Below are positions 1 to 32,605 of a stretch of DNA of 32,605 bases, piece by piece. The notes under the pieces were generated by a model. It was given only the letters and a program-made list of their open reading frames with translations, had not been told where the DNA came from and did no database searches. Position numbers and translations under genes: made by a program. Source of the stretch: Clostridiales bacterium (GTDB lineage Bacteria; Bacillota; Clostridia; Christensenellales; Pumilibacteraceae). Every line of letters starts with the position of its first letter. Position 1 is the first letter of the stretch. The stretch covers positions 51,030 through 83,634 of the forward strand of contig JAFLVD010000006.1 of the NCBI GenBank assembly GCA_022508485.1. Reading direction: 5' to 3'.

Positions 1-469
1 TTTTCTTCGCCGTCTTTTTAGCGGCCTTCGGCTTTTCTTCCGACTTCGGTTCTTCTGCCGGCTCGGTAGGCTCTTTTTGTTCGTCCTCTTTTTTATCTTC
101 CGCAGGGGTTTCCGCAGCTTCCTGTTCCGGCTCTTCTGTCGGCTGAACGGGCTGTTCTGCCGGCTCGGGCGCAGACTCTTCCTCTTTCGGTTCGACCTGC
201 TCTTCCGCCGATTCGTTCTGTTCAACCGTCTGCGGTTCGTCTTTTACTTGTTCGACGTTTTCGGGCGGTTGCTCGTCCGCCGCGCTCTCTTTTTGCTCGA
301 CATCTTCCGAATCGGTCTCGAGCGGCGCGTTTGCGTGGCCGCGAAGCTTTCTGAGCTGTACCTTTCGGGCCGGTTTTTTCTTTGACGTTTTATTTACGGA
401 ATTCGGTTCCCCCGAATCCCCCGCGTCGGCAAGTATGACGGGGGCTATGATAAGTTCCTTATCTTCCAT
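1..469 (-). CDS. Partial CDS: acidic, low-complexity N-terminus of probable second Opp ATPase (OppF position)
   Basis: An open frame starts with ATG at 469 and runs off the left edge without a stop, giving 156 visible residues. It begins two bases after the oppD stop (TAATATG), so it is the next gene of the opp operon. The first 45 or so residues are mixed and basic (MEDKELIIAPVILADAG, then a KKKPARK stretch). The rest is dominated by Glu, Pro, Gln, Ala and Lys, with many EQ, EP and EE pairs, and turns Lys/Ala-rich at the edge (KPKAAKKTAKK). No Walker motif is reached. Position directly after oppD predicts OppF/DppF, but that is inference from gene order only. A 150-residue disordered leader would be unusual for an ABC ATPase, so an unrelated protein cannot be excluded. 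Confidence 0.6.
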   Translation of the reverse strand, partial: MEDKELIIAPVILADAGDSGEPNSVNKTSKKKPARKVQLRKLRGHANAPLETDSEDVEQKESAADEQPPENVEQVKDEPQTVEQNESAEEQVEPKEEESAPEPAEQPVQPTEEPEQEAAETPAEDKKEDEQKEPTEPAEEPKSEEKPKAAKKTAKK

Positions 470-470
470 A

Positions 471-1667
471 TTACTTTGCCTCCTCGTCCTTTACTTCGTC
501 CGTTTTTTGCTCGTCGTAGAGGTAGCACGAAACATAATGAGTGTCGCTTACCTTTATCATCGGAGGGTACGCGCCCGAGCATTTGCACAGGCGCTTATTG
601 CATCTGTTTTTGAAATAACAGCAATCGGGAAGGTTTATGGGGTTGGGAACCTGCCCGGGTATCGAATACAAAGGCTTGCTCGCGTCCGAAGAAAGAAGCG
701 GCTTGCTCTTTTGAAGTCCAATCGTGTACGGGTGCATGGGGTTGAAGAATATATCCTCGGCGGTGCCGTGTTCTATTACCCTGCCGGCGTACATAACGAT
801 GACCTCGTCCGCCATTTCGGCAATAACGCCGAGGTCATGGGTTATAAGCATAATCGAGCAGTTTTCGGTTTTTTGAAGCTGTTTAAGAAGCTCGAGTATC
901 TGTGCCTGAATGGTAACGTCGAGCGCCGTTGTCGGCTCGTCCGCAATAAGCAGTTTGGGGTGTCCGGCAATCGCCATCGCTATCATAACGCGCTGACGCA
1001 TACCGCCGGAAAGCTCGTGGGGGTAGCTTTTGTAGACGTGCTCGGGCATAGATATGCCGACCTTTTTAAGAAGCTCGATACTGTATTCCTTTGCCGATTC
1101 CTTTGTGGCGCCCGGCTCGTGAAGTAACGTTACCTCGTCGAGCTGGAAGCCTATCGTAAACACCGGGTTTAGGCTTGTCATCGGCTCTTGGAAAATCATC
1201 GTAATGTCCTTGCCGCGGATTTTATACATTTCCTTAGTGGGCATTTTAACGATATTGTACGCGAGCTTTTTGCCGTCCTCGGTTCGTCCGAGGTTGTCGC
1301 TGTTAAAGCGGATTTCGCCGTCGATAACCTGACCCTGCGGCGCCTGAACAAGCTGCATAATGGAAAGCGAGGTTACGCTTTTGCCGCAGCCGGATTCACC
1401 GACGACGCCGACGATTTTGTTTTTGGGAATGTTAAACGACACGCCGTTTACCGACATGACCGTACCGGTATCGGTAAAAAAGCACGTTTTAAGATTATCA
1501 AGCTCGACGAGGTTGTTTTCGTCGTGCATGACGGACGTATACTCTTCGGGCGAGCGGTTCTTCTTTTTAAGAGCCTCGTAGTACCTCATCTGTTTGATGT
1601 TGTACCTGATTATCTTTCTGCTCTCGCCGATAGATATATAATTGGATTTTGTCTTTTTTTCTTTCAC
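471..1667 (-). CDS. oppD: Oligopeptide/dipeptide ABC transporter ATP-binding protein (OppD/DppD type)
   Basis: This is a cytoplasmic ATPase that powers peptide import with OppB/OppC and a second ATPase. Walker A GESGCGKS lies at about residues 90-97, the Q-loop at FQEPMTS (159-165), the signature LSGGMRQR at 219-226 and Walker B LLIADEPT at 239-246. The C-terminus carries the oligopeptide-transporter extension with clustered cysteines (CC, C, C-x-C and a late C), like the Cys-rich tail of DppD/OppD proteins, some of which bind an iron-sulfur cluster. The start is GTG at 1667. The family core begins only near residue 50, leaving a basic leader of about 46 residues. An internal ATG at 1529 fits the usual length but has no visible ribosome-binding site, so I kept the longer form; the start is uncertain. 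oppC ends 7 nt upstream. Confidence 0.93.
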   Translation of the reverse strand: MKEKKTKSNYISIGESRKIIRYNIKQMRYYEALKKKNRSPEEYTSVMHDENNLVELDNLKTCFFTDTGTVMSVNGVSFNIPKNKIVGVVGESGCGKSVTSLSIMQLVQAPQGQVIDGEIRFNSDNLGRTEDGKKLAYNIVKMPTKEMYKIRGKDITMIFQEPMTSLNPVFTIGFQLDEVTLLHEPGATKESAKEYSIELLKKVGISMPEHVYKSYPHELSGGMRQRVMIAMAIAGHPKLLIADEPTTALDVTIQAQILELLKQLQKTENCSIMLITHDLGVIAEMADEVIVMYAGRVIEHGTAEDIFFNPMHPYTIGLQKSKPLLSSDASKPLYSIPGQVPNPINLPDCCYFKNRCNKRLCKCSGAYPPMIKVSDTHYVSCYLYDEQKTDEVKDEEAK

Positions 1668-1674
1668 GGTGTGC

Positions 1675-2793
1675 CTATTTCCTTGCTTTGGGATCCATCG
1701 CGTCGCGCAGTCCGTCGCCTACAAAGTTAAAGCCGAGAACAGCTATAACTATCAGCACGCCTGCCGGGAACCAAACGTTCATGTGATATCTGAATATAAT
1801 CGGGTCGTTTACCTGCGATATCATCGTTCCCCACGCCGCTTTGGGAAGCTGAACGCCGAGCCCTAAGTAGCTTAGCGTAGCCTCGTACAGTATTACGCTG
1901 CCGAGTCCGAGCGTCATCGACACTATAAGCTGCGGCATTACGTTGGGGATAAGATGCTTAAATATCTTGCGCCAGGTAGGAAGACCCATAACCTCGGTCG
2001 CTACCATGTACTCTTGTTCTCTTAGCGACATTATCTGACCGCGGACAAGCCGAGCCACGCCACTCCAACTGAACAGAGTTATTATTACCATAAGTACGTA
2101 AATCTGCTGATCCGGCTCAAGATTCCACGAGTCGATAACGGCGGAAGCAATAAGCAAAATAGGAAGCGTAGGTATGCAGGTAAATATGTCGACTATACGC
2201 ATTATAAGCTGGTCGACCCAGCCGCCGAAGTAGCCGGCGAGACCGCCGAGTATTATGCCTATTATCGTTTCGAGTATGACGACTATAAAGCCTATCATAA
2301 GCGATATTCTGCCGCCGTACATAAGGCGAACAAACACGTCGAAGCCTTTATCGTCGGTACCCAAAAGGTGCCTGGCGCTCGGATCCGCATAGGTGTTGGT
2401 CTTGCTTATGTAGGTAAAGTCCTCCAACACCTCTACCGTATCTCCGTTCTCGTCGACGTACGTGTAAACGCTCGAGATTTGGAATTCGGTGGGAGTGTTG
2501 TCCACTTGGTCCTCTTTCCAGTCGACGAACACGGGGCCTAAGAACGAGAACACAAAAAGGAACACTATCATTACTATTCCGACAATGGAAAGCTTACTGC
2601 GGAAGAACCTGCGCATAACAAGCCTGAACGGGCTTATTTCCTTATACGTTTCCTGGTCCTCGATTTCCGCTTCGATTTCCGCCTCGGTCTTATACGGTTC
2701 GGAAATTGCCGCCGTGCCGTCCGAATAAACTTGCTCGCTTTCGGAGGCGGTGGATTCGTTTATGAGAGTTTCTTCTTTTTCGATATCTTCCAT
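1675..2793 (-). CDS. oppC: Oligopeptide ABC transporter permease (OppC type)
   Basis: This inner permease subunit of the peptide importer pairs with OppB. Six hydrophobic segments are visible. The first (IVGIVMIVFLFVFSFLG) follows a cytoplasmic N-terminus, and the EAA coupling loop is seen as EYMVATEVMGLPTWRKIFKHLIPN. Two in-frame ATGs lie at 2799 and 2793. The Shine-Dalgarno AGGAGG (2806-2801) is only 1 nt from the first but 7 nt from the second, so 2793 is preferred, giving 372 aa. The roughly 60 residues before the first membrane helix are strongly acidic (EAEIEAEIEDQE), longer than in typical OppC. A large extracytoplasmic loop follows helix 1, as usual for this family. The gene lies between oppB (11 nt upstream with this start) and oppD. 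Confidence 0.93.
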   Translation of the reverse strand: MEDIEKEETLINESTASESEQVYSDGTAAISEPYKTEAEIEAEIEDQETYKEISPFRLVMRRFFRSKLSIVGIVMIVFLFVFSFLGPVFVDWKEDQVDNTPTEFQISSVYTYVDENGDTVEVLEDFTYISKTNTYADPSARHLLGTDDKGFDVFVRLMYGGRISLMIGFIVVILETIIGIILGGLAGYFGGWVDQLIMRIVDIFTCIPTLPILLIASAVIDSWNLEPDQQIYVLMVIITLFSWSGVARLVRGQIMSLREQEYMVATEVMGLPTWRKIFKHLIPNVMPQLIVSMTLGLGSVILYEATLSYLGLGVQLPKAAWGTMISQVNDPIIFRYHMNVWFPAGVLIVIAVLGFNFVGDGLRDAMDPKARK

Positions 2794-2804
2794 AACCATA
2801 CCTC

Positions 2805-3800
2805 CTATTTAGTAAGTTTTACACGCGGATCGACTATGGCGTACATAATGTCGGACAGCAGCGTGCCTATAATGGTGAGTATCGCGAGGAACATGTTGTA
2901 TCCCATAACGAACGGGATATCGCCCTCGACGAGCGCTTTGTATGCAAGACGGCCTATGCCCTCTATTGCAAAGACTTCTTCCGTTATCATCATTCCGCCG
3001 AAAAGCCCCGGAAGTATACCTGCCATGAGCGTGGCGAGCGGAATTAGAGTGTTACGGAACGCATGTTTATAAATAACCGTGTGCTCGGAAAGGCCTTTGG
3101 CGCGCGCGGTGCGTATGTAGTCGGCGTTAAGCACCTCGAGCGTGTTGGTACGCGTGTAGCGCATAAGACCGCCTATCGACAATATAACGCTGACGCCTAT
3201 CGGCATTATCAAGTGAATAGCCATATCGCCGAGTTTAGCCATCTGCCCCGAAAAATTCATCGCGTAGTCCACGCTCGTATCGACAAGTCCCGCGTCGGGC
3301 AGCCAGCCGAGCTGAACGGAAAACACCCTTATGACTATCGCGGCAAAGAAGAACGTAGGGAACGACAGTCCTATCATGGTAAACACCGTAACGGTATAGT
3401 CCCTTACCGAATACTGGTGCGTCGCGCTCGTTATGCCGAGCGGAATAGCGATAAGGAATTGCAGGATCGTCGCGACAAGCGCTATCGCAAAGGATATCCA
3501 CATATTGTCCGTAATGACTTTGCCTACGGGGTCTCCGTATTTAAGAGAGTTTCCCAAGTCGCCTTGAATAACGCCGCCCAGCCAGTTAAAATATCCTTCG
3601 ACGATTCCTTTATCCAAGCCGTACAGCGCCATAAAGCGATCGACGTCCTCTTGCTTAACAGAGCCGTTTGCTATTAAGGGCGCATATTTTATCTGCACGT
3701 AATTCATAGGCATCATACGAACCAAAGAGTACACAATAAACGACACGCCTATCAGTATGATTACGGAGATAATTATTCTTTTTACGATATACTTAAACAT
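2805..3800 (-). CDS. oppB: Oligopeptide ABC transporter permease (OppB type)
   Basis: This membrane permease of 331 aa has the family length. It starts with the typical amphipathic leader and first helix (MFKYIVKRIIISVIILIGVSF). The characteristic OppB lumenal region with GLDKG follows (residues near 60), then the EAA loop RTARAKGLSEHTVIYKHAFRN and the closing DPRVKL motif. Start ATG is at 3800 behind AAGGAA. The gene sits 39 nt after the substrate-binding protein gene and 11 nt before the preferred oppC start, so it is co-transcribed. Together with OppC it should form the channel for peptides; the actual substrate cannot be read from the sequence. Confidence 0.95.
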   Translation of the reverse strand: MFKYIVKRIIISVIILIGVSFIVYSLVRMMPMNYVQIKYAPLIANGSVKQEDVDRFMALYGLDKGIVEGYFNWLGGVIQGDLGNSLKYGDPVGKVITDNMWISFAIALVATILQFLIAIPLGITSATHQYSVRDYTVTVFTMIGLSFPTFFFAAIVIRVFSVQLGWLPDAGLVDTSVDYAMNFSGQMAKLGDMAIHLIMPIGVSVILSIGGLMRYTRTNTLEVLNADYIRTARAKGLSEHTVIYKHAFRNTLIPLATLMAGILPGLFGGMMITEEVFAIEGIGRLAYKALVEGDIPFVMGYNMFLAILTIIGTLLSDIMYAIVDPRVKLTK

Positions 3801-3839
3801 GAGTTCCTTAAATAAAGTGTTGTTTTGCTTTTGCCGTAA

Positions 3840-6512
3840 TTACTGCGTTACAAGCGAGATGGTATGAATGTCGCTCGTAAGACCCTTGTACGACGAGAGA
3901 TCCTTGTTAAAGGTGTTGACGTCGATCTTGGACTTATTGTACGCAAACAGGTCGTTTCTCTGGTAAGTGGGAAGCTCTACCGCCATTTCCATAACCTTAT
4001 CGAGAGCTTTGGAATAGATGCTCGCGCGTTCCGTCTTATCCTCGGTCGTTCTGCCGAGGTCGACAAGACGGGAAAGCTCGTCGAGGAGTAAAACCTCTCT
4101 GTCGTACTTGTTGCCGGCGTTACGGATAATCTGCGGATAGCCCCAGTTAAGCACCGACGTTGCGGTCGAATCCTTGTGGTAGACCTGGTACATGTCGGGG
4201 TCAATCGTGGATCCCCACGCCGCCGCCCATACGGTAAGCGAGCCGGTTGTCAGCTTTTTAAGCGCCTGCGCGTCGTTTTTGACGGTGATACTAAAACCGC
4301 CGATAGTTTCTTCGAGAAGCTTGCCTGCGTTAAAGAGCGCAATCCACGCCGGGTGGTCGTTGCCCTCGCCGGCAATGGTGAAGGTGTACTTACATACGTT
4401 TGAACCCTTCGCATAGACGCCCGAGGAATTAAGGTTATAGTTTGCCTTTCTCATAAGGCCCTGGATAAATTCCTTTTGCTCTGCCGCGGTAAACGTTTCA
4501 CCCGCCTTTTTACCCTTTCTTTCCACAAACTCTTTGTACTGCGGATCTACCTTATCGAGGTTTGCCGGAATCTTGCCGCCGATAAACGGATAGTACGCGG
4601 TGGCGCCCTTCGGGTAAGCCCAGCTCGACAGCGACATAGCGCGGTAGATAGGCTCGGCCTGGTTCTTATAGTAGTCTACGCAGTGCATTATGTCGATGCA
4701 GTACATTATTGCCTGGCGGACCTCGAGGTCGGGTATCTTGGCGGCGTTAATGCCGATATAGCCGTAGCCTGCCGTTTCTACCTCTTTACTTTCCATATTC
4801 TTCATTTTGGAAATTTCCTGAGCGGTTTCGGGTTTTGCGTTAGGCTCGGAAAAGTCTACGCGGTCGGTATAAAGACTGTTAAGCATACCGGTGCTCGCAA
4901 CCACTACAAGACGCAGCTTTTTGATTTTCGCAGGTCCTAACAGGTAGTAAGGGTTGCGCTCGAAGTAGATAACGTTATTGTTGTAAAAGTCGTTGGGCTT
5001 AATGTTGTCTGTGCCGCCGCTCTGCTTAGCCGCCATGTACGGGCCGGCGCCGACGGGAACGCCCATCTTATCGGACGCGTTAAGAACGTCGTTCATAAAC
5101 TGCTGCGAGTTCCAGGCAACGCCAAAGTTGTTGTTTTCGATGCTGAATTCGTTTACGTAATCGACGCCTTTAAAGGTGCCGGAGTAGTAATGAAGGGGCG
5201 CAACGGCAAAGGCAAAGTTCCAAATGGCTTTGGGGTCTACGCCGTTAATCTTTATGGAAAGAACCTCGTTAAAGCCGTCCTTAACCGAGCCGTCGGTATT
5301 GTACTCGGGCTTGGCGTAATCGACGTCGTTAACGGTAACGGTGTTAGCGCCGCCCACGGCGGTGCCGCCGTTGGCAAACGTAATTCCCGAAATGTTGGGG
5401 TGCTTCTTTTCCATTGTCGCCGAGGCCTTTTCAAGCTCGGCGTTGGTGATATGATCGGCAAGGTTGGATCCGGTCATCCAGTAATCGATAACCTGATCGA
5501 GCTTGTCGGGAATGTTAAAGTCGAATACGGCCTGGATAGCCGTTTCCTTATCCCAGCCCTTGCACGCAGCCGGCTGACCTTCCGCGTCGGGTCCGCCGAA
5601 CTCGTATAAAAGCTTTTTGTCCTTTTTACTCCAAGTGATTATGCCTTCGTTATAGAGGAAGGATTCGACGTCGGTGGTAAAGAGACCTTCGTAAAGCTTT
5701 CCGTCCGAATCCGAAAACTTGGTGTCCTCGTACGAGTTGAGCGAGTTGGACCAGTCGTCCTCAAGCTCTTTGCGGAAAAGCTCGAGCGTTTTGTCGTAGT
5801 CCTCTACGAGGTTGGCGTACGCCTCGATTCCGGTGTCTTGATACTCTTTAAGCCACACGCCTATTTTTTCGCTGTCGTACTGTTCGGCGGAGTGGTCTCT
5901 GAGGATTTGGCTTACGCGCTCGGACAGAGCGGTAACGCGCGCGTTAGCCGCAATGCGGAAACGCTTCATAAAGTTGTCCTGCTCGGCCTCGGAATCCGCC
6001 TGGGTGCGGTACTCTTTAAGACCGATTATATCGGTCGAGTAAATGGTGGACGAGCCGGTGTACGCCATATCGAGATATACGTAAAGGTTAAACAGAACGT
6101 CCTTTATCGTAACGGGCTTGCCGTCCGAAAACTTAACGTCGTTTTTAAGCACCATTTTATACGTGGTAACGCGCTTGTCTTCCTGACCCTGCTCGGGCGC
6201 GGTCCCTTCCGTTTTAATCTCGAGGTCTTTTACAAGGCACGCCTCGCCGTCGCCGTACACAGGGTTACCTGCGGCGTCGTTACTCAACATGCCGAGCTGA
6301 GTAAAGCCTACGACGTTACCGTCGGTTGCGGAAGTCGAGAAGAACGGGTTAAATACCTTATCCACTTCGAGCGTGGAAAATCTGATAGGGTTTTCCTCGT
6401 TGTCGTAGTATACTACCGTTACGTCCTCATCCGGTTTAGTGCACGCAATAAGCGAGAGCCCGAGACAAAGCGCAAGCAGTATAGTTACGAATTTTTTAAA
6501 AAAGCTGCTCAT
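3840..6512 (-). CDS. Extended peptide-binding lipoprotein of ABC transporter (SBP family 5)
   Basis: This is an extracytoplasmic solute-binding lipoprotein. The signal peptide ends in a lipobox (LSLIAC, Cys24), so the mature protein should be lipid-anchored on the outer face of the membrane. Family 5 hallmarks are present: the N-terminal lobe with LKNDVKFSDGKPVTIKDVLFNLYVYLD, the internal YIGINAAKIPDLEVRQAIMYCID and the DPDMYQVYHKDS segment. At 890 aa it is far longer than the usual 500-600. The extra sequence is mainly a charged, probably helical block followed by a mixed block at about residues 160-400, inserted after the first conserved region. An AGGAGG site precedes the ATG at 6512. It follows a second lipoprotein gene by 29 nt and precedes oppB. 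Peptide binding is inferred from operon context. Confidence 0.92.
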   Translation of the reverse strand: MSSFFKKFVTILLALCLGLSLIACTKPDEDVTVVYYDNEENPIRFSTLEVDKVFNPFFSTSATDGNVVGFTQLGMLSNDAAGNPVYGDGEACLVKDLEIKTEGTAPEQGQEDKRVTTYKMVLKNDVKFSDGKPVTIKDVLFNLYVYLDMAYTGSSTIYSTDIIGLKEYRTQADSEAEQDNFMKRFRIAANARVTALSERVSQILRDHSAEQYDSEKIGVWLKEYQDTGIEAYANLVEDYDKTLELFRKELEDDWSNSLNSYEDTKFSDSDGKLYEGLFTTDVESFLYNEGIITWSKKDKKLLYEFGGPDAEGQPAACKGWDKETAIQAVFDFNIPDKLDQVIDYWMTGSNLADHITNAELEKASATMEKKHPNISGITFANGGTAVGGANTVTVNDVDYAKPEYNTDGSVKDGFNEVLSIKINGVDPKAIWNFAFAVAPLHYYSGTFKGVDYVNEFSIENNNFGVAWNSQQFMNDVLNASDKMGVPVGAGPYMAAKQSGGTDNIKPNDFYNNNVIYFERNPYYLLGPAKIKKLRLVVVASTGMLNSLYTDRVDFSEPNAKPETAQEISKMKNMESKEVETAGYGYIGINAAKIPDLEVRQAIMYCIDIMHCVDYYKNQAEPIYRAMSLSSWAYPKGATAYYPFIGGKIPANLDKVDPQYKEFVERKGKKAGETFTAAEQKEFIQGLMRKANYNLNSSGVYAKGSNVCKYTFTIAGEGNDHPAWIALFNAGKLLEETIGGFSITVKNDAQALKKLTTGSLTVWAAAWGSTIDPDMYQVYHKDSTATSVLNWGYPQIIRNAGNKYDREVLLLDELSRLVDLGRTTEDKTERASIYSKALDKVMEMAVELPTYQRNDLFAYNKSKIDVNTFNKDLSSYKGLTSDIHTISLVTQ

Positions 6513-6541
6513 TTTGTTTATTTCCTCCTACAATGGGTTAA

Positions 6542-7762
6542 CTACGATTTTGTTTGTTCGTCTATTACCGACGACACGTTGTCGAATACGGAATTATTGT
6601 CCTTACGGAAGCAACCGTCGCTCGATTTTACTACCACAAGGTTTTCGAGACTGAATCCGTTCGGCAGAGCTTCGAGAACGTACTTTGCTTTTACCGTTAC
6701 GTTTGTAAACTTGCTCTTAGTCGATTTAACGGCGAGAGGCGCTATTACGATTCCCCTCGTTTGATAGAGCGTGTTGTTTACAGATATAACCATGTTCTCG
6801 AAGGTTACGTCTTTTACGACGGCGTTTTCCGTCGAGCCGAACAAGCTTATGGGAAGCGTGCCTTCGACGTCGAATATCTCGTCGCTCGAGAGGTTGTCTC
6901 TCGTATTGGGATAGTTAAGCTTAAAGTTCTTAATGGTGTGGTTGTTGCCGTAAAGCATACGGGTAAAGTTTCTGAAACCGTCGAACGTTTCGCCCTCGAA
7001 GTCGATATCCGCCATGAGCATTATGTCGCGCTTTGCCGCCGCCGACGAGGCGTTGCTGTTGTTAATAGACATCTGCGCCACAAGCTCTTCTTTGGTATAG
7101 ACCTCTTTAAACACGCCGCGCTCAAGCTTTACGATAATCTTTATCTCGGTATTTTTTTCTCCGCCCGGGTGGGTAAAGTCGGGATCCCACGGATTGCCCT
7201 CTTCGTCGTAGAATCCGACAAAGGTATATTCGGGTATGTTCGTCGCGTATTCAAGGTAGTCTCTGAACTTTTCGCCCTTGTTAACCTCGTAAGGTGTGCC
7301 TACCTTTACAAGCGTCTCACCGTCCTCGAAGTCGTATCTGTAAAGCTGATATGTGTAGTGTATAACGGGATTCCACTTTGCATACAAGGTAACGCCGTCT
7401 CTGTCGACCTTGTCGCTGTCAAAGTCCCACTTGCCGCTGTACGTAACGTAACCGTCGCCGACGTTTTTAAACTGGTACCAGCCGTCGAGATCGTACTCGT
7501 CGCGAGTAACGGTCGACTTAGAAAATCTGTCGTTCTGCTTTTCTGCGGCGGGGTTTTTAATTTTGTTACGCGAGCCGCTCGGGAACTTGTAATAGTATAC
7601 GATATCCGCGGGAGAGTTCATGTAGAGACCGCCCTCGAGCACAAACACGACCTTGACCGAATTTTCTCTGTCAAACTCGACTTCCGTGCTCATACACCCC
7701 GTCATGAACACAGACAGGGAAAGCATAATTGTTATGAAAATCAGTGTCGTTAATCTTTTCAT
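6542..7762 (-). CDS. Lipoprotein with InlB/Listeria-Bacteroides-type repeat, first gene of the opp operon
   Basis: The protein is 406 aa with an N-terminal signal peptide and a lipobox-like MTGC, which would lipidate Cys23. Around residues 90-132 it carries an InlB_B/Flg_new-like beta repeat: YDLDGWYQ, then WDFDSDKVDRDGVTLYAKWNP. A second, weaker copy follows (YTFVGFYDEEGNPWDPD, about residues 180-200). The C-terminal half contains short beta-strand turns such as YGNNHTIKNFKLN and DVTFENMVI, reminiscent of GLUG-like or right-handed beta-helix surface domains. No catalytic motif is seen. Start ATG at 7762 lies behind GGTGAG and about 113 nt downstream of the predicted transcription start. It is the promoter-proximal gene before the peptide-binding protein, so it may help capture ligand at the surface; that role is inference. 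Confidence 0.85.
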   Translation of the reverse strand: MKRLTTLIFITIMLSLSVFMTGCMSTEVEFDRENSVKVVFVLEGGLYMNSPADIVYYYKFPSGSRNKIKNPAAEKQNDRFSKSTVTRDEYDLDGWYQFKNVGDGYVTYSGKWDFDSDKVDRDGVTLYAKWNPVIHYTYQLYRYDFEDGETLVKVGTPYEVNKGEKFRDYLEYATNIPEYTFVGFYDEEGNPWDPDFTHPGGEKNTEIKIIVKLERGVFKEVYTKEELVAQMSINNSNASSAAAKRDIMLMADIDFEGETFDGFRNFTRMLYGNNHTIKNFKLNYPNTRDNLSSDEIFDVEGTLPISLFGSTENAVVKDVTFENMVISVNNTLYQTRGIVIAPLAVKSTKSKFTNVTVKAKYVLEALPNGFSLENLVVVKSSDGCFRKDNNSVFDNVSSVIDEQTKS

Positions 7763-7881
7763 TTTATCTCACCGCTTTATTGCCCGTACTGTCCGTTTAA
7801 CGCCGATTTTGCATGTTTTTGCCAAAAAAATTGTAACAAAAAACGCGCGTTCTCGCCATTGAGGACACTACAAGTTGTTTA

Positions 7882-7910
7882 ATTATACCACAAACGTGGG
7901 TGTATAGCAA
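7882..7910 (-). promoter_or_regulatory. Promoter of the lipoprotein-opp operon
   Basis: Reading the minus strand, -35 TTGCTA (7910-7905) and -10 TATAAT (7887-7882) are separated by exactly 17 nt. TG one base before the -10 gives an extended -10 (TGGTATAAT). The transcript should start near 7875, leaving a leader of about 113 nt before the lipoprotein ATG. A small inverted repeat CCAC-GTTT-GTGG abuts the -10 and could be an operator, though four base pairs prove little. Confidence 0.8.
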
Positions 7911-8072
7911 GCAAAATGCCGTATGCGCCGCCCTTTTTTCCAACATTTTTATAGAAAGTTTTCCTTTATTTTCGGGGCTTCGCCTTTATTTGTGATATAT
8001 TATTATATTAAACAAATCGTCAAAAGTTACGACAAAAGCAATATCGAAACGGACGGTTATATGACGATAAAT

Positions 8073-8093
8073 AAAAAAGACGGCAATGCCGCC
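8073..8093 (-). terminator. Rho-independent terminator of the lipid operon
   Basis: On the minus strand GGCGGC-ATT-GCCGTC forms a six-pair stem with one G-U pair (8093-8079), followed directly by six T residues (8078-8073). It lies about 90 nt after the plsX stop and ends the acp-to-plsX transcript. Confidence 0.85.
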
Positions 8094-8116
8094 TTAATAT
8101 TTATCTCTTATATAAT

Positions 8117-8180
8117 CCGCCGAAGGCGGTGTATAACCGTTATCTATTCGCTCTTTCTTTTACGCCTGCGGCAAAGCCGC
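8117..8180. repeat. Two short GC hairpins just downstream of plsX
   Basis: GCGGC-AAA-GCCGC (8168-8180) begins immediately after the plsX stop codon. CCGCC-GAA-GGCGG (8117-8129) lies 38 nt further on. Each is a perfect five-pair stem with a three-base loop and neither has a U run. With the terminator at 8073-8093 they form a series of three hairpins, perhaps protecting the mRNA 3-prime end; that function is inference. Confidence 0.6.
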
Positions 8181-9155
8181 TTAAAGTTCCTGTCGTATCT
8201 TTTCGGATATGTCGTTGCGCGCCAGGACGTACGCGCTTTTAATAATATGGTAAATGGTTTCTGCGGTCGCCGCGCCGTGGCCCTTTATAATCGGCGCGGA
8301 AAAGCCGAGCAGAACCGCACCGTCAAGCTCGGTGTAGTTGTACTTTTTGTACAGCTTGTCGTGAAGCTTTTTGTAGCCCTCGTCCGTTATGCCAAGCTTG
8401 TTCATTGCGGTGTCTATTTCTTTAAGCACGCCGAGCGCGACGCCTTCCATTGTTTTGAGTAAGATGTTGCCCGAAAAGCCCTCGCACACCACGACGTCGC
8501 CCTCGCCCGTAAGTATTTCCGTGCCTTCGAGGTTGCCGATAAAGTCGAGAGTGGGCGTATTTCTTAAAAGCTCGTTCGCCTTTTTGGTGAGCGCGCTGCC
8601 TTTTTTGTCCTCGGCGCCGTTGTTTAAAAGCACGACCTTAGGCTTTTCGGTGCCGATTGCCTTCATGTACGCGCAGCCGATTTTGGCGAAGCTTACAAGC
8701 TTTTCGGCGCGGCAGTCGACGTTGGCGCCGCAGTCCACTATGCAAAACGGCGTACCGTCTATCTTTCTCGGTTCGCAGAGAAGCGCCGGGCAGTCCGCTA
8801 TTTTTTTAAGCATGAGCATTGCCGCGACAAAAACCGCGCCGGTCGCGCCGCAAGTAACGACGGCCTTTGCCTTACCCTCTCTGCAAAGCTCGACGGCGGC
8901 AACGAGCGATGAGTCCTTTTTGGCGGCGATCGCTTCCATGGGGTTATCGGTATTTAATATCGTCTGCGGCGCGTCGATAACGGCAAGACGCTTTTTGTCG
9001 TACGCCTTACCCGAAACGGCTTGCTCTATTGCCGCCTTGTCGCCGCAAACATAAACGAACAAATCCTTAGTCTCGTTAAGCGCGGCGATTGCGCCCGATA
9101 TAAGACTTGACGGCGGATTGTCCGCGCCTTGAATATCAACAGCTACTTCTATCAT
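8181..9155 (-). CDS. plsX: Phosphate acyltransferase PlsX
   Basis: PlsX converts acyl-ACP and phosphate to acyl-phosphate, the donor used by PlsY to start phospholipid synthesis. It is a peripheral membrane enzyme. The 324-aa length fits. Family landmarks, somewhat diverged, are the start VAVDIQGADNPP (usually AIDAMGGDNAP), TCGATGAVF (usually SAGNTGA), LLNNGAEDKKGS, FIGNLEGTEI, VVVCEGFSGNILLK and LGFSAPIIKGHGAA. It is the last gene of the lipid operon, 20 nt after the flavoprotein gene and followed by hairpins and a terminator. Its presence links the operon to membrane lipid synthesis rather than to a purely secondary pathway. The divergence at several landmarks is odd but spread evenly, which looks like lineage drift. 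Confidence 0.93.
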   Translation of the reverse strand: MIEVAVDIQGADNPPSSLISGAIAALNETKDLFVYVCGDKAAIEQAVSGKAYDKKRLAVIDAPQTILNTDNPMEAIAAKKDSSLVAAVELCREGKAKAVVTCGATGAVFVAAMLMLKKIADCPALLCEPRKIDGTPFCIVDCGANVDCRAEKLVSFAKIGCAYMKAIGTEKPKVVLLNNGAEDKKGSALTKKANELLRNTPTLDFIGNLEGTEILTGEGDVVVCEGFSGNILLKTMEGVALGVLKEIDTAMNKLGITDEGYKKLHDKLYKKYNYTELDGAVLLGFSAPIIKGHGAATAETIYHIIKSAYVLARNDISEKIRQEL

Positions 9156-9175
9156 AACGAATATAATTCCCTAAT

Positions 9176-9916
9176 TCAGCTTTCGCCCTTCCGTTGTCTG
9201 TCCCAATACTCTTTGAGGAGATATTTATACGTCCGCTCGGTAAAAGGCGACTGCGACAGTTCCTTTAAGATCTCATCCGACACCTTGCCTTCGAGCGCAA
9301 GAATTCTTCCGGCGTCCTCGAACCGTTTTACATATTTTTCGAGCCTTTCGCCTTTTGCCGAGGCGAGAAACATCTTTAATTGCGGCACGAGCACCGCGGT
9401 GTAGTTTCCGCGTCCGCAGATACAGTCGTACTGGCATTTAAGCGCGTCGTAAGCGCCTTTAACCTCGGTGTATGCGCACGTCGAGATTACCACAAAGCTT
9501 CTGCCGGGCTTGGGGTATCGTATTCCGTGAAGCGATTCGCCGGTAAGCGACGCGGGCTGACCGGCGTACGTTTGCATAAGGCTTAGCATACGGTCGGTAA
9601 AAACCTTCATTGTGCCGGGCATACCGAAAAAGTACAGAGGATAGCTTACGATTACTATATCCGAATCGAGAATTTTCTTTTTTACGTGAATAATGTCGTC
9701 GTCCTTGATTACGCACTCGCCTTCGGTGCGCGCCCAGCACGACAGACAGCCCATGCACGGTTTGACGTTAAGGTCGGACACCGTTACAAACTCGACGTCG
9801 CACGGCGCCGCTTCCTCTATGCCTTTTACAAACCAATCGGTCGCAACAAGAGTAACGCTCTCGGCGCGGCGCGGACTTCCGTTTATTACTATAACCTTTT
9901 TCTTTTCACTTTCCAT
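9176..9916 (-). CDS. Flavodoxin-fold NAD(P)H-dependent FMN reductase family protein
   Basis: The protein is 246 aa. The N-terminus VIVINGSPRRAESV is the phosphate-binding loop of flavodoxin-like FMN reductases. PCMGCLSCW (residues about 52-60) is the cysteine-rich motif of the iron-sulfur flavoprotein/NADPH-dependent FMN reductase group, and SYPLYFFGMPGTMKVFTDRM is the conserved isoalloxazine-contact region. A later Cys pair (YDCICG) adds possible metal ligands. It is cytoplasmic, with no signal peptide. It sits inside the lipid operon, 9 nt after accA and 20 nt before plsX. It is not FabK, FabI or FabV (no TIM barrel, no SDR motifs), so it is not a recognised enoyl-ACP reductase. An electron-transfer role in lipid reduction or redox sensing is speculation. 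Confidence 0.85.
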   Translation of the reverse strand: MESEKKKVIVINGSPRRAESVTLVATDWFVKGIEEAAPCDVEFVTVSDLNVKPCMGCLSCWARTEGECVIKDDDIIHVKKKILDSDIVIVSYPLYFFGMPGTMKVFTDRMLSLMQTYAGQPASLTGESLHGIRYPKPGRSFVVISTCAYTEVKGAYDALKCQYDCICGRGNYTAVLVPQLKMFLASAKGERLEKYVKRFEDAGRILALEGKVSDEILKELSQSPFTERTYKYLLKEYWDRQRKGES

Positions 9917-9925
9917 ACCGACCGA

Positions 9926-10744
9926 CTACCTTACGGCAAACTCGGCGTACCTGCCGATTTTTCTGAATTTTTCGTACCTTTTTGCGACGAGCTTTTTTTT
10001 GTTCAGCTTTTTAAGCTCATTAAGCCTTGCGGCAAGAGCGTCGCGTAGCGAATTCATAAACGAATCGGGAACGCCTTTTGAAAAATCCGGTTCGTCCACA
10101 ATGCGCTCTACTACACCCATTTCGTAAAGGTCCTGCGCGGTAAGTTTAAGGTATTCCGCCACCTCCGCGGCACGGGACGGCTCTTTAAACAGTATACTCG
10201 CGCACGACTCGGGCGCTATTACCGAATAGTACGCGTCGGAAAGCATCCAAATCTCGTCGGCGACGGATAGTGCGAGCGCACCGCCGCTTCCGCCCTCGCC
10301 GATAACGAGCGAGAGCATAGGCGTTTTAATCGACCCAAACTCGTAAAGGTTTTCGGCAATCGCCTCGCCGATACCGCGTTCCTCGGCGGACTTACCGGGA
10401 TTTGCGCCCTGAATATCCACCAAAAACAATACCGGGCGATTAAACTTTTCCGCTTCCTTTACAAGTCGAAGCGCCTTTCTGTATCCGTCGGGAAGCGCAC
10501 AGCCGAAGTTGCGCGCGACCCTCTCGTTAAAATCCTTGCCCTTTTCGGTGCCGATAACGGTAACTGGAGTGCCGCAAAGCGTGCCGATACCGCCGATAAC
10601 CGCCGGGTCGTCGCTGAATCTTCTGTCGCCGTGCAGCTCGATAAAATCGTCTACAATGGCTTTTATATAGTCGCTCGACGTCGGTCGAAACGAGCTTCTT
10701 GTAAGGCGAACCTTATCGTACGCCTTTTTAACGGTGTTTTCCAT
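9926..10744 (-). CDS. accA: Acetyl-CoA carboxylase carboxyltransferase alpha subunit
   Basis: With AccD it forms the carboxyltransferase that moves CO2 from biotin to acetyl-CoA to make malonyl-CoA. The 272-aa length is slightly short against about 315-320, because part of the N-terminal region is reduced. Typical motifs are ELHGDRRFSDDPAVIGGIG, the GANPGKSAEERG loop, the oxyanion loop IGEGGSGGALAL and APESCASILF. The C-terminus is basic (KKLNKKKLVAKRYEKFRKIGR). It starts at ATG 10744, 4 nt after the accD stop, so the two subunits are translationally close. The biotin carboxyl carrier and biotin carboxylase genes are not in this operon. Confidence 0.96.
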   Translation of the reverse strand: MENTVKKAYDKVRLTRSSFRPTSSDYIKAIVDDFIELHGDRRFSDDPAVIGGIGTLCGTPVTVIGTEKGKDFNERVARNFGCALPDGYRKALRLVKEAEKFNRPVLFLVDIQGANPGKSAEERGIGEAIAENLYEFGSIKTPMLSLVIGEGGSGGALALSVADEIWMLSDAYYSVIAPESCASILFKEPSRAAEVAEYLKLTAQDLYEMGVVERIVDEPDFSKGVPDSFMNSLRDALAARLNELKKLNKKKLVAKRYEKFRKIGRYAEFAVR

Positions 10745-10748
10745 AAAA

Positions 10749-11558
10749 CTAAACTCTCTTACAGCCGTGAAGCATAAGCATTTTCGTTATGTAATCGCGC
10801 TGATTTTTGCGCTCGACCACGCCGTCCAAAAATCCGTGATTAAGCATAAACTCCGCCGTCTGAAAATCGGGCGGCAACTTTTCCTTAGTGTTTTGCTCTA
10901 TTACGCGCTTACCGGCAAAGCCGACGATAGAGTCCGGCTCGCCTATTATGACGTCGCCGAGACTTGCAAAGCTTGCGGTAACGCCGCCCATAGTGGGGTC
11001 GGTAACGCATTCGAGACAAAAAAGTCCTTTATCGCTGTGGCGCTTTACCGCAAGCGAGGTTTTTACCATCTGCATAAGCGAAAGAACGCCCTCTTGCATT
11101 CTCGCGCCGCCCGACGCCGTAAAGCCTATAACGGGCAAACCGTGCTTGGTCGCATACTCGAAAAGCGCGGTTATCTTGTCGCCTACGACCGTACCCATCG
11201 ACGCCATCATAAACTCGGGATTCATTACGAAAATGCAGGTGGCGTAGCCGCCGATTGTCGCCCTGCCGCAAAGCACACCCTCGTTTTCGCCGCTCTTTTT
11301 GCGCGCGGCCTCCGCCTTTCCTTTATAGTCGGGAAAGTTAATGGGGTCGGCGTGAATGTCCGCGCCGAAAAGCTCGGTAAAGCTTCCGCCGTCCACAAGA
11401 TACTCTATCCTTGCGCGCGGCGGAATTCTCATATACTTGCCGCACTTGGGGCAAATAAAGTACGAATTGGCTTTTTCCGCCGCGGTAATCTCGTTCTTGC
11501 AATTTGCGCAAACGGTTTTTTCCGCGGAAGAAGTCATTTTTTCGAGTACTCCGCTCAT
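10749..11558 (-). CDS. accD: Acetyl-CoA carboxylase carboxyltransferase beta subunit
   Basis: This is the zinc-finger subunit of the carboxyltransferase. The N-terminal four-cysteine finger is complete (Cys17, Cys20, Cys36, Cys39, as CANC...CPKC). The crotonase-fold core contains FTASGGARMQEG, VTDPTMGGVTASFASLGD and the GFAGKRVIEQ segment. The 269-aa length is normal. The start ATG overlaps the fabD stop codon (ATGA), which implies translational coupling, and the stop TAG is 4 nt before accA. The adjacent accD-accA pair is typical of Bacillota. Confidence 0.97.
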   Translation of the reverse strand: MSGVLEKMTSSAEKTVCANCKNEITAAEKANSYFICPKCGKYMRIPPRARIEYLVDGGSFTELFGADIHADPINFPDYKGKAEAARKKSGENEGVLCGRATIGGYATCIFVMNPEFMMASMGTVVGDKITALFEYATKHGLPVIGFTASGGARMQEGVLSLMQMVKTSLAVKRHSDKGLFCLECVTDPTMGGVTASFASLGDVIIGEPDSIVGFAGKRVIEQNTKEKLPPDFQTAEFMLNHGFLDGVVERKNQRDYITKMLMLHGCKRV

Positions 11559-12496
11559 GCCGCTTCACCGCCGAGAATGAGCTTGGTGGCCTCGTCGAGC
11601 GAGTTTACGTCGGTTACGGTATAGCGTACGGAGTCATCCAGCGTGCGCTTTACAAAGCCGGTAAGCGTACTGCCGGCGCCCACTTCTATAAACGTGTCCA
11701 CGCCGTCCGCCGCCATTTTTTTAATAACGGTTTCGAATCTGACCGGAGAGCAGACCTGACGGGAAACGGCGTCGATTATCCCGTCGCGCGAGGAGGGATA
11801 CGGCGCACCCGTAAGGTCGGAATAAAGCGTAACCGACGGCGCGCCGACGTTTACTCCGTCAAGCGCCTCGCGAAGCGTTTTTTCCGCTTCCGCCATGTAC
11901 GGCGTGTGGAACGCGCCGCTTACCGCAAGCTTTACCGCTCTTCCGCCGGCGGACACAATCTTTGCCGCGAGCGAATCCACTTCGTCCGGCCTGCCAGAGC
12001 AAGCTATCTGCCCGGGGCAGTTGTAGTTAACGGGCCACACCTCGGTGAACTCGGCGCAAAGGCTTTCCACCGTTTCGGCGTCGAGCTTTAATGCGGCGAT
12101 CATGCTTCCGCTGTGAAGCCTCGAAAGCTCTGCCATTTTTCTCGCGCGTTTAAGAACGAACTCGAATGCGTCGTCCACGCTTAAAACGCCGGTGTACGCA
12201 AGCGCCGGAATCTCGCCGAGCGAAAAGCCGGCGGCGCAGTCCGCTGCGATTCCGCGGTTTTTAAGTTCGAGAGCAAAGGCAAGCCCGGTCAAAAACAAGC
12301 ACGGCTGAGCGTACTCGGTGCTTTTAAGCATTTCGGGATCGCCGTTAAAGCAAATATCGGTTATTCCTTTAAAGCGCGCCTCCGCGCCGTCGAAAAGCCG
12401 ACGGGCGACGGACGAAACCTCGTACAGGTCCTTGCCCATACCTACGGTCTGCGCACCCTGACCGGAAAATAAAATAGCTGTCTTTTTCATTTCCAC
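11555..12496 (-). CDS. fabD: Malonyl-CoA:ACP transacylase FabD
   Basis: FabD transfers malonyl from CoA to the ACP thiol, supplying the extender for chain elongation. The GQGAQ loop is at residues 12-16, the nucleophile Ser92 lies in GFSLGE and the catalytic His197 in SGAFHTPYM. The 313-aa length is normal. The residue before the nucleophile is Phe instead of the usual His of GHSLGE. That position varies in other Bacillota, so it need not mean altered substrate choice. The start is taken as ATG 12496; an ATG two codons downstream is also possible. The stop overlaps accD. Upstream, the 100-nt gap from fabZ is the largest spacing inside the operon. Confidence 0.96.
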   Translation of the reverse strand: MEMKKTAILFSGQGAQTVGMGKDLYEVSSVARRLFDGAEARFKGITDICFNGDPEMLKSTEYAQPCLFLTGLAFALELKNRGIAADCAAGFSLGEIPALAYTGVLSVDDAFEFVLKRARKMAELSRLHSGSMIAALKLDAETVESLCAEFTEVWPVNYNCPGQIACSGRPDEVDSLAAKIVSAGGRAVKLAVSGAFHTPYMAEAEKTLREALDGVNVGAPSVTLYSDLTGAPYPSSRDGIIDAVSRQVCSPVRFETVIKKMAADGVDTFIEVGAGSTLTGFVKRTLDDSVRYTVTDVNSLDEATKLILGGEAA

Positions 12497-12525
12497 GTCC
12501 GATTATGTAGAAAGTTTTTTTGTTG

Positions 12526-12589
12526 CGGCGTTTCGGCACGGTAAGCGGTTTATGCGTAAACGATATACTCTGCCGCCGCGGAAACGCCG
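12526..12589 (-). other. Long-loop inverted repeat in the fabZ-fabD gap
   Basis: The 100-nt non-coding gap between fabZ and fabD holds a perfect nine-base inverted repeat: CGGCGTTTC at 12526-12534 and GAAACGCCG at 12581-12589, with 46 nt between the arms. In the transcript the stem would close about 30 nt ahead of the fabD start. No U run follows, so it is not a plain terminator. It may be an RNA structure affecting fabD expression, or chance. Confidence 0.4.
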
Positions 12590-12596
12590 TAAAAGA

Positions 12597-13049
12597 TTAT
12601 TTGTCGGAGTAAATACCGGCTTTGTCCGTTACGGTAAAAGTCATACTGCCTTTTGCGCAAACGGTATCGTTTACCTGCGCGGTAGCGTCGAAGGTTACAA
12701 GCGGACCGCCGGCGCGCGTTTTTTTAACGCTGATTTTTAAAGTGTCGCCGGGAATAACGGGTTTAACGAACTTAAAGCCGTCCACTTTTAGCAGTACGTA
12801 CAGCACCTTATCGTCGTCCTTTACGTCGCCCGACGTCATAACTATCGAGCAAAGCTGAGCGCACGCCTCTATAATAAGCACGCCGGGCATAATGGGCGCG
12901 TCCGGGAAATGCCCCACAAAGTACGGCTCGTTGACCGAAACGTTTTTAATGCCCACCGCGCTCTCGCCGGCTTCGTATTCGACGACCTTTTCTATCATCT
13001 GAAAAGGCGGACGCTGTTTTATTTTGGTGTTGACCCAATCGATATTCAT
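12597..13049 (-). CDS. fabZ: 3-hydroxyacyl-ACP dehydratase FabZ
   Basis: This hot-dog-fold dehydratase removes water from 3-hydroxyacyl-ACP to give trans-2-enoyl-ACP. The conserved segment VNEPYFVGHFPDAPIMPG contains catalytic His47, and LIIEACAQ holds catalytic Glu61, both intact. The chosen start ATG at 13049 gives 150 aa and overlaps the fabG stop by one base (TAATG). A frame extending to 13103 adds a meaningless leader inside fabG and is not used. The N-terminal motif is KQRPPFQMIEKV rather than the common HRYPFLLVDRV. It follows fabG directly in the operon. Confidence 0.95.
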   Translation of the reverse strand: MNIDWVNTKIKQRPPFQMIEKVVEYEAGESAVGIKNVSVNEPYFVGHFPDAPIMPGVLIIEACAQLCSIVMTSGDVKDDDKVLYVLLKVDGFKFVKPVIPGDTLKISVKKTRAGGPLVTFDATAQVNDTVCAKGSMTFTVTDKAGIYSDK

Positions 13050-13780
13050 TACAGCGACAAGCCTCCGTCGAGAGTTATTACCTGGCCGGTAACGTACGAG
13101 CACGCGTCGGAGGCGAGCGTAACGACGACGTTCGCCACCTCTTCGGGCGTGCCGAAACGGTGCATAGGTATCGCCTTAATATACTCTTCCACCTTGTCGG
13201 CAGGAAGCTCATGCGTCATTTCCGTTTGGATAAAACCGGGCGCGACCGCGTTTACGCGTATACCTTTTTCTCCGAGTTCTCTGGCGAGCACTCTTGTCAG
13301 CGAGTTTACCGCGCCCTTTGTCGCGCTGTACACGCTCTGCCCGGCAAGCGCCATCTCGCCGCTTACGGACGACATGTTTATGATAACGCCGCTCTTTTTG
13401 CGAAACATTTTAAGAGCCGCCGCCTGCGCGCAGTAAAAATACGCCTTAACGTTAAGGTCGAAGCACTTGTCGAGATTGTCGGTGTTAAGCATGAGCAAAA
13501 ACTCGTCCTTGACAATGCCGGCGTTGTTTACGAGAAGGTCTATTCCGCCGTACGTTTTGTCGACGGTGCGAATCATCTCGTTAACCTGCTTTTTGTCGGT
13601 AACGTCGGCGCAGTAAATCATGCCGTCGCCGCCGTTTTCTTTAACGGTGGCGAGAACCTTTTCCGCCTCTTCCTTACTGCGGCTGTAATTGATGACGACC
13701 GTATAGCCGGCTTTTGCAAGCCCTATCGCGCACGCCTTTCCGATACCTCTCGACGCGCCGGTTATAATTGCTGTTTTCAT
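13049..13780 (-). CDS. fabG: 3-oxoacyl-ACP reductase FabG
   Basis: This NADPH-dependent short-chain dehydrogenase reduces 3-oxoacyl-ACP to the 3R-hydroxy form. It has the cofactor loop TGASRGIG (residues 7-14), the NNAG motif (85-88) and the catalytic set Asn110, Ser138, Tyr151 and Lys155 (YSATK). PGFIQTEM is typical of FabG and the C-terminus ends in DGGLSL. The 243-aa length fits. ATG at 13780 comes 4 nt after the ketosynthase stop, with AAAGGAA inside the end of that gene as ribosome-binding site. The stop overlaps the fabZ start. Confidence 0.96.
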   Translation of the reverse strand: MKTAIITGASRGIGKACAIGLAKAGYTVVINYSRSKEEAEKVLATVKENGGDGMIYCADVTDKKQVNEMIRTVDKTYGGIDLLVNNAGIVKDEFLLMLNTDNLDKCFDLNVKAYFYCAQAAALKMFRKKSGVIINMSSVSGEMALAGQSVYSATKGAVNSLTRVLARELGEKGIRVNAVAPGFIQTEMTHELPADKVEEYIKAIPMHRFGTPEEVANVVVTLASDACSYVTGQVITLDGGLSL

Positions 13781-13784
13781 TTTG

Positions 13785-16178
13785 TTATTCCTTTTCGAGG
13801 ACTACCGCGGAATATCCTCCGCCCAGTCCGTAAGACGTAACGAGAAGCTTAGTAAGTGCGCCGCACTTTACTTCCGTTTTTTCTGTCTTTTTGCCTATTT
13901 TGTACGCGCTTTTTTCGGTCTCGATTTTACCCGAGAGTATAAGCGCGCCGTGCGCCGCGGAAAGCGCCGCGGAGGCCGCTCTGCCCTCGCCGAGCCGCTC
14001 TTTTACCGAAATTACGGGAACAGCTTCAAGCCTTGCGCCAAACACGCGCTTATACGACTCGATCTCCGTCTTGTCTATTTCGACGTGGCCGTTGCCGAAG
14101 CCGATAATGCCGTCGATGTCGTTTGCGGTAAGTCCGGCGTCTTTAAGCGCGATAGAGATTGCGCGGTCGAGTGCCTCGCCGCTGCCGTCGATTGTGTCGA
14201 GCGAAACGCCGTGCGTCGCCGAACCGAACCCGGAGACTTTGCAGTACTTTTTTGCGCCGCGCGTTTTGGCGCTGTTTCCGCTTTCCACAAGCAGAGTTAC
14301 CGAACCGTCCGAAAGCGTAAACTTTTTGTCCTTTCCCTTGTACGGCTTGACGATTTTATCAGCCTTTAATTCCACCTTTTCGACAAGCTCGTCCATAACG
14401 TCGCTGCTCGCGTCGGTGCCGCATGCAAGCATGGCGGCGGCGTCGCCGTTACGAATAACTTCAACCGCATAGCCGAGAGCGAAAATGCCGGACTGCACGC
14501 CGTTGGTTACGGTAACGTTATAGCCCTTAACGCCCGAGCAGATGGAAAGATATCCGCCTGCCGCGTTATAAACGGTGTTGGGGAATTTAAACGCGCTTCC
14601 GAATGCGTTGCCGCGCTCGGCAAGCATTACCTCGAAGTCGCACGCAGGGTCGACCGCGCCGGTCGAAGTTCCCACGATTATACCTATATCGAACGCGTTG
14701 TCGTCCGTTACGGTATAGCCACCGTCGGCTAATGCCTGCATACCCGAAACGGACTGAAGCTGAGAGAACCTGTCGAGCTTGCGGTAAAACGCCATTTTAA
14801 GCCCAAGCGCGTCGTAGTCCGCGGTCGAAATCGCAGAACGCAGCGTATCCGCGGTTACGCGTCCGTCCGCTTTTGCGACTTCCACGTATTTATCCACGCC
14901 GTTACCGAGCGGAGTTACCGCGCCGATACCTGTTATATGTACGTCCTTTGCGCCGACCTTTTTGACCTCTTTGGTTTTTTCGCCGAATATGATGCTCGCA
15001 TTGTTTCCGCCGAAAGCAAACGAATTGCTCATAACTGCGGAAAGCTGTTTTTTGCGCGCGGCGTTAGGCGTAAAGTCGATTTTACCTGCCTTTTCTTTAA
15101 GCGCCTCGATATCCTCGGGCGTGTAGCCTACCGTGGGCGGAACGATATTTTCCGTAAGAGCTTTTACGGCAAAAACCGCCTCGATAGCGCCTGCCGCGCC
15201 GAGACAGTGTCCCGTCATCGATTTGGTGGACGATACGCTTAAATCGGGATTTTTGTCGTCGAAAATAGTGTGAAGCGACAAGAACTCCGCCTGGTCGTTT
15301 TTGGCGGTGCCCGTGCCGTGCGCGTTAACGTAGTTTATGTCGGACTCGCTAATTCCGGCCGCGGCCATTGCGCGAGAGATTGCCTTCATCTGCCCCTCGC
15401 CGTCGGGACGAGGTGCGGTAATGTGGTGCGCGTCGCTCGTAATTCCTGAGCCGAGCACCTCGCAGTATATGTGCGCGCCGCGCGCTTTGGCGTGAGCCAT
15501 GCTCTCCACAACGAGCGCCGCGCTTCCTTCGCCGAGGTTAAGCCCCACCGAATGATTAAACGGCGAGCAAGGCTTGTCGGATAGAGCGTGAAGCGAGATA
15601 AATCCGGCGTAAGGCACGGACGAGAACGCGTCCGAACCGCCGGCTATAACGACGTCCGCCTTTCCTGCGCGGATAATGTCGACGGCGTACGCAATGCTTA
15701 TAGTGCCTGCGGCACAAGCGTTGGCGACGTTGGTTACCACGCCGCCGGCGCCGACTTTACGCGCGACCTGAGACGCGATTGAAGAAATGGGCATTTGAAG
15801 AACGGTGTTCTTGTCCTTTTTTCCGTCCTTGTAGTAGCTGTCGATACTGACGGCGCCGCCTACGCAGCTTCCCATAATTACCGCCGCCTTGCCGTCGCCG
15901 TTAAAGCCTTTAAGCCCTGCGTCGCGCATAGCCTCTTCGGTAGCCCTTATGCAAAGCTTTGTAACCCTGTCGACGCCTGCGTTTTCGGGCGTGTCGAGGT
16001 CGGGGCATTTTACTTCGCCGGCATAATCGGCGTAACAATCCTTTGTGTCGACCGCAGTCGTATGTTCGATTCCGCTTTTTCCTTCTACCGCGTTTTTCCA
16101 GCACTCGTCGACCGAGTTGCCGATTGCGCACAGCATACCGAGTCCTGTTATTACACAGCGCTTTTCGTCATTTATCAT
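13785..16178 (-). CDS. fabF: Fused ketosynthase and chain-length-factor-like didomain (FabF-type)
   Basis: The protein is 797 aa, twice the length of FabF. Residues 1-400 form a complete beta-ketoacyl-ACP synthase: nucleophile Cys155 in NACAAGT, His287 in NAHGTGT, His324 in MTGHCLGAAG, and the FAFGGNN end motif. After a short linker a second thiolase-fold half begins at about 412 (VHITGIGAVTPLGNG). All three catalytic positions are lost there: Cys becomes Val561 (NGVQSG), and the two His align with Gly695 and Glu731. The fold markers remain (YAVEVIRNG, the SDGSV loop, YGLGGGYSAVV). This active/inactive pairing matches KS with chain-length factor in type II polyketide and aryl-polyene systems and the KS-CLF of PUFA synthases. 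Start ATG at 16178 has a strong AAGGAGG. It is the second gene of the operon. Confidence 0.93.
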   Translation of the reverse strand: MINDEKRCVITGLGMLCAIGNSVDECWKNAVEGKSGIEHTTAVDTKDCYADYAGEVKCPDLDTPENAGVDRVTKLCIRATEEAMRDAGLKGFNGDGKAAVIMGSCVGGAVSIDSYYKDGKKDKNTVLQMPISSIASQVARKVGAGGVVTNVANACAAGTISIAYAVDIIRAGKADVVIAGGSDAFSSVPYAGFISLHALSDKPCSPFNHSVGLNLGEGSAALVVESMAHAKARGAHIYCEVLGSGITSDAHHITAPRPDGEGQMKAISRAMAAAGISESDINYVNAHGTGTAKNDQAEFLSLHTIFDDKNPDLSVSSTKSMTGHCLGAAGAIEAVFAVKALTENIVPPTVGYTPEDIEALKEKAGKIDFTPNAARKKQLSAVMSNSFAFGGNNASIIFGEKTKEVKKVGAKDVHITGIGAVTPLGNGVDKYVEVAKADGRVTADTLRSAISTADYDALGLKMAFYRKLDRFSQLQSVSGMQALADGGYTVTDDNAFDIGIIVGTSTGAVDPACDFEVMLAERGNAFGSAFKFPNTVYNAAGGYLSICSGVKGYNVTVTNGVQSGIFALGYAVEVIRNGDAAAMLACGTDASSDVMDELVEKVELKADKIVKPYKGKDKKFTLSDGSVTLLVESGNSAKTRGAKKYCKVSGFGSATHGVSLDTIDGSGEALDRAISIALKDAGLTANDIDGIIGFGNGHVEIDKTEIESYKRVFGARLEAVPVISVKERLGEGRAASAALSAAHGALILSGKIETEKSAYKIGKKTEKTEVKCGALTKLLVTSYGLGGGYSAVVLEKE

Positions 16179-16225
16179 AGTATGACAATGACCTCCTTAT
16201 ATATGGGTGTGTATAGTAAATCCGA

Positions 16226-16468
16226 TTAGGAATTAGCGACTATGTAAGCGGCGATAGCGTCGATATTATAAAAATGATCCTTGCCGACGCCCGTCATCGA
16301 AACGCCGTACTCGCCGTCGACGTACGAAATAATCTCGAGCGAGTCGATAGAGTCGAGACCTATACCGTCCGAAAAGAGCGGAGTGTCGTACTCGAGCTGG
16401 TCGGCTTCGATACCGAGGTTGTTGCAGAAAAAGTCTTTAAGACCCTGTTTGATTTTGAGTTCGTCCAT
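16226..16468 (-). CDS. Acyl carrier protein with DSID motif
   Basis: This is an 80-aa four-helix carrier protein, acidic, and the first gene of the lipid operon. The phosphopantetheine site is the Ser of IGLDSIDSLEII (Ser40). Housekeeping AcpP normally has DSLD at this point with a glycine or alanine before the Asp, whereas the LDSID form is frequent in carriers of specialised systems such as aryl-polyene clusters. Helix III is preceded by an unusual GVGKDHFYNIDAIAAYI stretch. AGGAGA precedes the ATG at 16468 by 6 nt. The next gene, the KS didomain, follows 47 nt later, so this is most likely the cognate carrier. Whether a second, canonical ACP exists elsewhere cannot be seen from this window. 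Confidence 0.94.
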   Translation of the reverse strand: MDELKIKQGLKDFFCNNLGIEADQLEYDTPLFSDGIGLDSIDSLEIISYVDGEYGVSMTGVGKDHFYNIDAIAAYIVANS

Positions 16469-16548
16469 GATTGTTCTCCTAAGATATTGATTGTGCGGAA
16501 TCTCCGCGAAACAGACAGATTTAACGTATTTTCCGTCTTACCACGGTC

Positions 16549-16577
16549 ATTATACACCTCTAAATATAAACTCAAAA
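16549..16577 (-). promoter_or_regulatory. Promoter of the lipid operon
   Basis: A perfect -10 box TATAAT (16554-16549, minus strand) lies 80 nt before the acp start. The -35 is weak: TTGAGT stands 15 nt upstream, and TTTTGA would give 17 nt. Poor -35 quality suggests activation or tight regulation. This is the only promoter-like element between the kinase terminator and acp. Confidence 0.65.
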
Positions 16578-16607
16578 TAAACTTTTACACAATTTGTTTA
16601 AACTTTT
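16578..16607 (-). promoter_or_regulatory. 21-nt-spaced direct repeat upstream of the lipid promoter
   Basis: The nonamer AAAAGTTTA (minus strand) occurs twice, at 16607-16599 and 16586-16578, exactly 21 nt apart, about two helical turns. A partial third copy (GAGTTTA) overlaps the -35 area. Same-face spacing next to a weak -35 is what a dimeric or cooperative regulator would need. It does not resemble the FapR operator I know. The AT-rich background makes chance possible. Confidence 0.4.
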
Positions 16608-16619
16608 GTAAGTTTTTTG

Positions 16620-16647
16620 TAAAAAAACCGAGGCTCGCCGCCCCGGT
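16620..16647 (-). terminator. Rho-independent terminator of the two-component operon
   Basis: On the minus strand ACCGGGGC-GGCGA-GCCTCGGT forms an eight-pair stem with one G-U pair (16647-16627), followed by seven or more T residues. It lies 64 nt beyond the kinase stop and isolates the lipid operon from read-through. Confidence 0.9.
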
Positions 16648-16710
16648 CAATCTTTATATAAACTAAATTTCCGTATATACCGAATCGAGTACCGATAAAC
16701 AATTTAAGCG

Positions 16711-17778
16711 TCAGGCAGGAAGCTCTACGGTAAAAACGGTTTTGTCGCCCTCTCTTCCCACGCTCACCGTGCCGTCGTGAAGATCGACGATGCGCTTTAC
16801 TATGGAAAGGCCTATGCCGTTTCCGGCAATGGAATGGGACTCGTCGATTTGGTAGAACTTGCCGAAAATCTTTTCCCTGTACTCTTCGGGAATGTCGGGA
16901 CCTGTGTCCGCTATTTTAACGGCGATTTTGCCGCCTTGCGAGGTTACGTCTATTTCCAGCTCGCCCTCTTCAAACGCGAACTTAATTGCGTTGTCGAGCA
17001 GGTTTATCCATACCTGGCGCATCATATCCTCGTTTGCCTCTAACGTCGTGTCGTCGAAATCCATCGACAGTTTAAGCTTTTTTTGCGTCCAGTTGCGCTC
17101 TAAAAGAAGCACGCACATTCTTATCTGCTCGGAAACGTTGTACTCGGTTTTGTCGGTTATTATTTCCTGGCTTTCGTACTTGGTAAGGTTGAGAATGTTG
17201 GTGGTTATCATGGCAAGGCGCTGCGTTTCTTCCTCTATGATGTTTAAATATTCAATCTGCTTTTCGCGCGGAAGGTCCTTGCTTTTAAGAAGGCTTATAA
17301 ATCCGTTAATCGACATTATGGGCGTTTTAAACTCGTGCGAAAAGTTGTTTATAAAGTCGGAACGCAGTATCTCTACGTTTTGAAGCTGTTTCGCAAGCGC
17401 GTTAAAGCCGCGGTAAATGCTTTCTATATCGCCCGGGCCTTTGTAGCTGAGCCTCGTGTCGAACTTGCCCTCGGCGAGTTTTCCCATGCCGTCTATTATA
17501 TCGTTTATCGGTTTAAGGTATATGCTTCCGGCAAGGTAGGATAAAGCCGCGCCCGAAATGATACCCGTCATGGCGATAACTATAATTGCGACAATCCAGC
17601 TCGTCGCGCCCAACTCGTCCACGGCGTATTCTAGGTACAGCCTGTCGAGCAAAAGTGTGATTACCGATACGAGCGTAACAATGATAATCGCGCCGATAAT
17701 AAACGCGTTGCGAATAGTGCGCTTAGACTCTTTGTACGTTATGTCGTCGCGCTCTTCCAAACTCTGCTTTAACTTCAT
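16711..17778 (-). CDS. Membrane sensor histidine kinase
   Basis: The kinase is 355 aa with two membrane helices (about 25-45 and 60-84) separated by only about 15 extracytoplasmic residues, so it probably senses membrane state or a partner rather than a soluble ligand. A HAMP linker follows (about 85-138). The H-box is FSHEFKTPI (phosphoaccepting His148), the N-box NLLDNAIKFA (259-268), the G1 box DTGPD (usually DTGPG, 291-295), the F-box FGKF and the G2 box GNGIGLSIVK (319-328). The start overlaps the response-regulator stop (ATGA, 17778-17775), a typical coupled pair. The cognate signal and targets are not readable; the neighbouring surface and lipid genes are candidates. Confidence 0.95.
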   Translation of the reverse strand: MKLKQSLEERDDITYKESKRTIRNAFIIGAIIIVTLVSVITLLLDRLYLEYAVDELGATSWIVAIIVIAMTGIISGAALSYLAGSIYLKPINDIIDGMGKLAEGKFDTRLSYKGPGDIESIYRGFNALAKQLQNVEILRSDFINNFSHEFKTPIMSINGFISLLKSKDLPREKQIEYLNIIEEETQRLAMITTNILNLTKYESQEIITDKTEYNVSEQIRMCVLLLERNWTQKKLKLSMDFDDTTLEANEDMMRQVWINLLDNAIKFAFEEGELEIDVTSQGGKIAVKIADTGPDIPEEYREKIFGKFYQIDESHSIAGNGIGLSIVKRIVDLHDGTVSVGREGDKTVFTVELPA

Positions 17779-18449
17779 ACCTTTATCACCGCCTTATATC
17801 CAAGCCCACGGATATTGTCTATCTCGAACTCCTCCCAGCCGTCGAACCGTTTACGAAGCCTGCCTATATGCACGGCGACGGTCTCGACGCCCGTTTCGCA
17901 GTCCACGCCCCATATTTCGTCCATAAGCTGAATCTTGGTAAAAATCTTATTGGGCGAGGACAGCAATTTATAAAGAAGCATAAATTCCTTTTGGGGAAGC
18001 TCGTGCGCCTCGCCGCGCCGAGTAACGGTAAACGAGTCGTAGTCTATCTCGACGTCGCCTATCTGCATGCGCCGCCCTGCCGCCGTCTTGCCGCGCGAGA
18101 GAAGCGCCCTGACGTGCAGGACAAGCTCTTCCGCGTCGATAGGCTTTGTCATAAAGTCGTCTATGCCGACGTGGAAGCCCTTTTTTCTGTCCTCGGGAAG
18201 CTGTTTAGCGGAAATCATGAGTACGAGCAAATCCTTATTGGACGCGCGAATCTGACGGGTAAGCTCGTACCCGTCAGTTCCCGGCATCATAATATCGACA
18301 ATGAGAATATCTATAAACTGCTTGTCGTAAATGTCGAGCGCTTCCTCGGCGGACTTGGCGGTAAAAACCATATACCGCTCAAGCTCTAACGCTTCCTTAA
18401 TAAAGTAGCGCGTGTTTTTATCGTCGTCGACAACGAGAACGCGAAACAT
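17775..18449 (-). CDS. OmpR/PhoB-family response regulator
   Basis: The protein has 224 aa with the chosen start. The receiver domain holds the acidic pocket DDD (8-10), phosphoacceptor Asp52 (IVDIMMPGTDG), the Ser of MISAK and the conserved Lys of TKPID. A winged-helix effector domain follows (about 128-224) with the typical ETVAVHIGRLRKR recognition region and closing IRGLGYKA. The start at 18449 is chosen because AAGGAGAG lies 5 nt ahead and the protein begins directly with MFRVLVVDDD. A longer frame to 18479 would add ten basic residues encoded by the leader. Transcribed from its own promoter and coupled to the kinase gene. Confidence 0.96.
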   Translation of the reverse strand: MFRVLVVDDDKNTRYFIKEALELERYMVFTAKSAEEALDIYDKQFIDILIVDIMMPGTDGYELTRQIRASNKDLLVLMISAKQLPEDRKKGFHVGIDDFMTKPIDAEELVLHVRALLSRGKTAAGRRMQIGDVEIDYDSFTVTRRGEAHELPQKEFMLLYKLLSSPNKIFTKIQLMDEIWGVDCETGVETVAVHIGRLRKRFDGWEEFEIDNIRGLGYKAVIKV

Positions 18450-18495
18450 TGTCTCTCCTTTTTTGCGCGCGCGGCGCATAACGCTTTATAAAAAA

Positions 18496-18524
18496 AGTAT
18501 ACCAAACCTCGGTAAAAAAGTCAA
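18496..18524 (-). promoter_or_regulatory. Promoter of the two-component operon
   Basis: On the minus strand, -35 TTGACT (18524-18519) and -10 TATACT (18501-18496) are separated by 17 nt, with a TG one base before the -10 (TGGTATACT). This is the best sigma-A-like promoter in the window. It starts only 17 nt after the terminator hairpin of the upstream giant gene, so the regulator is expressed independently. Confidence 0.88.
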
Positions 18525-18535
18525 TTACGATTAAA

Positions 18536-18563
18536 AGCAAAAAGGCGGCAATAAGCCGCCTTT
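18536..18563 (-). terminator. Rho-independent terminator after the giant surface-protein gene
   Basis: On the minus strand GGCGGC-TTATT-GCCGCC (18560-18544) is a perfect six-pair stem, extended by A-T pairs on each side and followed by TTTTTGCTTTT. It lies 12 nt beyond the stop of the 3443-aa gene. The core resembles the terminator at 8073-8093. Confidence 0.9.
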
Positions 18564-18574
18564 GTATCGCGTCG

Positions 18575-21500
18575 TTACGTTATCGTAAGCGTGCCGCTCT
18601 TTACGGATATAAGGTAACAGTCGGTAACGTCGTTACCGTACGCGTCGTAGATAGTAACCTCGTCGATAACGTTTTCGGTAACGCCTTTATCCACGCGGCT
18701 TCCGGTGATTACCGCCTCGTACCTGTGTCCGCTTACGAGACTGCCACTCGATATTACCGAGTCGGGACAAGTAAGCGCTTCCCCGTCGTACGCCTTTTGC
18801 CTGCTCATTGCGCTTATCGTTATGCTTCGCTGGGTAACGGTAAGTCCGCCCTCGAAGTTGACGTAGAAGTTTTCGGTGGATATTTCCTCGCCGTTCGCGT
18901 CGTAGAAGTGCAAAATTTCGGGGTGCGACTTGTAGTATTCTTTTACGGTAATCGACTCTTGAGGCTTTGTTACGGACATTTCGGAGAGGTCAAGCTCGGT
19001 GTTAACTATTACGTCCGGCTTTTGCATTACCATAAAGTACCGTTTGGACGTATTGAATTTAAGCGGTGTGCCGTCGTAAACCTTCGAAGCCGAAAGAACG
19101 AGAATTTGCACCTGCGTGGTCGTTATCTCGATTTCGCCCTCGCCGTAGATAATATTAAACAGATTTGTAACGTCGTCGCCGCGCTCGTTGAACAGCGTGA
19201 ACGACTCGATTATGCTCGGACTGACGCCGTAGTCGGTGCGCGAACCGCTGAAATGCGCCTCATAGGTATAGCCGACGGAAAGAAGATTGTTAAGAAGCAC
19301 TTTTGTAGCGGCGTCCGCACCCTCTATAACCTGCGGACCTTCCGAAGCGTCGAGAGGGGTCCCGTCGTACTCCTTGTTGATATCGACGGGCTTAATGAAC
19401 AGATCCTGCTTATCCGCCGAACCGCCGGCGCCGCCCGGAGTAACCTCGACGGCTACCCAGCCGATTCCGTCTATAAACACTTCTACCCAGGCATGGCCGG
19501 ACTTGTTTGTAACGACCTGCTCGCCGCCGACCGATTTTACCGAATAGCCTATGGTATAGCGCGCCGGAATTCCTATCATGCGGTAAAGAAGCGTAGCGAG
19601 CGAAGCGTAGTGTCTGCACACGCCCTCGCCTGCCTCGATAAACGCGATAACCCTATCGTCCGCGTCGTCGATCGCCTTATCGTAAGTGTCGTTATACGTT
19701 GCAATAGACATGACGTATGCCGCAACGAGGTTTATGACGTCGGGATTGGCTACCGTAAAGCTCGGATTTTCGTCGAGAATATGTTCTTTGAGGTACGCGC
19801 CGGTAGAGTCGAACACGTCGAGATAGTTTTCGTACACGTACGTACGATACGCCGAAGGAATCTCGATACGGTTAAGAACCGCGCGCGGATTGTACGTAAA
19901 CGGATAGTGAGTAAACGTGTAGTCCTCGTAGCTGTCCGCAATGTATATGTCGTTTTTGTTCGCCTTCTGCGCGTCCGACATGTCGTCGTAAAGCGAATAG
20001 TACGGCATAAGGAAGTTACCGGTAACCGGCTTGCCGCTGCCGTTTTTAATAATGGAAACTGCGGTGGTGTACGCGGTCTTGCCCGAGGCGCGAAGCGCTT
20101 CCGCACCGTAATAGAGCGCGCTCATATCGGTATCGAGGTACGGCGCCACCGAGTTATCCCAGTTCGTTCCGAAGAAGTTGCCGTAGCTTAAATACCTGAA
20201 ATACATCTGCCCGGCGTAGTCCGTATTTATCGTAAATACGGGAGACGGATTGGCAGGAGGTCCGCCGCCTGCAAGGTCGCCGTCCAAATCCCAATTATCG
20301 TCTTTATCGTCGGACGGCTCTTTGACTGTAAGCGTGCCGCACTCGACGGTAATTTCGTAAAGGTCGGAAAGGTCCTCGCCCGAATATATGTTTTTAATAG
20401 TGAACTCCGCGGTATTATCGCTCTTGCCTACTTCCGTACGGCTTCCCGTAACGGTTACTTCGAGAATATCGGTAGGCAAAAGCTCGCCGATAAGCTCGTA
20501 ATCGTGCGCGGTAAGCGGTTCTCCGTCGAAAACCTTTTCGTCGGACGCGGTTTTAATTATAAGCTTGCGCTTGGTAACGGTAAGTCCGCCCTCGATATCG
20601 ACGTAGAAGTCGTCCGCCGAAAGCTCTTCCCCATCCTCGCCGTAAATGCGCAATACGTGCTTATTATCTTCGTAATAATCTCTTACGAAAATCGACTCTT
20701 GGGGCTTGGTAACCGACAATTCGGAAAGATCAAGCTCTACTCTCGATACGGCAGACGGCTGCTTTATAACGGTGTAATAGCTCTTGGTAACGTCGTATTT
20801 AAGCGGCGTGCCGTCGTACTCTTTGGTAAGGTCGAGCACGGATATCCTAATCTGCGGCATGGTGATCTCGATTGTGCCCAAGTTATAGACGACGTTAAAC
20901 TGATTGGTAACGTCCTCGCCAAGCTCGTTAAACAGCTTAAACGATTTTATTTCGCTAAAACCTATGCCTATCTCTGTGCGCGAGCCGCTTAATTGCGCTT
21001 CGTAGGTGTAGCCTGCCGAAAGAAGATTTTGAAGAAGGGTGATGCTTTCTATATCGGTGCCCACAACAGCCTGCTCGCCCTTCGACGCGTCGAGAGGGGT
21101 TCCGTCGAATTCCTTAGAAATATCGACCGGCTTAATGGAAAGCTTCGGCTTGCCTTCTCCGCCACCGCCGCCGCCCATGCCTGCGCCGCCCGGCGTAACC
21201 TCTATCTGGACCCAACCCATTCCGTCGAGGAAAACTTCTACCCAGGCGTGGCCGGTATCGCTTTTAACAAGCTGCTCTCCGCCCTCCGCCGTAACGGAAT
21301 AGCCTATGGTATAGCGCGCAGGAATGCCTATCATACGGTAAATAAGCGTAGCGAGCGAAGCGTAATGCCTGCATACACCCTCGCCTGCCTCGATAAACGC
21401 AATTATCCTATCGTCCGCGGCGTCAATCGATCTGTCGTACTTGTCGTTGTATACGGCGCAAGTGAGAACGTAAGAAGCTACGTGGTTTATAACCTCGGGA

Positions 21501-24500
21501 TTGGACAGAGTAAACGTCGGGTTGAAATTAAGAATATTCTCTTGCAGGTACTGCGCGGTCGATTGCCTAACGTCGAGATAATTGGCGTAGACGTAAGAAC
21601 GGTACGCTTCGGGAATGTTCGCGCCCGTAGGCAAATCGTCATTCGAGTATGCGTACGGATAATGGGTAAAGGTGTACTGCTCGTAGCTGCTCGAAATATA
21701 AATATCGTTTTTGTTTGACTTTTCCTCTTCTCGCATGTCGCCGAAAAGCGCATAGTAAGGAAGAAGGAAGTTTTTGGTGGCAAGCTTGCCGTCATCTTTT
21801 TCGTAGATTGTAACCGTGGTGGAGTACGAAGCCGCGCCAGACTGTTTAAGCGCTTCCGCGCCGTAATAGAGCGCGCTCATATCGGCGTCGAGGTACGGGC
21901 TTATGCCGTTATCCCAGTTCTTTCCGTCGTAGTTGCCGTAGCTTAAATATCTAAGGTACATGTGTCCGACGTACTCGGTGTCGATTGTGAATACGGGTAC
22001 GGGATTGCTGGGAACGCCGCCGCCTGCGAGGTCGCCGTCCAATTCGCCGTCGCCGTCGCCGCCCGAATCGCCGGTAACGGTAAGCGTGCCGCACTCGACC
22101 TGAATGTCGTACATGCCGGTAACGTCCTCGCCCGAGTACTTGTTGGTAACAATGTACTCTATGGTGTTGTCGCTCTTACCGACTTGCGTTTGACTGCCTG
22201 TAAACGTTACTTGAAGGCTGTCCGTAGGTAGCGGCTCGCCTTCCACAATTTCGTATTCGTGCGCGGTAAGCGGCGTGCCGTCGTATTCCTTTTCGGCGGA
22301 CGCGGTTTTTATTTTTATAACTATGCCGACAACCGTCAGGTTTCCGTACTCGTAGTTGATTCTGAATTTATACGTAATATCCTCGCCCGTCGACAGGTCG
22401 AAAATTACTACGTTTTCCTCGTCCACGTTGTTGTAAACCGAGCCGACTAAGGTGATAGTGCCTATTACGGTAAGCTTAATCTCGTAGCCGTCGGGCAATC
22501 CCTCGACAGAGTATTCGTCGCAGGTAAGCGGCGCGCCGTCGTAAACCTTTTCGGCGGAACCCGTTTTTACGGTTATTTCGTTATCGAACACGGTCAGCGT
22601 GCCGTACTGATAGATAATCTCGTACATCTCCGACACGTCGTTACCGTCGCCGTCCGTAACCACCGCCTCGAAAAGGTTATCGCTCGAGCCGAGGTCGGTC
22701 TGTTCCCCGTAAACGGTAACGTGAACGGTATGCCCGTCGATAAGCGCGACGGTATCCACGTAGTAGTCGCCGCAGGTAAGCGGAGTGCCGTCGTAAACCT
22801 TTTGCGCGCTGCCCGTCGATATCAAGAGCGGTATTGCGGTAACGGTAAGAGTTCCCATGTGCGTGAACGCAATGTTGTAATTCTGCGTAACGTCGATGCC
22901 CTCGCCGTTTATTATTTGATAGGAGTGAGCGTTTGCCACGCTGCCTATCTCGGTTATCGTGGGATAGTCGACAAGCTCGATTTCGTCGCCGGGCAGAAGA
23001 ACCTCCGGGTTAACAACGGTGTACTCTATCTCGTAATGCGCCGTCCCGTCGTAAACCCACTGCCCGTCCGCAGTATCCACGGAAAGATTTCGCGGCTTGA
23101 TTTCGAGCCATCCGTCCACAAACAGAACGGCAATCATGCCCTCGTCTTCCTCTTTGAAGCGATTGCCGCAGCTGTCGTAAGCCTCTATACCGAGCACTCT
23201 CGTCGCGCACGTTTCAAAAACGTGCGTTGCCGAATAGGTAGGCATAATTACCGTAAAGTACGAGCCGTCGTCCGCAAGGTAGTATCTGTCCGAAACGGGC
23301 TGGGTTACGCCCTCTATGACGACGGTATAGTCGCCGACAGTAAGCGGCGTGCCGTCGTATTCCTTTTCGGCAGAGCCGGCCGTAATTACGATATTGATTT
23401 GAACGACCTCGAGCAAGCCGTCGAAAAACTCTATCTCGTAGCAATCGGTTACTTCGCCGACATACTCGTTGTAAATCTTAAACGTAGACCTGTCTATAAC
23501 GTTGGGCACGCTTCCGACGTCGGTTATAGTCGATTCCGCGGTCATGGAAAACTCGGCGTAATCGACGGAAGCAATGCCGACCTCGCCCTCTTCCCCGTCT
23601 GCGAGCAACGTCGAAATATCGTTAAGCGTAAGCGGCAGACCGTCGTACGGCTTAGAGCTGCTGCCGGCGGTTACGGTTATTTTTCGCACCGTTACGGTAA
23701 GCGTGCCGTCGTACGTCGTAAACGAGTAGCTACTCGTAACGTCCGTATCGCCGCAGTAAATCTTAGTTGCGTTAAGGTCGATAACGTTATCGACGCTTCC
23801 CACTTTAATTAAGGACGAACTTTCCGTCGTTACGATTTCGATTCTGTCGCCGTCAGCAAGTCCTTCGCCCTCGCCTTCTTTAAGCACGTAATCGAGACAG
23901 GTTAAAGGCAGGCCGTCGTAAACCTTTTCGTCCGACCCTGCGGTAACGGTAATCGGTCTCGGCGTAACGGTAAGAGTTGCCACAAACACGACAACGGTAT
24001 AGTTGTCCGTCGAATCCGTGCCGTTAGCCTTATCTATTCTGAAATCGAGGATATTATCGACAGGCTTACTCGTTACGTACTTAACCTCGGTGTGCCTTGT
24101 TATGACGATTGTTTCGCCGTCCGCAACAGGCATGCTGTTTCTTCTGAAAATACGGTAAACGTCGGGGTCGTTTATAAGCACCTCGTACCCTTCGTCAAAA
24201 TGCCATTGTCCGTTGTAGACGAACGTATTTTCGGCGGTCAAAAACGCGACGAGCCGCTTTGTAATGCTTATCGTGCCGTACTCGTAGGTTATGTCGTAAT
24301 TCTCGGTCGAATCGGATCCGTCTGCCTTTTCTATCGTGATTGTGAGCACGTTGTCGACGGGATCGCGCGCATGGTCGACAACCGCCGTCGCGTCGTGAAT
24401 AGTGCAATTCTCGCCGTCCGCCAATTTCAGATCCGAAGTAAAGCTTATATACTCGTACGTATGTTCTTTGCCGTCGTACTCGAACGATCTTGTTCCCGAC

Positions 24501-27500
24501 TTAACCGTTATAGGTCGAGGTTCGATTATAAGCCTGCCGATAAAGGAATATATATTGTAATTGGAAATGCGCTCTCTATCCAGCGGAACGCCGTCGCGGT
24601 CGAACAAAGCGATGGATTTGATATACGTTTCCATGCCCGATTCCCAAACGTTCGTTATGGAGAATACGTCCATGTAAACAACCATATACTCGCCGTTTAC
24701 GAGCGGGTACACGCCGTCCTGTTCCTCTACGTCATAGTCGTCCACCATCACGAGCACGCCGGTTAATTCGAGAGGCAGCCCGTCGTATACCTTAGAGTCG
24801 CTTAACGCAAAAATATTGATATAAACGGAGGTTATCTCTAATTCGCCGTCAATAAGCGTTATGTCGTAGTTATTTACCCTATCCTCGTTTTTAAGGATAT
24901 TGAGTATAACGATGCTGTCGCGGTCTACTTCGTTTTTAACCTTGCCGGCGTTTGTTATCGTCGAGGCCGCAGTCATGCTTAAAGTAATGGTTTCGTTATC
25001 GGCAAGCGCGGCGGAAAGGACTCCCCCTTTATACTCGCCGGGCGCCAAAACGTATTTTTCGCAGGTCAGCGGCGTGCCGTCGTATTCCTTAGAATCGCTC
25101 GCCGCCGTTATCGTTATGGGGCGACGGTCGATTGCAAGCGTGCCGAGGTCGAACGATATCGTGTAATTGCCGGTCGAATCGGTGCCGTCCGCCTTTAAGA
25201 TTTGCACTCTTTGCTCGTTGGGAACGGGTTCCGGGGTATAAAGCAGAACGCCCGTCTTGCCGGTTACAACAAGTCTTTCGTTCGGAACGACTTTAAGAAT
25301 CGAAGTTACCTCGTAGCCGTCGTCGAAATGAGTCTGCCCGTCGTAAACCCATTCGTTTGTGGCGGTTTGTATCGTTATCTGCCGAGGCGTAACCTCTATG
25401 TACCCGTAGACATACGTTATATGGTAGTTATTGTCGCTCGGCTCGCCCGAATGGGTTTTAATCGAAAGCAAAAACTTATTTTCCGTTTTGCCGACGTCGG
25501 TTAGAAAAGCATAATCGATAATCGTAGCGTCGTCGCGCGGCGTTAAGCCGTACTCGCTCAAAATGATATAGCTTAAATCATAGTACGGCTCGCCGTCGTA
25601 AATAGCGTCGCTTGTCGCGGTTTCAACGGTAATATACCGCACGGTAACAGTGAGCGTGCCGTAGTTATAAGTTATTTTGTAGTTATTTTCGCTCGACTCG
25701 CCGGTGTTTGTCGTTATGGAAAGAGCGAAAATATTAGGCTTTTCGCCCACGTCGATAATCTCGGTGCGGTCTATGACCTCCGCTCTGTCGCGGCTTACTA
25801 TAACTTCGCCGTACTCGCACGAAGCGGTATAGCTCTCGTCATAGTGGTATTCACCGTCGTAAACCCACTCGTTTAACGAAGTCGTAACGGTTATGGGGCG
25901 CACGGATATATCAAGCGTGCCGTCGATAAAAGTAATGGCGTAGTTGGCAGTGGTATCTTCGTTTCCGTCAGAGATGACGACCGAGCTTTCGTCGATAACG
26001 TTTGGTACGCTGCCGACGTCGATAATCTTCGAGCCTGCCGTCATTGCCGCACTGTCAAGATACTCGCCTTCCGCAAAGGCGGTATCGAGTTTAACGCCGT
26101 CGTAAATCCCGGCCGTATAAATTACGGTCGAAGCGGTAAGCTCTATTCCGTCGTACACCTTGCTATCGCTGTCCGCGGCAAGCGTTATCGGACGCTTGTC
26201 GACGGTAAGGGTGCCGTACGAATAGATTATAAAATAATTGCGAATGACGGACGCGCCGAGTCTGTCCGTAATATCCAGCTCGAGCGTGTTTTTAATAGCT
26301 TCGACCGCATTTTTAACCTCGGTCTTGTAAACGACGGACGGGGTCTGATTTGCCGCGATTTTTATATCGGAAGTAACGGTAAACCCGTCGTCGTAGTGCG
26401 CCTTGCCGTCGTACACCCAGGTATGGCTGTAAGTCAAAACCGAAATGGGACGGTGATTGATTTTAAGCGTGCCGAACTCGACGGTAAGAATATAATTGTC
26501 CTTTTCGGGATAGGTTAGCTCGGCGCCGGCCTTGTCGCAAAGCTTAACGGAAAGCGCCGCAACAATGCCGTCCTCGTCGGTAACGTCGGTCGAGGAAACG
26601 ACTGGCATTGTAACTTCCATATAGTCGCCGCCGATAAGGTTAAGGTCGCCCTCGCGCTTTTTAACGCCGCCCACCTTGACGGTATATGCGGAAACGGAAT
26701 GCTCTTCCCCGTCGTACATCGTTTCGAGGCTGTCCGCCGCGACCTCGACCTCGATAGGCGTAACGGTAAGCGTGCCGAGGTCGATTGTTATTATGTAATT
26801 GCCCTTCGCGTCATTTCCGTCGGGCGAAAGAATTTGAATTTCAAGCTCGTTGTCTACGCTTCCGGCGTTTTTAATCTCGGTGTGGTTTGTAACCGTAAGC
26901 GTGTCGAAGGAAGATATTTTGCTCTCGGAAGTAACCGTTATGCGCTCGTTATAGTGAACCTCGCCGTCGTAAAGCCATTCCTGCGACGAGGTTACAATCG
27001 TTACCTCGCACGGCGTTACGGTAAGCGTGCCTTCCACGGTGGAAATAACGTAGTTCCCCGTCGAGTCGTCGCCGTTACTCTTTACTATTTCGAGCGTCAT
27101 CGTGTTGTCCGTCGAGCCGACGTTTCTGATTGAAGCCGGATTTGTCGCGACGACGCGATCGCCCTCCGCGATTTTTAAGTCGGAAGTTACGGTGTAGGTC
27201 GCGTCCGACTTGAACTCGCCGTCGTAAATCCAGGTATTGGTTGCGGTCTCTATTGTTACCGGCCGCTTTTCCACGGTCAGCGTGCCGTAGTCGTATTCTA
27301 CGGTATAGTTGCCCGTCGAGTCGCCGCCGTCCGACTTTACCAGCCTGACCGTAATAACGTTTTCGGTAGTCCCGACGTCCGTTATTCCGGCCGCGGAAGA
27401 GACGACAAGCTTATCGCAAGGCGCAACCTTCAAGCTCGAAGTTACTTCAAGCTCGTCGTCGGTAAACTCGGTGCCGCTGTAAACGCGGCTGCTTGTTCTT

Positions 27501-28906
27501 GTTTTAACGGTAATGGGGCGCGGCGTTACCGTAAGAAGTCCTGTATTTTCCTCGCTCAATACGAACGAATAGTTGTCGGTGGAATCGGCGCCGTCCGCCT
27601 TAACTACCTGCGGCGTAACGGTATTTTGAACAGAGCCGACGTCGAAAATTTTTGCATAGCGCTTAACGGACGAAACCTCGCCGGGAACAAGCTCGCCGCT
27701 TACTATCGTAAAGCCGGACAAGCTGTGATCTTCGCCGTCGTACACCCACGACTCGCTCTCCGTTTTTATACCGATTGTACGCCTGTCTACTTTAAGCGTG
27801 CCGTATTCGTAAGTAATCGCATAGTTGCCGGTGGAATCGCTCTCGTCCTCTTTTTGCACCGAGAGGATGAGGATATTGTCGGTCTCGCCGGCGTCGACTA
27901 TACCGACGTTGTTCGTAACTACAACGGTTTCGCCGTCTAATACGCTAAGCTCGGATACAATCTCGTAGCCTTTATTTTCGTGTCTTTCGCCGTCGTAAAC
28001 CCAGTCGTCGTCCGCCGTTTTTACGGTAATTGGCCTCGGCTCTATTGTAAGCGTGCCGGGGTGCGGCGTTATTTTGTACTGAATGGTTACGTTCGTGTCG
28101 CCGTGCATAACGGTAAACGACGGAATATTTTCTACGCTTCCCACTTCCGTTACTTCGCCGTCGCACTCGACGGTAATAGAGTCGCCGTCCGCGAGCGAGC
28201 CTGCCGAAACGGTGTACTCGCTGCTGCTTAGCGGCGTGCCGTCGTAATACTTGCTCTTGTTCGTTATATCGACCGTTATTTCGCGGCGAAGGAAAAGTAT
28301 GCTTTCCGGCTTTGTTTTAAAAACGTACGATCCGGTTACGTCTACACCGTCCGTGCTTACGGCTTTTATCGAATCGACGTAAACGGTAGTGCTTTCGGCG
28401 TCGATTGCGTCGTACTCGTAATTAAAGTCGGTTATCGTGTCGCCGAAAATAAGACCGCCGGTAATAGCCGGCCTTTCGCCGTACACCACGCTGTCCGCCA
28501 CGTCGAGCGACACCTCGAGCGGCTTAATGGTAAACTTGTACGTTTTTCCGTACGACGGCGAACCGAACGTGCGCGTAGATACGGCGCGCACCGAGTAAAC
28601 GCCGGCGTAGCGCGGCGCCTTACTACTCCACGCGGCAGGTTCCTTTTCCTTACCGGCCTCGCAGTACTCGTACGTTACGCCGCTCATAAACGCGTTCGAC
28701 TCGTAGGAAAGCAGTTCGCCGTAGGTAATTTCGGGCGGAGGCGGAACCTCGCCATACACGATGCCGTTAGTCGCCATGAGCGCGATTACGGTCGTCGTTA
28801 TGAGCGCGATAACACTTATTATAAGCACGCGGAAACGGTACAGCACGCCGAGGAAGCGCCGTACCTTTTCCATACGCTTTTTATAATTTTCGTAATTAAC
28901 GCTCAC
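18575..28906 (-). CDS. Giant (3443 aa) membrane-anchored YDG/MBG-repeat protein with two transglutaminase-like domains
   Basis: The start is GTG at 28906, sharing one base with the upstream stop (TAGTG), with GGAGG 10 nt ahead. A basic N-terminus and one helix (about 28-50) anchor the protein; the rest should be outside. After a less regular region to about residue 210 come roughly 29 Ig-like repeats of 75-95 aa, each with a YDG-type strand and closing on GTLTV followed by R. They match the MBG/YDG bacterial Ig-like families. Twenty-three repeats precede the first transglutaminase-like domain (about 2304-2575; Cys2512 in GVCRHYA, His2553 in GHAWVEVF). Three more precede the second (about 2889-3160; Cys3097, His3138), and three end the protein. 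The usual third residue, Asp, is Glu (EVTPGG). No sortase motif or lipobox is seen. Target unknown: adhesion, wall linkage or peptide processing are all possible. Confidence 0.92.
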   Translation of the reverse strand: MSVNYENYKKRMEKVRRFLGVLYRFRVLIISVIALITTTVIALMATNGIVYGEVPPPPEITYGELLSYESNAFMSGVTYEYCEAGKEKEPAAWSSKAPRYAGVYSVRAVSTRTFGSPSYGKTYKFTIKPLEVSLDVADSVVYGERPAITGGLIFGDTITDFNYEYDAIDAESTTVYVDSIKAVSTDGVDVTGSYVFKTKPESILFLRREITVDITNKSKYYDGTPLSSSEYTVSAGSLADGDSITVECDGEVTEVGSVENIPSFTVMHGDTNVTIQYKITPHPGTLTIEPRPITVKTADDDWVYDGERHENKGYEIVSELSVLDGETVVVTNNVGIVDAGETDNILILSVQKEDESDSTGNYAITYEYGTLKVDRRTIGIKTESESWVYDGEDHSLSGFTIVSGELVPGEVSSVKRYAKIFDVGSVQNTVTPQVVKADGADSTDNYSFVLSEENTGLLTVTPRPITVKTRTSSRVYSGTEFTDDELEVTSSLKVAPCDKLVVSSAAGITDVGTTENVITVRLVKSDGGDSTGNYTVEYDYGTLTVEKRPVTIETATNTWIYDGEFKSDATYTVTSDLKIAEGDRVVATNPASIRNVGSTDNTMTLEIVKSNGDDSTGNYVISTVEGTLTVTPCEVTIVTSSQEWLYDGEVHYNERITVTSESKISSFDTLTVTNHTEIKNAGSVDNELEIQILSPDGNDAKGNYIITIDLGTLTVTPIEVEVAADSLETMYDGEEHSVSAYTVKVGGVKKREGDLNLIGGDYMEVTMPVVSSTDVTDEDGIVAALSVKLCDKAGAELTYPEKDNYILTVEFGTLKINHRPISVLTYSHTWVYDGKAHYDDGFTVTSDIKIAANQTPSVVYKTEVKNAVEAIKNTLELDITDRLGASVIRNYFIIYSYGTLTVDKRPITLAADSDSKVYDGIELTASTVIYTAGIYDGVKLDTAFAEGEYLDSAAMTAGSKIIDVGSVPNVIDESSVVISDGNEDTTANYAITFIDGTLDISVRPITVTTSLNEWVYDGEYHYDESYTASCEYGEVIVSRDRAEVIDRTEIIDVGEKPNIFALSITTNTGESSENNYKITYNYGTLTVTVRYITVETATSDAIYDGEPYYDLSYIILSEYGLTPRDDATIIDYAFLTDVGKTENKFLLSIKTHSGEPSDNNYHITYVYGYIEVTPRQITIQTATNEWVYDGQTHFDDGYEVTSILKVVPNERLVVTGKTGVLLYTPEPVPNEQRVQILKADGTDSTGNYTISFDLGTLAIDRRPITITAASDSKEYDGTPLTCEKYVLAPGEYKGGVLSAALADNETITLSMTAASTITNAGKVKNEVDRDSIVILNILKNEDRVNNYDITLIDGELEITSVYINIFALSDSKVYDGLPLELTGVLVMVDDYDVEEQDGVYPLVNGEYMVVYMDVFSITNVWESGMETYIKSIALFDRDGVPLDRERISNYNIYSFIGRLIIEPRPITVKSGTRSFEYDGKEHTYEYISFTSDLKLADGENCTIHDATAVVDHARDPVDNVLTITIEKADGSDSTENYDITYEYGTISITKRLVAFLTAENTFVYNGQWHFDEGYEVLINDPDVYRIFRRNSMPVADGETIVITRHTEVKYVTSKPVDNILDFRIDKANGTDSTDNYTVVVFVATLTVTPRPITVTAGSDEKVYDGLPLTCLDYVLKEGEGEGLADGDRIEIVTTESSSLIKVGSVDNVIDLNATKIYCGDTDVTSSYSFTTYDGTLTVTVRKITVTAGSSSKPYDGLPLTLNDISTLLADGEEGEVGIASVDYAEFSMTAESTITDVGSVPNVIDRSTFKIYNEYVGEVTDCYEIEFFDGLLEVVQINIVITAGSAEKEYDGTPLTVGDYTVVIEGVTQPVSDRYYLADDGSYFTVIMPTYSATHVFETCATRVLGIEAYDSCGNRFKEEDEGMIAVLFVDGWLEIKPRNLSVDTADGQWVYDGTAHYEIEYTVVNPEVLLPGDEIELVDYPTITEIGSVANAHSYQIINGEGIDVTQNYNIAFTHMGTLTVTAIPLLISTGSAQKVYDGTPLTCGDYYVDTVALIDGHTVHVTVYGEQTDLGSSDNLFEAVVTDGDGNDVSEMYEIIYQYGTLTVFDNEITVKTGSAEKVYDGAPLTCDEYSVEGLPDGYEIKLTVIGTITLVGSVYNNVDEENVVIFDLSTGEDITYKFRINYEYGNLTVVGIVIKIKTASAEKEYDGTPLTAHEYEIVEGEPLPTDSLQVTFTGSQTQVGKSDNTIEYIVTNKYSGEDVTGMYDIQVECGTLTVTGDSGGDGDGELDGDLAGGGVPSNPVPVFTIDTEYVGHMYLRYLSYGNYDGKNWDNGISPYLDADMSALYYGAEALKQSGAASYSTTVTIYEKDDGKLATKNFLLPYYALFGDMREEEKSNKNDIYISSSYEQYTFTHYPYAYSNDDLPTGANIPEAYRSYVYANYLDVRQSTAQYLQENILNFNPTFTLSNPEVINHVASYVLTCAVYNDKYDRSIDAADDRIIAFIEAGEGVCRHYASLATLIYRMIGIPARYTIGYSVTAEGGEQLVKSDTGHAWVEVFLDGMGWVQIEVTPGGAGMGGGGGGEGKPKLSIKPVDISKEFDGTPLDASKGEQAVVGTDIESITLLQNLLSAGYTYEAQLSGSRTEIGIGFSEIKSFKLFNELGEDVTNQFNVVYNLGTIEITMPQIRISVLDLTKEYDGTPLKYDVTKSYYTVIKQPSAVSRVELDLSELSVTKPQESIFVRDYYEDNKHVLRIYGEDGEELSADDFYVDIEGGLTVTKRKLIIKTASDEKVFDGEPLTAHDYELIGELLPTDILEVTVTGSRTEVGKSDNTAEFTIKNIYSGEDLSDLYEITVECGTLTVKEPSDDKDDNWDLDGDLAGGGPPANPSPVFTINTDYAGQMYFRYLSYGNFFGTNWDNSVAPYLDTDMSALYYGAEALRASGKTAYTTAVSIIKNGSGKPVTGNFLMPYYSLYDDMSDAQKANKNDIYIADSYEDYTFTHYPFTYNPRAVLNRIEIPSAYRTYVYENYLDVFDSTGAYLKEHILDENPSFTVANPDVINLVAAYVMSIATYNDTYDKAIDDADDRVIAFIEAGEGVCRHYASLATLLYRMIGIPARYTIGYSVKSVGGEQVVTNKSGHAWVEVFIDGIGWVAVEVTPGGAGGSADKQDLFIKPVDINKEYDGTPLDASEGPQVIEGADAATKVLLNNLLSVGYTYEAHFSGSRTDYGVSPSIIESFTLFNERGDDVTNLFNIIYGEGEIEITTTQVQILVLSASKVYDGTPLKFNTSKRYFMVMQKPDVIVNTELDLSEMSVTKPQESITVKEYYKSHPEILHFYDANGEEISTENFYVNFEGGLTVTQRSITISAMSRQKAYDGEALTCPDSVISSGSLVSGHRYEAVITGSRVDKGVTENVIDEVTIYDAYGNDVTDCYLISVKSGTLTIT
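18830..20569 (-). repeat. Second copy of tandem repeat-transglutaminase module
   Basis: This covers residues about 2780-3359 of the 3443-aa protein: YDG repeat, acidic linker, transglutaminase-like domain, two YDG repeats. It aligns without gaps to the first copy across the 209 residues from PVFTI to the catalytic Cys, with about 130 identities counted by eye. A single extra YDG repeat follows to the C-terminus. Confidence 0.85.
20570..22324 (-). repeat. First copy of tandem repeat-transglutaminase module
   Basis: This covers residues about 2195-2779 of the 3443-aa protein, with the same order of domains as the second copy. The catalytic cysteines of the two copies are 585 residues apart. 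The leading repeats share TAHxYE, LPTD and VGKSDNT, and the linkers share LDGDLAGGG followed by PxNPxPVFTI, so the duplication unit begins with the repeat before the enzyme domain. Confidence 0.85.
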
Positions 28907-31900
28907 TAAAAGCCAACCTCCAACGTTCCGAATCTCAACTCAACCGAAAACATATCGGTAACTTCCTCAAAATACTTGTTGTACACCCTTACGTCGCGAA
29001 CTTCGTTATCGGTAAAGCCGAGGTACGTAAGAGATGAGATAAACTCCATTGTAAAGAAGAAATCGGCGCCGTCGCCGTTAGGGAACGGCGTTTCCCCGTC
29101 CTCGTAATAGACGTGGAAAACCTCGTGCTTGTATACTTCGAGCGGCTCGTCAAAGTACGACCATTCCTTACTCTCGGTTTCCACAATAACCTTGTACGGC
29201 AGAATTGTAAGATCGCCGAAGTCGTAATTTATGCGGTAATAGCACGTAACGTCTATTCCGTTTTCGTCTTTTATAATCATCGTGTAGCTGTTCGGCGTCG
29301 AACCGACTCTAATTAGGTCGCTTGTAGGCGTGCACAGATATGTGTATCCTTTTCCAAGCTCGCCTATAATCGTATAGTCGTCCGCTTTTCCCAGCTCGTC
29401 AAACGGATCGCCGTCGTAATGTTTTACATGACTTTCCGTTTTAAGCGTAATCTCCTGCAAGTATATCTGAATTATGCCCGTGCCCCACACTATGTCGAAT
29501 TTATCGGTAACGTCCTTCTTACCGGGGTCGTACAGCACAAAATATGTAATGTGGCTCTTGCTTTCGCCGGGGCCTATCTGCGAGCCTTCCACCGTAACGT
29601 CCCACGAATAGCCGAGCTGAGTAAGCGCGTGCAGACCCTGAATTTCGTTTGTGGGTCTAAGCTCTTGCGTTTTGCTTATAAAAGGCGCTCTCACGTCCTT
29701 CGGCTTAATGTAAATCGTGTTGTCGTCGTTGCCGTTATCTCCGCCGCCGCTTCCCGTAACCTCGACCTCTACCCAGCCGATACCGTCTATAAACACCTCT
29801 ACCCAGGCGTGAGCGTCGTCGGAGGTAACCTCCACCCATTCTCCGGCCTTAGTCTTTGACTTGTAGCCTATGGTATAGCGCGCCGGAATTCCCACCGTTC
29901 TGTACATAAGCGTGGCGGCCGCGGCGTAGTGGCGGCACACGCCCGACTTGTATTTCGTCAAAAAGTCGTAAACGACGTCGCTTGAAGAATTAAGCTCGCG
30001 GTCGTATTTTTTGTCGTAGGTCGCCGACGACTTTATGTAGTTTGCTATTTTTCTTATAACGTTGGGGTCGTCCAAGCTGAAATTCATTCTTTCGGCTTCG
30101 GCTTCGAGGTAATTTTTAAGCGCGCTCGGCACGCCGTCGCGGCTTAAATACATCTTATGAGCATAAGCACTAAGCGCGGCGCCGTAAGCGGTATAATCTT
30201 CGTAGCCGGAGGTGAATATGGTTGTCGCAACGGTATAGTCGTAGGGATAGTATGTAAGCGTGTACTCGTTTTTGGGGTCGCCGGCGTAATACACGTCGCT
30301 TGTCTGGACCGCATAATTTCCCGATCCGCCCATAACCATATAGTACGGCAAGAGATAGTTTGTGGTGCCGAGACTTACTATACGAAGCTCTTCCGCCGTT
30401 CCGTTTTTAAGCGCCTCGCCGGTAAGGTAGTTGGCGGAATACTTGCCGTCTATAAGCGATTCGTACTCCTCGGCGTCCGAAAAACCTTTGCCGTCGTAAT
30501 TGCCGAAGCTTTTTAACCGCAGATAAATAGCTTTACTCGCGGTGGACATAATCTGAACGACGGGCACGTTTTCGGGCGGTTCGCCGTCCAGCCTGCCGTC
30601 CTCGTCGAGGTCGGAATCGTTTATCACCTCGAACACGGTAAGAAGCCCTTCCCTTACCGTGATGTTGTAATTGTAGTTTACGATTTTATCTTCGTCGTAA
30701 ATGACAACGCTCGCTACTGTGTTGGGGCTTTGTCCCGGCTCAGTCTGCGAGCCAGTTATATACACCACAATCGTGTGGCCGCCGACAAGCGCGTCCAAGT
30801 CCGACCCGGTAAGCTCGACGGTACAGTTAGGCCCGTACAGTGTTTCGCCCGGTCTATATTCCCTGCTCTTCGTTTCCGAAGTAATCGTAATCGGCCTCGG
30901 GTACACCGTAAGCGTGCCGTAAATCGGGATTATGTAATAGTCGTCGGTAAAATCGGCCTTAACGCCCTCCGTTTCCTCGAAAACCTTAGCAATAAAGTAG
31001 TTTTCGGCCGAGCCTATTTCGGTAATCTCGCCGTAATAATCTATTTCCAAAAAATGATTTTCGGCAAGCTCGCCTATCTTAGTGCTTTCGTGGCAGGTAA
31101 GCGGAATGTCGTCGAACACCTTGTTCGCGCTGCCGCTAATAACGGTTATCATTCGCGCGGACACGGTAAGCCTGCCCTGCCGCAAGGTCAGCTCGTAATT
31201 ATCGGTAACAGCCTCGCCGTCGCAGTAAATAGCGACGCCGTACTCGTTAAACGCCGTACCTACGTGCAAAATCTCGGTGTAATACGTTACGTCGAGAATA
31301 TGCCCCTCGACAAGACTGCCCTGCTTAACCGTGCACGTATGCTCGAAAAACGACCTTCCGTCGAACAAGTGCGTAGCCGTGCCGGACTCCAAAACGAGCG
31401 CGCGCTTTTTAATAACGAGCTTTGCCTTTTCGCCCGACGGCGTTACGCCTACGCTTACGTCGTAGCAATCGGACACGTCTACTCCGTCCTCGTTGGTTAC
31501 GGTAAGCGTCATATCGATAACCGCCTCGCCGGCGTTAACAATAAATGTATCGGAGGTAAACGTTTCGCTGTCGCCTTCCACAAGAGCGCCCGAGGTTATC
31601 GTGCCGCCGGGCGAAGTGAGAGGCTCGCCGTCGTATTCCTTTTCGGCGGACGTGGGAACGATGGTAATAGGCCTCGGAGTAACGATCAGCTCGCCTGCGT
31701 AGAACGTAATGTCGTAAACGTCCGACCAGTCGTTGCCCTCGTCGTCAACGACGCGCGCGGAGGTTATGTTAATCTCGCTCGTGCCGGCGTAGAGCTGCGA
31801 GCCGACGAATGTAACGTCCGATATAAAATGTCCGTCGAGAAGAATTCCCGACCGCAATACGTACTCGTCGTCGGTAAGCGGAATGCCGTCGTATTCCTTT

Positions 31901-32547
31901 TCCGCCCCGACGGCGCGGAGGGAAATGGGTATGCGCGACACGACGAGGTCGCCGAAGATATAGGTGATGTTGTAAAGCGCCGTTACGTTCTCGTCGTCCT
32001 CGGTAAGCACGGCTGCGACAAACGTATTGTTAACCGTTCCCTTATCGGTGGAAGCAAAACCGGAAACGGAAAGACGGTGCCCCTCGACAAGCGAGCCGGC
32101 GACAATATCCGCGTTTTCGTTTTTAAGCATTTCCCCGTTGTAAACGCGCTGTGCGCTGTGCGACTGAACGACAATCTCGCGCTTGTTTACTGTAAGCGTT
32201 CCGGGTTGAAGCTCTACTATGTAGTTTTCGGTTACGTCCTTATCGTTGGAATCCTTTATGACGACGGTAAAGCTGTTGTTGCCGGTACCCACTTCGGTCT
32301 GGGTACCCGAAAACTCGACTTCGGCGGTGTGTCCTTCTTTAAGCTTACCTTCGGTTATCTTGTACAAATGACACCTAAGCTCTTCCCCGTCATATTCCTT
32401 GATGGCGGAGTCGGAGACGAAAATAAGTTTTTCCTTGCGGTAATCCACGACGCCGAAACCGATTAACGCGAAATACACCGCAAGTACTGCGATGACTCCG
32501 ATAATCACGGCACCGATTATATAACCGATTTTCGTCCTTCCTCTCAC
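28906..32547 (-). CDS. Membrane-anchored YDG/MBG-repeat protein with one transglutaminase-like domain (1213 aa)
   Basis: The start is GTG at 32547, the first start codon after an in-frame TAA two codons upstream, with AAGGATAGG ahead of it. One N-terminal membrane helix (about 8-30) is followed by about seven YDG/MBG-type repeats. An acidic linker with DLDEDGRLDG (a DxDxDGxxD calcium-loop pattern) leads into a transglutaminase-like domain with Cys871 (GVCRHYA), His913 (AHAWVEVF) and Glu929 in place of the usual Asp (EVEVTG). Three further repeats end the protein; the first of them has lost the YDG motif. All repeats are of the SxxKxYDGxPLT class. It is a paralogue of the C-terminal part of the downstream giant protein, whose GTG overlaps this gene's TAG. 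The likely location is the outer face of the membrane; the substrate is unknown. Confidence 0.92.
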   Translation of the reverse strand: MRGRTKIGYIIGAVIIGVIAVLAVYFALIGFGVVDYRKEKLIFVSDSAIKEYDGEELRCHLYKITEGKLKEGHTAEVEFSGTQTEVGTGNNSFTVVIKDSNDKDVTENYIVELQPGTLTVNKREIVVQSHSAQRVYNGEMLKNENADIVAGSLVEGHRLSVSGFASTDKGTVNNTFVAAVLTEDDENVTALYNITYIFGDLVVSRIPISLRAVGAEKEYDGIPLTDDEYVLRSGILLDGHFISDVTFVGSQLYAGTSEINITSARVVDDEGNDWSDVYDITFYAGELIVTPRPITIVPTSAEKEYDGEPLTSPGGTITSGALVEGDSETFTSDTFIVNAGEAVIDMTLTVTNEDGVDVSDCYDVSVGVTPSGEKAKLVIKKRALVLESGTATHLFDGRSFFEHTCTVKQGSLVEGHILDVTYYTEILHVGTAFNEYGVAIYCDGEAVTDNYELTLRQGRLTVSARMITVISGSANKVFDDIPLTCHESTKIGELAENHFLEIDYYGEITEIGSAENYFIAKVFEETEGVKADFTDDYYIIPIYGTLTVYPRPITITSETKSREYRPGETLYGPNCTVELTGSDLDALVGGHTIVVYITGSQTEPGQSPNTVASVVIYDEDKIVNYNYNITVREGLLTVFEVINDSDLDEDGRLDGEPPENVPVVQIMSTASKAIYLRLKSFGNYDGKGFSDAEEYESLIDGKYSANYLTGEALKNGTAEELRIVSLGTTNYLLPYYMVMGGSGNYAVQTSDVYYAGDPKNEYTLTYYPYDYTVATTIFTSGYEDYTAYGAALSAYAHKMYLSRDGVPSALKNYLEAEAERMNFSLDDPNVIRKIANYIKSSATYDKKYDRELNSSSDVVYDFLTKYKSGVCRHYAAAATLMYRTVGIPARYTIGYKSKTKAGEWVEVTSDDAHAWVEVFIDGIGWVEVEVTGSGGGDNGNDDNTIYIKPKDVRAPFISKTQELRPTNEIQGLHALTQLGYSWDVTVEGSQIGPGESKSHITYFVLYDPGKKDVTDKFDIVWGTGIIQIYLQEITLKTESHVKHYDGDPFDELGKADDYTIIGELGKGYTYLCTPTSDLIRVGSTPNSYTMIIKDENGIDVTCYYRINYDFGDLTILPYKVIVETESKEWSYFDEPLEVYKHEVFHVYYEDGETPFPNGDGADFFFTMEFISSLTYLGFTDNEVRDVRVYNKYFEEVTDMFSVELRFGTLEVGF

Positions 32548-32563
32548 TTTTTACCTATCCTTG

Positions 32564-32605
32564 TTAAGCGTTATCCGCAATGCGTTCTATTGCAGAGCGG
32601 CAGGC
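32564..32605 (-). CDS. Possible 3-prime end of an upstream gene
   Basis: One frame is open from the right edge to TAA at 32566-32564, encoding ACRSAIERIADNA. It ends 16 nt before the GTG of the 1213-aa gene, and no promoter is visible in between, which would fit an upstream operon partner. MoxR ATPases and DUF58 proteins often neighbour transglutaminase-like genes, but thirteen residues cannot identify the family. Confidence 0.3.
   Translation of the reverse strand, partial: ACRSAIERIADNA

What the first reader, a model, noticed from the sequence alone, without database searches (positions are those of the whole stretch)
13785..16178. Single-chain KS plus catalytically dead KS (chain-length-factor-like) in a fatty-acid operon
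Seen: one 797-aa frame holds an intact KS (Cys155, His287, His324) and a second KS fold in which these align with Val561, Gly695 and Glu731. Known: KS/CLF heterodimers with an inactive partner set chain length in type II polyketide and aryl-polyene systems, and a fused KS-CLF occurs in PUFA synthases (PfaC). Ordinary FabF is a homodimer of active subunits. Inference: a covalent KS-CLF working with free-standing FabG, FabZ, FabD and ACP would fix product length or type in a way not standard for bacterial membrane-lipid synthesis.
Basis: partly seen in the sequence, partly recalled or inferred. Interest (0 to 1): 0.72.

Follow-up and report, generated by a model that had tools for sequence, protein, structure and literature searches.

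The report
Single-chain KS–CLF lipid-synthesis cassette
A gut bacterium makes its only fatty-acid-type chain-building enzyme as one long protein, a working half joined to a permanently dead half, inside a small gene cassette that is shared by very different gut and rumen bacteria and probably makes a special membrane lipid chain.

Summary
Observation confirmed, with two corrections: the ORF is on the minus strand, and His287 aligns with Phe694, not Gly695. The 797-aa protein is a ketosynthase (KS) with Cys-His-His fused to a full-length degenerate KS (chain-length factor, CLF) whose equivalent positions are never Cys or His in 48 rows (Glu731 in 48 of 48). The CLF half is under purifying selection. 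The AlphaFold model (pTM 0.93) matches the PfaC KS-CLF didomain (6riw) over the whole chain. The fusion is not local: 80 homologues from Clostridia, Fibrobacter, Treponema and Mollicutes were retrieved, 79 of them with FabG and FabZ, 74 with ACP, 52 with a flavoprotein nearby; PlsX or acyltransferase genes are frequent. In the window genome it is the only KS; FabH, FabK and FabV were not found, FabI not recognised. Eight single-FabF relatives tested all have FabH plus FabK or FabV. The KS half groups with the aryl-polyene KS ApeO and other single-chain fusions, not FabF. Best reading: a transferable, probably self-priming acyl-chain synthase feeding membrane lipids, with the flavoprotein as candidate enoyl reductase. 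The product is unknown; a polyene remains possible. New variant of a known kind (KS–CLF).

The parts
13785..16178 (-). single-chain KS-CLF, 797 aa (KS residues 1-404, CLF about 405-797)
16226..16468 (-). acyl carrier protein (80 aa; GLDSIDSLE site), closer to an E. coli aryl-polyene ACP than to E. coli AcpP
   Evidence: 42.8 bits to APE ACP2, 17.0 to AcpP
13049..13780 (-). FabG-type ketoreductase
   Evidence: a homologue in 79 of 80 loci
12597..13103 (-). FabZ-type dehydratase (likely true ATG start near 13049, overlapping the FabG stop)
   Evidence: a homologue in 79 of 80 loci
11555..12496 (-). FabD-type malonyl-CoA:ACP transacylase
10749..11558 (-). AccD, acetyl-CoA carboxylase carboxyltransferase beta
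9926..10744 (-). AccA, acetyl-CoA carboxylase carboxyltransferase alpha
9176..9916 (-). flavodoxin-fold FMN reductase-like protein with CX2CX2CX7C motif; candidate enoyl reductase (inference)
8181..9155 (-). cassette copy of PlsX (acyl-ACP:phosphate acyltransferase); the genome has a second PlsX elsewhere
16711..17778 (-). sensor histidine kinase upstream of the cassette (seen with it in the same-genus loci L026, L027, L029, L030)
17775..18479 (-). response regulator (OmpR/PhoB type)

Best explanation
The ORF is a single-chain KS-CLF: the first half is the active, Cys-dependent ketosynthase; the second is a catalytically dead partner that packs against it as in a KS dimer and helps shape the acyl tunnel (so, probably, chain length). 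It is the condensing enzyme of a transferable cassette (ACP, KS-CLF, FabG, FabZ, often a CX2CX2CX7C flavoprotein, plus lineage-dependent FabD/Acc and PlsX or acyltransferase) that makes an acyl chain and passes it as acyl-ACP to membrane-lipid synthesis. Shown: architecture, dead and conserved CLF, pseudo-dimer in a predicted model, cassette, sole KS found in this genome, failure to find FabH, FabK or FabV here. Inferred: priming by decarboxylation of malonyl-ACP (about 0.55), delivery to phospholipid through the cassette PlsX (about 0.7), flavoprotein as enoyl-ACP reductase (about 0.4), fixed chain length (about 0.6).
For: Residues. Purifying selection. The best-conserved stretch of the CLF half is 525-564 (0.93 and 0.87 against a mean of 0.66), aligned with the FabF segment I recall as the dimer-interface/tunnel wall. 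Model pLDDT 89.8, pTM 0.93. Foldseek rank 1 is 6riw, the PfaC KS-CLF: TMq 0.76 over the whole chain against 0.45-0.47 for the single KSs listed. Around the fusion in the 80 loci, by BLAST with window proteins: ACP 74, FabG 79, FabZ 79, flavoprotein 52, FabD 32, PlsX 15 of 80; a cluster of PF01553/patatin-type ORFs in 42 of 80 (one member scanned). Co-inheritance with the fusion: r 0.88-0.93 for ACP, FabG, FabZ; 0.68 for the flavoprotein. Only KS in G000. FabH: 8 of 8 single-FabF relatives tested against 1 of 7 fusion genomes of the family. FabK or FabV: 8 of 8 against 0 of 6. Two PlsX in G000, one in each of the nine KS-less genus members tested. Flavoprotein present in 5 of 5 same-genus loci and 11 of 11 assessable sole-KS loci.
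Against: No product, no biochemistry, mostly MAG data. The KS branch is shared with ApeO, whose cluster makes polyenes. The link from flavoprotein to ene-reductase is weak (35 bits over 79 residues to 7d38), the gene is absent near the cassette in 12 loci with room for it, and it follows the fusion's distances less closely. FabK exists in 5 of 13 sole-KS genomes. G000 has partial PF03060 hits (best 34.2 bits over 91 positions, above that family's cut-off), though only 22 bits with the FabK model. FabH is missing from many genomes that do have extra KSs (20 of 30), so its absence alone does not prove self-priming. G012 has a 66-bit FabH-like hit and only one PlsX, the cassette's. Foldseek rmsd to 6riw is 8.0 at 18% identity, so the match is global, not precise.
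Confidence: 0.62

Rival explanations
1. The cassette is an aryl-polyene-like (highly reducing type II) polyketide system: ACP, KS-CLF, KR and DH without an enoyl reductase make a conjugated polyene that is put on a lipid by PlsX or the acyltransferase; the flavoprotein has another role.
For: The KS half groups with ApeO and other single-chain KS-CLFs at 100/99; the ACP is nearer an APE ACP; no FabI/FabK/FabV-type enoyl reductase was recognised in G000; acyltransferase/patatin-type genes accompany 42 of 80 cassettes.
Against: No acyl-CoA-synthetase-type priming ligase, second KS or MMPL exporter in the window operon, unlike the E. coli APE cluster; the CLF half is full length, whereas the E. 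coli CLF is 240 aa; 13 of 43 surveyed cassette genomes show no other KS, which is hard to square with a pigment-only role unless they take up all their fatty acids.
Confidence: 0.27
2. It is simply the housekeeping fatty-acid synthase of these bacteria with an evolutionarily degenerate FabF tandem; the dead half is only a structural dimer partner with no control of chain length.
For: Sole KS in G000 and in 13 of 43 surveyed cassette genomes; N half is FabF-like by profile (365 bits to TIGR03150, cut-off 493.75).
Against: Most surveyed carriers also have other KSs (30 of 43), among them Eubacterium sp. AF22-9 (L035/G065: FabF-like KS, FabH, FabK), whose fusion is 99.6% identical to that of L. 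eligens; G000 keeps a second PlsX and four DegV proteins; the halves are old and the KS half is not with the FabF rows.
Confidence: 0.15
3. It is a stand-alone PUFA-type system: the KS-CLF with the FabZ-like dehydratase inserts cis double bonds and makes a long polyunsaturated acyl chain for the membrane.
For: Best whole-chain structural match is PfaC KS-CLF.
Against: No PfaA/B/D-type multidomain protein in the window operon, one single-domain ACP, one FabZ; 18% identity to 6riw.
Confidence: 0.06

Closest known systems
PfaC KS-CLF didomain of PUFA synthases (6riw; Santin et al. 2020, known to me only from the reference list and passages of PMC12895367)
   Same: Active KS and dead CLF in one chain; whole-chain structural match; lipid-acyl product
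   Different: 18% identity; Pfa is a multidomain megasynthase; here ACP, KR and DH are separate proteins
Aryl-polyene KS-CLF ApeO-ApeC
   Same: KS half in the ApeO branch; APE-like ACP; KR and DH partners; acyltransferase-like neighbours in many loci
   Different: Two separate chains with a half-size CLF (PMC8358021 passages); priming ligase, second KS ApeR and exporter not seen in the window operon
Ishigamide KS/CLF (6kxd)
   Different: Two proteins, Iga11-Iga12 (PMC8358021 passage); secondary metabolite
FabF (FAS II elongation KS)
   Same: KS half fold and active site; FabG/FabZ/FabD/Acc neighbours
   Different: FabF is a homodimer of active subunits; different branch in the tree
Single-chain KS-CLFs of Priestia megaterium plasmid pBMG6, Streptomyces NBC_00335, Pseudalkalibacillus, Lactiplantibacillus plasmids
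   Same: Same order: active KS, then a dead KS, in one ORF
   Different: N halves 29.5-39% identical to the window's; different gene surroundings

Membership tests
KS-CLF (general) | Active KS paired with a KS fold lacking Cys-His-His | tested here: met
KS-CLF (general) | KS and CLF pack as a pseudo-twofold dimer | tested here: met
   predicted model only: pTM 0.93 and whole-chain match to 6riw with TMq 0.76, rmsd 8.0; not seen experimentally
KS-CLF (general) | CLF sets product chain length | not testable with these tools
   no product known
PUFA synthase (PfaC) | KS-CLF in one chain | tested here: met
PUFA synthase (PfaC) | Multidomain megasynthase with DH domains in the same chain and tandem ACPs | tested here: not met
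   only KS/thiolase-type domains in the ORF; one 80-aa ACP, FabG and FabZ as separate ORFs
Aryl-polyene cluster | KS in the ApeO lineage | tested here: met
   with one ApeO (E. coli) on a long branch
Aryl-polyene cluster | Half-size separate CLF | tested here: not met
   CLF half about 390 aa and fused; E. coli CLF 240 aa
Aryl-polyene cluster | Priming ligase, second KS, MMPL exporter in the cluster | tested here: not met
   none in window 8181-18479
Aromatic type II PKS | CLF with Gln/Glu at the Cys position (label recalled) and Asp/Arg at the His positions | tested here: not met
   two Streptomyces CLFs show E or Q, D, R; the window shows V, F, E
FabF (FAS II) | Homodimer of active subunits, FabF clade | tested here: not met
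   dead second half; KS half outside the FabF rows
FLR-type ene-reductase (flavoprotein only) | Sequence relation to FLR (7d38) | tested here: inconclusive
   best PDB hit but 35 bits over residues 33-111
FLR-type ene-reductase (flavoprotein only) | Ene-reductase activity on enoyl-ACP | not testable with these tools
   needs an assay

The most novel reading that the evidence does not exclude
A complete, horizontally spread fatty-acid-type synthase that uses a covalent KS-CLF both to prime (by malonyl-ACP decarboxylation, no FabH) and to set chain length, and an iron-sulfur-motif flavodoxin-family protein as a new kind of enoyl-ACP reductase (no FabI, FabK or FabV). In some gut bacteria it is the only de novo acyl-chain synthase; in others it adds a second, dedicated acyl pool with its own PlsX or acyltransferase.
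Probability: 0.33. Interest if true: 0.82.

Novelty: new variant of a known kind. Interest (0 to 1): 0.63.

Why it matters
KS-CLF pairs are known from polyketides, aryl polyenes and PUFA synthases. Here one sits as a single chain among free-standing FAS II enzymes and lipid genes in gut and rumen bacteria labelled as four phyla, including cultured ones (Lachnospira eligens, Fibrobacter intestinalis). If it makes membrane acyl chains, it shows how a lineage that lost FAS II can regain chain synthesis from one cassette, and it puts chain-length control and an unknown enoyl-reduction step within easy reach of experiment.

Tried and rejected
Recent tandem duplication of a local FabF: rejected by the trees. 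Assembly or frameshift artefact: rejected (76 of 80 loci intact; the other four reach contig edges). Celluxanthene/flavoaffinin pigments as the known counterpart: those clusters use a type I PKS (passages of PMC12144888, and PMC11839114), so unrelated. FabI in G000: four SDR hits; the cassette FabG, a YmfI/FabG-like and a KdsR-like one were looked at, the fourth (62.6 bits) was not examined; of the other nine genomes only part of the hits were looked at, by eye. FabH was tested in 8 of the 12 relatives that gave a single-FabF match over most of a KS. 9s5h, the closest solved relative of the KS half by sequence (285 bits), could not be tied to a paper (0 papers). Searches for a fused KS-CLF of this kind in print: 11 papers; the listing shows PUFA synthases, type II PKS catalogues and other natural-product work; 0 papers; listings; none listed it, but subscription journals are not held. 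The type II PKS catalogue PMC10132072 was read by passages only (no 'fused' or 'fusion'). Phylum-wide draw at E 1e-60: 1 of 398 genomes, the window's own. The flavoprotein structure could not be run. The VIA-align listing showed only the KS half, so it tests nothing about the CLF half.

Full report
OBSERVATION. The window's 797-aa ORF lies at 16178->13785 on the minus strand. It holds two KS folds that are 25-27% identical to each other. The first has Cys155, His287 and His324. In 48 fusions (window plus 47 of the 80 loci; 33 were left out, four because they are cut at contig edges, the rest to thin the set) the KS residues are C 48/48, H 48/48, H 47/48 plus one X. The CLF positions 561 and 694 are never C or H, and Glu731 is 48/48. 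dN/dS of the closest pair tested is 0.104 for the KS half and 0.145 for the CLF half. In the CLF half, residues 525-564 are the most conserved stretch.

HISTORY. In a 71-row tree (21 of the 48 fusions as halves, four distant fusions, 21 other KSs/CLFs) the KS halves of the cassette, of the four distant single-chain fusions, and ApeO fall together (100/99), apart from FabF of the relatives; all CLF halves lie on the other side. Dropping the CLF halves and several long rows leaves the KS grouping at 100/99. Several rows have long branches, and the exact place of ApeO is unsure. The fusion is therefore old and is not a local FabF duplicate.

DISTRIBUTION. A scan of 84,980 species genomes with two motifs of the CLF half found 272 relatives; the best 80 were kept, so more divergent forms may be missed. 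By record label they are Clostridia 28, Fibrobacteria 26, Spirochaetia 16, Mollicutes 6, Erysipelotrichia 2, Bacilli 1, unassigned 1; labels are the submitters'. 76 hold a full-length fusion; four reach contig edges, and one of these (L028) shows the CLF half only. The Fibrobacter and Treponema rows used (apart from Treponema L042) form one group among clostridial rows, beside L035 in the KS halves, which points to transfer between phyla. L. eligens ATCC 27750 carries ACP, KS-CLF, FabG, FabZ, FabD, AccD, flavodoxin, PlsX in this order on a 627-kb plasmid; AccA is not in that gene table, but there is a gap that fits it, and L035, whose fusion is 99.6% identical, has AccA there. An even draw of 398 genomes of the phylum found only the window's own. 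Within the genus, 6 of 20 genomes carry it (one split over two contigs) and 14 show no KS match at all (10 of these are at least 91% complete).

CASSETTE. Of 80 loci, by BLAST with the window's proteins: ACP 74, FabG 79, FabZ 79, flavoprotein 52, FabD 32, AccD 21, AccA 20, PlsX 15 (a stricter gene calling gave FabG 77, FabZ 78, flavoprotein 51). L053 lacks FabG, FabZ and flavoprotein. A cluster of acyltransferase/patatin-type ORFs lies within 5 kb of the fusion in 42 of 80; its one scanned member has PF01553 and patatin domains. Distances of ACP, FabG and FabZ follow those of the fusion (r 0.88, 0.93, 0.90), the flavoprotein less (0.68). The window ACP is nearer an E. coli aryl-polyene ACP (42.8 bits) than AcpP (17.0).

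GENOME CONTEXT. The window genome (2.07 Mb, 95.8% complete) has no other KS. FabH: 1 of 7 fusion genomes of the family (G012, 66 bits; G003 counted) against 8 of 8 single-FabF relatives tested. FabK or FabV: 0 of 6 (G003 not searched) against 8 of 8. Partial, weak hits to the wider FabK family PF03060 occur in G000 (best 34.2 bits). The genome keeps four DegV proteins and two PlsX, one in the cassette; the KS-less genus members tested (G002, G004, G005, G010, G013, G014, G016, G017, G018) have one PlsX each; of the fusion genomes tested, G001, G007, G015 and G026 have two and G012 one, in the cassette. I read this as a fatty-acid-scavenging genus in which some species have added the cassette. 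In 43 genomes reached through cassette loci (43 of the 80), 13 show no KS besides the fusion (for G090 I take three pieces on two contigs as the split fusion) and 30 have more; FabH is found in 1 of 13 and 10 of 30. Among the 13, FabK is strong in 5 and FabV in none. Completeness of these genomes is not told, so absences are provisional.

FLAVOPROTEIN. All 53 cassette-locus flavoproteins (from 52 loci) have CX2CX2C followed by a Cys at the X5-9 spacing searched (X7 in the window). It is present in 5 of 5 same-genus loci, 11 of 11 assessable sole-KS loci, 25 of 27 assessable loci with further KSs and 11 of 21 assessable loci of unsurveyed genomes; 16 of 80 are unassessable (2 sole-KS, 3 further-KS, 11 unsurveyed). 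The 12 loci without it are 10 labelled Fibrobacter and 2 labelled Treponema. The best PDB hit is 7d38, deposited as a structure of FLR, an ene-reductase (data-availability passage and abstract of PMC7862272), but at only 35 bits. This makes an ene-reductase role possible, not shown.

VERDICT. KS-CLF single chain: about 0.93. Membrane-lipid acyl chain as product: about 0.7. Self-priming: about 0.55. Flavoprotein as enoyl reductase: about 0.4. The strongest rival is a polyene product, given the ApeO kinship.

Noticed in passing
window 18575-28906 (-) and 28906-32547 (-): Two giant neighbouring ORFs of 3443 and 1213 aa with transglutaminase-core domains, upstream of the two-component genes.
   Followed up: no
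window 6542-7762 (-): 406-aa ORF without a Pfam match, 78% identical in L026, downstream of PlsX.
   Followed up: no
genus of the window (G002, G004, G005, G010, G011, G013, G014, G016, G017, G018): Ten genomes at least 91% complete show no ketosynthase match at all, suggesting loss of fatty acid synthesis in much of the genus.
   Followed up: partly
L147 4762-7191, L151 5938-8304, L152 5992-8286, L153 3986-6247: Distant single-chain KS-dead-KS proteins on Priestia, Streptomyces, Pseudalkalibacillus and Lactiplantibacillus plasmids, in different gene surroundings.
   Followed up: partly
L064, L074, L075, L086, L092, L093, L095, L100: ORFs clustering with a BadF/BcrAD plus DUF2229 protein (one member, L093, scanned) lie near the cassette; from memory this resembles the plasmalogen gene PlsA.
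   Followed up: no
L039, L041, L044, L049, L063 (Ruminococcus-labelled MAGs): Cassette with PlsX in Ruminococcus-labelled genomes; R. flavefaciens DSM 25089, assumed to make a pigment like that of C. thermocellum, is reported to lack a cex-like cluster (PMC12144888 passage).
   Followed up: no
L053 6514-9167: Treponema-labelled locus with ACP and KS-CLF but no FabG, FabZ or flavoprotein recognised in 17 kb.
   Followed up: no
genomes G079, G088, G099 (Fibrobacter) and G063, G072, G087, G095 (Treponema): Several KSs but no PF08541 FabH match, so these groups may prime ordinary fatty acid synthesis without a standard FabH.
   Followed up: no
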